Source: Cellulomonas cellasea
Lineage (GTDB): Bacteria > Actinomycetota > Actinomycetes > Actinomycetales > Cellulomonadaceae
Assembly (NCBI RefSeq): GCF_006538745.1
Contig: NZ_BJLR01000019.1
Coordinates: 186,001-250,000, forward strand
Length of the DNA: 64,000 nucleotides
Direction of reading: 5' to 3'
The notes under the pieces are model-generated. The model did no database searches, was not told the DNA's origin, and saw only the letters and a list, made by a program, of their open reading frames with translations. A program made the translations under genes and the position numbers. The first letter of the stretch is position 1; every line of letters begins with the position of its first letter. Shown here one piece after another: positions 1 to 64,000 of the stretch.

Positions 1-1350
1 GAGGGTCCCGAGGGCGCCGCGGACGTCGGCCGGGGAGAGTCCCGCGCGTCGGGCGAGGGTGTCGACGGTCGCCGCCGACCGCAGCGACAGCGCGTCGAGC
101 AGGCGGTCCGCGACCCAGTCGAGCCCGTCGTGCGGGCGGGCCTCCTCGGGCCGCTCGTCGGGCGGGGCGCCGAGCGGTCCCACGAGCTCGAGCACCTCCG
201 CCGCGTCGGTCACGCAGACCGCCGCACCCTCGCGCAGCAGGCGGTGGCAGCCGGCCGACGCGACCGACGTCACCGGCCCGGGGACGGCGCCGAGCGGGCG
301 CAGCAGGGACGCGGCGTGGTGCGCGGTGCTCAGGGCGCCCGAGCGCCACGCGGCCTCGACGACGACCGTCGCCCGGCTCACCGCGGCGATCAGCCGGTTG
401 CGCATGAGGAACCGGCTGCGGCTCGGCACGCCGCCCGGGGGCACCTCGCTCAGGACGGCGCCGCCCCCGTCGAGGAGCCGCTCGAGCAGCTCCGCGTTGC
501 CGGCCGGGTAGGCCCGGTCGACGCCACCGGCGAGGAGGGCGACGGTGACGCCCCCGCCCGCGAGGGCTCCGCGGTGCGCCGCCGCGTCGATGCCGTAGGC
601 CCCCCCGGACACGACGCACACCCCGCGGGCCGCGAGTCCCTCCGCGAGCTCGACCGCGACCCGCTCCCCGTACGCGGTCGAGGCGCGTGCACCGACGAGC
701 GCGACCGAGCGCGTCAGCAGACTCCCCAGGTCCGGTACCCCGCGCTGCCAGAGGCCCAGCGGCGCCGCCGCACCGAGGTCGTCGAGCCCGAGCGGCCAGC
801 CGGGAGCCCCCGGGCGCAGGAAGCGCCCGCCGAGCCGGTGCACGTGGTCGATCTCGCGGCCGGGCTCGAGGCCCGCGAGCCGGGGTTCCCAGCGGGCGAG
901 CGCCGAGCGCAGGCGTCTCCGGAGCGGTGCCAGGGACTCGTCCTCGCGGGCCACGAGCGTCTCGACGGCGGCCTCCGCGCGCCCGGGTGCCGCGGCCCAG
1001 CGGACCCAGTCGAGCGCCTCGCGCGCGCCCAGGGTGTGCACCAGCGCGCCCGCGACGGTGTCCCCCGGTTCGACCAGACGGCTCCACGCGGCCCGCGCGA
1101 GCGTCTCGTCCACCTCGCTCCCCCGGTCCCCAGCAGCCGCGGGCACCTCGTCGGCCTCGTTCCCCCGGTCGCCGGCCCGCGCCGGCGTCTCGTCCACCTC
1201 GTTCCCCCGGTCGGCAGCCCGCGCCAGCGTCTCGTCCACCTCCCTCCTCCGGTCCCCGGCCGCCGCCGTCGCCGTCTCGCCGGCCGCGCTCCCCCGGTCC
1301 GCAACCCGCGCGCGCGCCTCGTGGGCCCCGCCCGCCCTGCCCCCGGTCAT
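1..1350 (-). CDS. dprA: DNA processing protein DprA (C-terminus cut by window edge)
   Basis: Loads RecA on incoming single-stranded DNA in transformation and related recombination. The ATG at 1350 overlaps the yifB stop (ATGA), which fixes the start. 450 codons are in the window and the frame is still open at base 1. A Rossmann-like DprA domain is recognisable: VGARASTAYG near residue 219 (usual GSRxxTxYG with Ser replaced by Ala), VVSGGAYGIDAAAH near 247, AGGVDRAYPAGN near 274 and SRFLMRNRLIA near 312. A winged-helix start lies near 411-450. The first 88 residues are unusual: four tandem 14-residue units of the form DRGNEVDETxARAx, with a decayed fifth before them. The last unit runs into the conserved ETLARAAWSRL segment. 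It closes the yraN-yifB-dprA operon. Confidence 0.93.
   Translation of the reverse strand, partial: MTGGRAGGAHEARARVADRGSAAGETATAAAGDRRREVDETLARAADRGNEVDETPARAGDRGNEADEVPAAAGDRGSEVDETLARAAWSRLVEPGDTVAGALVHTLGAREALDWVRWAAAPGRAEAAVETLVAREDESLAPLRRRLRSALARWEPRLAGLEPGREIDHVHRLGGRFLRPGAPGWPLGLDDLGAAAPLGLWQRGVPDLGSLLTRSVALVGARASTAYGERVAVELAEGLAARGVCVVSGGAYGIDAAAHRGALAGGGVTVALLAGGVDRAYPAGNAELLERLLDGGGAVLSEVPPGGVPSRSRFLMRNRLIAAVSRATVVVEAAWRSGALSTAHHAASLLRPLGAVPGPVTSVASAGCHRLLREGAAVCVTDAAEVLELVGPLGAPPDERPEEARPHDGLDWVADRLLDALSLRSAATVDTLARRAGLSPADVRGALGTL
1087..1254 (-). repeat. Four tandem 42-bp units inside the dprA N-terminus
   Basis: Four in-frame 42-bp units encode residues 33-46, 47-60, 61-74 and 75-88 of DprA (DRRREVDETLARAA, DRGNEVDETPARAG, DRGNEADEVPAAAG, DRGSEVDETLARAA). 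A more decayed 15-residue copy precedes them. Because the unit is a multiple of 3 the frame is kept. Confidence 0.85.
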
Positions 1351-2885
1351 GTGGTCGCCTGCCCGCGGGTGCGAAGCAGCAGCGCCTGGCCGACGTCGGT
1401 ACGGGTCGGTGCCGTCCGGCCCGCGAGGTCCGCCAGCGTCCACGCGACGCGCAGCACCCGGTCGACACCGCGCAGGCTGAGCAGGCCGCGGTCGAACGCG
1501 TGGTCGAGGTCCACGACGAGGCGGCGGTCGGGTCCGAGCCGCGCCCGCAGCCATCCGCCCGGCACGTCCGCGTTCGTGCGCCATGGCGTCCCGGACAACC
1601 GCTCCGACTGCGCCGCGCGCGCCTGCGCGACGCGGGCGGCGACGGTCGCGGTGCTCTCGGCCGCGGACGCCCTCGCGAGCGCTGCGCGCGACACCGGTTG
1701 CACGTCCACCTGGAGGTCGACGCGGTCGAGCAGCGGGCCCGAGAGCTTGCTGAAGTAGCGCCGGCGCTGCTCCGAGCGGCACGTGCAGTCGAGCCCCTTG
1801 CCGACGGCGCGCCCGCACGGGCACGGGTTCGCCGCCATGACGAGCTGGAAGCGCGCCGGGTAGCGCGCGACCCCGGCCGCCCGGTGCAGGACCAGCTCGC
1901 CGTGCTCGAGCGGCTGGCGCAGCGTCTGGAGGACGGCGGTGGAGAACTCGGGCGCCTCGTCCATGAACAGCACCCCGCGGTGCGCCCGGGATGCGGCACC
2001 GGGGCGGGGCACGCCGGAGCCGCCGCCCACGATGCTCGCGGGCGTCGCGGTGTGGTGCGGGTCCTCGTACGGCGGACGGCGCACGAGGCCGCCGCGGGGG
2101 TCGAACGTCCCCGCGACGGAGTGCACGGCGGTGACCTCGACCGCCTCGGCCTCGGTGAGGTCGGGCAGGAGGCCCGGCAGCCGTGCGGCGAGCATCGTCT
2201 TGCCGGCGCCGGGCGGCCCGACCATGAGCAGGTGGTGCCCGCCCGCCGCGGCGACCTCGAGCGCGACGCGGGCCTCGTCCTGCCCGAGCACGTCCGCGAG
2301 GTCGGCGGCCGGCCCGGAGGACCCCGGTTCGAGGTGCTCGGCACCGACGGCGACGACGTCGGGGACGTCCAGGTCCGCGCCGTACCGGTGGGCCACCTCC
2401 GCGAGGCTGCGCGCCCCGACGACGCGCGCGCCGGGCACGAGCAGCGCCTCCGCCTCGTTGGCCACGGGGACGACGACGTCGGCGTGGCCGGCCTGCACTG
2501 CGGCGGCGACGGCGGGCAGGACGCCGCGGACGGGCCGCAGCCGCCCATCGAGCCCGAGCTCCCCGAGGTGCACGAGCCCGGACACCGCCTCCGGACGCAC
2601 GAGCCCGGCGCCGGCGAGCGTCGCGACGGCGATCGCGAGGTCGAACGCCGAGCCGGACTTGGGCAGCGTCGCGGGCGACAGGTTGACCGTGATCCGCCGG
2701 TTCGGCCACGCGAGCCCGCTCGACGTGACGGCCGCCCGCACGCGGTCGCGCGCCTCCGCGAGCGCGGCGTCGGGCAGCCCGACGAGCGTGAACGCCGGGA
2801 GCGAGGCGGCCAGGTGCGCCTCGACCTCGACGACGTGCCCCGTGAGCCCGCGCAGCGAGACACCGAGCGTGCGCCCGAGCGTCAC
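1347..2885 (-). CDS. yifB: YifB-family Mg chelatase-like AAA ATPase
   Basis: A 512-residue AAA+ protein of the ComM/YifB family, which in other bacteria remodels DNA or branch-migrates recombination intermediates during transformation; its role here is inferred. Order: N-terminal ChlI-like domain beginning LGRTLGVSLRGL, Walker A MVGPPGAGKTMLAARLPG near residue 214, Walker B-type FMDEAPEF, the NPCPCG motif with nearby CTC cysteines, and a C-terminal Mg-chelatase domain. I chose GTG 2885 because it overlaps the yraN stop (GTGA) and gives the usual family length; a longer frame upstream is low-complexity. Neighbour dprA also belongs to DNA uptake/processing. Confidence 0.93.
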   Translation of the reverse strand: MTLGRTLGVSLRGLTGHVVEVEAHLAASLPAFTLVGLPDAALAEARDRVRAAVTSSGLAWPNRRITVNLSPATLPKSGSAFDLAIAVATLAGAGLVRPEAVSGLVHLGELGLDGRLRPVRGVLPAVAAAVQAGHADVVVPVANEAEALLVPGARVVGARSLAEVAHRYGADLDVPDVVAVGAEHLEPGSSGPAADLADVLGQDEARVALEVAAAGGHHLLMVGPPGAGKTMLAARLPGLLPDLTEAEAVEVTAVHSVAGTFDPRGGLVRRPPYEDPHHTATPASIVGGGSGVPRPGAASRAHRGVLFMDEAPEFSTAVLQTLRQPLEHGELVLHRAAGVARYPARFQLVMAANPCPCGRAVGKGLDCTCRSEQRRRYFSKLSGPLLDRVDLQVDVQPVSRAALARASAAESTATVAARVAQARAAQSERLSGTPWRTNADVPGGWLRARLGPDRRLVVDLDHAFDRGLLSLRGVDRVLRVAWTLADLAGRTAPTRTDVGQALLLRTRGQATT

Positions 2886-3241
2886 CGGACGACTCCCGCG
2901 AGGTGCTCGAGCACGAGGGGCTGACCGCGGCGCAGCAGGATCGCGATCACGTCGATCCGCACCGACGCCGGGCGGGTGTCGTGCGCCACGAGCCACTGCG
3001 TTGTCAGTCGCCGGACGCGCGCGAGCTTGCGCGCGGTCACGGCCTCGGCGGGGTGTCCGAACGCCGTGCTGCGCCGGGTCTTGACCTCGACGGCGACCAG
3101 CTCGTCGCCGTCGAGCGCGACGAGGTCGAGCTCACCGCCGTCGCCCCGCCAGTTCCGGTCGAGCACCGTCCACCCGGCGTCGCGCGCCCATGCCGCCGCG
3201 ACGTCCTCCCCGTACCTGCCGACCGCGTCCTTCGCCCGCAT
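2882..3241 (-). CDS. YraN family (UPF0102) endonuclease-fold protein
   Basis: A 119-residue protein of the UPF0102/YraN family with a restriction-endonuclease-like fold. The N-terminus MRAKDAVGRYGEDVAA is typical. The nuclease-like core follows: GELDLVALDGDELVAVEVKTR near residues 39-58, where the E-D-ExK pattern would bind metal. The frame stays open upstream to about 3568, but that extension is Arg/Pro-rich low-complexity sequence, so ATG 3241 is preferred. Its physiological role is unknown; the neighbours yifB and dprA suggest DNA metabolism. Confidence 0.9.
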   Translation of the reverse strand: MRAKDAVGRYGEDVAAAWARDAGWTVLDRNWRGDGGELDLVALDGDELVAVEVKTRRSTAFGHPAEAVTARKLARVRRLTTQWLVAHDTRPASVRIDVIAILLRRGQPLVLEHLAGVVR

Positions 3242-3441
3242 GGCGACCACCTCCGCCGCACACGCTCGCGGACCACCGGGGCGGCCGGGACCGGTGCGTT
3301 CCGGAGCGCCCGATGCACGACGAGGACGCCGGGCTGTGGGTGGGCCGCGACCTTCCACGTCGCGGCCACCGAGCCGGACGCGGACCCGGACACGGCGACA
3401 CGCCACAGCAGGAGCGGACGCCACGCAGGGCGTCGCGCGGG

Positions 3442-3765
3442 TCAGCGCGAGAAGCCGGGGCCCCCGCCCAGGTCCAGCTCGGCCTTCGCGAGCTCCTCGA
3501 CGTTGACGTCCTTGAACGTCACGACGCGCACCGACTTCACGAAGCGCGCCGAGCGGTACACGTCCCACACCCAGGCGTCCGCGAGCGCGAGCTCGAAGTA
3601 CACCTCGCCCGCGGCCGACCGCACCTGCAGGTCGACCTGGTTGGCGAGGTAGAACCGCCGCTCGGTCTCCACGACGTACGAGAAGAGCCCGACCACGTCC
3701 CGGTACTCGCGGTAGAGCGCGAGCTCCATGTCCGTCTCGTAGTTCTCGAGGTCTTCCGCACTCAC
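3442..3765 (-). CDS. DUF2469 family protein
   Basis: A small acidic actinobacterial protein of unknown function, about 107 residues, closely resembling my memory of M. tuberculosis Rv2901c. The conserved core SAEDLENYETDMEL, VVETERRFYLANQVDL, VYFELALADAWVWD and RVVTFKDVNVEEL is intact. GTG 3765 is chosen because the family begins at this SAEDLE segment and a G-rich stretch lies about 10 nt upstream; an in-frame ATG at 3783 would add six residues. It stands alone between rnhB and yraN. The 200 bp from here to yraN contains no convincing gene. Confidence 0.88.
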   Translation of the reverse strand: MSAEDLENYETDMELALYREYRDVVGLFSYVVETERRFYLANQVDLQVRSAAGEVYFELALADAWVWDVYRSARFVKSVRVVTFKDVNVEELAKAELDLGGGPGFSR

Positions 3766-3838
3766 CGGGTCATCATCCCCCATCGTCGGGCGCGTCCTGC
3801 GCGCCGGGCCTCGCTCGCGGCCGCACCTCGGGCGAGGT

Positions 3839-4762
3839 TCACCCGCCCGCCGCGCACTCGTCGAGCGGCAGGCGCCAGCTCACCCGGTGCAGCGGGCTCG
3901 GGCCGTGCAGGCGCAGCGCGGCGACGTGGTCGCTCGAGCCGTACCCCTTGTTGGACTCCCAGCCGTAGAGCGGGTGCTCGCGGGCCAGCGTCGTCATGGT
4001 CTCGTCGCGCTCGCACTTGGCGAGCACGCTCGCGGCGGCGACGCTCGCGCACGTCCGGTCCGCCTTGACCATCATGCGCACGCGCGGCGCGAAGCCCAGC
4101 GCCTCGATCTCGTCGTCCGCGGCAGCCCGTCGGGCCGCCGCGTCCGCGTCCTCCTCCGGGTCGGCCTCGAACAGCGCGCCCTGCGCGGGCGGCGTGAGCC
4201 AGTTGTGCGACCCGTCGAGCACGACCGCGTCGACCGGTCCGACCTCCTGCGCGACGACGCGCAGCGCACGGGACCCGGCGAGGCGCAGGGCCGCGATGAT
4301 GCCGATCGCGTCGATCTCGTCCGACGACGCGTGCCCGACGGCGCGCGCGATCCCCCACCGGCGCAGGGCCGGCACGAGGGCGGAGCGTGCGGCGGGACTG
4401 AGCAGCTTCGAGTCGGTGACGCCCGGCGGGCACGCGCGCGTGCTGGCGTCGACCACGACGACGCCGACGCTCACGGGCCCGGCGAGCGCGCCCCGGCCGA
4501 CCTCGTCCATCCCGGCCACGAGCAGCGCGCCCGAGCGCAGCAGCGTGCGCTCGTGGCGCAGGGTCGGCGCCGGGCGGGTCGCGGGGGTCCGCGGGGCCGC
4601 AGCGCGGGTCGCGGGCGTGCGCGGGCCGCTCTTGGGCGGAGTCGGGGCGCCGGTGCCGAGGTCGTCGTGCGCCGGCGCGTCCTCGAGCAGCGCGGCGCCG
4701 AGCGGGTCGCGCTGTCCCGGCTGCACCGCCGGTGCCGTGCCGGCGAGGTCGACCAGCGTCAT
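3839..4762 (-). CDS. rnhB: Ribonuclease HII
   Basis: Cleaves the RNA strand of RNA-DNA hybrids and single ribonucleotides in DNA. The catalytic carboxylates are visible: [17 protein letters not shown] near residue 84 (Asp and Glu), VVLDGSHNW near 180, and [17 protein letters not shown] near 229. Two features are unusual for length: about 68 extra N-terminal residues rich in Ala/Pro with a repeated TPATR motif, and a roughly 30-residue acidic/Ala insertion between the DGSHNW and KAD motifs. The start ATG overlaps the lepB stop, so the two are probably cotranscribed and coupled. Confidence 0.92.
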
Positions 4763-5523
4763 GCGGGGTCCGGCACGGCCGCGAACGTGTCGGTGGGGTT
4801 CGTGAGCGTCCCGGCGCGGTCGAAGGGCCAGACGGTCACGAACGCGGTGCCGACGACGTTCTCGACGGGCATGTAGGGGCCGCCGGGCGAGCCCATGTTG
4901 GCGCGCGAGTCCGCGGACGCGCCGCGGTTGTCGCCCATGAGCCAGAGCGTGCCCTCGGGCACGGTGATGTCGAACGCGCTGATGCTCGGGACGGCGCCCG
5001 GGGCGAGGTACGGCTCCTCGATCGGGACGCCGTTGACCGTCACGGGGGCGCCGTCACCCTCGCACGCGACGTGGTCGCCGGGCAGGCCGATGATGCGCTT
5101 GATGAGGTGCTCGCCCGCGTCCTGCGGCAGGAGCCCGACGAACGTGAGGGCCTCGTTGACGACCTTGCGCGCCTCGCTGGGCTGGGGCGCCGTCGCGCCG
5201 CTGAGCCAGCCGCCGGGGTCCTTGAACACCACGATGTCGCCGCGGCGCAGGTCGAACGGTCCGGGCCGGAGCTTGCTGACGAGCACGCGGTCGCCCTCGA
5301 TGAGCGTCTCGTGCATGGACTCGCTGGGGATGAAGAACGCCTGCACGAGGAACGTCTTGACGATCAGCGACAGCAGGAGCGCGCTGACCAGGATGATCAC
5401 CGACTCGCGCAGCCACGCGAGGCCCGAGCTCCGCCCGGACCTGCGCTCGTGGTCGCGCCGCTGGTTCCGGCTGCCCTCGGGGAAGATCGTGTCGTCACGC
5501 TCCGCGGCGTCCTGGTCGGTCAC
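4759..5523 (-). CDS. lepB: Signal peptidase I
   Basis: Membrane-anchored Ser/Lys protease that removes signal peptides from secreted proteins. One N-terminal membrane segment ([20 protein letters not shown], about residues 38-57) is followed by the catalytic Ser motif [11 protein letters not shown] and the Lys motif [13 protein letters not shown]. The C-terminal box [12 protein letters not shown] is also present. GTG 5523 is preferred: it has a GGAAGAG-type ribosome site 7 nt upstream and gives 254 residues, whereas a longer open frame to 5697 adds low-complexity sequence. It follows rplS and overlaps rnhB by 4 nt. Confidence 0.92.
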
Positions 5524-5693
5524 CCGACCACTCTTCCATGCCTCGGCCGGTCCGAGCACGACGTCCCACCGGCCGGTCGCGCCCGACCACGGGGCGGCAC
5601 GGTGCCGGGGTGCCCCGTGAGCGCGCGGGGGCGGGGACGCCGACGGGCGGCCACCGAGACCGGTGACCGCCCGTGCGAGCCGTGCGAGGTGCG

Positions 5694-6059
5694 TCAACCC
5701 TTCTTGGCCGGCACCGCGTCGCGCTTCTCCTTGATCTTCGCCTTCTTGCCGCGAAGGGCACGCAGGTAGTAGAGCTTGGCGCGCCGCACGTCACCGCGGG
5801 TGACGACCTCGATCGACTCCAGGCTGGGCGAGTGCACGGGGAACATGCGCTCGACGCCGACGCCGAAGCTGACCTTGCGGACCGTGAAGGTCTCGCCGAC
5901 GCCGCCGCCGTGACGCGAGATCACGACGCCCTGGAACGCCTGGATGCGGGAGCGGTTGCCCTCGACGACCTTGACGTTCACCTTGAGGGTGTCGCCCGGG
6001 CGGAAGGCAGGGATGTCGGAGCGCAGCGAGGCTGCGTCGACGGGGTCCAGCGTGTGCAT
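5694..6059 (-). CDS. rplS: 50S ribosomal protein L19
   Basis: A 121-residue ribosomal protein at the 30S-50S interface. Typical blocks: [47 protein letters not shown], and the basic tail [22 protein letters not shown] 6059 gives the normal N-terminus; further upstream the frame is non-conserved. About 250 nt separate it from trmD, and a promoter is visible in that gap, so it can be transcribed independently of the rpsP-trmD genes. Confidence 0.97.
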
Positions 6060-6256
6060 GGTGTTCACTCTCTCGCGCTGCCACAGGTCAGACGCGTCGT
6101 CGAGGGCGCTCCGTCGACCGTCAGACCGGGGTCTGCGTCGGCCGTGCGGGCGTCCCGATGGCTCATGGACGGTGCGTCGGACCCGGAGAACCGGGCACGA
6201 GCGGCCGTGGTCGTCTCCCCTGTGGCAGAGACGCAGCCGGTGCGCACCAACGGACC

Positions 6257-6287
6257 AGTCTGCCACACGTGCGCGAACGACCGTAAA
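6257..6287 (-). promoter_or_regulatory. Candidate rplS promoter sharing an element with the rpsP promoter
   Basis: On the minus strand a TTTACG box (6282-6287) and a CAGACT box (6257-6262) are separated by 19 nt. The -10-like box is part of ACGTGTGGCAGACT. Nearly the same string, ACGTCTGGCAGAAT, precedes rpsP. The resulting leader would be about 190 nt. Confidence 0.5.
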
Positions 6288-6309
6288 CGGTGCCGGGCAC
6301 AGGCGGGGC

Positions 6310-7152
6310 TCAGGCGGGGGGCACGTCCTCGGGCGCCCCGGGCGTGGCGGTCGCGGGCGCAGCGGTCGCGGGCGCAGGAGCCGGTGCCAGTCGCCCGTCG
6401 ACGACGACCCAGCCCGCCTCCGCGAGCACCGTGCGGTCGTGCGCGTCGAGCCCGTCGGCGTCGAGCGCCCGCACGAGGTCGGGACGGCGGGCCGCCGTGC
6501 GGACGAGCGCCTCGTCGCGCCGCCACCGCTCGATGCGCGCGTGGTGACCCGAGAGCAGGACCTCGGGGACGTCGAGGCCCGCCCAGCTCGGCGGCTTCGT
6601 GTACACGGGGTACTCGAGCAGCCCCGCGGCGCCGTGCGACTCCTCGACGAGCGAGGCGGGGTTCCCGACGACGCCCGGCAGCAGCCGCGCGACCGCCTCG
6701 ACCAGCACGAGCGCCGCGACCTCTCCCCCGTTGAGCACGTAGTCGCCGAGCGAGAACTCGCTGACCTGCACGCCCGGCACCGTGCGGTAGTGCTCGGCGA
6801 CCCGCGCGTCGATCCCCTCGTAGCGACCGCACGCGACGACGAGGTGCTCCTCGCCCGCGAGCCGCTCCGCGGTGCGCTGGGTCAGCGGCGCGCCCGAGGG
6901 CGTCGGCACGAGCAGGTGCCCGCCCCCGGCGAGCACCTCGTCGAGCGCGGTCCCCCACACGTCGGGCCGCATGACCATCCCGGCGCCGCCACCGAACGGC
7001 GTGTCGTCGACGGTGCGGTGCCGGTCGGTCGTCCACGCGCGCAGGTCGTGCACGCGCAGGTCGAGGAGCCCGGCGGTGCGGGCCTTGCCGACGAGCGAGA
7101 GGTCGAGCGGCGCGAGGTACTCCGGGAAGATCGTGACGACGTCGATGCGCAC
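6310..7152 (-). CDS. trmD: tRNA (guanine-37-N1)-methyltransferase
   Basis: Uses SAM to methylate G37 next to the anticodon, preventing frameshifts. SPOUT-fold motifs: [19 protein letters not shown] at the N-terminus, [17 protein letters not shown] near residue 49, [11 protein letters not shown] near 108, [20 protein letters not shown] near 133, and the P-x-Y-T-x-P motif [10 protein letters not shown]. The start is a GTG one base after the rimM stop. The last 30 residues are an Ala/Pro-rich tail beyond the normal family end. Confidence 0.95.
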
Positions 7153-7153
7153 G

Positions 7154-7720
7154 TCAGTCCTCGTCGCCGGTCGGCTGCGGCGCGCCGCTCGTCTCGTCGC
7201 TCACGACCATGTTCTCGGCGTCGGACGCCATGAGCCCCGCCGGCGGGTCGAGGACGACGCGCCCGCCCGGCACGTCGACGACCGGCACGATCGCCCGGAC
7301 GAACGGCACGAGCGTGCGCTCCCCCGAGGGCTCGCGGACGACGAGGAGGTCGTGCGCGGGCAGGTGCTCGAGCCCGACGACCTCGCCGAGCAGCGTGCCG
7401 TCGACGTGCTCGGCGCGCAGGCCCGCGAGCTCGTGCGGGTACCACGCGTCCTCGTCGTCGGAGCCGTCCTCCTCGGCGAGCAGGTCGACGCCGCGCAGCG
7501 CCTCCGCCGCGGTGCGGTCGGACGCCTCGGCGAACGTGACGAACCAGCGGTCGTGCTGGACGCGCGTGCCGGCGACCGTGAGCGGCCCCGCCGACGCGGG
7601 CTCGGTGACGAGGACGGTCCCGACCGCCAGGCGCTCGTCGGGCGCGTCGGTGCGCAGGTCGAGCGCGACCTCGCCCCGCAGCCCGTGGGCCCGCACGATC
7701 CTCGCGACGGTCAGCAGCAT
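7154..7720 (-). CDS. rimM: Ribosome maturation factor RimM
   Basis: Binds S19/16S rRNA to assist 30S head assembly. The N-terminal barrel starts [20 protein letters not shown]; the PRC-barrel half carries WYPHELAGL and [24 protein letters not shown] 7720 has a GGAAGGAA ribosome site. Length 188 residues is normal, with an extra acidic tail. It is one base from trmD. A 271-bp gap with a strong hairpin and short GC-rich repeats separates it from khpA, unlike the tight packing in many relatives. Confidence 0.94.
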
Positions 7721-7754
7721 CCAGGTTCCTTCCGGGGCGGACGCGCGGCACGCG

Positions 7755-7905
7755 CGACCGGGTGGTGCGGGCCGGCGCGGGTGCGACGACCGGGTGGTGC
7801 GGGCCGGCGTCCCGGCCGGGGGTGCGGACCGGGGGGTGCGGACCGGCCGGTGGTGCGGACTGGCGGGTGGTGCGGACCGCGCGGCGGCCCGGCGGGTGGT
7901 GCGGA
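7755..7905 (-). repeat. Degenerate GTCCGCACCACCCG-type repeats in the rimM leader
   Basis: Read in the rimM sense, a motif close to GTCCGCACCACCCG recurs about seven times, including variants CCCGCACCACCCG and GTCCGCACCCCCG, at irregular 15-30 nt spacing. There are no unique spacers or long repeats, so this is not CRISPR. The sequence is C-rich and lies between the khpA terminator and rimM. Confidence 0.6.
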
Positions 7906-7931
7906 CAAGCGACGCGCGACGGCCCGGGACG

Positions 7932-7971
7932 CCGAGAGGCCCGGCCCCAGGGTAGGGGCCGGGCCTCTCGG
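7932..7971 (-). terminator. Strong hairpin downstream of khpA
   Basis: A perfect 17-bp inverted repeat (CCGAGAGGCCCGGCCCC and its complement) with a 6-nt loop begins 20 nt after the khpA stop. There is no U-run. It probably acts as an actinobacterial hairpin terminator or attenuator reducing rpsP-khpA readthrough into rimM-trmD. Confidence 0.75.
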
Positions 7972-7991
7972 TGCGGTCGGTGGTCGACAGC

Positions 7992-8231
7992 TCAGCGGCG
8001 GTCGACGTCCACGACGTCGACCCGGACCGGGCCTTCCGTCGAGAGCGCGCCGACGACGGTGCGCAGCGCACGCGCCGTGCGACCGCCGCGCCCGATGACC
8101 CGACCGAGGTCGTCCGGGTGCACCCGGACCTCGAGCAGCTCACCGCGACGCAGGGTCTTCGTGCGGACCTGCACGTCGTCCGGGTGGTCGACGATGCCCC
8201 GCACGAGGTGCTCGAGCGCGTCGTCGAGCAT
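7992..8231 (-). CDS. khpA: KH-domain RNA-binding protein KhpA
   Basis: A 79-residue single KH-domain protein (UPF0109). The RNA-contacting loop is clear: DDLGRVIGRGGRTARALRTV, with the GxxG equivalent GRGG near residues 47-50. In Firmicutes KhpA pairs with KhpB to control cell division and elongation. The start overlaps the rpsP stop by one base (TGATG), so translation is probably coupled, matching the conserved rpsP-khpA-rimM-trmD order. Confidence 0.93.
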   Translation of the reverse strand: MLDDALEHLVRGIVDHPDDVQVRTKTLRRGELLEVRVHPDDLGRVIGRGGRTARALRTVVGALSTEGPVRVDVVDVDRR

Positions 8232-8659
8232 CAGGCCTGCTCGTCCTCGGTGGCGTCGGCGGCGGGCGCCTCGGCCTTCGCGGCAGCCTTCTTCTCGGAC
8301 GCGTTCGCCTTGACCTTCTCGGCGTCCTTCGCGGCGGCCTCGATGGCCGTGCTCGGGTCGACCTTCGGGGCCTTCACGCGCAGCGTGCCCTCGGCGCCCG
8401 GGAGGCCCTTGAACTTCTGCCAGTCACCCGTGACCTTGAGGAGCACGAGGACCTGCTCGCTCGGCTGCGCGCCGACCCCGAGCCAGTACTGCGCACGCTC
8501 GGAGGAGATGTCGATGAGCGACGGCTCCTCGGTGGGGTGGTACTTGCCGATCTCCTCGATGACGCGGCCGTCACGCTTGGTGCGCGAGTCCGCGACGACG
8601 ACGCGGTAGTACGGCGCGCGGATCTTGCCCATGCGCTTCAGACGGATCTTGGTGGCCAC
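8231..8659 (-). CDS. rpsP: 30S ribosomal protein S16
   Basis: Primary-binding small-subunit protein; the conserved core [39 protein letters not shown] and [18 protein letters not shown] occupies about the first 85 residues. The 142-residue length reflects an Ala/Lys/Glu-rich C-terminal extension, common in actinobacteria. First gene of the rpsP-khpA unit, with its own promoter about 130 nt upstream. Confidence 0.97.
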
Positions 8660-8786
8660 AGTGTGGTCTCTCCTGGTTTCTGCTGTGGTGGTCGGGCGCG
8701 CCCGCTCGTGGGGAGAGGGGCTCGTCCGACCGGAAGGACACGGTCGCGGCGGTTAGAGGGTCCGGGCGCGCCGAGTACAGGGATGC

Positions 8787-8816
8787 ATTCTGCCAGACGT
8801 CGGGCCCGGCTCCCAA
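8787..8816 (-). promoter_or_regulatory. Candidate rpsP promoter
   Basis: On the minus strand a TTGGGA box (8811-8816) and a CAGAAT box (8787-8792) are 18 nt apart. The CAGAAT box lies within ACGTCTGGCAGAAT, matching the rplS upstream element at 12 of 14 positions. The predicted leader is about 120 nt. Confidence 0.55.
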
Positions 8817-8889
8817 CCGTGCCGGGCGCGAGCCCCGACGGCGGGTTCGGCGGGGCCGCGCTCCCGCGCGAGCGCCCGGCCCCGACCGC

Positions 8890-9987
8890 TCAGCGGACCC
8901 GGACGCCCCGCAGCACGACGGCCGACGGCGCCGCGAGCACGTCGACGTCGGTGCGCGGGTCGGTCGCGTACACCACGAGGTCGGCGCTCGCGCCCTCGTC
9001 GAGCGCCTCGACCCCGAGCCACGCGCGGGTCCGCCAGCTCGCCGCGGCGACCACGTCCGCGGCCGGGATCCCCGCGCGCACCATCTCGCGCGTCTCGTCG
9101 GCGATCCGCCCGTGCGCGATCGTCCCGCCCGCGTCGGTCCCGACGAGGACCGGGACGCCGGCGTCGTGCAGGTCGCGCACCTGGTCGTACCGGCGCGCGT
9201 GCAGGCGGCGCATGCGCGCGGCGAACAGGGGATAGCTCACCGCCTGGGCGGCGATCGCCTCGAACTGCGCGACCTGGAGCAGCGTCGCGGTCACGGGCAC
9301 GCCGTCCGCCGCGAGCCGCGCGATCTGCTCGGGCGTCGCGCCGGTCGCGTGCTCGAGGCAGTCGACCCCCGCGTCGAGCAGCGCGTCGACGGACTCGGTC
9401 GCGAACGTGTGCGCGGTCACCCGGGCACCCTCGGCGTGCGCGGCGGCCACCGCCTCGGCGAGCACGTCGGCCGGCCACAGCGGGCGCAGGTCACCGTCGG
9501 CGCCCAGGTCGCGGTCGATCCAGTCGGCGACGAGCTTGACCCAGCCGTCGCCGCGCCGGGCCTCCTCGGCGACCGCCGCGGGCAGCTCCGTGACGTCGGC
9601 GAGCTCGCGACCGTAGTGGCGCAGGTACCGCTTCGGACGCGCGAGGTGGTGGCCGGCCCGGATCAGGCGCGGCAGGTCGGTGCGCCCGTGCACCCACGAG
9701 GTGTCGGCGGGCGACCCAGCGTCGCGCACGAGCAGCACCCCCGAGTCGCGGTCGGCCACGGCCTGCTGCTCCGCGGTGGCCGCGTCGACGGGTCCGTCCG
9801 CGGCGAGCCCGATGTGGCAGTGCACGTCCACGAGCCCGGGCACCGCGACCCCGTCGAGCACCTCGACGTCCGTCGCCGACGGGCGCGTGAGCGTGAGCCG
9901 CCCGCCGACGACCCACGCCTCCCCCACCTCGCGCTCGTCGTCCAGGACGACGGTGCCGCGCAGGTGCAGCACGGGCGCGGCGGTCAC
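8890..9987 (-). CDS. Metal-dependent amidohydrolase of unknown substrate
   Basis: A TIM-barrel amidohydrolase, about 365 residues. The metal site can be read in order: PGLVDVHCHIG (HxH), a possible bridging Lys in DGWVKLVADW, RVTAHTFATE, CLEHATGATPEQ and VGTDAGGTIAHG (Asp). It resembles imidazolonepropionase/prolidase-type members of the superfamily but no substrate can be assigned. It corresponds in position to M. tuberculosis Rv2915c between ffh and rpsP, so it is old core content. GTG 9987 (GGA 8 nt upstream) is preferred to GTG 10002; the choice changes five residues. Confidence 0.85.
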   Translation of the reverse strand: MTAAPVLHLRGTVVLDDEREVGEAWVVGGRLTLTRPSATDVEVLDGVAVPGLVDVHCHIGLAADGPVDAATAEQQAVADRDSGVLLVRDAGSPADTSWVHGRTDLPRLIRAGHHLARPKRYLRHYGRELADVTELPAAVAEEARRGDGWVKLVADWIDRDLGADGDLRPLWPADVLAEAVAAAHAEGARVTAHTFATESVDALLDAGVDCLEHATGATPEQIARLAADGVPVTATLLQVAQFEAIAAQAVSYPLFAARMRRLHARRYDQVRDLHDAGVPVLVGTDAGGTIAHGRIADETREMVRAGIPAADVVAAASWRTRAWLGVEALDEGASADLVVYATDPRTDVDVLAAPSAVVLRGVRVR

Positions 9988-10020
9988 GGGCGTCCGGCCC
10001 ACGTCGGCGCGAGGAGCACG

Positions 10021-11628
10021 TCAGCGCCCGAGCAGCTTGTCCAGGCCGGGCGGCAGCTGGAGCGCGGCGGGGTCGACCTGCTCCGGCGCGGCAGGCTGGC
10101 CGAGGCCGAACGCGGAGCCCTGCGGCGCGCGCGGGGTCGTCCCGGCCGCCCGGTCCGCCGCCAGACGCTCCTGCTCGGCGCGCTTCGCGGGGTTGCCCGA
10201 CTTGCCCTTGGCCTTGCGCGCGGGCGGTGCGACGCGACCGCGCGACTTCTTGCCACCCATGCCGGGCAGGTTCCCCATGCCGGGCATCGGCATGCCGCCG
10301 CCGCGCGCCATCTGCTTCATCATCTTCTGCGCGCCCTCGAACCGGTCGAGGAGCTGGTTGACGTCGGTCGCCGTCGTGCCGGAGCCGCGCGCGATGCGCG
10401 AGCGCCGGGAGCCGTTGATCATCTTGGGGCTGCGGCGCTCGGCGGGCGTCATCGACCGGATGATCGCCTCGATGCGGTCGACCTCGCGCTCGTCGAAGTT
10501 CTCGAGCGCCTCCCGCATCTGGCCCATGCCCGGCAGCATGCCGAGCATCTTCTTCATCGAGCCCATGTTCTTCATGGCCTGCATCTGCTGCAGGAAGTCC
10601 TCGAGCGTGAAGTCCTCGCCGCTCGCGAGCTTGCCGGCCATCGCCTCGGCCTGGTCGGCGTCGAACGCCTTCTCGGCCTGCTCGATGAGGGTCAGCACGT
10701 CACCCATGTCGAGGATGCGCGACGCCATCCGGTCGGGGTGGAAGACCTCGAAGTCGGTGAGCTTCTCGCCCGTCGACGCGAACAGGATGGGCCGGCCCGT
10801 GACGCTCGCGACCGAGAGCGCGGCACCACCGCGCGCGTCGCCGTCGAGCTTCGACAGGACCACGCCGGTGAAGTCGACACCCTCGGCGAACGCCTGCGCG
10901 GTCGCGACGGCGTCCTGGCCGATCATCGCGTCGATCACGAAGAGGATCTCGTCGGGGCTGACCGCGTCGCGGATGTCGGCGGCCTGCTGCATGAGGTCCG
11001 CGTCGACGCCGAGGCGCCCGGCGGTGTCGACGATCACCACGTCGTGCTGGCGCGCGCGTGCCGTCGCGAGGCCCTCGCGCGCGACCGCGACCGGGTCGCC
11101 GCCTGCGATCCCCGAGAGGTCCTCGCTCCCCTGGTTGCCGCGGTGCGGGGCGAAGACCGGCACGCCGGCGCGCTGACCGACGACCTCGAGCTGCGTCACG
11201 GCGTTGGGCCGCTGGAGGTCCGCGGCGACGAGCAGCGGGGTGTGCCCCTGGCCACGCAGGTGCAGCGCGAGCTTGCCCGCGAGCGTCGTCTTGCCCGCAC
11301 CCTGGAGGCCCGCGAGCATGATGACGCTCGGCGGGGTCTTCGCGAGGCGCAGCGGCCGGTTCTGGCCGCCGAGGATCGAGACGAGCTCGTCGTTGACGAT
11401 CTTGACGACCTGCTGCGCGGGGTTCAGCGCACCCGAGACCTCGGCCGAGAGCGCACGCTCGCGCACCGCGCCGGTGAACGCGCGCACGACGGGGACGGCG
11501 ACGTCGGCATCGAGCAGGGCCCGGCGGATCTCGCGCACGGTGGCGTCGATGTCCGCCTCGGACAGCTTGCCCTTGGTGCGCAGGTTCTTGAAGGTGGATG
11601 TCAGTCTGTCGGACAGGGTGGCGAACAC
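10021..11628 (-). CDS. ffh: Signal recognition particle protein Ffh
   Basis: The GTPase of the signal recognition particle, which binds 4.5S RNA and signal sequences and docks with FtsY. N-domain residues 1-90; G-domain P-loop LAGLQGAGKTTLAGKL near 107, DTAGRLGVD near 190, and TKLD-type VVLSKLDGDARGG near 243. The Met-rich M-domain (MQAMKNMGSMKKMLGMLPGM) runs from about 325 to 450. The 535-residue length includes a basic, Gly/Ala-rich tail after the M-domain. Confidence 0.97.
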   Translation of the reverse strand: MFATLSDRLTSTFKNLRTKGKLSEADIDATVREIRRALLDADVAVPVVRAFTGAVRERALSAEVSGALNPAQQVVKIVNDELVSILGGQNRPLRLAKTPPSVIMLAGLQGAGKTTLAGKLALHLRGQGHTPLLVAADLQRPNAVTQLEVVGQRAGVPVFAPHRGNQGSEDLSGIAGGDPVAVAREGLATARARQHDVVIVDTAGRLGVDADLMQQAADIRDAVSPDEILFVIDAMIGQDAVATAQAFAEGVDFTGVVLSKLDGDARGGAALSVASVTGRPILFASTGEKLTDFEVFHPDRMASRILDMGDVLTLIEQAEKAFDADQAEAMAGKLASGEDFTLEDFLQQMQAMKNMGSMKKMLGMLPGMGQMREALENFDEREVDRIEAIIRSMTPAERRSPKMINGSRRSRIARGSGTTATDVNQLLDRFEGAQKMMKQMARGGGMPMPGMGNLPGMGGKKSRGRVAPPARKAKGKSGNPAKRAEQERLAADRAAGTTPRAPQGSAFGLGQPAAPEQVDPAALQLPPGLDKLLGR

Positions 11629-11656
11629 CGCTCGATCCTCACGCTCTCCTCGCCGA

Positions 11657-13456
11657 TCACGGACGGTCCAGGGTACCTGCCAGCCGGTCGCCCGCCCGCG
11701 CCGTCGCGGCGTCGACGAGCCGCTCGCGCCAGGCGCTCCACGCGGTCGGCCCCGCGGCGGTCGCGTCGGCCTCCGTGAGCGAGCGCAGCAGCCCGAGCAG
11801 GTCGGCCCGGTGGTCGACCGCCTCGAGCAGCCGGTCCGTCGTCGCGGGGTCGTCCGGGTCCGCCGTCGTCGCGAGGTCGGCGAGCGTCAGGTGGTGCCGG
11901 ACGAGGCGTGCCACGTCGTCGGCGTCCTGCTCGCTGAAGCCCATCCGCAGCACGATCGGCCCCGCGAGCCGGGCCCCCTCGGTCGAGTGGTCCCCTGCGC
12001 CGGCGCGCTTGCCGATGTCGTGCAGCAGTGCCGCGAGCAGCAGCAGGTCGCTGCGCTCGACGCTGCGCTTGTCCCGGCTCGCGAGCGCGACGGTCTCGAC
12101 GAGGTGCCGGTCGACCGTGTGGCGGTGGATCGCCGAGCGCTGCGGGCGGTTGCGCACCCCGGCCCACTCGGGGATCCACGTCGTGACGACGCCCGCCAGG
12201 TCGAGCGCCTCCCAGACCGGGACCTGCGCGTGCCCCGACCCGAGCAGCTGGAGCAACGACGTCCGGGCGGCCTTGGGCCACGGCCTCGGCAGCGGCGGGG
12301 TCTGCGTGAGGCTCGCGACGGTGACCGGCGAGAGGGGCAGGCCCGTGCGGGCGGCGGTCGCGGCGGCGCGCAGCGACAGGATCGGGTCGAGGGCCGGGCG
12401 CGCGTCGACGGCGAGCACGATCTCGCCGTCGTGCTCGACGAGCCCCTCCCCGATCGGCCGCAGCAGCGGCGCCCCCCGCCGGCCCCGCACGAGCACGGGA
12501 CGGCGCACGAGCGGGCGCTGCAGCGCCTGGCGCGCGTTGCGGACCGTCGAGTCGAGCGCGTAGGAGATGATCCGGCCCGCCTCCGCGAGGCTCGCGAGCA
12601 GGTCGTCGCGGTCGTCGAAGCCGGTGAGCGCCGCGACCTCGTCCTGGTCGGCGGCGAGCAGGCGGTTGGTGTGCCGGCGCGTCGCGACCTGGACCGCGTC
12701 GCGCACGTCGAGCAGGTGCGCGTACGCGTTGTCGACCGCGCCGTGCGGGCGGTCCGTGAGCCACGTCGCGGCGAGCGCCGAGAGGACGACGGCGTCGCGG
12801 ATCCCGCCCCGGGCCTCCTTGAGGTCCGGCTCGATGAGGTAGGCGAGCTCGCCGTGGCGCTCGGCGCGCTGCCGGGTCGACGCGAGCAGCTCGGGCAGCC
12901 GCCGGCGGGCCGCCGAGCGCCAGTCCGCGAGCAGCGCCGACTTCGCGCGGTGCACGACGAGGTGGTCGCCCGCGACGGGGACCAGGTCGAGCAGCCCGAC
13001 CGCCGCCGGCAGGTCCTTCGAGGCGACCTGGCGGCACTGCGCGAGCGAGCGCACCGAGTGGTCGAGGTCGAGGCCCGCGTCCCAGATCGGGTACCAGAGC
13101 CGCTGCGCGAGCGCCGAGACCTCCTCCGCGGAGTGCCCGCGCCCCTCGTGCACGAGCAGCAGGTCGAGGTCGCTGACCGGGCTCGCGTCCCCGCGCCCGA
13201 CGCTGCCGACGGCGCCGAGCGCGATCCCGCTGACGTCGCGGCCCGCGGTGGCCTCGTCCCACAGCTCCGCGAGCCGGCGGTGGACGAGCTCGACCCCGGC
13301 GACCCGGCGTGCGACCCCGTCGCTGCCCGGGCCGGTGAGACCGGCGGCGAGCGCGAGCCGTTCCGCCCGGAGGCCCCGCACCCCTGTCGAGGGGCGCGGG
13401 GCCTCGGGCGACCCGTCGCCGGCCGCGCCCCCTGCGGGCGACCGTGACTGCGTCAT
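11657..13456 (-). CDS. glnD: PII nucleotidyltransferase GlnD without ACT domains
   Basis: Modifies and demodifies the PII protein encoded just upstream. The nucleotidyltransferase site [18 protein letters not shown] spans about residues 84-101, and the HD hydrolase motif [14 protein letters not shown] lies near 474-487. The protein ends at 599 residues, soon after the HD domain. E. coli GlnD (about 890) and mycobacterial GlnD (about 800) continue with two glutamine-sensing ACT domains; here only 28 bp remain before ffh. The start ATG 13456 follows glnB by 22 nt; upstream in-frame sequence belongs to glnB in another frame. Confidence 0.9.
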
Positions 13457-13478
13457 CTGCTGGTGTCTGCTGCCCGGC

Positions 13479-15121
<1,643 letters not shown>

Positions 15122-15203
15122 CTGGATTGCCTTCCTTCGCCAGCCGGGCGGCCGGGTCGGGCACAACCTTCGGGGAGGGGAGTTTCACCGGGAGGCCGGA
15201 CGG

Positions 15204-15250
15204 GTTACGCGCACGTGACAGCGCCGCCCCCCACGTAAACGTTGCGTTTC
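15204..15250 (-). promoter_or_regulatory. GlnR-like half sites upstream of amt
   Basis: The Streptomyces/Mycobacterium GlnR consensus is gTnAc-n6-GaAAc. On the minus strand I see GAAAC-n6-TTTAC at 15250-15235 and GTCAC-n6-GTAAC at 15219-15204, both with correct 6-nt spacing. The first pair sits in a locally AT-richer patch about 115 nt before amt. No regulator gene is in the window, so GlnR control is inference. Confidence 0.4.
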
Positions 15251-15277
15251 GTGCTGGGCAGAGGTCCAGGAACCGGG

Positions 15278-16546
15278 TCAGACCTGGAGGAGTCCGTCGA
15301 CGAAGTCCTCGGGGTCGAACGGGGCCAGGTCGTCGGGCCCCTCGCCGAGGCCGACGAGCTTGACGGGCACCCCGAGCTGGCGCTGGACCGCGACGACGAT
15401 GCCGCCCTTGGCGGTCCCGTCGAGCTTGGTCAGGACGATGCCGGTGACCCCCGCGACCTCGGCGAAGACCTTGGCCTGGTTGAGGCCGTTCTGGCCGGTC
15501 GTGGCGTCGAGCACCAGCAGGACCTCGGAGAGCGGCGCCTCGCGCGTGATGACGCGCGTGATCTTGCCGAGCTCGTCCATGAGGCCTGCCTTGTTCTGCA
15601 GGCGGCCCGCGGTGTCGACGAGGACGACGTCGAACTGCTCGCGCACGCCGGTGCGGACCGCGTCGAACGCGACCGCGGCGGGGTCGGCGCCGTCGCGGTC
15701 CGAGCGGACGGTCGGTACGCCGACCCGCGAGCCCCAGGTCTCGAGCTGGTCGGCGGCGGCGGCCCGGAACGTGTCCGCGGCACCGAGGACGACGGTGCGC
15801 CCCTCCGCGACCAGGACACGCGCGAGCTTGCCGACGGTCGTGGTCTTGCCGGTGCCGTTGACGCCCACGACGAGCACGACGGCGGGCACGTGCGGGCGGG
15901 CGGCGCCGTCGGTGTCCTCGTCGGCGTCGCCGGCCACCGCCGCCGCGAGCGCCGACGGCGGGGTCGTCGCGAGCGAGCGGTCGAGGGTCGGGTCGACGAG
16001 CGCGACGAGCTGCTCGCGCAGCAGCACCCGGACGTGCGCCGGGTCCTTGACGCCCTGCACGCGGACCTGGGTGCGCAGCGCGTCGATCAGCTCGCCCGCG
16101 GGGCCCGCGCCCATGTCGGCGAGGAGCAGCGTCTCCTCGAGCTCGTCCCAGTCGTCCTCGGAGAGGTGGTCGCGCGAGAGGACCGCGAGCAGGCGCGTGC
16201 CGAGCGGCGAGCCCGAGCGGGCGAGGCGGTCCCGGAGGCGCGCGAGACGCCCGGCGGCGGGCGCCGGGACCTCGAAGCCGACGACCTCGTCGAGGTCCGG
16301 GACGACCTCGAGGTCCTCCGCGGCGGTCGTGGTGCCCGGCGCGACGGGTGGGCGCTCGAGCGTCGTGGTGCCGGCGCCCCCGGACGGCTCGGCGGCTCCC
16401 CCGCCGCGTCCGGCGCGTGCGGCGTCGTCCGGGGCACCGGGCCGCGGGCCGGAGCCCGGGCGGCGGCGGCGCGCGACGAGCACCCCGGCGATCGCCGCGA
16501 GGACGGGCACGCCGACGAACAGGGCTGTCAGGAGGTCGTTGTCCAC
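15278..16546 (-). CDS. ftsY: Signal recognition particle receptor FtsY
   Basis: SRP receptor GTPase that delivers ribosomes to the translocon. An N-terminal membrane segment LLTALFVGVPVLAAIAGVLV is followed by a Pro/Gly-rich linker, the N-domain (about 95-190) and the G-domain: VVGVNGTGKTTTVGKLA near 226, DTFRAAAADQLETW, LVDTAGRLQNKAGLM and VLTKLDGTAKGG. Actinobacterial FtsY often has this single N-terminal anchor. GTG start, 422 residues. It sits between amt and smc as in M. tuberculosis. Confidence 0.96.
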   Translation of the reverse strand: MDNDLLTALFVGVPVLAAIAGVLVARRRRPGSGPRPGAPDDAARAGRGGGAAEPSGGAGTTTLERPPVAPGTTTAAEDLEVVPDLDEVVGFEVPAPAAGRLARLRDRLARSGSPLGTRLLAVLSRDHLSEDDWDELEETLLLADMGAGPAGELIDALRTQVRVQGVKDPAHVRVLLREQLVALVDPTLDRSLATTPPSALAAAVAGDADEDTDGAARPHVPAVVLVVGVNGTGKTTTVGKLARVLVAEGRTVVLGAADTFRAAAADQLETWGSRVGVPTVRSDRDGADPAAVAFDAVRTGVREQFDVVLVDTAGRLQNKAGLMDELGKITRVITREAPLSEVLLVLDATTGQNGLNQAKVFAEVAGVTGIVLTKLDGTAKGGIVVAVQRQLGVPVKLVGLGEGPDDLAPFDPEDFVDGLLQV

Positions 16547-16662
16547 GGGATCAGTCTCTCAGCACCGGCACGGCTCCGGCGCGGGTCGGCTCCGGGACGC
16601 CACGGCTCGGCGCTGCTCGGCTCCGGTGCGGCGCGGGGACGTCGCGGTCGCGTCCGGCAGGG

Positions 16663-16992
16663 TCAGACGGGACGCCGCGTGAGCTCGTGCACCGAGCGGA
16701 CGGCCTTCTGCTTGGCCTTGCCGAGCGTGTCGCGCAGCTCGTCGACGTGCAGGTAGCCGTCCTCGTCGACCTGGGTCGCGAGCAGGAACTCGTCGAGCGG
16801 CACGTCGACGGGCTCGGCGTCGAACAGCTCGGCGTCCAGGCGCGCGGACGCGGGGTCGCGGCGCGCGGCCAGGCCGGCGCGCAGGTCACGGAGGAAGGAG
16901 GGGTCAGCGCCGTTGCTCGTGGCGCTGGCCACCAGCGCGACGACGCCTGCGGCGACGAGCGCGACGAGGGTCCAGACGATCAGCGCAGTCAT
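16663..16992 (-). CDS. Small single-pass membrane protein of unknown function
   Basis: A 109-residue protein with one N-terminal hydrophobic helix (about residues 3-24, MTALIVWTLVALVAAGVVAL) and a soluble tail rich in Asp/Glu/Leu and then Lys/Arg. I do not recognise a family. Codon usage is normal for the region and it lies between smc and ftsY in the same direction, with about 115 bp to ftsY and 166 bp to smc. Confidence 0.7.
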   Translation of the reverse strand: MTALIVWTLVALVAAGVVALVASATSNGADPSFLRDLRAGLAARRDPASARLDAELFDAEPVDVPLDEFLLATQVDEDGYLHVDELRDTLGKAKQKAVRSVHELTRRPV

Positions 16993-17158
16993 GGGATCAT
17001 TATCGGGCTCTCACGTGGCCGCGTCCCGGGCTGCCGCGCGGTCTGTGCGCAACGCCACACAACCTTCACGCGACCGGCGCAACGACGCGGCGCGGGACGC
17101 CGCCGGACGGGCCGTGGATCGACGCCCGGCGGCGCTGTCGGGCCCGCCGGCACGCCGC

Positions 17159-20100
17159 TCAGGCCGAGACGTCCTCGCGCATGCGCTGGCTGATCACGGT
17201 CGTCACGCCGTCGCCGCGCATGGTCACGCCGTACAGCGCGTCGGCGATCTCCATCGTGCGCTTCTGGTGCGTCACGACGATGAGCTGGGAGTCCTCCTGC
17301 AGCTCGCGGAAGATCTCGAGGAGCCGGCCCAGGTTCGCGTCATCGAGCGCGGCCTCGACCTCGTCCATGACGTAGAACGGGCTCGGGCGCGCCTTGAAGA
17401 TCGCGACCAGCAGGGCCACCGCGGTGAGCGAGCGCTCGCCGCCCGAGAGCAGCGACAGGCGCTTGACCTTCTTGCCCGCGGGCCGCGCCTCGACCTCGAT
17501 GCCGGTCGTGAGCATGTTCGCGGGGTCGGTGAGCACGAGGCGACCCTCACCGCCGGGGAACAGGCGCGGGAACACGACGTCGAACGCCGCCGCGGTGTCG
17601 CGGTATGCGTCGGTGAACACCTGCTCGACGCGCTCGTCGATCTCGCGGACGATCTCGAGCAGGTCGGCGCGCGACCGCTTGAGGTCCGCGAGCTGCTCGA
17701 CGAGGAACTTGTGGCGCTCCTCGAGCGCGGCGAACTCCTCGAGCGCGAGCGGGTTGACGCGGCCGAGCAGCGACAGCGCGCGCTCGGCGCCCCGCAGCCG
17801 CTTCTCCTGCTGCTCGCGCACGTACGGCACCTCGGTCGGCGCCTCGGGGTCCGGCTCGGCGCCGGGCGCGAGCACGACGGGGACGCCGCGATGCGGCCCG
17901 TACTCCTCGAGCAGCACGGCGGGGTCGAGCCCGAGGTCCTCGACCGCGCGGGTCTGGAGCTGCTCGATGCGCAGGAGCTGCTGGGCGCGGGCGACCTCGT
18001 CGCGGTGGGCGACGTCCGTCAGCTCCGCGAGCTCCTTCGTGCGCTGCTCGACCTCCGCGCGGACCTGCGTCAACGCCGCCTCGCGCTCCGTGCGTGCCGC
18101 CTCGGCCGCCGCACGCTCGTCCGCCGCGCGCGCGAGGGAGCCCTCGAGCGCGGTGAGCGCCTGCTCGGCACCCGCGCGCACCGCATGGGCCAGCCGGGCC
18201 TGCCGCACGCGGGCCCGCTCGCGCTCGGCGGCCCGCTCGCGCGCGGCGCGCTCGGCCCGGGCGGCCCGTTCGAGCGACTCGGCCCGGCCGGAGAGCGCCC
18301 GGGCCCGCTCCTCGCTCGTGCGCAGCGTCAGGCGCGCCTCGGTCTCGCGGGCGCGCGCGGCGGTCGCGAGCCCGGCGAGGCGGTCGCGGTCGGCGGTGCC
18401 CTCGGCGATCGCGGCCTCGGTCTCGGCCGGCTCGGTCTCGGCGGCGGCGAGCCGCTCGGTGAGCTCCGCGAGCTCGTCGGCGCCGACCGCGAGCGTCGCG
18501 GTCGCCGCGTCGAGCGACGCCTGGACCCGCTCGGCCTCGGCGCGCGCCGCCCGGGCGGTCGCCCCGAGGTGGCCCAGCTGCTCGGCGACCGCGGCGAGCG
18601 CAGCGTCGGACTGGTTGAGCCGGTCGAGGGTCTCGTCGTAGCGGGCCTGCGCCGCGGCGTGCGCCTCGCGGGCCGCGGTGAGCTCGAAGCGGGCGCGCTC
18701 GCCCGCCGAGGTGGCCGCCGCCGAGCCGGTGCGGGCCTCGTCGAGCGCCTGCTGCAGGTGCAGCGCGCTCGGGGCCGTGGCCGAGCCGCCGGACGCCCGG
18801 TCGCGCGCGAGCACGTCGCCCGTCCGGGTCGCGACCACGAGGTGGGGGTGGGCGGCGACGACCGCGCGAGCGGCGGCCAGGTCGTCGACGACCACGACGT
18901 CCGCGAGCAGGCGGTCGAGCGACGAGCGCACGCTCGTGGGGGCCGTGACGAGGTCGACCGCGCGGTCCGCGCCGTCGGGGACGACCCCCGCGGTGAGCGG
19001 GTCACCCGGGGCCGGCGCGCCCCCGACGACGAGCGTCGCGCGCCCGGCGTCGTCGGTGCGCAGGCGGCGGATCGCGTCGACCGCCGCGTCGACCGACTCG
19101 ACCGCGACGGCGTCGGCGAGGTGGCCGAGCGCCGCGACGACCGCGTCCTCGTCGCGCGGGGCGACCTCGAGCAACGCCGCGAGCGACCCGATGGTGCCGG
19201 GCAGCCCGTCCGCCGCGAGCAGCGCCCCGGCGCCGTCCTTGCGCAGCAGGCTGAGCTCGAGGGTCTCGATGCGCGAGTCGAGCGCGGTGCGCTGCCGGTC
19301 CGCCGCCGTGACGGCCTCCTCGAGCGCGGCCAGGCGTGCGGCGGTCTCCTCGACGGCGTCGGCGGCGGCCTCGTGCTCCGCGTCGAGCCCCTCCTCGCCC
19401 TCCTCGACGCCCGCGACCTGCGTCTCGAGCGCCGCGAACTCGGTCGTCGCCTGGTGCCCGCGGCGCTCCGCCTCGGCGAGCGTCGTGCGCAGGCGGCCGA
19501 TCTCCGCCTCGGTGGCCTCGAGCCGGCTGCGGCGGGCCGCGACCTGGCCGGCGAGGCGCGCGAGCCCCTCCCGGCGGTCCGCCGCACCGCGCAGCGCCGT
19601 CGCGAGCTGCTTCTCCGCCGCCGTCGCGGCCGCCTCCGTGTCCGCCCGGTCGCGGGTTGCGGCTTCGAGCGCCGCGCGCGCGAGCTCGACCTCCGCGACG
19701 AGCTCCGCCTCGGCGGCGCGCACCCGCTCGGCCTGGGCCGCGAGGTCGTCGGGGTCCGAGCCGCCCGCACGCTCCGGCCCCGCGCTGCCGAGCAGCCGGA
19801 CCCGCTCGCCCGCGAGCGTCGCGGTGCCGCGCAGACGCTCGCGCAGCGACGACAGCCGGTACCAGACCTCGCTCGCCTCGCTCAGCGCCGGGGCGGCCTC
19901 GGCGGCCTCGCGCTCGAGCGTCGTGAGCCGCGCGCGGGCCTCCGCGAGCGTCGCCTCGACCTCGGTGCGCCGGGCCCGCAGCGCCGACTCGTCCGCGATC
20001 TCCTGCTCGAGGGTCGCGGACAGCTGCGCGAGGTCGTCGGCGAGGAGGCGGGCGCGCGCGTCGCGCAGGTCCGTCTGCACGACCTGGGCCTTGCGCGCGA

Positions 20101-20731
20101 CCTCGGCCTGGCGTCCGAGCGGGCCGAGCTGGCGGCGGATCTCCGCGGTCAGGTCGCCGAGCCGCGTGAGGTTCGCCTGCATGGCCTCGAGCTTGCGCAG
20201 CGCCTTGTCCTTGCGCTTGCGGTGCTTGAGGACCCCGGCGGCCTCCTCGATGAAGCCGCGCCGCTCCTCGGGCGTCGCGCGCAGGACCGCGTCGAGCTGG
20301 CCCTGGCCGACGATGACGTGCATCTCGCGGCCCAGGCCCGAGTCCGAGAGCAGGTCCTGGATGTCGAGCAGGCGGCAGCCCTGACCGTTGATCGCGTACT
20401 CGGAGCCGCCGTTGCGGAACAGCGTCCGGGAGATCGTGACCTCGGAGTACTCGATCGGCAGCGCGCCATCGGTGTTGTCGATCGTGAGCGCGACCTCCGC
20501 GCGGCCCAGCGGGGCGCGGCCCGCAGTGCCGGCGAAGATGACGTCCTCCATCTTGCCGCCGCGCAGCGACTTGGCGCCCTGCTCCCCCATGACCCACGCG
20601 AGCGCGTCGACGACGTTCGACTTGCCCGAGCCGTTGGGGCCGACGACGCACGTGACGCCCGGCTCGAAGCTCAGCGTCGTCGCCGAGGCGAACGACTTGA
20701 ACCCCCGCAGGGTCAGGGTCTTGAGGTGCAC
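17159..20731 (-). CDS. smc: Chromosome segregation ATPase SMC
   Basis: Full-length SMC (1190 residues), the motor of the bacterial condensin that aligns and compacts the replicated chromosome. Walker A CVVGPNGSGKSNVVDALAW starts near residue 30. Long coiled coils flank a hinge (about 515-670, from LAADGLPGTIGSLAAL to VATRTGDVLARD). The C-terminal signature LLSGGERSLTAVALLVAIF and Walker B FYVMDEVEAALDD complete the ATPase head. The kleisin ScpA and ScpB are not in the window. Confidence 0.97.
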   Translation of the reverse strand: MHLKTLTLRGFKSFASATTLSFEPGVTCVVGPNGSGKSNVVDALAWVMGEQGAKSLRGGKMEDVIFAGTAGRAPLGRAEVALTIDNTDGALPIEYSEVTISRTLFRNGGSEYAINGQGCRLLDIQDLLSDSGLGREMHVIVGQGQLDAVLRATPEERRGFIEEAAGVLKHRKRKDKALRKLEAMQANLTRLGDLTAEIRRQLGPLGRQAEVARKAQVVQTDLRDARARLLADDLAQLSATLEQEIADESALRARRTEVEATLAEARARLTTLEREAAEAAPALSEASEVWYRLSSLRERLRGTATLAGERVRLLGSAGPERAGGSDPDDLAAQAERVRAAEAELVAEVELARAALEAATRDRADTEAAATAAEKQLATALRGAADRREGLARLAGQVAARRSRLEATEAEIGRLRTTLAEAERRGHQATTEFAALETQVAGVEEGEEGLDAEHEAAADAVEETAARLAALEEAVTAADRQRTALDSRIETLELSLLRKDGAGALLAADGLPGTIGSLAALLEVAPRDEDAVVAALGHLADAVAVESVDAAVDAIRRLRTDDAGRATLVVGGAPAPGDPLTAGVVPDGADRAVDLVTAPTSVRSSLDRLLADVVVVDDLAAARAVVAAHPHLVVATRTGDVLARDRASGGSATAPSALHLQQALDEARTGSAAATSAGERARFELTAAREAHAAAQARYDETLDRLNQSDAALAAVAEQLGHLGATARAARAEAERVQASLDAATATLAVGADELAELTERLAAAETEPAETEAAIAEGTADRDRLAGLATAARARETEARLTLRTSEERARALSGRAESLERAARAERAARERAAERERARVRQARLAHAVRAGAEQALTALEGSLARAADERAAAEAARTEREAALTQVRAEVEQRTKELAELTDVAHRDEVARAQQLLRIEQLQTRAVEDLGLDPAVLLEEYGPHRGVPVVLAPGAEPDPEAPTEVPYVREQQEKRLRGAERALSLLGRVNPLALEEFAALEERHKFLVEQLADLKRSRADLLEIVREIDERVEQVFTDAYRDTAAAFDVVFPRLFPGGEGRLVLTDPANMLTTGIEVEARPAGKKVKRLSLLSGGERSLTAVALLVAIFKARPSPFYVMDEVEAALDDANLGRLLEIFRELQEDSQLIVVTHQKRTMEIADALYGVTMRGDGVTTVISQRMREDVSA

Positions 20732-20781
20732 GCCCCGAGCCTAGGTGCTCGGGAGCGGACCCCCGGGGACCCCGCCGACGC

Positions 20782-20829
20782 GCCGGGCCGGCCCGCTCCC
20801 CCGCGCGTGCGGGTGCGGACCGGCCCGGT
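20782..20829 (-). terminator. Putative GC-rich hairpin downstream of ndk
   Basis: GCCGGGCCGG (20782-20791) and CCGGCCCGGT (20820-20829) pair over 9-10 bp. A second short CCCGC/GCGGG stem lies between them. It starts about 50 nt after the ndk stop; there is no U-run, so support is moderate. Confidence 0.4.
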
Positions 20830-20880
20830 GAGCCGCAGGCGGGCAGCGTCGGTGCGTCGACGCCCCGGAGGGCGAGGGTG

Positions 20881-21333
20881 TCAGAGCGAGGGGAACCAGA
20901 GCCCGATCTCGCGCTGCGCCGACTCGACCGAGTCCGAGCCGTGCACGAGGTTCTGGATGACCTTGAGGCCCCAGTCGCGCCCGAGGTCCCCGCGGATCGT
21001 GCCGGGGGGCGCGACGGTCGGGTCGGTCGCGCCGGCGAGCGTCCGGAAGCCCTCGATGACGCGCTGGCCCTCGGCGACGACCGCGAGCACCGGGCCGGAC
21101 TTCATGAAGTCGACGAGCGGGGCGAGGAACGGCTTGCCCTCGTGCTCGGCGTAGTGGGCGCCGAGCAGCGCGTCGTCGGCGGTCCGCAGCTCGACGGCGA
21201 CGAGCGTGTAGCCCTTGGCCTCGACGCGGCGCAGGATCTCCCCCGCGAGGCCCCGGCGGACGCCGTCGGGCTTGACGAGGATGAGGGTGCGTTCGGTCTG
21301 CGGGGCGTCGGCCTGGGGTGCGGTCTGCGTCAT
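20881..21333 (-). CDS. ndk: Nucleoside diphosphate kinase
   Basis: Transfers the gamma phosphate between nucleoside tri- and diphosphates via a phosphohistidine. Family blocks: RTLILVKPDGVRRGLAGEIL near residue 15, GPVLAVVAEGQRVIEGFRTL near 80, PGTIRGDLGRDW near 110, and the active-site NLVHGSDSVESAQREIGLWF near 129 (His in NxxHGSDS). It has about 13 extra N-terminal residues. It lies 33 bp downstream of the DUF4233 gene, as in mycobacteria. Confidence 0.97.
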   Translation of the reverse strand: MTQTAPQADAPQTERTLILVKPDGVRRGLAGEILRRVEAKGYTLVAVELRTADDALLGAHYAEHEGKPFLAPLVDFMKSGPVLAVVAEGQRVIEGFRTLAGATDPTVAPPGTIRGDLGRDWGLKVIQNLVHGSDSVESAQREIGLWFPSL

Positions 21334-21366
21334 GGCACCGACCCTAACGGGCGACGCCCGCGCGGT

Positions 21367-23648
<2,282 letters not shown>

Positions 23649-24278
23649 TCAGTCGTCCGCGAGGACGGCGCGGAGGTCGTGCATGACGTCGGGCAGGTGC
23701 TCGCGCGCGTCGCCGGCGCCGCCCGCGGAGTCCCAACGGACGAACGTCGCGCGCGTGACGATCATGAGGAGCATCCCGAGGAGCTCGACGCGTGCGGGGT
23801 GGGCACCGGCGAGGCGGCGCTCCACGAGCCCCTGGACGGTCCCGCGGTGGTTCTCCATCCAGGCCATCTGCCGCACGAGGAGCCGCGGCTCCTGGCGGGC
23901 GAGCTCCATGACGGTCGCGAAGCGGTCGTGGCTGATCATCGGGTGCTCGAGCATCGCGGCCACGAGGACCTCGAGGTCGGCGCCGAGCCGTCCCGTCGGG
24001 CCGCCGGTCGCGAACGTCTCGGCGACACCGGCGTCGAGCGACCACGGCTGGATGCCCAGCACGGCGTCGTCCTTGGACTCGAAGTAGTTGAAGAAGGTGC
24101 GCGGGGACACGCCCGCGTCCGCGCAGATCGCGTCGACGGTCACGGCGTCGAGCCCGTGCTGCGCGACCAGGCGGTGGGTCGAGTCGATCAGGGCCTCGCG
24201 GCGCGCACGCTTCTTGCGCTCGCGGAGCCCTACGGGCATGTCCGGCTCGACGTCCGGGACCAGGTCGACTTTCTGCAC
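23649..24278 (-). CDS. TetR family transcriptional regulator
   Basis: N-terminal TetR HTH: LIDSTHRLVAQHGLDAVTVDAICADAGVSPRTFFNYFESKDD, with recognition helix around SPRTFFNYF; a divergent ligand domain follows. Likely represses itself and the downstream exporter. The start is uncertain: GTG 24278 lies 7 nt after a TAAAGT -10-like box, suggesting a leaderless mRNA, while ATG 24239 would begin MPVGLRERKKRARR, closer to family length. A TTG at 24311 was discarded. Confidence 0.88.
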   Translation of the reverse strand: MQKVDLVPDVEPDMPVGLRERKKRARREALIDSTHRLVAQHGLDAVTVDAICADAGVSPRTFFNYFESKDDAVLGIQPWSLDAGVAETFATGGPTGRLGADLEVLVAAMLEHPMISHDRFATVMELARQEPRLLVRQMAWMENHRGTVQGLVERRLAGAHPARVELLGMLLMIVTRATFVRWDSAGGAGDAREHLPDVMHDLRAVLADD

Positions 24279-24281
24279 GAC

Positions 24282-24310
24282 TGCAACTTTACACCGCCTG
24301 CAGATTTGCA
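24282..24310. promoter_or_regulatory. Candidate TetR autoregulatory operator
   Basis: A 29-bp AT-rich patch carries outer inverted arms TGCAA and TTGCA. It overlaps a minus-strand TAAAGT -10-like box at 24286-24291 just upstream of the TetR start. This is a reasonable self-repression site, inferred from position and symmetry only. Confidence 0.45.
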
Positions 24311-24374
24311 ACGGGTGAAGGCCGTGGCGACGCGGGTCGCAGTCGCGCCCGCGACCGCGCCCGGCCGGCGCGGC

Positions 24375-25181
24375 TCAGGCCTCGCCGAAGGCGCCCTCGA
24401 CCGCCGCGACGAGCGCGTCGAGCGCCGCACGGGCCTGCGGCCCGCTCGCGGTGACCGTGACGGACTGCCCGCCGGTGACGCCGAGCTTCATGAGCTCGAG
24501 AACGCTCGCCGCGTTGACCCCGTCGACCGTGACCACGGCCTCGAACCCGCCCACGAGCCGCGCGAGCACGGCGGCCGGGCGGGCGTGCAGCCCGAGGGCG
24601 TTGCGCAGCGTCACCTCGGCGGTCAGGTGCGCGCGGGGCTCGTGCGCGCCGCGGGGCAGCACCGGGGCGGTCTCGCCGACCCGCCCGCGCCCGACGGGGG
24701 CCGACTCCGCGGCGGCGAGCACCTCGTCGGCCGAGCCGCCGGTCTGCGCCCGGACCGCCGCCGCGACGGCACCCTCCACGAACGGTGCGTCGGCGACCCG
24801 CACGCGCGCGGCGACGTCCTCGTCGGCGAGCTCGAGGACGGACTCGGTGGTCAGCAGCGCGGATCCCAGGTCGACGAGCACGACCGCCGCGCGCCCCCCG
24901 TCCGTCGCCGCCGCGACCGCTCTCTCGACGTCGTCGTAGCTCGTGCCGAGGCCACCGTGCCCGTCACCGCCCGCCGCGTGCAGCGCGACGTCGGGCGCCA
25001 TCTGCCGCGCGAGCTCGACGGCACCCTGCGCGAGCAGGGCCGAGTGCGAGACGAGCACGAGGCCGACGCGCACCGCGCCGGCGGGGTCGGAGGCGGCGGG
25101 GTCGATGGTTGCGGGGCCGGTCGCCGCCGGGTCGGAGCCGGGCGTGCCCGGGCCGGGCTCGTCGGCGCCGGGCACGCTCAC
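24375..25181 (-). CDS. dhaM: Dihydroxyacetone kinase phosphotransfer subunit DhaM (EIIA-HPr)
   Basis: Passes phosphate from the PTS to DhaL-ADP. After a 36-residue Asp/Pro/Ala-rich leader comes a mannose-type EIIA domain with active His in GLVLVSHSALLAQGAVELA. A linker leads to an HPr domain (about 183-268) with active His in NALGLHARPAAVLARL and the regulatory-Ser region ASVLELMKLG. The EI-like third domain of E. coli DhaM is absent, so separate EI must supply phosphate. GTG start overlaps dhaL by 4 nt. A start at the later in-frame GTG just before the EIIA domain is possible. Confidence 0.92.
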   Translation of the reverse strand: MSVPGADEPGPGTPGSDPAATGPATIDPAASDPAGAVRVGLVLVSHSALLAQGAVELARQMAPDVALHAAGGDGHGGLGTSYDDVERAVAAATDGGRAAVVLVDLGSALLTTESVLELADEDVAARVRVADAPFVEGAVAAAVRAQTGGSADEVLAAAESAPVGRGRVGETAPVLPRGAHEPRAHLTAEVTLRNALGLHARPAAVLARLVGGFEAVVTVDGVNAASVLELMKLGVTGGQSVTVTASGPQARAALDALVAAVEGAFGEA

Positions 25182-25867
25182 GCGGCGCCGCCGTCCTCGC
25201 CGGCGCCGCCGGGCGCGGTCGTCCCGCTCGTCCCGCCCGACGCGGCCTGCGCCGCCGCCCGCAGGATCAGCGCGCTCGACGTCGCCCCCGGGTCCCGGTG
25301 ACCGGCGGACCGCTCACCGAGGTAGCTCGCGCGGCCCTTCGTCGCGACGAGCGGCACGGTCGCGTCCGACCCTCGCTCCGCAGCGGCCGCGGCTGCGGCG
25401 AGCACGTCGGCCGGCCCGGAGCCCGCGTGCGCCGCGACGACGGCCGCCTCGACCGCGGGGGTCCACGCGTCGACCATCGTCTTCTCGCCGGGTGACGCCT
25501 TGCCACGCACGACGATGCCCTCGAGCGCGGCCTCGAGCATCGCGACGACGCCCGCGCTGTCGAGGGTCGGCGCCCCGGTGATCTTGGCGGCCCGCAGGTA
25601 CGCGGTGCCGTACAGCGGTCCCGCGGCGCCGCCCACGCTCGACATGAGGGTCGTCGCGACCAGCTTGAGCACGTCGCCGATCTCGGCGGGCGGCTCCTCG
25701 AGCGCGTCGAGCCGCGCCAGGACCGCGGTGAAGCCCCGTGCGAGGTTCTCGCCGTGGTCCCCGTCGCCGATCTGCCGGTCGAGCTCGACGAGCTCGTCGC
25801 GGTGCTCGAGCACCGCCCCCGCCGACCCGCGGACCCACGCCGTCGCCCACGCCACGTCCACCGTCAT
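25178..25867 (-). CDS. dhaL: Dihydroxyacetone kinase ADP-binding subunit DhaL
   Basis: Holds a tightly bound ADP that is rephosphorylated by DhaM and then phosphorylates dihydroxyacetone on DhaK. Nucleotide/Mg motif DRQIGDGDHGENLARGF near residue 30 (the conserved GDGDHG), SVGGAAGPLYGTAYL near 77, and GRASYLGERSAGHRDPGATS near 185 are all present. It is 34 bp after dhaK and overlaps dhaM; the three form one operon of the PTS-dependent DHA kinase type. Confidence 0.95.
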   Translation of the reverse strand: MTVDVAWATAWVRGSAGAVLEHRDELVELDRQIGDGDHGENLARGFTAVLARLDALEEPPAEIGDVLKLVATTLMSSVGGAAGPLYGTAYLRAAKITGAPTLDSAGVVAMLEAALEGIVVRGKASPGEKTMVDAWTPAVEAAVVAAHAGSGPADVLAAAAAAAERGSDATVPLVATKGRASYLGERSAGHRDPGATSSALILRAAAQAASGGTSGTTAPGGAGEDGGAA

Positions 25868-25901
25868 GCCTGCTCCCGCCTCAGCCGTCAGGACCGCCGC
25901 C

Positions 25902-26897
<996 letters not shown>

Positions 26898-27018
26898 CGG
26901 GGACCTCTCCTCCTCTGCCGGGCACCCGTGGGCGCCCGGCGGCAGCCACCGGCCGCGGTGCCGGGGTCCCCTCACACTCGCCGCGCCCTGGACGAGCGTC
27001 AAGCGCAGGCGGTGCGCG

Positions 27019-27056
27019 CGCGGGCCCCGTCGCACGTTCGTGCGCCGGGGCCCGCG
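27019..27056 (-). terminator. Hairpin between folC and dhaK
   Basis: CGCGGGCCCCG pairs with CGGGGCCCGCG, extended by CGCAC/GTGCG around a GTTC loop with single unpaired bases: a roughly 16-bp stem. It begins 11 nt after the folC stop and likely ends the ileS-folC transcript, separating it from dhaKLM. Confidence 0.75.
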
Positions 27057-27066
27057 GGTGCGGCCG

Positions 27067-28488
27067 TCAGGCGCGGCCGAGCAGCGTCCTCGCCTGCGCG
27101 ACGAGCACGACCGACCCCGTGATCAGGACGCCCGCGCCGTACTGCGCCTCGCTCTCGGCCCGGTTCGACGCGAGCGCGATCGCGTCGTCGAGCCGCTCCG
27201 CGACGTGCACGCGGTCCTCGCCGAATACGTCGACGGCGACCTCGGCGAGGTCCGGCACGTCGAGCGCGCGGGCGGACGCGGCGCGCGTCACGACGACCTC
27301 CGCGAGCAGCGGCTCGAGGCCCGCGAGGATCCCCTCGGGGTCCTTGTCCGCCATGACGCCGACCACGCCGACGAGCCGCGTGAACTCGAACGCCTCCTCG
27401 ACCGCCGACACGAGCGCGGCGACGCCCGCGGGGTTGTGCGCGGCGTCGACCAGGATCGTCGGGCTCGTCCGGACGACCTCGAGCCGGCCCGGCGACGACA
27501 TGTCCGCGAACGCCGCCTCGACGACCTCGCCGCCCAGTGCCGCGCCGCCCGTGAGCAGGCTCTCGACGGCGACGAGCGCGAGCAGGGCGTTGTGCGCCTG
27601 GTGCTCGCCGTACATCGGCAGGAACACGTCCTGGTAGACGGCGCCCGTGCCGCGCAGGGTGAGCAGCTGGCCGCCGACCGCGACCTGGCGGTCCACCACC
27701 TCGATGTCGACGCCCTCGCGGAGCACCCGGGCACCGCGCTCGGCGGCCGCCTGCAGCAGCACGCCCTCGACGTCCTCGTCCTGCGCCGCGAGCACCGCGG
27801 TCGCGCCGTCCTTGATGATCCCGGACTTCTCGCTCGCGATCTCCACGAGCGTGTCCCCGAGGTAGCGCTCGTGGTCGTGCGCCACGGTGGTGATCACCGC
27901 GACCTCGCCGTCCACGACGTTCGTCGCGTCCCAGGTGCCGCCGAGCCCGACCTCGACCACCGCGACCTCGACGGGCGCGTCCGCGAACGCCGCGAAGGCC
28001 ATCACGGTGAAGACCTCGAAGAAGCTCAGCCGCGGCCCGCCCCGCTCGAGCGAGCGGGTGTCGACCATGTGCACGTACGGCGCGACGTCCTGCCAGACCT
28101 CGACGAAGCGCTCGTCGCTGATCGGCTCGCCGTCGACCGTGATGCGCTCGGTCACGCGCGTCAGGTGCGGGCTCGTGAACCGGCCCGTGCGCAGCCCGTG
28201 CTCGCGCAGGAGCCGCTCGACCATGCGCGCGGTCGACGTCTTGCCGTTGGTCCCGGTGATGTGGACCGTGCGGAACGCGTGCTGCGGGTCGCCCAGCAGC
28301 TCGCACACCTCGCGCACGCGGTCGAGGGACGGCTCGATGTCGTTCTCGGGCGCGCGCTCGAGGATCGCGGCGTACACCTCGTCGGCGGCCGAGCGTGCGG
28401 CGGCCTCGGCCTCGCGGCGCAGGTGCTCCGCGCCGCCCGGCTCGCCGGAGTACCCGGACGGCCCGCTGCCGCGCTGCGCGGCGCTCAT
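27067..28488 (-). CDS. folC: Folylpolyglutamate synthase / dihydrofolate synthase
   Basis: Adds glutamates to folates in the cytosol. Mur-ligase fold: P-loop [20 protein letters not shown] near residue 75, [13 protein letters not shown] near 104, [12 protein letters not shown] near 153, [15 protein letters not shown] near 176, the [19 protein letters not shown] block near 295, and [15 protein letters not shown] near 345. Its ATG overlaps the ileS stop by 4 nt, so ileS and folC share the T-box-controlled transcript. The first 25 residues are Ser/Gly-rich and variable. Confidence 0.95.
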
Positions 28489-31400
28489 GCGCGGGCCACC
28501 CGGACGACGAGCTCGGTGCCGCCACCGGGCGTCACGACGATCTCGGTCGCGAGCGTCTCGGTCGCGAGGAACTCCCGGTGCGTCTCGATCGCGGTCAGCC
28601 CCTCGGCCGGCACGTCGAGCTCGAGCACGATGCGGTCGCTGACCTGCAGCCCCGCGGCCTTGCGCGCGTCCTGCACGGCCCGGACCGCGTCGCGCGCGTA
28701 GCCCTCGGCGCGCAGCTCGTCGTCGAGCGCGAGGTCGAGCACGACGAACCCGCCGCCGGGCAGCACCGCGGCGGCGAGGTCACCCGCTCCCCCGGCGGCC
28801 ACGACGGTCGCGAGCTCGTACTCGCCGTCCGCGAGCGCGACGTCCCCGCCCGCGGTGCGGACCACGACGACCCCGTCCGGGGTCTGCTCCCAGTCGCCGG
28901 CCTTCGCGGCCCGGATGACGTCCTGGACGCCGCGGCCGAGCCGGGGCCCGGCGGCGCGCGCGTTGACGGACAGCCGCGTCTCGACGCCGACGTCGGTCGC
29001 CGCCGCGTCGTCGAGCGAGAGCAGCGTGACGCCCTTGACGTTGAGCTCGGCGCCGACGAGGTCCGCGAACGGCTGGACCACCGACGGGTCCGCGAGCGCG
29101 ACCCGGAGCTCGCGCAGCGGCTGGCGGACGCGCAGGGAGTGCGCCTTGCGCAGCCCGAGCGCGGTCGAGACGATCGCGCGCACGCGGTCGACGGCCGCGA
29201 CGAGCTCGTCGTCCGCGGGCAGCGCCCGGTCGTCGACCGAGCCCTCGACGAGGCTCGGCCAGTCGGACAGGTGCACGCTGCGCCCGCCGGTGAGCCCGCG
29301 CCAGACCTCCTCGGAGACCAGCGGGGCGAGCGGCGCCATGACACGCGTGAGCGTCTCGAGCGCGGTCCACAGCGTGTCGAACGCACCCGCGTCCTCGCCC
29401 CAGAACCGCTCGCGCGATGTCCGGACGTACCAGTTGGTCAGCACGTCGAGGTGCTCGCGCACGCTCTCGCACGCCCCCGGGACGTCGTACGCGTCGAGCT
29501 GCGCGGTGACCTTCTCGACGAGCGTGCGCGTGCGGGCCAGCAGGTACCGGTCCATCGTCGCGAGCCCGGGCAGGTCCTCGGCCGTCACCCGGCGCGCGGT
29601 CAGGCCCTCGCCGCCGTTCGCCGCGCCCGCGTACAGCGCGAAGAAGTACCACGTGCTCCACAGCGGGAGCAGCACCTGACGGACCTCGGCGCGGATGCCC
29701 TCCTCGGTCACGACGAGGTTGCCGCCGCGCAGGATCGGGCTCGCCATGAGGAACCAGCGCATCGCGTCGGAGCCGTCGCGGTCGAGGACCTCGGACACGT
29801 CCGGGTAGTTGCGCAGCGACTTGCTCATCTTGCGCCCGTCGGACCCGAGCACGATGCCGTGCGAGACGGCCGTGCCGAACGACGGGCGGTCGAACAGCGC
29901 GGTCGCGAGCACGTGCAGCGTGTAGAACCAGCCGCGCGTCTGCCCGATGTACTCCGTGATGAAGTCGCCCGGGTAGTGGTGCTCGAACCAGTCGGCGTTC
30001 TCGAAGGGGTAGTGCACCTGCGCGAACGGCATCGAGCCCGAGTCGAACCACACGTCGAGCACGTCGGGGATGCGGCGCATCGTGGACCGGCCCGTCGGGT
30101 CGTCCGGGTTCGGGCGCGTGAGCTCGTCGATGAACGGGCGGTGCAGGTCGGTCACCTCGACACCGAAGTCGGCCTCGAGCTCGGCGAGCGAGCCGTACAC
30201 GTCGCGGCGCGGGTACGCCGGGTCGTCGCTCTCCCACACCGGGATGGGCGTGCCCCAGTAGCGGTTGCGGGAGATCGACCAGTCGCGGGCGCCCGCGAGC
30301 CACTTGCCGAACTGCCCGTCCTTGATGTGGTCGGGCACCCAGGTGATCTTGTCGTTGAGCTCGACCATGCGGTCGCGGAACTCGCTGACGCGCACGAACC
30401 AGCTCGACACCGCCTTGTAGATCAACGGGTTCCGGCACCGCCAGCAGTGCGGGTAGGAGTGCTGGTAGGTCTCGTGCCGGACGACGACCGCGCGGTCCTC
30501 GGCGTGCACCGCCGCGAGCGGGCCCGTGCCGGCCTTGAGGTCCGCGATCACGTGCGGGTTCGCGTCGAAGACCTGCTGACCGGCGTAGTCGGGCACCTCG
30601 GTCGTGAAGCGGCCCTTGGCGTCGACCGGGACGACGGGCGTGATGCCCGCCGCCGCGCAGACCGCCATGTCCTCCTCGCCGAAGGCCGGCGCGAGGTGCA
30701 CGAGCCCGGTGCCGTCCTCGGTCGACACGAAGTCGCCCGCGAGCACACGGTGCGCGTTCGGGTGGCCGGCGAAGTACGGGAACGGCGGCGTGTACGACCG
30801 GCCCGCGACCTCGGCGCCCGTGAGGTGCTCGACGACCGTGGCGTCCTCGCCGAGCTCACGGGCGTACGACGCGAGGCGCGACGCCGCGAGCAGCACGCGG
30901 TCCCCGGCGAGCGGGCCCTCGACGGGCGCGACGACGACGTAGTCGATCTCGGGACCGACCGCGACGGCCAGGTTGCTCGGGAGCGTCCACGGCGTCGTGG
31001 TCCAGATCAGCGCGAGCTCGCCCGTCTCGAGGCGCACGCCGACCGTCAGGGCCGGGTCCTGGCGCGACTGGTAGACGTCGTCGTCCATCCGCAGCTCGTG
31101 GTTGGACAGCGGGGTCTCGTCACGCCAGCAGTACGGCAGCACCCGGTAGCCCTCGTACGCGAGGCCCTTGTCGTAGAGCTGCTTGAACGCCCACACGACC
31201 GACTCCATGTAGGTCAGGTCGAGCGTCTTGTAGTCGTTGTCGAAGTCGACCCAGCGGGCCTGGCGCGTCACGTACTCGCGCCACTCGTCGGTGTACTTGA
31301 GCACCGACGTGCGGCACGCCTCGTTGAACGCGGCGATGCCCATCTCGTCGATCTGCGACTTGTCGGTGATCCCGAGCACGCGCTCGGCCTCGAGCTCGGC

Positions 31401-31706
31401 GGGCAGCCCGTGCGTGTCCCAGCCGAAGCGGCGCTCGACCCGGCGGCCGCGCTGGGTCTGGTAGCGCCCGACGAGGTCCTTCGCGTACCCCGTGAGCAGG
31501 TGGCCGTAGTGGGGCAGGCCGTTCGCGAACGGCGGGCCGTCGTAGAAGACGAACTCGTTCGCGCCGTTCTCGCCCGCGGGGCGCTGGTCGACCGACGCCT
31601 GGAACGTGCCGTCGGCCGCCCAGTGGGCGAGCACGTCCTTCTCGAGGGACGGCAGGTCGGGGCTCGCGGGCACACCGTCGTCGGCGCGGTGCAGCGGATA
31701 GGCCAT
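28485..31706 (-). CDS. ileS: Isoleucyl-tRNA synthetase
   Basis: Charges tRNA-Ile. Class I motifs: [19 protein letters not shown] (HIGH equivalent HYGH at residues 66-69) and [13 protein letters not shown] (KMSKS). The 1073-residue length and HYGH type place it with the eukaryote-like/IleS2 group, members of which can be naturally tolerant to mupirocin; tolerance here is only an inference. The CP1 editing domain lies about 190-400. It is preceded by a T-box RNA with an AUC specifier, so charged tRNA-Ile level controls it. Confidence 0.97.
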
Positions 31707-31955
31707 GGTCTTCGGGCTCCCGGGGTCGGTCGTGCGCTCTCGTCACCTGCACGAGGACGACGGCCCCGGCTCTCGCCGTCGCCACCGCGGTACCACCCCG
31801 CTTGCCCCGCCCCGCGAACGGGTGCGCGACCACTCTCCGACGGCTGTGACGGGCCTGCCCCGTCCGGTTCTACTGGGCGGCGCGCTCCCGTCTGCCGGGC
31901 GTGCACCGCTGTTCTTCCGGAGGCTCGCCGGTGATGGCCGGGTCGACGCCTGTGC
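31707..31955 (-). ncRNA. T-box riboswitch (isoleucine) controlling ileS-folC
   Basis: The diagnostic T-box sequence GGGTGGTACCGCG is present in ileS sense at about 31799-31787. Upstream, GGCCATCACCGG places an AUC (Ile) codon at 31935-31933 as specifier. A TAGGAT -10 box at 31966-31961 would start the RNA near 31955. There is no U-run before ileS and the ribosome-site region is at the 3' end, so control of translation initiation, as described for actinobacterial ileS T-boxes, is likely. Confidence 0.9.
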
Positions 31956-31960
31956 CCGCC

Positions 31961-31966
31961 ATCCTA
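31961..31966 (-). promoter_or_regulatory. -10 box of the ileS T-box transcript
   Basis: TAGGAT on the minus strand fits the actinobacterial TANNNT -10 consensus and lies just before the T-box stem I. No good -35 box is seen 16-19 nt upstream. Confidence 0.5.
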
Positions 31967-32017
31967 GACGCCGGTGTGGTGGGGGCCGCCAGCGCGATCC
32001 GCTCGGGCGAGCACGGG

Positions 32018-32281
32018 TCAGACGGCGGCCGAGCCGCCCGGGCGCCAGACGGCCTCGTCGACCCAGTGGCGGGTCGCGGTCTCGTCGACGCGACGGTCGT
32101 ACTCCTCGGGCGTGATCGCGCCGCTCTCGAGCGCGGTCAGGTTCTCCACGTCCTCGCGGTTGGCCACCCACCCGCCCGCCGCCGCCCGGACGAACGACTG
32201 CCGGACGGACCGGCGCTGCTGCTCGTCGAGCGGCTCGAACAGCTCGGGCCAGAGCGCCTCGACGTCGGGATCCTCGTGCAT
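32018..32281 (-). CDS. Small acidic protein, antitoxin VbhA-like
   Basis: An 87-residue cytosolic protein. RRSVRQSFVRAAAGGW followed by REDVENLTALESGAITPEEY resembles the short helical VbhA/antitoxin-like proteins that mask Fic toxins, but the inhibitory motif is not clear. ATG 32281 has a strong GAGGAGGGGGAG ribosome site and is preferred to upstream starts. No Fic or other toxin gene is next to it; it lies alone between the ileS leader and a divergent HAD gene. Function unknown. Confidence 0.6.
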   Translation of the reverse strand: MHEDPDVEALWPELFEPLDEQQRRSVRQSFVRAAAGGWVANREDVENLTALESGAITPEEYDRRVDETATRHWVDEAVWRPGGSAAV

Positions 32282-32457
32282 GGCGCTCCCCCTCCTCGGG
32301 CGGCCCGGCGGGCGGCCGCGCGGCACGCCCCGACTGTACGCAGCGCCCGGCGCGCCGTCCTGCGCTGCGTACCGGCGCGGCCCGCACCCGGCGGCCGTCC
32401 GGGTGGCGTCCGCCCGGCCGCGACCGGGCGCTGCGGGCCGGCCGGGGGCGCGGTGGG

Positions 32458-33159
32458 ATGATCTCGCCCGTGACCTACCGCCTCGCCCTGCTCGACCTCG
32501 ACGGCACCCTGACCGACTCCGCCCCCGCGATCACCGCCTCGGTGCGCGCCGCGTACGCCGCGATGGGCGTCCCCGCACCGGACGCCGCAACCCTGCGGAC
32601 CTTCGTGGGGCCGCCGATCTGGGACAACTTCACGGCCCACGGCGTCCCTCCGGAGCTCGTCGAGACCGGCATCGCTGCCTACCGCGCGGACTACGCCGAG
32701 CGGGCGACGCGCGACGCGGTCCTCTACCCGGGCATCCTCGAGCTGCTGACCGCGCTGCGCGCCGCGGGCCTGCGCACCGCGGTCGCGACGTCCAAGCCGG
32801 AGCCGACGGCCCGGCGCATCGCCGCGCACTTCGGGCTCGACGCGCTCGTCGACGGCGTGTTCGGCGCGTCGTTCGACCAGAGCCGTGCGAGCAAGGCCGC
32901 CGTCGTCGCGCACGCGCTCGACTCCCTCGGCGCACGGGACCTCGCGGCGCGCGGCGAGGTCGTCATGGTGGGCGACCGGGAGCACGACGTGCTCGGCTCC
33001 CGCGCGCACGGCGTGGAGTGCATCGCGGTGACCTGGGGGTACGCCCCGCCCGGCGAGCTCAAGGCCGCGGCCCCGCTCGCCACCGTCACGACCGTCGACG
33101 AGCTGCGCGCGCTGCTCACCGCGGGGCACCCCGGCGCCGACCCGGTGGCCGCCCCGTGA
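32458..33159 (+). CDS. HAD-superfamily hydrolase, phosphoglycolate phosphatase-like
   Basis: A 233-residue HAD phosphatase. Motif I LLDLDGTLTDSAPAI (nucleophile and acid Asp) is near residue 11, the helical cap follows, motif II is AVATSKPEP, and motif IV is VVMVGDREHDVLGSRAHGV. It is most like Gph/PGMB-type enzymes; the substrate is not determinable. ATG 32458 is used; GTG 32470 (giving MTYRLALLDLDG) is an equally plausible start. Its stop overlaps the next gene by 3 nt. Confidence 0.9.
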   Translation: MISPVTYRLALLDLDGTLTDSAPAITASVRAAYAAMGVPAPDAATLRTFVGPPIWDNFTAHGVPPELVETGIAAYRADYAERATRDAVLYPGILELLTALRAAGLRTAVATSKPEPTARRIAAHFGLDALVDGVFGASFDQSRASKAAVVAHALDSLGARDLAARGEVVMVGDREHDVLGSRAHGVECIAVTWGYAPPGELKAAAPLATVTTVDELRALLTAGHPGADPVAAP

Positions 33160-33803
33160 GCGCCGTGGACGTCCTCGGCTGGGCCGGGTCGGCGCTGCTC
33201 GTCTACTCGGTGCTGCAGTCGCGCATGCTGCGGTTCCGCGTGCTCAACCTCGCCGCGTCCGGGGCGCTCGTGGTGTTCAACGCGCTCATCGGCGTGTGGT
33301 CCATGGTCGCGATGAACGCCGCCCTGTGCGCCATCAACGCGTGGTTCATCGTGAGCCTGCTGCGCCGCCGGAGCACCGGGACCGCGTTCGAGTGGGTCGC
33401 GGCGGCACCCGACGACCCGTTCGTCGCGCGCTTCCTCGGCCAGCACGGTGCGGACGTCGCGCGGTTCTGGCCTGCGGCGCGCACGCTCCCGACGCTCGAC
33501 GTCGCGCCGCCGAACGTGCTGTGCGCGCTCGTGCTGCACGGCGACGTCACCGTCGGGCTCGTCGTGGCGGTCCGCGAGCGCGACGCCGCCGGCGCGGGGG
33601 CGTGGGAGCTGCTCGTCGACTACGTGATCCCGGGCTACCGCGACTACACCGCGGGCTCGCTCATCTACTCCCCCGCGGGCCCGTTCGCCGCACGCGGGGC
33701 GCAGCGCGTCGTCAGCACCGGGGTCGTCGCGGCGAGCGTGCGGCCGTACCTGCACCGCGCCGGGTTCGCGCTCGACGGCGAGCGGTGGGTGCGCGCGCTC
33801 TGA
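33156..33803 (+). CDS. YgjV-like membrane protein with C-terminal soluble domain
   Basis: A 215-residue protein. Residues 1-70 have three hydrophobic helices (VLGWAGSALLVYSVLQSRML, LNLAASGALVVFNALIGVWS, AALCAINAWFIVSLL), the Imp-YgjV pattern. Residues 80-215 form a soluble part with DDPFVARFLGQHGADVARFWP, LLVDYVIPGYRDYTAG and a closing YLHRAGFAL that looks like an acetyltransferase-type fold; that is inference. GTG start overlaps the HAD stop (GTGA). Confidence 0.75.
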   Translation: MSAVDVLGWAGSALLVYSVLQSRMLRFRVLNLAASGALVVFNALIGVWSMVAMNAALCAINAWFIVSLLRRRSTGTAFEWVAAAPDDPFVARFLGQHGADVARFWPAARTLPTLDVAPPNVLCALVLHGDVTVGLVVAVRERDAAGAGAWELLVDYVIPGYRDYTAGSLIYSPAGPFAARGAQRVVSTGVVAASVRPYLHRAGFALDGERWVRAL

Positions 33804-33870
33804 CGCGGCCGATCGGGTGGTCGGCCGGCGCGGGCCTCCCGTCGCCGACCCGGGCGGCGCGACCGGCCGC

Positions 33871-33876
33871 TACGGT
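33871..33876 (+). promoter_or_regulatory. -10 box giving a probably leaderless mRNA
   Basis: TACGGT ends 6 nt before ATG 33883, the spacing expected when transcription starts at the A of the start codon. No ribosome site precedes that ATG. Confidence 0.45.
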
Positions 33877-33882
33877 GACCGC

Positions 33883-34071
33883 ATGATGTTCGGCGGCCCC
33901 CTGGAGTACCTGCTCGTCGGCGTGCTCGCCTACGCCGTCCCGATCCTGGTGTGCGCCTTCTTCGTGTACTGGGTCGTGCGCAAGGCGGTCCGGGACGGCA
34001 TGCAGGACGCGGGCTTCCCGCGGCCGCCCGCCGCCGCGCCGCAGGACGGGCCGGAACCGCCCCAGGGGTGA
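33883..34071 (+). CDS. Tiny single-pass membrane protein
   Basis: 62 residues: MMFGGPLEYLLVGVLAYAVP begins a helix running to about residue 28, then a short basic segment and a Pro-rich tail. The family is not recognised. Supported by strong GC3 bias, a helix-plus-tail architecture common for small actinobacterial proteins, and a -10 box 6 nt upstream. An in-frame upstream start at 33817 would add unstructured sequence. It is convergent with the SDR gene, 34 bp apart. Confidence 0.6.
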   Translation: MMFGGPLEYLLVGVLAYAVPILVCAFFVYWVVRKAVRDGMQDAGFPRPPAAAPQDGPEPPQG

Positions 34072-34105
34072 GGGCGGCCCGGCCCGGCCCACGGGCGGGG
34101 TCCGT

Positions 34106-34951
34106 TCAGGCGCCCGTGGGACGCCGCGCGATCTGCGTGTTCGAGACCTGCGCGCGCGGGCGGACCACGAGCGTGTCGATGTTCACGTGGTGCGGGCGCG
34201 TGAGCGCGAACGTGATGACGTCGGCGACGTCCTGGGCCAGCAGCGGCTCGTAGCCCTCGTAGATCTTCGCGGCGCGCTCGGCGTCCCCGCCGAACCGCAC
34301 GAGCGAGAACTCCTCGGTCGCGACGTTGCCGGGCGCGACGTCCATGACCCGCACCGGCTCGCCGATGAGCTCGAGGCGCAGCGTCGTGGTGAGCATGCGC
34401 TCGGCGTGCTTGACCCCGGTGTACCCGCCGCCGCCCTCGTAGGGCGCGATGCCCGCGGTCGAGGTCACGACGAGCACGTCGCCGCGCCCGCTCGCGCGCA
34501 GGGCCGGGAGCAGCGCCTTCGTGATGCGCAGCGTGCCGAGCACGTTGGTCTCGTACATCCGACGCCAGCCCTCGACGTCGGCGTGCTCGACGCGGTCGAG
34601 CCCGAGCGCACCGCCCGCGTTGTTGACCAGCGACGTCAGGCCGCCGGTCGCCTCGACGTGCGCGGTGAGCCGGGCGACGTCGTCGTCCGAGGTGATGTCG
34701 CACGCGAACGGCTCGGCACCCGTCTCGGCCGCGAGCGCCTCGAGCCGGTCGGCGCGGCGGGCGACGGCGACGACGTCCCAGCCCTCGGTGCGCAGCCGGC
34801 GCACCGTCGCCGCGCCGATGCCCGACGAGGCCCCGGTGACGACGGCGCGCAGCCGCGTCGCAGCGGTACCGTCCGCGGCCACCTCGCCCGTGCGGTGCTC
34901 GGTGCGGTGCTCCGTGCCCTGCGTCGTGCCGTCCGAACCCGTGGTGCTCAC
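34106..34951 (-). CDS. Short-chain dehydrogenase, YdfG-like (possible malonate semialdehyde reductase)
   Basis: Classical SDR of 281 residues. NADP-binding AVVTGASSGIGAATVRRL near 36, NNAGGALGLD near 110, and the catalytic Ser...YxxxK in VTSTAGIAPYEGGGGYTGVK near 160-180. The C-terminal RPHHVNIDTLVVRPRAQ is characteristic of the YdfG/serine 3-dehydrogenase branch, which reduces malonate semialdehyde to 3-hydroxypropionate in uracil catabolism. The first 32 residues are polar with a repeated EHRT. GTG start overlaps the aminotransferase stop, so it should act on that enzyme's product. Confidence 0.88.
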   Translation of the reverse strand: MSTTGSDGTTQGTEHRTEHRTGEVAADGTAATRLRAVVTGASSGIGAATVRRLRTEGWDVVAVARRADRLEALAAETGAEPFACDITSDDDVARLTAHVEATGGLTSLVNNAGGALGLDRVEHADVEGWRRMYETNVLGTLRITKALLPALRASGRGDVLVVTSTAGIAPYEGGGGYTGVKHAERMLTTTLRLELIGEPVRVMDVAPGNVATEEFSLVRFGGDAERAAKIYEGYEPLLAQDVADVITFALTRPHHVNIDTLVVRPRAQVSNTQIARRPTGA

Positions 34952-36321
34952 AGCTCTCCCTCGATCACGGTCAGTGCCTCGTCGTACACGGCCAGCGCCC
35001 GCGCCACCTCGTCGTCCGTGACGACGCACGGCGGCACCACGTGGATGCGGTTGTCGGCGAGGAACGGCAGCAGGTCGCGGGCCATCATCTCCGACTTCAC
35101 GCGTGCTACGAGCGCCGGGGGCAGCGGCTCGCGGGTCGCGCGGTCCGCCACGAGCTCGAGGGCCCAGAACACCCCGAGGCCGCGGACCTCGCCGATCACG
35201 GGGTGGCGATCGGCGAGCGCGGCGAGCCCGGGGCCCAGCACGTCGGCGCCGATGCGCGCGGCGTTCTCGACGACGTGCTCGCGCTCCATCGTCTCGATCG
35301 TCGCGACCACGGCCGCCATCGCGAGCGGGTGCCCCGAGTAGGTGAGGCCGCCCGGGAACACGCGGTCGTCGAACGTCGCGGCGACCGCGTCGGAGATCAG
35401 GACCCCGCCCGCCGGCACGTAGCCGGAGTTGACGCCCTTCGCGAACGTCACCAGGTCGGGGCGGACGCCCCAGTGGTCGAGCGCGAGCCACGCGCCGGTG
35501 CGCCCGAACCCCGACATGACCTCGTCGAGGATCAGCAGCACGCCGTACCGGTCGCACAGCGCGCGCACGCCGGCGAGGTAGCCGTCGGGCGGCACGAGCA
35601 CCCCGCCGGTCCCGACGACCGTCTCGAGCAGCACCGCGGCGACCGACGCCGGGCCCTCGCACTGGATCACGCGCTCGAGGTGGCGCAGCGCGCGCTCGCA
35701 CTCCTCCTCGGGCGTGGTCGCCCAGAAGTCGCTGCGGTACAGGTACGGGCCGAACGCGTGCACGTGCCCGCGCGCGTACTCGTTGGGCACCCGGCGCCAG
35801 TCCCCCGTCGCGACCACGGCCGCGCCGGTGTTGCCGTGGTACGAGCGGTACAGCGAGACGACCTTGTCGCGGCCCGTGTGCTGGCGCGCGAGGCGGATGG
35901 CGTTCTCGTTGGCGTCGGCGCCACCGTTGGTGAAGAAGATCTTGTGCATCCCCGCGGGGGCGTGCGCGACGACCGCCCGCGCCGCGAGCCCGCGCGTGAG
36001 GTTCGCGGTCGCCGGGGCCACGGTCGGCAGCAGGTCGGCCTGCATCTGGATCGCCTGCACGACCGCGGGGTGCCCGTGGCCGATGTTGGTGTTGACGAGC
36101 TGGCTCGAGAAGTCGAGGTAGCGGCGTCCGGCGTGGTCCCAGACCTCGCTGCCCGAGCCGCCGGCCAGCACGAACGGCGCCAGGGCACCCTGCGCCGACC
36201 AGGAGTGGAAGACGTGCGCGCGGTCGAGCTCGGCGGCCCGGACGTCGTCGGGGTGCCGTGCGGGGTGGGGATCGGCGTGCGGGGCGAGGCCCTCCGGGGA
36301 TCCCGGCGGTGCAGCGGTCAT
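34948..36321 (-). CDS. Class III omega-aminotransferase (probable beta-alanine--pyruvate type)
   Basis: PLP enzyme of 457 residues. Cofactor motifs: FFTNGGADANENAIRLAR near 118, SLYRSYHGNTGAAV near 145, ILDEVMSGFGRTGAW near 258, and the PLP Lys in VTFAKGVNSGYVPAGGVL near 285. Class III enzymes in pyrimidine pathways convert beta-alanine to malonate semialdehyde, which fits the neighbours; gamma-aminobutyrate or another amine is possible. ATG 36321 has an AGGAAGG ribosome site. The leader upstream is made of ACGCACGACGCAC-like repeats. Confidence 0.88.
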   Translation of the reverse strand: MTAAPPGSPEGLAPHADPHPARHPDDVRAAELDRAHVFHSWSAQGALAPFVLAGGSGSEVWDHAGRRYLDFSSQLVNTNIGHGHPAVVQAIQMQADLLPTVAPATANLTRGLAARAVVAHAPAGMHKIFFTNGGADANENAIRLARQHTGRDKVVSLYRSYHGNTGAAVVATGDWRRVPNEYARGHVHAFGPYLYRSDFWATTPEEECERALRHLERVIQCEGPASVAAVLLETVVGTGGVLVPPDGYLAGVRALCDRYGVLLILDEVMSGFGRTGAWLALDHWGVRPDLVTFAKGVNSGYVPAGGVLISDAVAATFDDRVFPGGLTYSGHPLAMAAVVATIETMEREHVVENAARIGADVLGPGLAALADRHPVIGEVRGLGVFWALELVADRATREPLPPALVARVKSEMMARDLLPFLADNRIHVVPPCVVTDDEVARALAVYDEALTVIEGEL

Positions 36322-36450
36322 GGCGGACGCCTTCCTGGTCGCGTCGTGCGTCGTGCGTCGTCCCGTGCGTGGCGCGTGGTGCGTCGGCGGGGAGCCGCCG
36401 GGGCGGGCGCGGGCGGCGTGGAGGTCGCCCGCGCCCACCCCGGCGGACGG

Positions 36451-37596
36451 TCAGGCGCCGCCGGGCTCGAGCGTCACGTCGACGGGCTCGAAGTCGGCGC
36501 CCGTGACGTCAACACCCTCCTCCTCGAGCTCGGCGAGCGCCCGGTCGACGTACTCGTTGGTGAACGCCGGCTCGGCGGGCTCCTCGGAGATGATCGTCGC
36601 GCCGGTCTCGTTGGAGGTCTGCAGCGACATCTCGACGGTCGCGTCCCACGCGGCCTCGTCGATGTGGCCGATGCCGCCCGTGCTGGGCCAGATGAGCTTG
36701 TTGACCTCGTTGGTCATCCACAGCTGGTGGCTCGTGCCCAGGGTCGAGCCGGCCTTGGTCACGTGGTCCGCGGCCTCCTGCGGGTTGTCCCGCGCGAACG
36801 CCCAGCCGCGGATCGTGGCCTTGAGGAACTTCACGGTCGTCTCGGCGTACTCCTCGTCGTCGGCGAGGCGGCCCTGGTCGGCCCAGATCGCGTCCTGGAG
36901 CATCGCGGTGCCCTCCTCGTTCCAGTCGATGACCGTGAAGTCCTCGGGCTGGTAGAGCTCGCCGGTCTCCGGGTTCTCGGCCTCGAGCAGCTGCGCGTAC
37001 TCGTTGTAGGTCATCGCCTGCGCCGCGTCGATGTCGCCCGCGAGGAACGCGTTCATGTCGAACGCCTGCTGCACGATCTCGACGTCCGTCACGCCGGCCT
37101 TGTTGAGCCCGGCGAACAGCTCCCACTCGTTGCCGTAGCCCCAGCTGCCGATCTTCTTGCCCGCGAGGTCCTCGACCGAGTCGATCCCCGAGTCGGCGAA
37201 CGCGACCTGCAGGGTCGCGGACCGCTCGAAGATCTGCGCGACGTCGACGATGTCGGCGCCCTGCTCGATCGACCCGAGCACCTTGGGCACCCAGGCGACG
37301 GCGTAGTCGACCTCGCCGTTCGCGAGCGCGTCCTGCGGGACGACGTCGCCGCCGCTCGGCAGGATCTCGACGTCCAGTCCCTCGTCGGCGTAGAACCCCT
37401 CGGCGAGCGCGGCGTAGTAGCCGGAGAACTGCGCCTGCGTGAGCCACTGGAGCTGGAGCTTCACGGGTGTCATCCCGCTCGCGGACTCGCTGGCGCCCGC
37501 CTCGGGCTCGCTGTCGCCCGCGCAGCCCGCGAGCGTGAGCGCGGCCGTGAGCCCGAGCGCCGTGGCGGCCCACCGTGCGCGTCTGGTGTCCCTCAT
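36451..37596 (-). CDS. ABC substrate-binding lipoprotein, NMT1/THI5-like
   Basis: 381 residues with a lipoprotein signal peptide ending in the lipobox LTLAGCAG (Cys at about 25). The mature protein has the NMT1/THI5 fold: LQLQWLTQAQFSGYYAALAE near 49 and GSWGYGNEWELFAGLNKAG near 149. Such proteins bind pyrimidine-related or amine ligands. It lies in the operon with two permeases and an ATPase, though a 189-bp spacer with C-rich repeats separates it from the nearer permease. The substrate is probably the pyrimidine or hydantoin degraded by the downstream-pathway enzymes. Confidence 0.9.
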   Translation of the reverse strand: MRDTRRARWAATALGLTAALTLAGCAGDSEPEAGASESASGMTPVKLQLQWLTQAQFSGYYAALAEGFYADEGLDVEILPSGGDVVPQDALANGEVDYAVAWVPKVLGSIEQGADIVDVAQIFERSATLQVAFADSGIDSVEDLAGKKIGSWGYGNEWELFAGLNKAGVTDVEIVQQAFDMNAFLAGDIDAAQAMTYNEYAQLLEAENPETGELYQPEDFTVIDWNEEGTAMLQDAIWADQGRLADDEEYAETTVKFLKATIRGWAFARDNPQEAADHVTKAGSTLGTSHQLWMTNEVNKLIWPSTGGIGHIDEAAWDATVEMSLQTSNETGATIISEEPAEPAFTNEYVDRALAELEEEGVDVTGADFEPVDVTLEPGGA

Positions 37597-37785
37597 GTCA
37601 TCGCCTTCCGTCGGTCGTCCGTGGGGGCCGCCCTTGCCCCGGGCGGGGTCGTGCGCGTGCTCGCCCGGTCGGTGCCCGGGTCTTGCCGTGCTGCGGGTGC
37701 TGCGGTGGTGCGGGTGGTGCGGTCCTGCGGGTGCTGCGGTGATCGACCAGCCCGGCGACGTCGGCGGGTGGACCTCCGTGGGGCG

Positions 37786-38592
37786 CTACGACGGGCCGGT
37801 GCCCGGGGCGTGGTGCCGCGTCACGGCGCGCTCGGCGGAGAGCGTCGCGACGTAGAAGACGAGCCCGACGACGATGCCGCCGACGACGTAGGCCCAGGCG
37901 CGGGCGTAGTTGCTGCCCGCGGCGGCGGTCGTGATGAACGAGCCGATGCCGGAGCGGGGTCCGCCGAAGTACTCCGCGACGATCGCGGAGATGACGGCCA
38001 GCGACGACGCGAGCCGCAGCCCGGTGAACACGAACGGCACCGCGGCGGGGATCGTCACGGCGCGCGTGACCTGGCGCGGCGTCGCGGCGAGGACCCGCAT
38101 GAGCTCGCGGTGCACCGGGCGCACCTGACGCAGGCCTCGCAGCGAGTTCACGAACACGGGCACCAGCACCGCGAGCGCCGCGACGAGCTGGCGCGCGACC
38201 TCCGAGCTCGCGCCGTACATCGTGTAGAGCACCGGGGCGAGCGCGACGATCGGGACGACCGCGAGCGCCGCGACGAGCGGCCCGAGCAGCGCGTCGACGG
38301 CTCGGGTGCGCGCGGCGAGCACCGCGAGGCCGATCCCGGCGAGCGAGCCGAGCACGAGCCCGACGAGCGCGTTGGTCCCGGTCACGAGCGCGGCCCCGCC
38401 GATGGCCGGGAGGAACGCGACCACCTCCGAGGCGATGGCTGCCGGGCCGGGCAGCAGGTACGCCGGGAGCTCCCCGAGCGTGACGGCCGCCTGCCACGCG
38501 GCGAGGACCGCGAGCCCGAGCAGGACCGGGGCGAGGACGCGCTGCGCGGCGTCGGCGTCGGCGCCGGGTGCAGGGAGGGTGCGGGCGCTCAC
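37786..38592 (-). CDS. ABC transporter permease (SsuC/TauC type)
   Basis: 268-residue permease with about six membrane helices. The ATPase-docking EAA loop is LMRVLAATPRQVTRAVTIPAAVPFVFTGLR in slightly variant form (positions about 173-200). GTG start overlaps the ATPase stop by 4 nt. It forms the importer with the adjacent ATPase, a second permease and the NMT1-like binding protein. Confidence 0.92.
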   Translation of the reverse strand: MSARTLPAPGADADAAQRVLAPVLLGLAVLAAWQAAVTLGELPAYLLPGPAAIASEVVAFLPAIGGAALVTGTNALVGLVLGSLAGIGLAVLAARTRAVDALLGPLVAALAVVPIVALAPVLYTMYGASSEVARQLVAALAVLVPVFVNSLRGLRQVRPVHRELMRVLAATPRQVTRAVTIPAAVPFVFTGLRLASSLAVISAIVAEYFGGPRSGIGSFITTAAAGSNYARAWAYVVGGIVVGLVFYVATLSAERAVTRHHAPGTGPS

Positions 38593-39398
38593 GGGACGTC
38601 CACCCCGCGCGCCGGCACGAGCGCCCCGCCGCGCAGCGCCTCGCGCACCGCGGTCACGGCCGCGAAGTACGCGGTGTCCTCGCGGACGCCGTCCTCGCGC
38701 CCCGCGGCCCGCCCGAGCCCGACGTCGACGACCGTGCGGATCCGGCCCGGCCGGGGCGACATGACCACGACGCGGTCCGAGAGGAACACCGCTTCGGGGA
38801 TCGAGTGCGTGACGAACACGACCGCGGCGCGCGTCTCGGCGCAGATCCGCACGAGCTCGTTCTGCAGCCGCTCGCGCGTCATCTCGTCGAGCGCCCCGAA
38901 GGGCTCGTCCATGAGGAGCAGGCTCGGCTCCTCGGCGAGCGCGCGGGCGATCGCGACGCGCTGCTGCATGCCGCCCGAGAGCTGGTCGGGGAAGTGGTCC
39001 GCGAAGTCGGTGAGCCCGACGAGCGCGAGCATCTCCTCGGCGCGGGCCCGCCGGGCGACCTTGCCGGTCCCGTGCAGCGCGAGCGGCAGCTCGACGTTCG
39101 CCCGGACCGTGCGCCACGGCAGGAGCCCCGCCTGCTGGAACGCGATGCCGTAGTCGTGCGCGAGCCGGGCCTGCTCGGGGCTGCGGCCGAAGACCTCGAT
39201 GGTCCCGGACGTCGGGGCGTCGAGGTCGGCGACGAGCCGCAGCAGCGTGCTCTTGCCGCAGCCGGACGGGCCGATGAGCGAGACGAACTCGCCCGCGGCG
39301 ACGGTCAGGTCGACGTCGTCGAGCGCGGTCACGGCCCCGACTCCCCCGCCGGCGAAGACCCTGCTCACGCCCCGGACGTCGACCGCGACGGCGCTCAC
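38589..39398 (-). CDS. ABC transporter ATP-binding protein (SsuB/TauB type)
   Basis: 269-residue ATPase. Walker A SLIGPSGCGKSTLLRLVADL near 41, Q-loop FQQAGLLPWRTV near 90, signature [16 protein letters not shown] near 138, Walker B LLLMDEPFGALDEMTRE near 160 and switch His VFVTHSIPEAVFL near 195. Both ends overlap neighbouring permease genes by 4 nt (GTGA), giving strict coupling. Confidence 0.95.
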   Translation of the reverse strand: MSAVAVDVRGVSRVFAGGGVGAVTALDDVDLTVAAGEFVSLIGPSGCGKSTLLRLVADLDAPTSGTIEVFGRSPEQARLAHDYGIAFQQAGLLPWRTVRANVELPLALHGTGKVARRARAEEMLALVGLTDFADHFPDQLSGGMQQRVAIARALAEEPSLLLMDEPFGALDEMTRERLQNELVRICAETRAAVVFVTHSIPEAVFLSDRVVVMSPRPGRIRTVVDVGLGRAAGREDGVREDTAYFAAVTAVREALRGGALVPARGVDVP

Positions 39399-40369
39399 GC
39401 GGTCACCTCCGCGCGGCGGTAGCGACCCAGCGGGGCACCCAGCAGCGCGACGACGCCCGACGCCACGAGCCCGAGGGCGATCGCCCCGAAGATCGGTGCC
39501 CAGGGCTTCGCCGGGTCGCTGCTCGCGAAGTTGGCCAGCTCGAGGATCATGCGTCCGACACCTCCGGGGAGTCCGGTCGAGACCTCGGCGACGACGGTCC
39601 CGACGACGGCGGCCGCGGCTGCGAGGCGCAGCGCGGGGAGCAGGTAGGGCACGGACGCGGGCAGGTGCAGGTGCACGAGCGCCTGCCACCACCCCGCGCC
39701 GTAGCTGGTGAGCAGCTCGCGGTGGATCGCGTCGGGCGACTGCAGGCCCCGCAGCGCCCCGACCGCGACGGGGAAGAACGCGAGGTAGGAGGCGATGACC
39801 GCGACCGACATCCAGCCCTGCCACTCGAACGCGCCGAGCTCGAGCTTCGAGCCCCACGACTTCACGAGCGGCGCGAGCGCGATGAGCGGGACGGTCTGGC
39901 TCAGCACGACGAACGGCAGCGCCGCGCGCTCGGCGAGCCGCACGCGCTGCATGAGCACCGCGAGCACGAGCCCGACGCCCACCCCGAGCACCCACCCGAC
40001 GGCCGCGACCCGCAGGCTCGCCGCGCACGCCTGCACGACGGCGACCCACAGCGCCGGCGCGCCGGCCGCGCCGGTCACGGGCTCGACGAGCCGCGCGAGC
40101 ATGTCGCTCACGTGCGGCATCGCGAGGTCGGACGTGCGCGGCAGGAGCCGGACCTCGCCGACGAGCCACCCGTCGTCGGGCGCGAGGAGCTTGTAGCCCT
40201 CCCATGCCGCGACCACGAGCGCGAGCGCCGCGAGACCGAGCCCGACGCTGCGGGCGGGGCGGGCGACCGCGGCGCCCGCCCGGCGCACCGCCGCGGGTCG
40301 CGCAGCAACCGGTCGCACGCCAGCCGGTCGCACGGCCGCCGGTCGCACGGCCGCCGGTCGCTCGTTCAC
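39395..40369 (-). CDS. ABC transporter permease with repetitive N-terminus
   Basis: 324 residues, longer than its partner permease. The first 40 are Pro/Ala/Arg/Val-rich, built of repeated RPAAV-like pentapeptides and probably cytoplasmic and disordered. About six helices follow, with the docking loop YGAGWWQALVHLHLPASVPY near 220. GTG 40369 overlaps the LLM stop. The family matches SsuC/ThiX-type permeases. The repeats may vary in number between strains. Confidence 0.9.
   Translation of the reverse strand: MNERPAAVRPAAVRPAGVRPVAARPAAVRRAGAAVARPARSVGLGLAALALVVAAWEGYKLLAPDDGWLVGEVRLLPRTSDLAMPHVSDMLARLVEPVTGAAGAPALWVAVVQACAASLRVAAVGWVLGVGVGLVLAVLMQRVRLAERAALPFVVLSQTVPLIALAPLVKSWGSKLELGAFEWQGWMSVAVIASYLAFFPVAVGALRGLQSPDAIHRELLTSYGAGWWQALVHLHLPASVPYLLPALRLAAAAAVVGTVVAEVSTGLPGGVGRMILELANFASSDPAKPWAPIFGAIALGLVASGVVALLGAPLGRYRRAEVTA
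40309..40364 (-). repeat. 15-bp tandem repeats at the permease 5' end
   Basis: About 3.7 copies of CCGGTCGCACGGCCG-like 15-bp units (plus-strand sense) encode the repeated RPAAV motif. Two adjacent units are identical. The unit length preserves the reading frame. Confidence 0.7.
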
Positions 40370-41397
40370 GCGGTCGCCACGACGGTCTCGCGCAGCGCGG
40401 GGATGACGCGCTCGCCGTACATCCGCAGGGTCTCCTCCTTGTTGTCGTGCTGGAGGTAGCCGGCGAACTGCGTGACACCGAGCGCGCGCAGGGCCTCGAG
40501 CTTCTCGACGTGCTCGCGGGGGCTGCCGAGCAGGCAGAACCGCTCGACGATCTCGTCGGGCACGAAGTCCGCGTGCGTGTTCCCGGCGCGTCCGTGCTGG
40601 TTGTAGTCGTACCCCTGCCGCCCCTCGATGTAGTCGGTGAGGGCCTTCGGCACGGTCGACCCGGCGCCGTACTTCGTGACGATGTCGGCGACGTGGTTGC
40701 CGACCATGCCGCCGAACCACCGGCACTGCTCGCGCATGTGCGCCCGCTCGGCCGGGGAGTCGCCGTTGCCGACGTACATGGGCGCCGCGACGCAGAACTT
40801 CACGGTGTCGGGGTCGCGCCCGGCCTGCTCGGCGGCGTCCCGGACGGTGCGGATCATCCACGCGGCGACGTCGAGGTCGGCGAGCTGCAGGATGAACCCG
40901 TCGCCCACCTCGCCGGTCAGCTTGAGCGCGAGCGGCCCGTAGGCGGCGACCCACATCTCGAGCGCGGAACCGTGGCTCCACGGGAACCGGACCTTCGCAC
41001 CGTTGACCTCGACCGCGCGGTCGTTCGCGAGCTCGCGGATGACGTGGATCGACTCGCGGAGCGTCGCGAGGTTGGACGGCCGGCCGTTCAGCGTGCGGAC
41101 CGCCGAGTCGCCGCGGCCGATGCCGCACACGGTCCGGTTGCCGTACATCTCGTTGAGCGTCGCGAACAGCGAGGCGAGCACGGTCCAGTCCCGCGTCGCG
41201 GGGTTGGTGACCATGGGCCCGACGACCACCTTGCGGGTGGCCGCGAGGATCGCCGAGTAGATGACGAACGGCTCCTGCCACAGCAGGTGCGAGTCGAACG
41301 TCCACACGTAGTCGAAGCCGTGCGTCTCGGCCTGGCGCGCGAGCTCGACGGTGCGCGAGGCCGGGGGGTTGGTCTGCAGGACGACGCCGAAGTCCAC
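40366..41397 (-). CDS. LLM-class oxidoreductase (F420 or flavin dependent) of the pyrimidine operon
   Basis: A 343-residue luciferase-like TIM-barrel enzyme related to methylene-H4MPT reductase (Mer). DFGVVLQTNPPASRTVELA at the N-terminus; YVWTFDSHLLWQEPF near 32; VVVGPMVTNPATRDW near 55; MYGNRTVCGIGRGDSAVRTL near 86; the AAYGPLALKLTGEVGDGFI cofactor region near 150. It resembles the CPS_4043 (TIGR03842) group, from memory. Lying between transporter and dihydropyrimidinase genes, it could catalyse the first redox step on the pyrimidine ring; no dihydropyrimidine dehydrogenase is nearby. GTG 41397 has a GGAGGGAG ribosome site. Confidence 0.85.
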   Translation of the reverse strand: MDFGVVLQTNPPASRTVELARQAETHGFDYVWTFDSHLLWQEPFVIYSAILAATRKVVVGPMVTNPATRDWTVLASLFATLNEMYGNRTVCGIGRGDSAVRTLNGRPSNLATLRESIHVIRELANDRAVEVNGAKVRFPWSHGSALEMWVAAYGPLALKLTGEVGDGFILQLADLDVAAWMIRTVRDAAEQAGRDPDTVKFCVAAPMYVGNGDSPAERAHMREQCRWFGGMVGNHVADIVTKYGAGSTVPKALTDYIEGRQGYDYNQHGRAGNTHADFVPDEIVERFCLLGSPREHVEKLEALRALGVTQFAGYLQHDNKEETLRMYGERVIPALRETVVATA

Positions 41398-41426
41398 GGT
41401 GTGCTCCCTCCGGTTCAGGTACGGCT

Positions 41427-42845
41427 TCAGATGAGGTACTGCGAGAGCTCGCGCTTGACGTAGCGGCCGTGCCCGGCGCGCCCGTGGAACTCCCCGCCGT
41501 CGACGACGACCGAGCCGCGCGAGAGCACCGTGTCGACGTGCCCGTCGACCTCGAAGCCCTCCCAGGCCGAGTAGTCCATCTGCATGTGGTGGGTCTTCCC
41601 GAGCCCGATCGACGTGTGGCCGGCGGGGTCGTAGACGACGAGGTCGGCGTCGGCGCCGGGGGCGATCACGCCCTTGCGGCCGTACATCCCGAACATCCGC
41701 GCGGGGGTCGTCGAGCAGATCTCGACCCACCGCTCGAGCGTGATCTCGCCGGTCACGACGCCCTGGTAGAGCAGGTCGAGGCGGTGCTCGACCGAGCCGA
41801 TGCCGTTCGGGATCTTCGAGAAGTCGCGCACCCCCAGCTGCTTCTGGGTCATGCAGAACGGGCAGTGGTCGGTCGAGACGAGCTGCAGGTCGTTGGTGCG
41901 CAGCGCGCGCCACATGTGGTCCTGGTGGTGCTCGGCCCGCGAGCGCAGCGGCGTCGAGCACACCCACTTCGCGCCGTCGAACCCGGGCGCTCCGAGCTGC
42001 TCCTCGAGCGAGAGGTACAGGTACTGCGGGCACGTCTCGCCGAACACGTTCTGGCCCTCGTCGCGGGCGAGCGCGATCTGGTGCGCGGCCTGCTTCGCCG
42101 AGACGTGCACGACGTACAGCGGGGCGCCCGTGAGGTTCGCAAGCATGATCGCGCGGTGTGTCGCCTCGGCCTCCGCCTGCCAGGGCCGGGTCAGCCCGTG
42201 GAACACCGGGTCGGTGTCGCCGCGGGCGAGCGACTGCTGCACGAGCAGGTCGATGACCGAGCCGTTCTCGGCGTGCATCATGATCATCGAGCCGTTCGAG
42301 GCGGCCTTCTGCATGGCCTTGACGATCTGGCCGTCGTCCGACAGGAACACGCCCTTGTAGGCCATGAAGAGCTTGAAGCTCGACACGCCCTCCGCGACGA
42401 GCTCGTCCATCGCGTCGAGCGAGGAGTCCTGGACGTCGCTGAGGATCTGGTGGAAGCCGTAGTCGATCGCACACGCGCCGGCGGCCTTGTCCTGCCACAG
42501 CGCGTACTGCTCGAGCGGGTTCTCCCCCGCGTACTGCACGACGAAGTCCACGATCGTCGTCGTGCCGCCCCACGCGGCGGCCTTCGTGCCGGTCTCGAAC
42601 GTGTCGGAGGCGAACGTGCCGCCGAAGGGCATCTCCATGTGGGTGTGCGCGTCGATGCCGCCGGGGATGACGTACTTCCCCGTGGCGTCGATCACGCGGT
42701 CGACCGAGGCGGCGAGGTCGTGGCCGAGCAGCGTCGAGCCGGGCGCGAGCACGGCGGCGATCTGCTCGCCGTCGACGAGCACGTCGGCGGCGCCGCGGCC
42801 GGTCGCGTTCACGACGGTGCCGCCGGTGATCAGGGTCGTGGTCAT
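41427..42845 (-). CDS. hydA: Dihydropyrimidinase / D-hydantoinase
   Basis: Opens dihydrouracil, dihydrothymine or hydantoin rings to N-carbamoyl amino acids. 472 residues. Binuclear metal site: IDAHTHMEMPFGG near 64 (HxH), carbamylated Lys in SSFKLFMAYKG near 153, MMHAENG near 190, YVVHVSAKQAA near 242 and VSTDHCPF near 325 (Asp). All ligands are intact. The nitrilase-like hydrolase for the product lies directly upstream; the two define the reductive pyrimidine route. Confidence 0.94.
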   Translation of the reverse strand: MTTTLITGGTVVNATGRGAADVLVDGEQIAAVLAPGSTLLGHDLAASVDRVIDATGKYVIPGGIDAHTHMEMPFGGTFASDTFETGTKAAAWGGTTTIVDFVVQYAGENPLEQYALWQDKAAGACAIDYGFHQILSDVQDSSLDAMDELVAEGVSSFKLFMAYKGVFLSDDGQIVKAMQKAASNGSMIMMHAENGSVIDLLVQQSLARGDTDPVFHGLTRPWQAEAEATHRAIMLANLTGAPLYVVHVSAKQAAHQIALARDEGQNVFGETCPQYLYLSLEEQLGAPGFDGAKWVCSTPLRSRAEHHQDHMWRALRTNDLQLVSTDHCPFCMTQKQLGVRDFSKIPNGIGSVEHRLDLLYQGVVTGEITLERWVEICSTTPARMFGMYGRKGVIAPGADADLVVYDPAGHTSIGLGKTHHMQMDYSAWEGFEVDGHVDTVLSRGSVVVDGGEFHGRAGHGRYVKRELSQYLI

Positions 42846-42894
42846 GCGGGGCGTCCTCTCGCGGGTCGTCGGGCCGGCGCGTGCGGGGCCGGGG

Positions 42895-43743
42895 TCACGG
42901 CGCGACGATCGGGGCGTAGGCGTCGGGGCGGCGGTCGCGGAAGAACTGCCAGCGCTCGCGCACCTCGCGGACCTGGTCGAGGTCGATGTCCCGGACGATC
43001 AGCCCGGCCTCGGTCGAGGACGCGACGTCGCCGACGACGTTCCCGTCGGGCCCGACGACGTAGGAGGAGCCGTAGAACGCGACCGCCTCGTCGCCGTACT
43101 CGTTGGTCTCGGCACCGACGCGGTTGCACGCCGCGACGAAGTAGCCGTTCGCGATCGCCGCGGCCGGCTGCTCGATCTCCCAGAGCTTGTTGGAGATGCC
43201 GGGCGCGGTGGCGTTCGGGTTGAACACGATCTCGGCGCCGTTCAGGGCCAGCGTGCGCCAGCCCTCCGGGAAGTGCCGGTCGTAGCAGATGTTCACGCCG
43301 ATCTTTCCGACCGCGGTCTCGAACACCGGCCAGCCGAGGTTGCCGGGGCGGAAGTAGAACTTCTCCCAGAACTTGGGCAGGTGCGGGATGTGGTGCTTGC
43401 GGTACTTGCCGAGGTAGCTGCCGTCCGCGTCGATGACCGCGGCGGTGTTGTAGAGCACGCCGGGCTGGTCCTCCTCGTAGACCGGGAGCACGATCACGAT
43501 GCCGAGCTCGGCAGCGAGCGCCGCGAACCGGTCGGTCGTCGGGCCCGGCACGGACTCCGCGTACTCGTAGTACGCCGGGTCCTGCGTGATCCCGAAGTAC
43601 GGGCCGTAGAACAGCTCCTGGAAGCAGATCACCTGCGCGCCCTGCGCGGCGGCCTGCCGCGTGAAGTCCTCGTGCAGGGCGGTCATCGACTCCCGGTCGC
43701 CCGTCCACCCCGTCTGGGTCAGCGCCACGCGCACCACGCTCAT
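42895..43743 (-). CDS. Nitrilase-superfamily N-carbamoyl-beta-alanine amidohydrolase
   Basis: 282-residue carbon-nitrogen hydrolase. The Glu-Lys-Cys triad is visible: ICFQELFYGPYFG near 38, GKYRKHHIPHLPKFWEKFYF near 111, and GVNICYDRHFPEG near 147. GYFVAACNRVG near 203 is also typical. The protein resembles beta-ureidopropionase and N-carbamoylputrescine amidase; the adjacent dihydropyrimidinase favours beta-ureidopropionase. First gene of the operon; the divergent regulator starts 267 bp away. Confidence 0.9.
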   Translation of the reverse strand: MSVVRVALTQTGWTGDRESMTALHEDFTRQAAAQGAQVICFQELFYGPYFGITQDPAYYEYAESVPGPTTDRFAALAAELGIVIVLPVYEEDQPGVLYNTAAVIDADGSYLGKYRKHHIPHLPKFWEKFYFRPGNLGWPVFETAVGKIGVNICYDRHFPEGWRTLALNGAEIVFNPNATAPGISNKLWEIEQPAAAIANGYFVAACNRVGAETNEYGDEAVAFYGSSYVVGPDGNVVGDVASSTEAGLIVRDIDLDQVREVRERWQFFRDRRPDAYAPIVAP

Positions 43744-43868
43744 CAGGCCTCCGCCTCGTCGGTCCGTCGTCGCCGCCGGGCGTGCCGGTCGGCGGTCCGG
43801 TGCGGGGTCCCGGGGCCGGCGAGGGCCTCGGGGCCACGTCGCCAGGAATGTGACTGTGGGCGTTGAAC

Positions 43869-43894
43869 ATTTCTGCGGCGTAACCGTGTGTTTC
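43869..43894 (-). promoter_or_regulatory. GlnR-like site upstream of the pyrimidine operon
   Basis: In operon sense the sequence reads GAAAC-n5-GTTAC-n6-GAAAT, close to alternating GlnR boxes (gTnAc and GaAAc with 6-nt spacers); one spacer is a base short. It lies in the only AT-richer part of the 267-bp divergent region shared with the MocR gene. Inferred from pattern only. Confidence 0.35.
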
Positions 43895-44010
43895 CCTGAC
43901 GAGAACCCCGGTGACGGTCCGGTAAACCTTCGCCGGCCCGTGTCCGGTTCGTCCCCGCACGGCACGGCCGCCGGCGCCGTCGGCGCGGCCGGGGACGGCA
44001 CCATGACGCC

Positions 44011-45417
44011 ATGCCCGAGCACACCTCCCGTGCCGTCGCACGCACCGACGGCTCCCCCACCGCCGCGCCGGTGCGCCTCGCCGCGCACGTCGACGACCGC
44101 AGCCCGCGCGGCATCGCCGCGACCGTCGCCCGCCTCGTGCGCTCGGGCGAGCTCGCGCCCGGCGACCGCCTGCCGACCGTGCGCGAGCTCGCGGCGGACA
44201 TCGGGGTGTCGCCGGCGACCGTGAGCGGCGCGTGGCAGGCGCTCGCGGGCGTCGGGCTCGTCGTCTCGCGGGGCCGGGCCGGCACCTACGTCCAGCCCGA
44301 GCCCGCGAGCTGGCTGCCGCCGCGCTACCGCGACCTCGCCACCGGCGCACCCGCCGCGCGCCTCGACCTGTCGAGCGGCACCCCCGACCCCGCGCTGCTG
44401 CCCCCGCTCGGTCCCGCGCTGCGCCGGGTCGCCGCGCGCACGCCCGCCGCCGGGACCGGCACCTACCTGTCCGCCCCCGTCATCGAGCCGCTCGAGCGGC
44501 TGCTGCGGGCGTCGTGGCCGTTCGCCCCCGAGCGCCTGACCGTGGTCGACGGCGCGGTCGACGCGCTGAGCCGCACGCTCGAGCAGGTCGCGCGGTTCGG
44601 GGACCGCGTCGTCGTCGAGGACCCCTGCTTCCCGCCGATCCTCGACCTGCTCGACCAGCTCGGCCTCGAGCGCGTCCCGGTCGCGCTCGACCGGCAGGGC
44701 CTGCGCCCCGACCTGCTCGCCGCGGCGCTCGACGGCGGCGCGAGCGTCGTCGTGCTCCAGCCGCGCGCGCACAACCCGACCGGGGTGAGCATGTCCGCGA
44801 CGCGGGCCCGCGAGCTCGCGCGCGTGCTGCGGGCCCCACGCGACGGCCCGCGCGTGCACGTCGTCGAGGACGACCACTCGGGCGACATCTGCCGGGCGCC
44901 CGACGTGAGCCTCGGCCAGCACCTCCCGCACCGCGTCGTGCACGTGCGCTCCTACTCCAAGTCGCACGGCCCGGACCTGCGCATCGCGGCCGTCGGCGGG
45001 CCTGCGGCCGTGCTCGACCGGCTCGTCGCGCGCCGCATGCTCGGGCCCGGGTGGACGAGCCGGCTGCTGCAGGAGGTGCTCGTCGACCTCATGACCGACG
45101 GCGACCCGATGGGTGCGGTGCTCGACGCCCGGCGCGTGTACTCCGCCCGCCAGCGCGCGCTCACCGCCGCGCTCGCGGAGCACGGCGTGCGCGTCCAGCC
45201 CGGCGACGGGATCAACCTGTGGCTGCCGGTCGCCGACGAGGCCGCGGCGCTCGTCCGGCTCGAGGCCGCGGGGATCCGGGTCGCGCCGGGCTCGCCCTTC
45301 CTCGCCCGTACCGAGCCGGCGGACGGCCCGCGCGGTGCGCACGTACGCGTCACCGTCGGGGTGCTGCGGGACGACTTCGAGGCCATCGCCCGGGCGCTCG
45401 CGCTCGCCGCAGCCTGA
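44011..45417 (+). CDS. MocR-type GntR regulator with aminotransferase domain
   Basis: 468 residues. An N-terminal GntR winged helix (about 32-90: ATVARLVRSGELAPGDRLPT, then ELAADIGVSPATVSGAWQAL) is fused to a fold-type I aminotransferase domain with LQPRAHNPTGVSMS near 250 and the PLP Lys region RSYSKSHGPDLRIA near 313. MocR proteins sense amine or amino-acid ligands through PLP. Divergent from the catabolic operon, it is its probable activator, perhaps responding to beta-alanine or a similar amine. Confidence 0.92.
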   Translation: MPEHTSRAVARTDGSPTAAPVRLAAHVDDRSPRGIAATVARLVRSGELAPGDRLPTVRELAADIGVSPATVSGAWQALAGVGLVVSRGRAGTYVQPEPASWLPPRYRDLATGAPAARLDLSSGTPDPALLPPLGPALRRVAARTPAAGTGTYLSAPVIEPLERLLRASWPFAPERLTVVDGAVDALSRTLEQVARFGDRVVVEDPCFPPILDLLDQLGLERVPVALDRQGLRPDLLAAALDGGASVVVLQPRAHNPTGVSMSATRARELARVLRAPRDGPRVHVVEDDHSGDICRAPDVSLGQHLPHRVVHVRSYSKSHGPDLRIAAVGGPAAVLDRLVARRMLGPGWTSRLLQEVLVDLMTDGDPMGAVLDARRVYSARQRALTAALAEHGVRVQPGDGINLWLPVADEAAALVRLEAAGIRVAPGSPFLARTEPADGPRGAHVRVTVGVLRDDFEAIARALALAAA

Positions 45418-45535
45418 GCGGCGCGCGGCACCTGGACGCCCGTCCGACGCGTTGGCTCAGGTCCCGGTGGGATCCGCCGATAGGAAGGTCCAGCAGCGCG
45501 CACCCGGGCAGCGCCGCCGGCGGGGAGGTGGTGGC

Positions 45536-47188
45536 ATGTCGGTGACCGATGCCGCGCACGCGACCTTCGTGCACCCCGTCGACGCCCCCGACTGGGACGC
45601 CCTCGTCGACGAGCTCGAGCTGCTCCAGGAGTCCGACGCGCCGGCGTGCGTCGAGCGCGGGCGCGAGCACCTCGACCTCGCCCGGCTGCACGGCGACGAG
45701 CACGCGGAGATGCGCCTGTCCTGCTGCGTCGCGTTCGCGCACCACGCGCTCGCGCAGGACGCCGACGCGCTGCGTGCCGCGGGACGCGCGCAGCAGCTCG
45801 CGCACGAGCTCGGCGACCTCGTGTGGGAGTCGCGCGCGCTCGTGTGCCAGGGCCTCGTGCACCACGAGATCGGCGACGTCGAGGGCGCGATCGACGAGCT
45901 CGACCGCGCGCTCGGCCTGCGCCGGCGAACCGACGACGACGCGGGCACGGCCTCGGTGCTCAACAGCCTGGGCACCGTGTACATGGGCATGGCGCACTTC
46001 GCCCCCCAGGCGGCGCAGGTGCTCGCCGAGGCACGGCGGCTGTGGCTCGCGGCCGACGACCCGGACCACGCGTCGATGGCGCTGACCAACCTCGCCAAGG
46101 CCTACGTCGTCACGAGCGGGCGGCTCGCCGCGACCAACCCGCGCGGGGCGGTCGCCGCGGCCCGCCACGCGCTCGGGATCGCCCGGCAGTCCGTCGACGA
46201 GGCCGACGCCGCGGGCCTCGCACGCACCGGCATCGACGCCCGGCTCGCGGTCGTCGGCGCCCACATGCACGTGGGCGACCTCGAGGCCGCCGGGCAGGCG
46301 CTCGAGGGCACCGGCACGATGCTGCGCACGTTCCCCTCCGCGCGGCAGCAGCTCCAGCACCACGGGCTGCGCGGCCGCTGGCTCGTGCGCACCGGACGGC
46401 TCGACGAGGCCGTGCTCGCGCTGTGCGACGGCCTCGACCTGTGCGCCGAGCTCGACCGGCCCGGCGAGCGCATCGAGCTCCTCTCGACGCTCGTCGACGC
46501 GCACGAGGGCCGCGGCGACCTGCCGTCGGCGCTCGCGACGCTCCGCGAGCTGCACGAGCTCACGCTCCAGCAGGGCGACGCGATCGCCGACCGGCGCGCG
46601 CTGCTGCTCAGCTCGCGGCTCGAGGTCGAGCGCGCCGAGCGCGCCGCGGACGCCGAGCGCACGCGCGCCCGCGCCCTCGAGGAGCACAACGCACGGCTCG
46701 AGCACGAGGCCACGCACGACGTGCTCACCGGGCTGCCGAACCGGCGCGCGCTCGACGTCGCGCTCGCCCGCTGGTCGGGCGACCCGTCGCGCCGGTTCGC
46801 GTGCGCGCTGCTCGACATCGACCACTTCAAGCGGGTCAACGACGAGTTCTCGCACCAGGTCGGCGACCAGGTGCTGGCCCGGCTCGGCGAGGTCCTGCAC
46901 GACGTCATCAGGGCGAGCGACGTGGCCGCGCGCTACGGCGGCGAGGAGTTCGCGATCCTGCTCGACGGGCTCACCGACGTCAACGCCGCCGACGCGTGCG
47001 AGCGCATCCGGCGCGTGATCGTCTCCCACCGCTGGGACGACCTCATGCCCGGCGGGAACCTCACCGTGAGCGTCGGCGTCGCGGTGCACCGCCCGGACGA
47101 GACCGTCGGGTCGATGCTCACGCGCGCCGACGAGGCGCTCTACCACGTCAAGCGCAACGGCCGGGACGCGGTGCAGGTCGCCCTCTGA
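45536..47188 (+). CDS. TPR-domain diguanylate cyclase
   Basis: 550 residues, no membrane segment. Residues 1-350 are TPR-like helical repeats (for example WESRALVCQGLVHHEIGDVE, then VLNSLGTVYMGMAHF), followed by a coiled coil (about 360-395). A GGDEF domain has DVLTGLPNRRALDVALARW, the metal DIDHFKRVND, and RYGGEEFAILLDG with an intact GGEEF at about 468-472. RASD five residues before it is a product-inhibition I-site. It should make cyclic-di-GMP under control of a protein partner. ATG 45536 has a GGGGAGG ribosome site. Confidence 0.92.
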   Translation: MSVTDAAHATFVHPVDAPDWDALVDELELLQESDAPACVERGREHLDLARLHGDEHAEMRLSCCVAFAHHALAQDADALRAAGRAQQLAHELGDLVWESRALVCQGLVHHEIGDVEGAIDELDRALGLRRRTDDDAGTASVLNSLGTVYMGMAHFAPQAAQVLAEARRLWLAADDPDHASMALTNLAKAYVVTSGRLAATNPRGAVAAARHALGIARQSVDEADAAGLARTGIDARLAVVGAHMHVGDLEAAGQALEGTGTMLRTFPSARQQLQHHGLRGRWLVRTGRLDEAVLALCDGLDLCAELDRPGERIELLSTLVDAHEGRGDLPSALATLRELHELTLQQGDAIADRRALLLSSRLEVERAERAADAERTRARALEEHNARLEHEATHDVLTGLPNRRALDVALARWSGDPSRRFACALLDIDHFKRVNDEFSHQVGDQVLARLGEVLHDVIRASDVAARYGGEEFAILLDGLTDVNAADACERIRRVIVSHRWDDLMPGGNLTVSVGVAVHRPDETVGSMLTRADEALYHVKRNGRDAVQVAL

Positions 47189-47189
47189 C

Positions 47190-47226
47190 GGGTCCGGGCG
47201 GGCCGCCGCACCCCGGCGGCGGACCC
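47190..47226 (+). terminator. Hairpin after the diguanylate cyclase gene
   Basis: GGGTCC...GCCGCC pairs with GGCGGC GGACCC, 12 bp with a 6-nt bulge on one side, starting immediately after the stop codon. There is no U-run. Confidence 0.5.
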
Positions 47227-47247
47227 GACGACCCGGTTCGCCGGGGC

Positions 47248-47253
47248 TACGAT
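47248..47253 (+). promoter_or_regulatory. -10 box of the F420-0 transporter/cofD operon
   Basis: TACGAT fits the TANNNT consensus and would give a leader of about 140 nt before ATG 47403. No convincing -35 is seen. The leader contains several GC-rich inverted segments but I recognise no riboswitch class. Confidence 0.4.
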
Positions 47254-47402
47254 GTCGCTGGATCCCGGGCTGGACTTGGCTCGGAGCGAGGGCCTCGACC
47301 TGGGCCCGGGTTCGACGTCGGCGAGCTGCGCCGACCCCCTGACGTCGCGGGCCCGACGCTGCGCCCCGAGCCGCACCCCAGCACCGCATCCCAGGAGCGC
47401 CC

Positions 47403-48449
47403 ATGTCCCGCCCTGCCCGCACGGCACCCGCCGCGCACCGGTCCACGCGCCGCCGTCGCACCGGCGCCCTCGCCCTCGCCCTGACCCTCGGCGCCACGCT
47501 CGCCGCCTGCGCCCCGACGACCGCGACCGAGGAGCCCGTCACCGCCTCGCCGGCGCCCTCGGGCGGCTTCTCCCCCGTGACGCTCGACAACTGCGGCACC
47601 GAGGTCACGGTCGAGGCCCCGCCCGAGCGCGTCGTGACGATCAAGTCGACCGCGACCGAGATGCTGCTCGCGCTCGGCCTCGAGGACGCGCTCGTCGGCA
47701 CCGCGTTCGCCGACGGCCCCGTGCCCGCGCCGTACGCGGACGCCGCCGCCGGGATCCCGGTGCTCTCCGACAAGGTCCCCGGGCAGGAGGCGCTGCTCGA
47801 GGTGCAGCCCGACTTCGTCTACGGCGGCTGGGAGTCCAACTTCTCGCCCGACGGCGCCGGCGACCGGGACGCGCTCGCGGCGCTCGGCATCGCGACGTAC
47901 GTCTCGCCCGCCGCGTGCAAGGGCGAGGCGTACATGCCCGACCCGCTGACCTTCGACGAGCTGTTCGACGAGATCCGCGAGATCGCCTCGCTGTTCGGTG
48001 CGGGCGAGCGCGCCGAGGAGCTCATCGCCGAGCAGGAGGCGGCCCTGGCGTCGGTGACCCCGCCCGCCCAGGAGACGACCGCGCTCTGGTACAGCTCGGG
48101 GACCGACACCCCGTACGTCGGCGCGGGCATCGGCGCGCCGCAGATGATGCTCGAGGCGGTGGGCCTGACCAACGTCTTCGCCGACGTGCACGACACGTGG
48201 ACGTCCGCCGGGTGGGAGCAGGTCGTCGCCGCGGACCCGGACGTGATCGTCCTGGTCGACGCCGCCTGGAACACCGCGGAGTCGAAGATCGAGCTGCTCG
48301 AGAGCAACCCGGCCACGCGCGAGCTCACCGCGGTGCGCGAGCAGCGCTACCTCACGCTGCCCTTCCCCGCGGCCGAGGCCGGCGTGCGCAACGCCGACGC
48401 GGTCGTCGACCTCGCCGAGCAGCTCGCCGCGCTGCCGGACGCACGCTGA
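47403..48449 (+). CDS. BtuF-like ABC binding lipoprotein, proposed F420-0 importer
   Basis: 348 residues with a Tat/Sec-like basic start and lipobox TLAACAP (Cys about 36). The mature part is a helical-backbone class III binding protein: NCGTEVTVEAPPERVVTIKS, EMLLALGLEDALVGTAFADG, ALLEVQPDFVYGGWESNF and VVAADPDVIVLVDAAW. Such proteins bind cobalamin or siderophores, but a subgroup adjacent to F420 genes has been proposed to import F420-0. The permease, ATPase and cofD follow with overlaps, which supports that proposal. Substrate not proven. Confidence 0.85.
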   Translation: MSRPARTAPAAHRSTRRRRTGALALALTLGATLAACAPTTATEEPVTASPAPSGGFSPVTLDNCGTEVTVEAPPERVVTIKSTATEMLLALGLEDALVGTAFADGPVPAPYADAAAGIPVLSDKVPGQEALLEVQPDFVYGGWESNFSPDGAGDRDALAALGIATYVSPAACKGEAYMPDPLTFDELFDEIREIASLFGAGERAEELIAEQEAALASVTPPAQETTALWYSSGTDTPYVGAGIGAPQMMLEAVGLTNVFADVHDTWTSAGWEQVVAADPDVIVLVDAAWNTAESKIELLESNPATRELTAVREQRYLTLPFPAAEAGVRNADAVVDLAEQLAALPDAR

Positions 48450-48469
48450 CGGGCGGACGACCGACCCGC

Positions 48470-49501
48470 ATGGACCGGGCCCCCCGGCGTCCGCCGCTCA
48501 CCGTGCTGCTCGCGGTCGGCGGTGCGCTGCTCGTCGCGACGGTGCTCGTGACCGTGACGATCGGCCCCGCGGACCTCGCCGTCGCCGACGTCGGGCACAG
48601 CATCGGCGCGCACCTCCGGATCCCCGGCGCCCGGCCGGTCCCGGTCCTGCTCGACGCGATCGTCTGGGAGCTGCGCCTGCCGCGCGTCCTCACGGCGGCC
48701 GCCGTCGGGGCGGGTCTCGCGCTCGCGGGCGCGGTCATGCAGAGCCTCACGCGCAACCCGCTCGCCGACCCGTACCTGCTCGGGCTGTCCTCGGGTGCGT
48801 CGCTCGGCGCCGTCGCGGTTCTCGTCGTCGGCGTCGGGCTGCTGCTGCCGGTCGCCGCCTTCGCGGGGGCGCTCGCCGCGCTCGCCGCGACCCTCGCCCT
48901 CGCGCGCACCGGCGGGGTCCTGACGCCCGGGCGTGCCGTCCTCGCGGGGCTCGCGGTCTCGCAGCTCGCCGCCGCCGGCACGTCGTTCGTCATCTTCTGG
49001 ACGGCGACCGGGGACTCGTACCGCGAGATCCTCAGCTGGCTCATGGGCTCGCTCGCGGGCGCCACGTGGTCCTCGGCGTGGATCGCGGGCGGCGCGCTCG
49101 CGGTCGTGGGCGTCGTGCTCGTGCTCAGCGCGCTGCGGCTCGACGCGTTCGCGTTCGGCGACACGTCGGCCGCGGCGCTCGGCATCGACGTGGGCCGCAC
49201 GCGCTGGACCCTCATGACCCTCGTCGCGCTGCTCACCGGCGCGATGGTCGCGGTGAGCGGCGCGATCGGCTTCGTCGGGCTCGTCCTGCCGCACGCTGTC
49301 TCGGTCGTCACCGGACCTGCGCACCGCCGGCTGCTGCCCGTCGCGGCGCTCACCGGCGCCGTCTTCCTCGTGTGGGCGGACACGCTCGCGCGCACGGTGT
49401 TCGACCCGCGCGAGCTCCCCGTCGGGATCATCACCGCGCTCATCGGCGTCCCCGTGTTCGCGGTGCTGCTGCGCCGCGGTCGGGGGGTCGCGTGGAGCTG
49501 A
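48470..49501 (+). CDS. BtuC-like ABC permease, proposed F420-0 importer
   Basis: 343-residue FecCD/BtuC permease with about ten helices. Hallmarks: LPRVLTAAAVGAGLALAGAV near 73, QSLTRNPLADPYLLGLSSGA near 97 and GFVGLVLPHAVSVVTGPAHR near 265. Its stop lies 10 nt inside the ATPase gene. Partner of the preceding lipoprotein. Confidence 0.93.
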   Translation: MDRAPRRPPLTVLLAVGGALLVATVLVTVTIGPADLAVADVGHSIGAHLRIPGARPVPVLLDAIVWELRLPRVLTAAAVGAGLALAGAVMQSLTRNPLADPYLLGLSSGASLGAVAVLVVGVGLLLPVAAFAGALAALAATLALARTGGVLTPGRAVLAGLAVSQLAAAGTSFVIFWTATGDSYREILSWLMGSLAGATWSSAWIAGGALAVVGVVLVLSALRLDAFAFGDTSAAALGIDVGRTRWTLMTLVALLTGAMVAVSGAIGFVGLVLPHAVSVVTGPAHRRLLPVAALTGAVFLVWADTLARTVFDPRELPVGIITALIGVPVFAVLLRRGRGVAWS

Positions 49502-50337
49502 CGCTCACGGGCGTGCGGACCCGGCTCGGCGGGCGGTGGGTCGTCGACGGCATCGACGCGACGCCGCCCCCGGGCCGCCTGACCGGGCTGCTCGGCCCCA
49601 ACGGCGCGGGCAAGACGACGCTCCTGCGGCTCGTCGCCGGGCTGCTCGTCCCCGAGGGCGGCGCGGTGCTCGTCGACGCCGGCGCCGACCCGGGCGCGGC
49701 GGCGACCGCGCCGGTCCCCGTGCACGACCTCCCCCGGCGCGCGCGGGCCCGGCGGATCGCGCTGCTCGAGCAGGAGTCGTCGAGCACCGTGCCGCTCTCG
49801 GTGCACGACGTCGTCGCGCTCGGGCGGATCCCCTACCGCACCGCCTGGGGCGCCGACCCGGACCCCGCCGCCGTGACCCGCGCGCTCGAGCACGCCCGCG
49901 CGGCGCACCTCGCGGACCGGGCGTGGTCGTCGCTGTCGGGCGGCGAGCGCCAGCGGGTGCACGTCGCGCGCGCGCTCGCGCAGGAGCCCGAGCTGCTGCT
50001 GCTCGACGAGCCGACGAACCACCTCGACGTGAGCACGCAGCTGAGCCTGCTCGCGTTCGTCCGCGACCTCGGCACCACGACGGTCGCGGCGCTGCACGAC
50101 CTCAACCTCGCCGCGGCGTTCTGCGAGCACGTGCTCGTGCTCTCGGGCGGACGGCTCGCCGCAGCCGGGCACCCGCGCGACGTGCTGCGTCCCGCGCTGC
50201 TCAGCGAGGTCTACGGGGTCGACTGCGACGTGCTGACCCACCCGCGCACCGGGCGGCCGGTCATCGCGTTCGCGGAGCCGGCGAGCGACCCGGCGCCCAC
50301 CGCCCCCGCACCCCCGACCGACGGAGCCCCCGCATGA
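49492..50337 (+). CDS. BtuD-like ABC ATPase, proposed F420-0 importer
   Basis: 281 residues. Walker A LLGPNGAGKTTLLRLVAGLL near 34, a Q-loop region LLEQESSSTVPLSVHDVV near 92, signature SLSGGERQRVHVARALAQ near 145, Walker B LLLLDEPTNHLDVSTQ and switch His ALHDLNLAAAF. GTG 49492 overlaps the permease end by 10 nt and its stop overlaps cofD (ATGA), coupling transport and cofactor synthesis. Confidence 0.92.
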   Translation: MELTLTGVRTRLGGRWVVDGIDATPPPGRLTGLLGPNGAGKTTLLRLVAGLLVPEGGAVLVDAGADPGAAATAPVPVHDLPRRARARRIALLEQESSSTVPLSVHDVVALGRIPYRTAWGADPDPAAVTRALEHARAAHLADRAWSSLSGGERQRVHVARALAQEPELLLLDEPTNHLDVSTQLSLLAFVRDLGTTTVAALHDLNLAAAFCEHVLVLSGGRLAAAGHPRDVLRPALLSEVYGVDCDVLTHPRTGRPVIAFAEPASDPAPTAPAPPTDGAPA

Positions 50338-51344
50338 AGATCACGGTCCTGTCCGGCGGCGTCGGCGGTGCCCGGTTCACGCGCGGGCTGCTCGCCCACC
50401 TGCGCACCGTCCTCCCGGGCGCCCCGGACGCCCCCGCCGGCACGACCGCCGAGGTCACCGTCGTCGCGAACACCGGCGACGACATGTGGTTCCGCGGCGT
50501 GCGGGTGTGCCCCGACCTCGACACGCTGATGTACACGCTCGGCGGCGCGGTGCACGAGGACCAGGGCTGGGGCCGGCGCGAGGAGACGACGCGCACGAGC
50601 ACCGACCTCGCCGCGTACGGGCTCGGCGGCGAGTGGTTCACGCTCGGCGACCTGGACCTCGCGACGCACCTGGCCCGGACGGAGCTGCTGCGCACCGGGC
50701 TCGGGCTCGCCGACGTGACCGCCCGGCTGTGCCGGCGCTGGTCCCCCGGCGCGCGCCTGCTCCCCATGACCGAGCAGGAGGTCGAGACGCACGTCGAGGT
50801 CGACGGCCCGGACGGCTCGCCCGTGCTGCTGCACTTCGAGGAGTGGTGGGTGCGGCACCGCGCGGCGCTGCCCGCGCGGCGGTTCGTGCAGGTCGGCCTC
50901 GGCCCGTCGCAGCCCGGACCGGGCGTCCTGGACGCGCTGCGGGACGCGGACGTCGTCGTCGTGCCGCCGTCGAACCCGGTCGTCTCGGTCGGCACGATCC
51001 TCGCCGTCCCGGGGGTCCGCGACGCGCTGCGGGCGACGCGCGCGCCGGTCGTGGGCGTCAGCCCGGTGATCGGCGGGGCGCCGGTGCGGGGCATGGCCGA
51101 CGCGTGCCTGCGCGCGATCGGCGTCGAGACGAGCGCCGCGGCGGTCGCCCGGCACTACGGGCGGCGCGACGAGGGCGGGGTCCTCGACGCGTGGCTGCTC
51201 GACACGGCCGACGCCGCCGCGGCCGAGGAGCTGCGCGCCGAGGGCTGGGTGGCGCGCGCCGTCCCGACGCTCATGACGGACGTCCCGACCACCGCGCGGA
51301 TCGCCGCCGACGCCCTGGACCTCGTGGCCGCCGGGCGCCGCTAG
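50334..51344 (+). CDS. cofD: 2-phospho-L-lactate (or PEP) transferase CofD/FbiA
   Basis: Joins the activated lactyl/enolpyruvyl group to FO, forming F420-0 or dehydro-F420-0. 336 residues. The N-terminal ITVLSGGVGGARFTRGL is the CofD signature; VVANTGDDMWFRGVRVCPDL near 43, GGEWFTLGDLDLATHLART near 100 and VVVPPSNPVVSVGTIL near 206 complete the FO/GTP site. The final gene of the transporter operon apart from the following RDD gene. FO synthase (fbiC) is not in the window. Confidence 0.95.
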   Translation: MKITVLSGGVGGARFTRGLLAHLRTVLPGAPDAPAGTTAEVTVVANTGDDMWFRGVRVCPDLDTLMYTLGGAVHEDQGWGRREETTRTSTDLAAYGLGGEWFTLGDLDLATHLARTELLRTGLGLADVTARLCRRWSPGARLLPMTEQEVETHVEVDGPDGSPVLLHFEEWWVRHRAALPARRFVQVGLGPSQPGPGVLDALRDADVVVVPPSNPVVSVGTILAVPGVRDALRATRAPVVGVSPVIGGAPVRGMADACLRAIGVETSAAAVARHYGRRDEGGVLDAWLLDTADAAAAEELRAEGWVARAVPTLMTDVPTTARIAADALDLVAAGRR

Positions 51345-51347
51345 GGT
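51342..51347 (+). promoter_or_regulatory. -10 box before the RDD gene, overlapping the cofD stop
   Basis: TAGGGT contains the cofD stop codon TAG and lies 41 nt before ATG 51389, which has an AGGAG ribosome site. It could let the RDD gene be transcribed alone. Confidence 0.35.
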
Positions 51348-51388
51348 GCGGCGTCCGCGATCGCGACCGCGCCTCCAGGAGCACCCCG

Positions 51389-52141
51389 ATGTCGAGCACG
51401 ACCCCCGCCGGCGACTCGCCCACCGGCCCTGGCGCGTACGGCGGCGCACCCGCCGACCCGACGTTCCCGAACCCGTACGGCGGCGCACCCACGCCGGCGG
51501 CAGCGCGCGGCCCGCACGGCGGCGCACCCGCGGACCCCGCGAGCCCGTACGCGGCGCCCGCCCTCCGACACCCGGGCCCGTTGCGGCCGCCCGCCGCCGG
51601 CTACCCCGGACAGCACCCGGCCCCGGTCGCGGTCCACCCGGGCTACCCGTCCTACCCCGGCCACCCGGGCTACCCGCCCCCGGCGTACGGGCTCCCCTCG
51701 CTCGCCTCGTGGGGGCTGCGCGTCGGCGCGCACCTGCTCGACACCGTCCTCATCGTGGTGCCGTACTACGGGCTGCTCGGCCTGGCGCTGGTCAACTCGG
51801 AGCCGGGCTACGACATGACCGGCGCCCCGACCCGGGTGCCCACGCCGCTCGGTGTCCTGTTCTTCGTGCTCGCGCTCGTCCTGGCCACGGCGTACTGGGT
51901 GTGGAACCGCGGGTACCTGCAGGGCCGCACCGGTGCGACGCTCGCGAAGCGCTGGCTCGGGCTGCGCGTCGTCGACCAGCACACCCTGCAGCCGCTCGGC
52001 ATGGGACGCTCGCTCCTGCGGGACCTGGCGCACGTGCTCGACGGCTGGTCGCTCAACATCGGCTACCTGTGGCCGCTGTGGGACGACCGCCGGCAGACCT
52101 TCGCGGACAAGGTCGTCGGGACGGTCGTCGTCGAGGCCTGA
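51389..52141 (+). CDS. RDD family membrane protein in the F420 locus
   Basis: 250 residues. Residues 1-100 are a Pro/Gly/Tyr-rich cytoplasmic tail with repeated GGAPADP and HPGYP motifs. The RDD domain (about 105-250) has three helices: SWGLRVGAHLLDTVLIVVPY, then GVLFFVLALVLATAYWVW, then WSLNIGYLWPLWDD, with the characteristic GATLAKRWLGLRVVD. RDD proteins are poorly understood; some are ion antiporters or transport helpers. Location between cofD and the convergent cofC suggests, without proof, a link to F420. Confidence 0.88.
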   Translation: MSSTTPAGDSPTGPGAYGGAPADPTFPNPYGGAPTPAAARGPHGGAPADPASPYAAPALRHPGPLRPPAAGYPGQHPAPVAVHPGYPSYPGHPGYPPPAYGLPSLASWGLRVGAHLLDTVLIVVPYYGLLGLALVNSEPGYDMTGAPTRVPTPLGVLFFVLALVLATAYWVWNRGYLQGRTGATLAKRWLGLRVVDQHTLQPLGMGRSLLRDLAHVLDGWSLNIGYLWPLWDDRRQTFADKVVGTVVVEA

Positions 52142-52269
52142 CGCACGCGCGGGCGCGGCACCCCGGGTCAGCTGCGCCCCGCCGCGGGTCAGCCCGCACC
52201 GCGGGGCAGCCCGCGCCGCACGTCCCGTCCGCCCGACCGCCCCGTGCGTCAGCCGCGCCGCACCCCGGG

Positions 52270-52923
52270 TCAGCCGGTGCGCCGGCCGCCGAGCCCGTGC
52301 AGCACCTGCCGCGTCTGCTCCCCCACGCGCAGCGCCGCCACCGCGTCGAGGTCCGCGGCGACGTCGACGTCCTGCTCCACGCCCGACCCGCGGGGCACCG
52401 CGAGCCGGACGTGCCCGGCGGCGGTGTGCGCGGCCGCGGACCCCGCCCCGAAGCGGGGTCGCGGCGCGTGGCCGGCGCGCGCCGTCAGGACGGTCGTCCC
52501 CGTCCCCTCGGCGTCCGCGACGAACCCGCGCGCCACGCCGCCGGCCCGCGCCAGCACGTCGTCGAGCTCGTCGGGGCGGAGCGCGGGCAGGTCGCCGAGC
52601 ACGACCGCCACGCCGTCGTGCGGCGCGAGGTCCCGCGCCCGCGCGATCCCGAGGCCCACCGCCGCGTCGAGCCCGACCGCGGTGCGCTCGGCGAGGACCT
52701 CGACCCCGGGCAGCTCGGCGGCGGTGGCACCGAACGCCGCGTCCCCGGTGACCACGACCACGCGGGCGACGGCGCGCGCTGTGCTCACCGCGGCGAGGGT
52801 GTCCCCCGCCATCGCGCGCACCAGCGCGGTGCGCGCGCCGGGGTCGAGGGTCCCCGCGAGGCGGGTCTTGCCGAGCGCCGCCGCCTTGACGGGCACGACG
52901 ACGCTCCAGCGGGCGGTGCTCAC
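52270..52923 (-). CDS. cofC: Phospholactate/PEP guanylyltransferase CofC/FbiD
   Basis: Activates 2-phospholactate or PEP with GTP to give the donor used by CofD. 217 residues. Nucleotidyltransferase N-terminus [19 protein letters not shown], then [11 protein letters not shown] near 55 and [16 protein letters not shown] near 102 (metal-binding Asp). GTG start overlaps cofE by 4 nt. The 128 bp beyond its stop, before the RDD gene, hold imperfect CACCCCGGGTCAGC repeats and no clear terminator. Confidence 0.9.
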
Positions 52924-53720
52924 GCGGGCGTCGCGCCCGTCGTGGGCAGCCCGCGGCCGTCCGCGGCGTCCTTCCAGCCCTGCGCGTACGCCTCGGCGCT
53001 GCCCTGCTCGAACATGTCCTCGGCGCCGAGGCGCACGAGGCTGCGCGCGCCCGGGCCGTCCTCGTCGGTCACGTGCTCGGCGAGCCCGCGCACGACCGCG
53101 ACGGGCCGCCCGGTGGCCTTGCCCTTGACGAGCTCCGCGGCGCCGGCGATCTCGTCGGCGACCGCGGCCTGGCTCACCTGCAGAGCGCGCCCGTGCGTGT
53201 CGAGCCGCCCGCGCAGGTCGTCGAGCACGCGCACGCCCGCGGCGCCGATCGCGAGGTCGGTCTGCCCGTGCCGCCACGGCCGTCCCGCGGTGTCGGTCAG
53301 CAGGACGCCGAGCGCGAGCCCGAACCGCTCCCGGAGCCCGGCGCGCAGGCGCCGCGCGGACGCGTCCGGGTCGAGCGGCAGGAGCAGCACGGTGCCGTCG
53401 GGGGTGTTCGACGCGTCGACACCCGCCGCGGCCATGACGAGCCCGAGCCGGTTCTCGACGATCCGCGTCACGCCGCCGGGGTGCTCGCGCGTCGCGACGA
53501 CCCGCACCGTCTCGGCGGTGATCGCGTCCTCGCGGTCGGCCGCCGGGACGACCCGCCCCTCGGCCTTCGAGACGATCTTGCTGGTCACGACCACGATGTC
53601 GCCGTCCGCGAGCGCCGGCAGCGCGGGGTCCGCGAGCGCACGGGCGACGAGCTCGACGAGGTCGTCGCCGGGCACGACCTCGGGCAGCCCGTCCGGCGCC
53701 CAGACGCGCAGCTCGCTCAT
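52920..53720 (-). CDS. cofE: Coenzyme F420-0:L-glutamate ligase CofE
   Basis: Adds glutamates to F420-0. 266 residues, a single CofE domain: [20 protein letters not shown] near 38, [20 protein letters not shown] near 87, [20 protein letters not shown] near 138 and [20 protein letters not shown] near 180. Mycobacterial FbiB has an additional C-terminal flavin domain that reduces dehydro-F420-0; that half is missing here. ATG overlaps the FGD-like stop (ATGA). Confidence 0.94.
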
Positions 53721-54736
53721 CGCACGAGGCTCGGCAGGACGTCGCGGCCGAAGACCTCGATCCACTCGCGCTGGTTGCGCCCGACGTTGTGCAGGTAGAT
53801 CCGGTCGAAGCCGAGGTCGACGTACTTCTGGATCTCGGCGCGGTGCACGTCGGGGTCCGCGGAGATGACCATGCGGCCCTGGAAGTCCTCGGGGCGCACG
53901 AGCTTGGCCATCTGCTCGAAGTCGAACGGCGAGCGGATGTCGGCCTTGGGGAACTTCATGCCGCCGTTGGGCCACTCGGTCATCGCGTTCGTGAGCGCCT
54001 GCTCGTCGGTCTCCGCCCAGGACATGTGGAGCTGGAGCACCTTGGGCATCGTGTCGGGGTCCTTGCCGGCCTCGCGCGCGCCCTCGGCGAACTTGGCGAA
54101 CAGCCCGGAGATCTTCTCGAGCGGAGCGCCGACCGTGATGAGCCCGTCGGCGTGGCGGCCCGTGCGCTTGGCGGTCACGGGCCCGGCGGTCGCGACGAGG
54201 ATCTCGGGCGGGACCTCGGGCATGGTCCACAGGCGGGTCGACTCGAGCTTGTAGAACGTCCCCGAGTGCTTGACGTCCTTGCCCGCGAGCGACGCCGTGA
54301 ACAGCTTGTTGATGATCTCGATGGCCTCGAACATGCGGTTGATCCGCTCGGGCGCCTCGGGCCAGTAGCCGGCGACCACGTGCTCGTTGAGCGCCTCGCC
54401 CGAGCCGAGCCCGAGCCAGTGCCGCCCGGGGTACATCGCGGCGAGCGTCGCCGACGCCTGCGCGACCATCGCGGGGTGCCACCGGAACGTCGGCGCGGTC
54501 ACGCCCGGACCGAGGTCGCCGCGCGTGCGCTCACCGAGCGCCGAGAGCACGTTCCAGACGAACGCCGACTGCCCCTGCGCGGGGACCCACGGCTGGAAGT
54601 GGTCCGCAGCCATGACGCCCGAGAACCCGTTCTCCTCCGCGTACGCCGACAGCTCGACGACCTCGCTCGGGTGGAACTGCTCCAGCATCGCCGCGTACCC
54701 GACCGTCAGTCCGGCCGCCGTCACACCCTGCGCCAC
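53717..54736 (-). CDS. F420-dependent glucose-6-phosphate dehydrogenase-like LLM enzyme
   Basis: 339 residues, LLM family, G6PDH branch (TIGR03557-like from memory). [20 protein letters not shown] near 10; [20 protein letters not shown] near 34 contains the conserved DHFQPW with the catalytic His of Fgd; [20 protein letters not shown] near 110. True Fgd makes F420H2 from glucose 6-phosphate; relatives oxidise other alcohols, so the substrate is uncertain. GTG 54736 has a GAGAGG ribosome site. First gene of fgd-cofE-cofC, divergent from valS. Confidence 0.88.
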
Positions 54737-54907
54737 GTCGCCACCTCTCTCGCGCCGACCTGACCTCGGCCGGCACCCGCACACGGGCACCTCGGACGAG
54801 CGTGCCTCGTCGAGCGTAACGAGTCCGGGTTTCGTGGATGTTCCCCGCGCCCCCGGGCCGGGCGGCGGCGCGTCGGCAGGCCCGCGCATCTGGGAGGATG
54901 TCGCACC

Positions 54908-57619
54908 ATGAGCGACCTGCGTCCCGAGCCGACCCCGACCGCACCCGGCACGTCAGCGGCGAACCCGACCAGCGCAGCGACGACCGCCCGCCCCGTACCC
55001 GACAAGGTCTCGCTCGACGGCCTCGAGCAGCGCTGGGACACGGCGTGGGGCGAGCAGGGCACGTACTCCTTCGACCGGACCGCCGAGCGCGCGCAGGTCT
55101 ACTCGATCGACACCCCGCCGCCGACCGTCTCGGGCTCGCTGCACGTGGGACACGTGTTCTCCTACACGCACACCGACGTCGTCGCGCGCTTCCAGCGCAT
55201 GCGCGGGAAGTCGGTGTTCTACCCGATGGGCTGGGACGACAACGGCCTGCCGACCGAGCGCCGCGTGCAGAACTACTACGGGGTGCGCTGCGACACGTCG
55301 CTGCCGTACGTCGAGGGCTACGAGCCGCCGTTCGCGGGCGGCGACGGCAAGAGCGTGAAGGCGGCCGACCAGCAGCCCATCAGCCGGCGCAACTTCGTCG
55401 AGCTGTGCGAGCGCCTGACCGCCGAGGACGAGCGCCAGTTCGAGGCGCTGTGGCGCCACCTCGGTCTGTCCGTCGACTGGTCGCACCACTACCAGACCAT
55501 CGGCCGCGAGGCGCAGAAGGTCGCGCAGACCGCGTTCCTGCGCAACGTCGCGCGCGGCGAGGCGTACGCCGCCGAGGCGCCCGGGCTGTGGGACGTCACG
55601 TTCCAGACCGCCGTCGCGCAGGCCGAGCTCGAGGCCCGCGACTACCCGGGGCACTTCCACAAGGTGGCCTTCCACGCCTCCGTCGACGGGGTCGACACGC
55701 CCGTCCACATCGAGACGACGCGCCCCGAGCTGCTCCCCGCGTGCGTCGCGCTCATCGCCCACCCGGACGACGAGCGCTACCAGCACCTGTTCGGCACGAC
55801 CGTCCGCTCGCCGCTCTTCGACGTCGAGGTCCCGGTGCTGGCCCACCCGGCGGCCGAGCCCGACAAGGGCGCGGGCATCGCGATGTGCTGCACGTTCGGC
55901 GACCTGACCGACGTGCAGTGGTGGCGCGAGCTCCAGCTCCCGACGCGCTCGGTCCTCGTGCGCGACGGGCGCCTCACGCGCGAGGTCCCGGAGTGGATCA
56001 CCTCGGAGCGCGGCACGGCGCTGTTCGCCGAGATCGCGGGCAAGACGACCTTCTCGGCACGCACGGCCGTGGTCGACGCGCTCCGCGAGTCGGGCGACCT
56101 CGACGGTGAGCCGGTCGCGACGCAGCGCAAGGCGAACTTCTTCGAGAAGGGCGACAAGCCGCTCGAGATCGTCACGTCGCGCCAGTGGTACATCCGCAAC
56201 GGCGGGCGCGACGTCCCGCTGCGCGAGGAGCTCCTCGGCCGCGGCGCCGAGCTCGGGTTCCACCCCGACTTCATGCGCGTGCGCTACGAGAACTGGGTCG
56301 GCGGCCTCAACGGCGACTGGCTCGTCTCGCGCCAGCGCTTCTTCGGCGTCCCGATCCCCGTCTGGTACCCCCTCGACGCGCAGGGCGAGCCCGACTACGA
56401 CCACCCGCTGGTGCCCGACGAGGCGACGCTGCCGGTCGACCCGTCGTCCGACGTCCCGCCGGGGTACTCCCCCGACCAGCGCGGCGTGCCGGGCGGCTTC
56501 GTCGGCGACCCCGACATCATGGACACCTGGGCGACGAGCTCGCTGACGCCGCAGATTGCGGGCGGCTGGCTCTCCGACCCCGACCTGTTCGCGCGCGTCT
56601 TCCCGATGGACCTGCGCCCCCAGGGCCAGGACATCATCCGCACCTGGCTGTTCTCGACCGTCGTGCGCGCGCACCTCGAGCACGGCAGCCTGCCCTGGGC
56701 GAACGCCGCGATCTCGGGCTGGATCCTCGACCCCGACCGCAAGAAGATGAGCAAGTCCAAGGGCAACGTCGTCACGCCCATGGGCCTGCTCGAGGAGCAC
56801 GGCTCCGACGCGGTGCGGTACTGGGCGGCGTCCGCCCGCCTCGGCACCGACGCCGCGTTCGAGGTCGGCCAGATGAAGATCGGCCGCCGGCTGGCGATCA
56901 AGGTGCTCAACGCGAGCAAGTTCGCGCTGACCTTCGGCTCGCCCGAGGACCGCGCGCGCCTGCTCGACGCCTCGCTCGTGACCGAGACCCTCGACCGCGC
57001 GATGCTCGCCGGGCTCGCGGACGTCGTCGACCGGGCGACCGCGGCGCTCGAGGCCTACGACCACACGCGCGCGCTCGAGCTCACCGAGACGTTCTTCTGG
57101 ACGTTCTGCGACGACTACCTCGAGCTCGTCAAGGACCGCGCGTACGCGGGCGGCGCCGCCGACGCGGACGTCCCCGCGGCGTCGGCCTCGGCCCGCGCGG
57201 CGCTCGGCATCGCGCTCGACACGCTCCTGCGGCTGTTCGCGCCCGTGCTGCCGTTCGCGACCGAGGAGGTCTGGTCGTGGTGGCGCGAGGGCTCGGTGCA
57301 CCGCGCGCCGTGGCCCGTCGCCGAGCCGCTGCGCGCGGCCGCGGGTGACGCGGACGCGTCCGTGGTCGGTGCCGCCGGCGCGGCGCTCGCCGCCCTCCGC
57401 AAGGTCAAGTCCGAGGCGAAGGTCTCGATGCGCACCGAGATCACGCGCGTGACGCTCGCCGTCCCGGCCGCGCACACCGCCGGCGTCGAGGCGGCGCTCG
57501 CCGACGTCCGGTCGGCCGGCCGCGTGACCGGGACCCTCGATCTCGTGGGCGAGGACGGCGAGGCGGTCGTCGCGCGCGACGCCGAGCTCCTCCCGCCCGA
57601 GCCGAAGGTGCAGGCCTGA
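54908..57619 (+). CDS. valS: Valyl-tRNA synthetase
   Basis: Charges tRNA-Val. 903 residues. HIGH region TPPPTVSGSLHVGHVFSYTH (HVGH at 79-82), tRNA-editing CP1 domain (about 225-390), KMSKS in DPDRKKMSKSKGNVVTPMG near 613-631 and an anticodon-binding C-terminal part. The PPTVSGSLHVGH form and shortened C-terminus match the archaeal/rickettsial-like ValS variant rather than the E. coli type. ATG 54908 has a GGGAGGA ribosome site. No T-box is seen upstream, unlike ileS. Confidence 0.97.
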   Translation: MSDLRPEPTPTAPGTSAANPTSAATTARPVPDKVSLDGLEQRWDTAWGEQGTYSFDRTAERAQVYSIDTPPPTVSGSLHVGHVFSYTHTDVVARFQRMRGKSVFYPMGWDDNGLPTERRVQNYYGVRCDTSLPYVEGYEPPFAGGDGKSVKAADQQPISRRNFVELCERLTAEDERQFEALWRHLGLSVDWSHHYQTIGREAQKVAQTAFLRNVARGEAYAAEAPGLWDVTFQTAVAQAELEARDYPGHFHKVAFHASVDGVDTPVHIETTRPELLPACVALIAHPDDERYQHLFGTTVRSPLFDVEVPVLAHPAAEPDKGAGIAMCCTFGDLTDVQWWRELQLPTRSVLVRDGRLTREVPEWITSERGTALFAEIAGKTTFSARTAVVDALRESGDLDGEPVATQRKANFFEKGDKPLEIVTSRQWYIRNGGRDVPLREELLGRGAELGFHPDFMRVRYENWVGGLNGDWLVSRQRFFGVPIPVWYPLDAQGEPDYDHPLVPDEATLPVDPSSDVPPGYSPDQRGVPGGFVGDPDIMDTWATSSLTPQIAGGWLSDPDLFARVFPMDLRPQGQDIIRTWLFSTVVRAHLEHGSLPWANAAISGWILDPDRKKMSKSKGNVVTPMGLLEEHGSDAVRYWAASARLGTDAAFEVGQMKIGRRLAIKVLNASKFALTFGSPEDRARLLDASLVTETLDRAMLAGLADVVDRATAALEAYDHTRALELTETFFWTFCDDYLELVKDRAYAGGAADADVPAASASARAALGIALDTLLRLFAPVLPFATEEVWSWWREGSVHRAPWPVAEPLRAAAGDADASVVGAAGAALAALRKVKSEAKVSMRTEITRVTLAVPAAHTAGVEAALADVRSAGRVTGTLDLVGEDGEAVVARDAELLPPEPKVQA

Positions 57620-57658
57620 CCGCTCCGGCGTGCGCAGCACCGCACCCGAGCGCAACGT

Positions 57659-57697
57659 GGCGCAGGATGGGACCACGGTCCTATCCTGCGCCATTTT
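57659..57697 (+). terminator. Intrinsic terminator of valS with U-run
   Basis: GGCGCAGGAT (57659-57668) pairs perfectly with ATCCTGCGCC (57683-57692); GGACC/GGTCC extends the stem inward across a G-U pair, and ATTTT follows. This is a classical hairpin plus short U-tract, unusual for this GC content. Confidence 0.85.
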
Positions 57698-57730
57698 GCA
57701 TGATTACTTTGTATTGCGCATACTCATGCA
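57696..57730 (+). promoter_or_regulatory. Promoter and palindromic operator of the amino-acid ABC operon
   Basis: TTGCAT (57696-57701) and CATACT (57719-57724) are exactly 17 bp apart, the best sigma-70-type promoter in the window. A perfect inverted repeat, TGCATGA (57697-57703) and TCATGCA (57724-57730), brackets it. The 35-bp patch is strikingly AT-rich against its surroundings. A repressor binding these arms would block RNA polymerase. Confidence 0.7.
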
Positions 57731-57759
57731 CGAACGCCCATCGTGAGAGGACAGCCGTC

Positions 57760-58569
57760 ATGACCCGCACCACCCGCCTCGTCCCCCTGGGGCTCGCCGT
57801 GACGCTGCTGCTCTCCGCGTGCAGCGGCGGCGACGGCACGCCCGCCGCCACGTCCGACAGCGGGGTCCCGCTCGTCGCCGAGGGCAAGCTCACGGTCTGC
57901 ACCAACCCGCCGTACGAGCCGTTCGAGTTCACGGACGACTCCGGCGAGATCGTCGGGCTCGACATCGACATCGTGGCCGAGATCGCGACGGACCTCGGCG
58001 TCGAGCCGGAGATCAAGGTCGCGCAGTTCGAGGGCATCCAGTCCGGCGCCGACCTCGAGACCGGCAACTGCGACCTCGTCGCCTCCGCGATCACGATCAC
58101 CGAGGAGCGCGCGGCGCGCATCGACTTCTCGGAGCCCTACTTCGACGCCGACCAGGGCCTGCTGCTCCCCGCGGCCGCCGGGGTCGAACCCATGGACGAG
58201 GCGGAGGCGCTCGCCTCCCTCGAGGGCTCGACGATCGGCGTCCAGCAGGAGACGACCGGCGCCGCCTGGGCCACCGAGAACGGGCTCACGACCATCGAGT
58301 TCGAGGACCTCGGGCTCCAGGTCCAGGCGCTCGAGAACGGCCAGGTGAACGCGATCATCAACGACGTCGCGGTGCTCGGCCCGTTCGTCGAGGACGGCTA
58401 CACGTTCGGCGCGACGTTCACGACCGGCGAGCAGTACGGCTTCGGGGTCAAGAAGGGCAACACCGCGCTGCTCGACGCCGTGAACGGCACGCTCGAGCGC
58501 ATCCAGGGCGACGGGACCTACGACGCGATCTACACCGAGCGCATCGGTGACATCCCGACGGCCGACTGA
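57760..58569 (+). CDS. Polar amino-acid ABC substrate-binding lipoprotein
   Basis: 269 residues with lipobox LLLSACSG (Cys about 20). The SBP family 3 fold is clear: LTVCTNPPYEPFEFTDDSGE near 45, GLDIDIVAEIATDLGVEPEI near 67, NCDLVASAITITEERAARID near 105 and STIGVQQETTGAAWA near 160. Such proteins bind glutamine, glutamate, cystine, arginine or similar; the exact ligand cannot be read from sequence. ATG 57760 has a GAGAGGA ribosome site. Starts a three-gene importer operon. Confidence 0.93.
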   Translation: MTRTTRLVPLGLAVTLLLSACSGGDGTPAATSDSGVPLVAEGKLTVCTNPPYEPFEFTDDSGEIVGLDIDIVAEIATDLGVEPEIKVAQFEGIQSGADLETGNCDLVASAITITEERAARIDFSEPYFDADQGLLLPAAAGVEPMDEAEALASLEGSTIGVQQETTGAAWATENGLTTIEFEDLGLQVQALENGQVNAIINDVAVLGPFVEDGYTFGATFTTGEQYGFGVKKGNTALLDAVNGTLERIQGDGTYDAIYTERIGDIPTAD

Positions 58570-58570
58570 C

Positions 58571-59422
58571 GTGACGGCGATCTCCCGTCCGGACGCCGCC
58601 GTCCCACCGCGCCTACCGGCGTCGCGGCGGCGCACGAGCCCCCGCCGTCGCCAGCGGATCATCCGCGGGGTGCAGTACGCGGCGCTGGTCGCCGCGGTCG
58701 TGGTCGTCGCCGTCGCGACCGACTGGACGCGCGTCGGCACGCAGCTGTTCAACCCGGCGGTCGCGGCCGACATGGCGGCCTCGCTGCCGGTCGCGCTGAA
58801 GAACACGGTCGTCTACACGCTCGCGGCGTTCGCGATCGGCCTGAGCCTCGGCACCGTGCTCGCGCTCATGCGGCTGTCGTCCGTCGGGCCCTACCGCTGG
58901 ATCGCGACGCTCTACATCGAGTTCTTCCGCGGCATCCCGGCCCTGCTCGTGGTCATCGCGTTCGGCTACGCCGTGCCCATCGCGCTGGGCGTGCGCATCG
59001 AGTCGGTGATCGCCAAGGCCGGTCTCGCGCTCGGCATGGTGTCCGCGGCGTACATCGCCGAGACGCTGCGCGCGGGGATCCAGGCCGTGCCGAAGGGTCA
59101 GGTCGAGGCGGCACGCTCGCTCGGGATGTCCCCGACCCGCACGCTCGTGCAGGTCGTGATCCCGCAGGCGTTCCGCATCGTGCTGCCCCCGATGACGAAC
59201 GAGCTGATCCTGCTGACCAAGGACACCTCGCTCATCTCGGTCGTCGGCCTGCTGCCGACGCAGTTCGACCTCACGAAGGTGGGGCGCGACATGCTCAACA
59301 GCGCCACCGGCGGGCTCACCGCGCTGTTCGTCGTCGGCGCGTGCTACCTCGTCATCACCATCCCGCTGGGCCTCGTCGCACGCTGGCTCGAGCGCCGCAC
59401 CGGAGGGGGCTCGCGCCCATGA
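58571..59422 (+). CDS. Polar amino-acid ABC permease
   Basis: 283 residues; the HisM/GlnP type with five to six helices: [15 protein letters not shown], then [39 protein letters not shown] and the EAA loop [20 protein letters not shown] near 183. GTG 58571 begins one base after the binding-protein stop; an earlier GTG at 58547 inside that gene is less likely. A basic 30-residue N-terminal tail precedes the first helix. Confidence 0.92.
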
Positions 59423-60258
59423 CCGTGTCCCCCGAGGCCCACGCCGGCGGCGTCACGACCCGCACCGGCGGCGAGGACGTCGTCGTCCGCATCGACGCCC
59501 TGCACAAGTCGTTCGGCGAGAAGCAGGTGCTCCGCGGCATCGACCTCGAGGTCCGCTCGGGCGAGGTCGTGTGCGTGATCGGCCCGTCCGGCTCGGGCAA
59601 GTCGACGCTCCTGCGCTGCGTCAACCTCCTCGAGGAGCCGACGGGCGGGAGCATCGAGGTGCTCGGCACCGAGGTGACCGACCCCGACGTCGACATCGAC
59701 CACGTCCGCACGCACGTCGGCATGGTGTTCCAGCAGTTCAACCTGTTCACGCACCGCACGGTCCTCGACAACTGCACGATGGCCCAGCGCACCGTGCTGC
59801 GCCGCTCGCGGGCCGAGGCCGAGCGGGTCGCGCGGGAGAACCTCGCACGCGTCGGGCTCGCGGGCACCGAGTCGCTGATGCCCGCGCAGCTGTCCGGCGG
59901 GATGCAGCAGCGCGTGGCGATCGCCCGGGCGCTGTCGATGGACCCGCAGCTCATGCTGTTCGACGAGCCGACGTCGGCGCTCGACCCCGAGCTCGTGGGC
60001 GACGTGCTGGGGGTCATGCGGGACCTCGCCGAGGGCGGGATGACGATGATCGTCGTGACGCACGAGATGGCGTTCGCGCGCGAGGTCGGCGACCGCGTCG
60101 TCTTCATGGACGGCGGTGTCGTGGTCGAGGACGGCCCCGCGGACGAGGTGATCGGCGCACCGCGCGAGGAGCGCACGCGCGAGTTCCTCCAGCGCGTGCT
60201 CGACCCGACGCACCGGCACGACGACCAGGGCGCCGGTGGTCCCGGTACGTCCGGCTGA
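59419..60258 (+). CDS. Polar amino-acid ABC ATPase
   Basis: 279 residues, GlnQ/HisP type. Walker [21 protein letters not shown] near 52, Q-loop [13 protein letters not shown] near 102, signature [20 protein letters not shown] near 157, Walker [17 protein letters not shown] and switch His [20 protein letters not shown] overlap with the permease. It completes the importer. Confidence 0.95.
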
Positions 60259-60266
60259 GAGCGGTC

Positions 60267-60272
60267 TAGGGT
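60267..60272 (+). promoter_or_regulatory. -10 box upstream of fadD
   Basis: TAGGGT lies 32 nt before ATG 60305. A 14-bp palindrome GGGGTCCGGACCCC follows it at about 60276-60290 and could form a leader hairpin or operator. Confidence 0.4.
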
Positions 60273-60304
60273 CGGGGGGTCCGGACCCCTGAGCAGGAGC
60301 ACCG

Positions 60305-62125
60305 ATGCCCGAGACCCAGTCCCCCGCCCTCGTCGAGCCCGACCCGGCGTGGAGCATCCCGCGACTGCTCGCCGAGCGCGTCGCCCGCGACCCCGACGGC
60401 ACGCTCGCCGAGCGCTCGACGGGCCTGGGCGGCACGTGGCGGCCCGTGAGCGCCGCGGCGTTCGCCGACGAGGTCACGGGGGTCGCCCGCGGGCTCGTCG
60501 CCCGCGGGATCCAGCCCGGTGACAGCGTCGCGATCATGTCCCGCACGCGCTACGAGTGGACGGTCGCGGACTTCGCGGTCTGGGCCGCGGGCGGCGTGAG
60601 CATCCCCGTGTACGAGACGTCGTCGGCCGAGCAGGTCCGGTGGATCCTCTCGGACGCGCGGGTGCGGCTCGTGCTCGTCGAGACGGCCGCGCACGCCGCC
60701 GTCGTCGAGCAGGTCCGCGGCGAGCTGCCCGAGCTCGGCGAGGTGCTCGTGATCGACGAGGGCGCGCTCGACCGGCTCACGGAGACCGGCACCGACGTCC
60801 CTGCCGCCGAGGTCGAGCGCCGGAGCACCGCGACGGTCGCGGACGACCTCGCCACGATCATCTACACGTCCGGGACGACCGGGCGGCCCAAGGGCGTCGA
60901 GCTCACGCACGGCAACTTCGCGGCGATCACGCTCAACGGCGTCGCCGGTCTGACCGACGTCGTCGCCTCCCCGGGCTCGCGCACGCTGCTGTTCATGCCG
61001 CTCGCGCACGTGTTCGCGCGCTTCATCCAGGTGCTGTGCATCCCGTCCGGGGCGGTCCTGGGGCACACGCCCGACACCCGCAACCTGCTCGCGGACCTCG
61101 GGACGTTCCAGCCGACGTTCATCCTCGCGGTGCCGCGCGTCTTCGAGAAGGTCTACAACTCCTCGGAGCAGAAGGCCGGCACGGGCGCGAAGCTGCGCAT
61201 CTTCCGCTGGTCGGCGAAGGTCGCCATCGCGTACTCGCGCGCGCTCGAGCAGCCCGGCGGGCCGGGCGCGGCGCTCAAGGCGCAGGAGGCCGTCGCCGAG
61301 GCCCTCGTCCACCGCAAGCTCCGGGCGGCGCTCGGCGGGCGGGCGCGGTACGCCGTCTCGGGCGGCGCCCCGCTCGGCGAGCGGCTCGGGCACTTCTACC
61401 GCGGCATCGGCCTCATCGTGCTCGAGGGCTACGGCCTCACCGAGACGACCTCCGCCACCGCGGTGAACCGCCCCGAGCTCACGAAGATCGGCACGGTGGG
61501 CCCGGCCTACCCTGGTGCGTCACTGCGCGTCGAGGACGACGGCGAGATCCTCGTGCGCGGCCCCCACGTCTTCCGCGGGTACCACGGCAACCCCGAGGCC
61601 ACCGCCGAGGCGCTGCAGGACGGCTGGTTCCGCAGCGGGGATCTCGGAACCCTCGACGAGGACGGCTGCCTGCGCATCACGGGCCGCAAGAAGGAGATCA
61701 TCGTGACCGCGGGCGGCAAGAACGTCGCCCCTGCGGTGCTCGAGGACCGCCTGCGCGGCCACCCGCTCGTGAGCCAGGTCGTCGTCGTCGGCGACGCGCG
61801 GCCGTTCATCGGCGCGCTCGTGACGCTCGACGCCGAGCTGCTGCCCGGCTGGCTGACGTCGCACGGGCTGCCGGTCATGGACGTCGCCGCGGCCGCCGCC
61901 CACCCCGACGTGCTCGCGGCGCTCGACCGGGCTGCCGAGCGGGCCAACGAGGCCGTGTCCCGCGCCGAGTCGATCCGCAAGCTCCGGGTGCTGCCGCTCG
62001 ACTTCACCGAGGCGAACGGGTACCTGACGCCGTCGATGAAGGTCAAGCGCGCGCTCGTGCTGCAGGACTTCGCGCGCGAGATCGACGGGCTGTACGTCGA
62101 CACGCGGGACGCCGGCGCGCACTGA
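60305..62125 (+). CDS. Long-chain acyl-CoA synthetase (FadD-like)
   Basis: 606-residue AMP-forming synthetase that activates fatty acids for beta-oxidation or lipid synthesis. P-loop-like [20 protein letters not shown] near 183, [20 protein letters not shown] near 380, [20 protein letters not shown] near 440, and the C-terminal [17 protein letters not shown] with the lid Lys. It matches FadD15-type long-chain enzymes common in actinobacteria. AGGAG ribosome site. A strong hairpin follows. Confidence 0.93.
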
Positions 62126-62150
62126 GGGACTCGGCGCCCGCCGCACGCAG

Positions 62151-62186
62151 GACGCGCGCACCGGCCGCCGGGCCGGTGCGCGCGTC
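62151..62186. terminator. Bidirectional hairpin between convergent genes
   Basis: A perfect 16-bp inverted repeat (GACGCGCGCACCGGCC and its complement) with a GCCG loop lies between fadD (plus) and the baeRF gene (minus), suitable as a shared terminator. Confidence 0.85.
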
Positions 62187-62206
62187 GTGTGCGGGCAGCT
62201 CTCGGG

Positions 62207-63409
62207 TCAGACCACGTCGTGCACGCGCGTCCGGTCGCCCGACTGCGTGAGCAGCGACTCGCTCGGCGTCGACGGGTCGTGCCAGCGCAGCACGGCGCCG
62301 ACGCCGTCGATCAGGTCGACGCTGCCGTCGACGGCGAACGTCAGGCCGGCGTCCTGCCCGAGCGCCGCCCGGACCACCGCGATGTCGGCGCGCAGCTCAC
62401 GCGCCCCCTCGTCGACGCCCATGGCCTCGAGCCCGGCGCGGTCGACCGCGATCTGCAGCGGGTCCGGCCCGACCCACACGGTGCGCTCGGCGAGCGCCGA
62501 CGCGGGCGTGCTGACCGACTCGAGCAGCACGAGCTCGGACACCTGACCGCGCTGGAGCACCGCCACGACGTCGCCGAGCTGCGTGACCGCCGCACCGGCA
62601 CGGCCCTGCTCCTGACGGAACCGGTCGAGCACCTCCTCGCGGCGCCGCGCCCGGAAGGCCTCGAGCGTCGCGTGGACCCGCTCGTCGAACGCGTCCTGCT
62701 TGACACCCTCGGCACGCGAGCCACCGGGCACGTCGACCACGAGCTCCTTCGTGCGGTGGCCGAGCGCCTCGTGCAGCAGCGGCACCTCGCGCACGTCCCC
62801 GGTGAGGATGACGAGCTCCGGGCACCGCTCCACGACCTGACGGTCGATCTCGGCGGCGACCGTCTCGGCGTTGCGCTCCCACGAGTCCTCGGCGCGCATC
62901 TGCATGCGCCGGTGTGCCCAGCCGTCACCGCTGCGGACCTTGCGGATCACGTCGTGGTCGCCCTCGACGACCTCGTGCTGGCGGGCGTCGAGCCGACCGG
63001 CCTCGTCGCTCCACCACAGGTCCGCGCCCTGCCGGTCGACCTGTACGAGCAGATAGCTCACGGCCTCGTCGGCCGCGCGGGCCGCCGGCAGGAGCGAGGG
63101 GACGGGCCCGTGCACGGCGACGTTGCTCGCGGGCGGGTCGGCGAGGACGCGGTCGATCGCGACGCCCTGGGAGTCGGCGATGAGCACGCGGCCGTGCGGC
63201 CCGGGGACCCGGGTCTGGGTCGTGACGCGCTCCTCGATCTCGTCGAGGAGCGCCGCAGGGGCGCCCTGGCGGTCGAGCTCGCGGCGCAGACCCTTCCACC
63301 GGTCGAGCACCTCGGTCTCCCCCGCGGCGTCGGCGCGGGTCGCGTCGAGGTAGACGGTCGTGAACGGACCCGTTCGTCCGAGCAACGGCTTGAGCCAGTC
63401 GAGCTTCAT
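62207..63409 (-). CDS. Rv2629-like protein with baeRF/Vms1-type release-factor fold
   Basis: 400-residue cytosolic protein. The layout MKLDWLKPLL...GPFTTVYLDATR, DLWWSDEAGRLDARQHEVVE, GWAHRRMQMRAEDSWERNAE and ELVILTGDVREVPLLHEALG matches the bacterial archaeo-eukaryotic release-factor group (M. tuberculosis Rv2629 is a member, from memory). Related Vms1 cleaves peptidyl-tRNA; activity here is unknown, though a ribosome-associated role under stress or hypoxia is plausible. ATG 63409 has a GGAGG ribosome site. A palindrome lies 155 bp upstream. Confidence 0.75.
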   Translation of the reverse strand: MKLDWLKPLLGRTGPFTTVYLDATRADAAGETEVLDRWKGLRRELDRQGAPAALLDEIEERVTTQTRVPGPHGRVLIADSQGVAIDRVLADPPASNVAVHGPVPSLLPAARAADEAVSYLLVQVDRQGADLWWSDEAGRLDARQHEVVEGDHDVIRKVRSGDGWAHRRMQMRAEDSWERNAETVAAEIDRQVVERCPELVILTGDVREVPLLHEALGHRTKELVVDVPGGSRAEGVKQDAFDERVHATLEAFRARRREEVLDRFRQEQGRAGAAVTQLGDVVAVLQRGQVSELVLLESVSTPASALAERTVWVGPDPLQIAVDRAGLEAMGVDEGARELRADIAVVRAALGQDAGLTFAVDGSVDLIDGVGAVLRWHDPSTPSESLLTQSGDRTRVHDVV

Positions 63410-63564
63410 GGGCAGCGCCTCCGGGGTAGCTGTGGAGTGGACCCGGCGTCGTGCTCGGCCGGGTGCTGACCCCTCCACCATGGTTCACCCCGCAGGGGCG
63501 CGCCACCCGGTCGGACGTCCTGATGAGGTGCTCCCGGCGGCCGGGCGCGTCGTCGCCCCGCCGG

Positions 63565-63584
63565 TGTCCGGACATGTCCGGACA
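63565..63584. promoter_or_regulatory. Double palindrome upstream of the baeRF gene
   Basis: Two adjacent copies of TGTCCGGACA, each itself a perfect palindrome, together make a 20-bp palindrome in the 299-bp space between the chorismate mutase and baeRF genes. The rest of that space shows no gene I can support. Confidence 0.5.
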
Positions 63585-63708
63585 GCCTGGGCGCCGGGGG
63601 TCGCCGGCCCGCGACCGTTGGTGGCGTCGGGCCCCGCCGGGTCGCGTGGACCGCACGCCGGGTCGCGGGAACCGCCGTCCGCCTGACGCGGACCGCCCGC
63701 CGCCCCGC

Positions 63709-64000
63709 TCAGCCGCCGGTGCGCGCGTCGGAGGCGATCGCCTCGTGGTGGCGGATCACCTCGTCGACGATGAACGCGAGGAACTTCTCCGCGAAGACCG
63801 GGTCGAGCTCGGCCTCGTGCGCGAGCGTGCGGAGCCGGGCGACCTGACGCGCCTCACGCGCGGGGTCCGACGGCGGCAGGCCGCGCGACGCCTTGAGCAC
63901 CCCGACCTGCTGGGTGGCCTTGAAGCGCTCGGCGAGCAGGTACACGAGCGCCGCGTCGATGTTGTCGATGCTCCCGCGCAGCCGGACGAGGTCCGCGGGC
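63709..64000 (-). CDS. Chorismate mutase, AroQ type (N-terminus beyond window)
   Basis: At least 97 codons; the frame is open to the window edge. All-helical AroQ motifs: LVRLRGSIDNIDAALVYLLA, ERFKATQQVGVLKASRGLPP, then REARQVARLRTLA and FLAFIVDEVIRHHEAI. It rearranges chorismate to prephenate for phenylalanine and tyrosine. The usual N-terminal residues before the LVRLRGSID helix are outside. Small single-domain mutases in actinobacteria are often activated by binding DAHP synthase. Confidence 0.9.
   Translation of the reverse strand, partial: PADLVRLRGSIDNIDAALVYLLAERFKATQQVGVLKASRGLPPSDPAREARQVARLRTLAHEAELDPVFAEKFLAFIVDEVIRHHEAIASDARTGG

Follow-up and report, generated by a model that had tools for sequence, protein, structure and literature searches.

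A proposed F420H2-dependent LLM reductase at the first step of a probable pyrimidine-degradation operon in Cellulomonas cellasea

An operon of Cellulomonas cellasea encodes a dihydropyrimidinase, a nitrilase and an LLM-class oxidoreductase, and this raises the question of which enzyme carries out the first reduction of the ring. We analyzed a 64,000-nucleotide stretch of DNA containing the operon (hereafter, the window), together with the host genome and related genomes. We propose, with a probability of roughly 0.7, that the operon specifies the complete reductive pyrimidine-degradation (Pyd) route, in which the first enzyme would be replaced by a non-homologous, F420H2-dependent LLM reductase. 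In other words, the operon probably breaks down uracil-like bases through an F420 enzyme instead of the usual first enzyme.

Gene content and predicted downstream steps

Profile searches confirmed the operon's extent (34106-43743) and its gene content as initially annotated: a nitrilase, a dihydropyrimidinase, an LLM enzyme, a four-part NMT1-type importer, an aminotransferase and a YdfG-like SDR, all on the minus strand (Table 1). The initial annotation also described nearly all of these genes as coupled by 4-nt overlaps, which was overstated. With the most likely starts, four of the eight junctions overlap in this way (LLM/permease, permease/ATPase, ATPase/permease and aminotransferase/SDR), and the remaining four are gaps of +49, +29, +189 and +129 nt. 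When ORFs in the flanks beyond the operon were clustered, most of the result was artefacts of overlapping frames; six of the ten flank ORF representatives had no Pfam match, and the other four matched a DNA glycosylase, YceD, RNase III and a LysR regulator.

Table 1. Features of the operon and its surroundings, with positions in the window
Feature	Position	Strand	Model or motif
Nitrilase-family amidohydrolase, proposed β-ureidopropionase	42895..43743	-	CN_hydrolase
HydA, dihydropyrimidinase/D-hydantoinase	41427..42845	-	TIGR02033 553 bits, cut-off 393
LLM-class oxidoreductase, proposed F420H2-dependent uracil/thymine reductase	40366..41397	-	TIGR03842 587 bits, curated cut-off 295
ABC permease 1	39395..40369	-	PF00528
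ABC ATPase, NtrCD/SsuB type (most likely start)	38589..39398	-	TIGR01184 218 bits, below cut-off 292
ABC permease 2	37786..38592	-	PF00528
NMT1/THI5-type substrate-binding protein	36451..37596	-	PF09084 127 bits
Class III aminotransferase, proposed β-alanine:2-oxoglutarate aminotransferase (PydD-like)	34948..36321	-	NF004718 (PRK06062, 'hypothetical protein') 730 bits, cut-off 472
SDR, proposed malonate semialdehyde reductase (PydE-like)	34106..34951	-	YdfG model NF007829 171 bits, below cut-off 411
Conserved upstream element, GlnR-box-like	43849..43893	-	consensus tcACa-n4-GaAAC-n6-GAAATGTTcA
MocR-type regulator (GntR + aminotransferase), divergent	44011..45417	+	PF00392 + PF00155
CofD, 2-phospho-L-lactate transferase	50334..51344	+	TIGR01819 343 bits, cut-off 257
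CofC	52270..52923	-	TIGR03552 137 bits, cut-off 105
CofE, F420-0:glutamate ligase	52920..53720	-	PRK13294 321 bits, cut-off 304; TIGR01916 235 bits, cut-off 181
Fgd-family LLM, candidate F420 reducer	53717..54724	-	TIGR03557 284 bits, cut-off 210

The best solved relative of HydA is the dihydropyrimidinase 3sfw. The nitrilase is close to 2vhh (CG3027-PA; E 4e-59) and to the β-ureidopropionases 8pt4 and 6ftq (3e-56), and equally close to the N-carbamoylputrescine amidase 5h8i (2e-57), whereas its matches to D-carbamoylases are weaker (8e-32 at best). Judged by sequence, the adjacent genes for HydA and a β-ureidopropionase-type nitrilase that mark the Pyd pathway are both present. Since the nitrilase is nearer to β-ureidopropionase than to D-carbamoylase, hydantoin appears to be the weaker substrate, and of the pyrimidine/hydantoin catabolism first assigned to the operon we retain mainly the pyrimidine part. 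Among the solved relatives of the NMT1 binding protein is 3ix1 (E 1.7e-13), which binds formyl-aminopyrimidine.

The best solved relative of the class III aminotransferase is the taurine:2-oxoglutarate aminotransferase 6jix (E 1e-103), and those of the SDR are 2nwq, 3asu and the sulfoacetaldehyde reductase 6ixj. As far as sequence comparison can tell, both proteins belong to the right families and have the right nearest relatives for PydD and PydE, and we propose their substrates accordingly. The SDR was over threshold in only seven of the loci of 80 relatives (the best 80 of 588 confirmed matches). The disposal of malonate semialdehyde that had been assigned to it agrees with its solved relatives, but in view of this low count the step is optional.

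In the proposed route, the NMT1-type ABC importer would take up uracil, thymine or a close relative, and the LLM enzyme would use F420H2 as the hydride donor to reduce the C5=C6 bond, giving 5,6-dihydrouracil. HydA would then open the ring to N-carbamoyl-β-alanine, which the nitrilase would convert to β-alanine, CO2 and NH3. The aminotransferase would hand on the last nitrogen, and the SDR may dispose of malonate semialdehyde as 3-hydroxypropionate.

Candidate first enzyme and absence of PreA

The LLM protein is a member of TIGR03842 (F420_CPS_4043). Its nearest solved sequences are Mer, the F420-dependent methylenetetrahydromethanopterin reductase (8qpm, E 1.2e-34), and then FGD1. It shares the GPxVTNPxxR and GxGxGDxA segments with Mer, which acts on a different substrate; the segments RWFxxMVGNHVAD and GYDYxxHG are conserved specifically in TIGR03842 (26 sequences). 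A point against the proposal is that LLM proteins as such are common, since the C. cellasea genome contains 25 LLM-domain matches.

The initial annotation noted that the operon has no dihydropyrimidine dehydrogenase PreA, and this holds for the whole genome: there was no NF006183 match at E<=1e-30, and the single PF01180 (DHO_dh) match reads, judged by eye, as a class-2 PyrD. The host thus lacks the PydA/PreA-type enzyme that characterizes the Pyd pathway, and we rejected a PreA encoded elsewhere in its genome. RutA was over cut-off in none of 79 genomes with TIGR03842 (the host and 78 others).

We also surveyed 396 Actinomycetota genomes, counting matches over the model cut-offs. HydA was found in 114 genomes, TIGR03842 in 79 and PreA in two. 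HydA and TIGR03842 occur together in 72 genomes, and HydA lies within 15 kb of TIGR03842 in 61 of the 79 (in one case as a contig-end HydA fragment below cut-off), whereas only one of the 114 HydA genomes has PreA. No genome of the 396 had both TIGR03842 and PreA over cut-off, but given that PreA occurs in only two genomes, we do not take this mutual exclusion as proof. The argument for a missing reductase rests instead on the contrast between a common HydA and a rare PreA. HydA by itself does not imply a TIGR03842 reductase, because 42 of the 114 HydA genomes have none; 41 of these 42 also have no PreA. The sole genome with PreA beside HydA carries a classical preT-preA-amidase-hydA cluster with no TIGR03842 over cut-off and with a distant LLM match (31% over 162 residues) about 2 kb away, and the PreA over cut-off in the other genome contains an internal stop.

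The 80 best of 588 confirmed matches are all close relatives within the Actinomycetota, and 25 of them lack at least one full 10-kb flank; the view beyond the phylum comes from plasmid records. In all 80, HydA lies directly upstream of the LLM gene on the same strand, so this arrangement is not due to chance, and the nitrilase is present in 78. The same 80 loci showed no match to PreA, PreT or RutB at E<=1e-5 and only three to RutA (50-57 bits), and RutF was found at none of eight loci examined. NpdG, M20 and NCS1 were rejected as general partners, with one occurrence each among these 80, although in the phylum survey 20 of 30 LLM loci had an NCS1 nucleobase-type symporter match in their 1.5-kb flanks. 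On this genomic evidence, the absence of PreA and the pattern of HydA and TIGR03842 across the phylum support the original suggestion that the LLM enzyme performs the first ring reduction in place of PreA/PreT.

F420 genes and supply of the cofactor

Genes for CofD, CofC, CofE and an Fgd-family LLM protein lie in the same window, 9-13 kb away. The Fgd-family protein falls short of the strict Fgd cut-off (220 vs 420), and its top-scoring model is the FMN-named TIGR03885 (308 bits, cut-off 399). An F420 gene is also nearby in 31 of the 55 relatives that have both 10-kb flanks (among the best 80 of 588); we use only these counts, since the binomial p (2e-36) assumes independent genomes and is too small. 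CofD was found in 73 of the 79 TIGR03842 genomes of the phylum sample. Arthrobacter MYb23 has a single run of hydA-LLM-amidase-fgd-cofD-cofE-cofC-fbiC, and cofD is about 2 kb from the LLM gene in all 11 of the Rhodobacterales plasmid records. In the three Rhodobacterales loci examined (Leisingera, Paracoccus), the LLM gene is the last of a cofGHDCE-npdG operon. In both Leisingera, genes for an aminotransferase (AptA-type ω-aminotransferase), an amidase, HydA and an NCS1 nucleobase symporter diverge from this operon, whereas Paracoccus alcaliphilus has the LLM gene inside the F420 operon yet no hydA in the 44 kb examined. These gene neighborhoods suggest that the cofactor is most likely F420, far more likely than flavin.

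They also largely answer the initial caveat that the cofactor was open, although some of its force is left. The C. cellasea genome has CofC, CofD and CofE, but a genome search found no FO synthase, which is also missing in 29 of 34 other TIGR03842-bearing genomes sampled in the host's family. Therefore, the F420 supply in this family must rest on salvage, or the enzyme could use something else. Under salvage, FO, the head group, or a later precursor would come from outside, CofC, CofD and CofE would finish F420, and the Fgd-family LLM protein would probably re-reduce it. Among the 35 TIGR03842 genomes of the family, 24 have CofD without FbiC and six have neither; the association of TIGR03842 with CofD is weak there (29/35 vs 28/46, p 0.049). 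These six are 99% complete, two of them as single contigs, and keep the LLM operon. In the phylum sample, the six TIGR03842 genomes without CofD are fragmented and 81-96% complete, and a search for CofH gave a mixed result (two over cut-off, two weaker and maybe paralogues, two with none), so that assembly gaps explain some, perhaps not all, of these absences.

These patterns lead us to a broader and more tentative reading, to which we would not quite give even odds. Pyrimidine breakdown may be a main reason why scattered bacteria hold F420, and a portable module of F420 synthesis, an F420 reducer, the TIGR03842 reductase and HydA may have spread to Rhodobacterales and Arthrobacter. In the Cellulomonadaceae-like family, the module would have decayed stepwise, losing FO synthase and then CofC and CofD while keeping the reductase and CofE, with F420 precursors serving as a shared vitamin from neighbors.

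Alternative readings and known systems

The best-surviving alternative, which we consider unlikely, is that the LLM protein is an F420-dependent reductase of another cyclic ureide or N-heterocycle opened by HydA, such as a substituted hydantoin, a modified pyrimidine or a thiamine-type pyrimidine, and that the operon does not serve uracil or thymine. HydA-type enzymes are broad in substrate and the TIGR02033 model is named D-hydantoinase, but the nitrilase lies on the β-ureidopropionase side. A formyl-aminopyrimidine binder is among the relatives of the binding protein, whereas the aminotransferase and SDR resemble enzymes for taurine- or β-alanine-like substrates. Allantoin and hydantoin are also among the substrates of NCS1 symporters (matches to allantoin models stayed below cut-off); however, in Leisingera the LLM enzyme and HydA occur alongside a nucleobase-type symporter and an AptA-type aminotransferase. 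In one surveyed genome (G344), HydA and an SsnA-like gene have an LLM neighbor from another subfamily, which scores 88 bits against TIGR03842 (below cut-off) and resembles the purine-route type proposed in PMC12507026.

It is considerably less probable that the LLM protein is a flavin (FMN) enzyme, either a RutA-like ring oxidizer or oxygenator or an FMN-dependent reductase. RutA acts on uracil, which it oxygenates with flavin, and belongs to the LLM superfamily, but E. coli RutA gave no significant BLASTP match to our protein (E 0.15), and the nearest solved relatives are F420 enzymes. The substrate of HydA is a reduced ring, which also argues against this alternative, as do the scarcity of RutA and the absence of RutB (E<=1e-5) at the 80 relatives' loci and the absence of RutF from eight loci. 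The six nearly complete relatives with neither CofD nor FO synthase favor a flavin, yet all of them keep CofE and an Fgd-family LLM gene near the operon, which points to F420. A reversed LLM reaction, in which the enzyme would oxidize a dihydropyrimidine or other reduced substrate, generating F420H2 and leaving the rest of the pool to HydA, is very improbable. LLM enzymes such as Fgd do reduce F420 (PMC8498797), but a dedicated F420 reducer adjoins the LLM gene in the compact modules (NpdG in the three Rhodobacterales loci, Fgd in MYb23), which suggests that the enzyme receives F420H2 and does not make it. Transhydrogenase genes also adjoin in Leisingera.

Our preferred reading, an F420H2-dependent pyrimidine reductase, can be compared with known systems. 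The Pyd pathway with PydA/PreAT, extended by PydD and PydE (PMC7332683, citing Yin et al. 2019), has the same steps 2-5 in one cluster (dihydropyrimidinase, ureidopropionase, β-alanine aminotransferase and malonic semialdehyde reductase); the C. cellasea operon differs in its first enzyme, an LLM protein tied to F420, and has no PydA/PreA-type flavin/iron-sulphur enzyme. Lineages differ in what donates electrons to the first Pyd step, as the ferredoxin-dependent PydAc of Clostridium shows (PMC7332683), but PydAc is still a PydA homologue, whereas here the whole family appears to be replaced. Uric acid clusters of Chloroflexota include a putative F420-dependent, luciferase-family yanthine reductase (PMC12507026). 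There too, reduction of a uracil-type ring ahead of a hydrolase has been proposed for an LLM protein, instead of YgfK or a PydA homologue, but that is a purine route with SsnA, and the likeness is one of description, the sequence compared being the G344 protein of another subfamily. Genetic work has shown that SSGG-03002/NpsU, a putative F420/FMN oxidoreductase of dihydro-mureidomycin and napsamycin formation, reduces the C5=C6 bond of uracil (PMC10714638). It works in antibiotic biosynthesis on a uridyl peptide and showed no in vitro activity, and we liken it by reaction, not by TIGR03842 membership. The open-access literature searched yielded no proposal of an F420-dependent enzyme for pyrimidine catabolism; the one mention of F420 in PMC8097209 concerns an unrelated context.

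If our proposal is true, it names the missing first enzyme of uracil breakdown for many Actinomycetota. A study of Mycobacterium smegmatis states that nitrogen limitation induces its reductive pathway, whose genes have not all been identified (PMC4617892). On the same condition, F420 would acquire a physiological role in Rhodobacterales, and a definite task in bacteria for which its purpose is unexplained. A 2021 review raises the question of why F420 is made in Proteobacteria and Chloroflexi, and reports no experiments on what it does in bacteria other than Actinobacteria (PMC8498797). If the salvage reading is true, F420 would be an exchanged cofactor.

As for regulation, the MocR-type regulator is found at 49 of the relatives' 80 loci (best 80 of 588). 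The conserved upstream element resembles the GlnR-box consensus, and its core GAAATG occurs in 56 of 79 upstream regions, compared with 1.9% of random stretches.

Operon layout and conservation

All nine genes that the initial annotation had assigned to the operon were confirmed on the minus strand. Its further statement that nearly all of them are coupled by 4-nt overlaps held for four of the eight junctions and failed for the other four.

Features of the operon and its surroundings in the window
Feature	Position	Strand or orientation	Remark
Operon	34106-43743	minus	nitrilase, HydA, TIGR03842 LLM, permease, ATPase, permease, NMT1-type binding protein, class III aminotransferase, SDR
Conserved element	43849-43893		between operon and MocR gene
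MocR-type regulator	44011-45417	divergent from operon	
cofD	50334-51344		
cofC	52270-52923		
cofE	52920-53720		
Fgd-family LLM	53717-54724		

We compared these genes with the loci of the best 80 of 588 confirmed matches, all 80 from Actinomycetota (LLM identity 72-92%); among the matches listed, the nearest named relative was Actinotalea subterranea (92%). HydA lies directly upstream of the LLM gene, on the same strand, in all 80 loci. The nitrilase is present in 78 of the 80, the binding protein in 59, the aminotransferase in 57, the MocR gene in 49 and the SDR in 7. Across these loci PreA, PreT and RutB gave zero matches at E<=1e-5, RutA gave three (50-57 bits), and an NCS1 symporter was above threshold in one (Nocardia neocaledoniensis). 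NCS1 nucleobase-type symporters were matched (86-389 bits) at 20 of 30 LLM loci of the phylum survey, which had flanks of up to 1.5 kb and included the host genome.

The motif GAAATG was found in 56 of 79 upstream regions (the window and 78 of the 80 relatives), versus 1.9% of random stretches. The consensus of the conserved upstream element resembles a GlnR box, which suggests that the operon may be under nitrogen control.

The closest solved relatives of the nitrilase are 2vhh (CG3027-PA) and β-ureidopropionases, with N-carbamoylputrescine amidase at equal distance, and the relatives of the binding protein include a formyl-aminopyrimidine binder. The aminotransferase is closest to taurine:2-oxoglutarate aminotransferase, and YdfG-type enzymes and sulfoacetaldehyde reductase are among the closest solved relatives of the SDR; judged by these relatives, the two enzymes may match the PydD/PydE extension published in PMC7332683.

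Dihydropyrimidine dehydrogenase and the LLM enzyme

It had been proposed that the LLM enzyme acts in place of PreA/PreT, with a genome search for preA as a check. This search returned no PreA match (NF006183) in the host genome at E<=1e-30. PF01180, the domain carried by PydA/PreA-type enzymes, has a single match there, in an ORF that by eye reads as class-2 PyrD. PMC12507026 relies on PF01180 for the PydA homologue UacX.

Among 396 Actinomycetota genomes, HydA was over its curated cut-off in 114, TIGR03842 in 79 and PreA in 2. TIGR03842 and HydA co-occurred in 72 genomes (Fisher p 2e-40, which is optimistic because the genomes are related), and HydA lay within 15 kb of TIGR03842 in 61 of the 79. 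No genome of the 396 had both TIGR03842 and PreA over cut-off, and RutA was over cut-off in none of the 79. For ten of the 80 named loci the source genomes were searched as well, and none of these ten genomes gave a PreA match at E<=1e-30. In the sampled genome G208, preT, preA, an amidase gene and hydA are adjacent, TIGR03842 is not over cut-off, and some 2 kb from the cluster there is a distant match to an LLM protein (31% over 162 residues). HydA occurs without TIGR03842 in 42 genomes, 41 of which also lack PreA; HydA must therefore have further uses, or there are further solutions.

The genomic evidence supports the proposal well, with the LLM protein as the putative ring-reducing enzyme. 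Three papers offer precedents for the chemistry and the principle: the electron donor of the first Pyd step varies, PydAc being ferredoxin-dependent (PMC7332683); for uric acid degradation in Chloroflexota, an F420-dependent luciferase-family enzyme has been put forward as the catalyst of the corresponding reduction of the ring (PMC12507026); and in mureidomycin, the C5=C6 bond of uracil is reduced by a putative F420/FMN oxidoreductase (PMC10714638). In the open-access literature searched, we saw neither an F420 enzyme for pyrimidine catabolism nor its breadth in Actinomycetota.

Cofactor of the LLM enzyme

F420 is the most likely cofactor. Among solved sequences, those closest to the LLM enzyme are F420-dependent Mer (8qpm, 1z69, 1f07), followed by Fgd1. 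At least one F420 gene occurs in 42 of the 80 relatives' loci (best 80 of 588), and in 31 of the 55 having both 10-kb flanks. CofD is present in 73 of the 79 TIGR03842 genomes of the phylum sample; CofH is over cut-off in two of the remaining six and more weakly matched in two. Arthrobacter sp. MYb23 carries hydA, TIGR03842, M20 amidase, Fgd (over the strict cut-off; TIGR03554, 633 bits), cofD, cofE, cofC and fbiC in succession on one strand. TIGR03842-like matches of at least 43% identity were found in 12 plasmid records, 11 of them from Rhodobacterales, and in all 11 the LLM gene and cofD share a strand and are about 2.1 kb apart. The three of these Rhodobacterales loci that were examined have cofG-cofH-cofD-cofC-cofE-npdG with the LLM gene last; the two from Leisingera add divergent pntAB, aminotransferase, M20 amidase, hydA and NCS1 nucleobase:cation symporter genes, and the third, from Paracoccus alcaliphilus, is without hydA across the 44 kb covered.

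Two models gave no match to FO synthase in the host genome at E<=1e-20, though one of them detects the enzyme, at more than 600 bits, in 14 of the 81 genomes sampled from the host's family. Among 35 TIGR03842 genomes of the family sample, 5 have CofD and FbiC, 24 CofD only and 6 neither. All six genomes with neither keep the nitrilase, HydA, LLM, aminotransferase and SDR genes, one lacking the ABC importer within the stretch. All six also have CofE and an Fgd-family LLM within about 9 kb. In the host genome, the loci L127-L132 and many family genomes, FO synthase is absent and CofC/CofD/CofE, or CofE alone, are kept. CofE is retained and is not known to have any further role, so the pattern looks like a stepwise loss of synthesis while the cofactor stays in use, with FO or F420-0 being salvaged; salvage of F420 precursors is possible in the host and its relatives. 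The losses could also mean that the LLM enzyme is able to use something other than F420. The words 'uptake', 'scavenge' and 'salvage' appear nowhere in the main text of a 2021 F420 review (PMC8498797). Neither this series of losses nor the connection, in Rhodobacterales and Arthrobacter, between the LLM gene and the synthesis of F420 was seen in the open-access literature searched.

Other LLM and F420 loci

In the actinomycetotal genome G344, a Mer-like LLM gene of a non-TIGR03842 subfamily lies directly beside HydA, followed by an SsnA-like gene below the model's cut-off. This partial uric-acid-type cluster resembles, here in Actinomycetota, the F420 variant of uric acid degradation proposed in PMC12507026. 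In the sampled genome G378, too, an LLM gene of this Mer-like subfamily directly adjoins a HydA gene.

F420 operons that include LLM genes of other kinds also occur next to 5-oxoprolinase-type genes on an Agrobacterium rubi plasmid, and next to pyrC-annotated, CoA-transferase and transhydrogenase genes on Sinorhizobium meliloti pSymA; these are putative additional uses of F420 in Proteobacteria. Plasmid 3 of Variovorax sp. PBL-E5, originating from linuron-contaminated soil, carries a distant LLM (33% identity) with nitrilase, amidohydrolase and RidA genes, and a complete cofGHDCE/npdG set.
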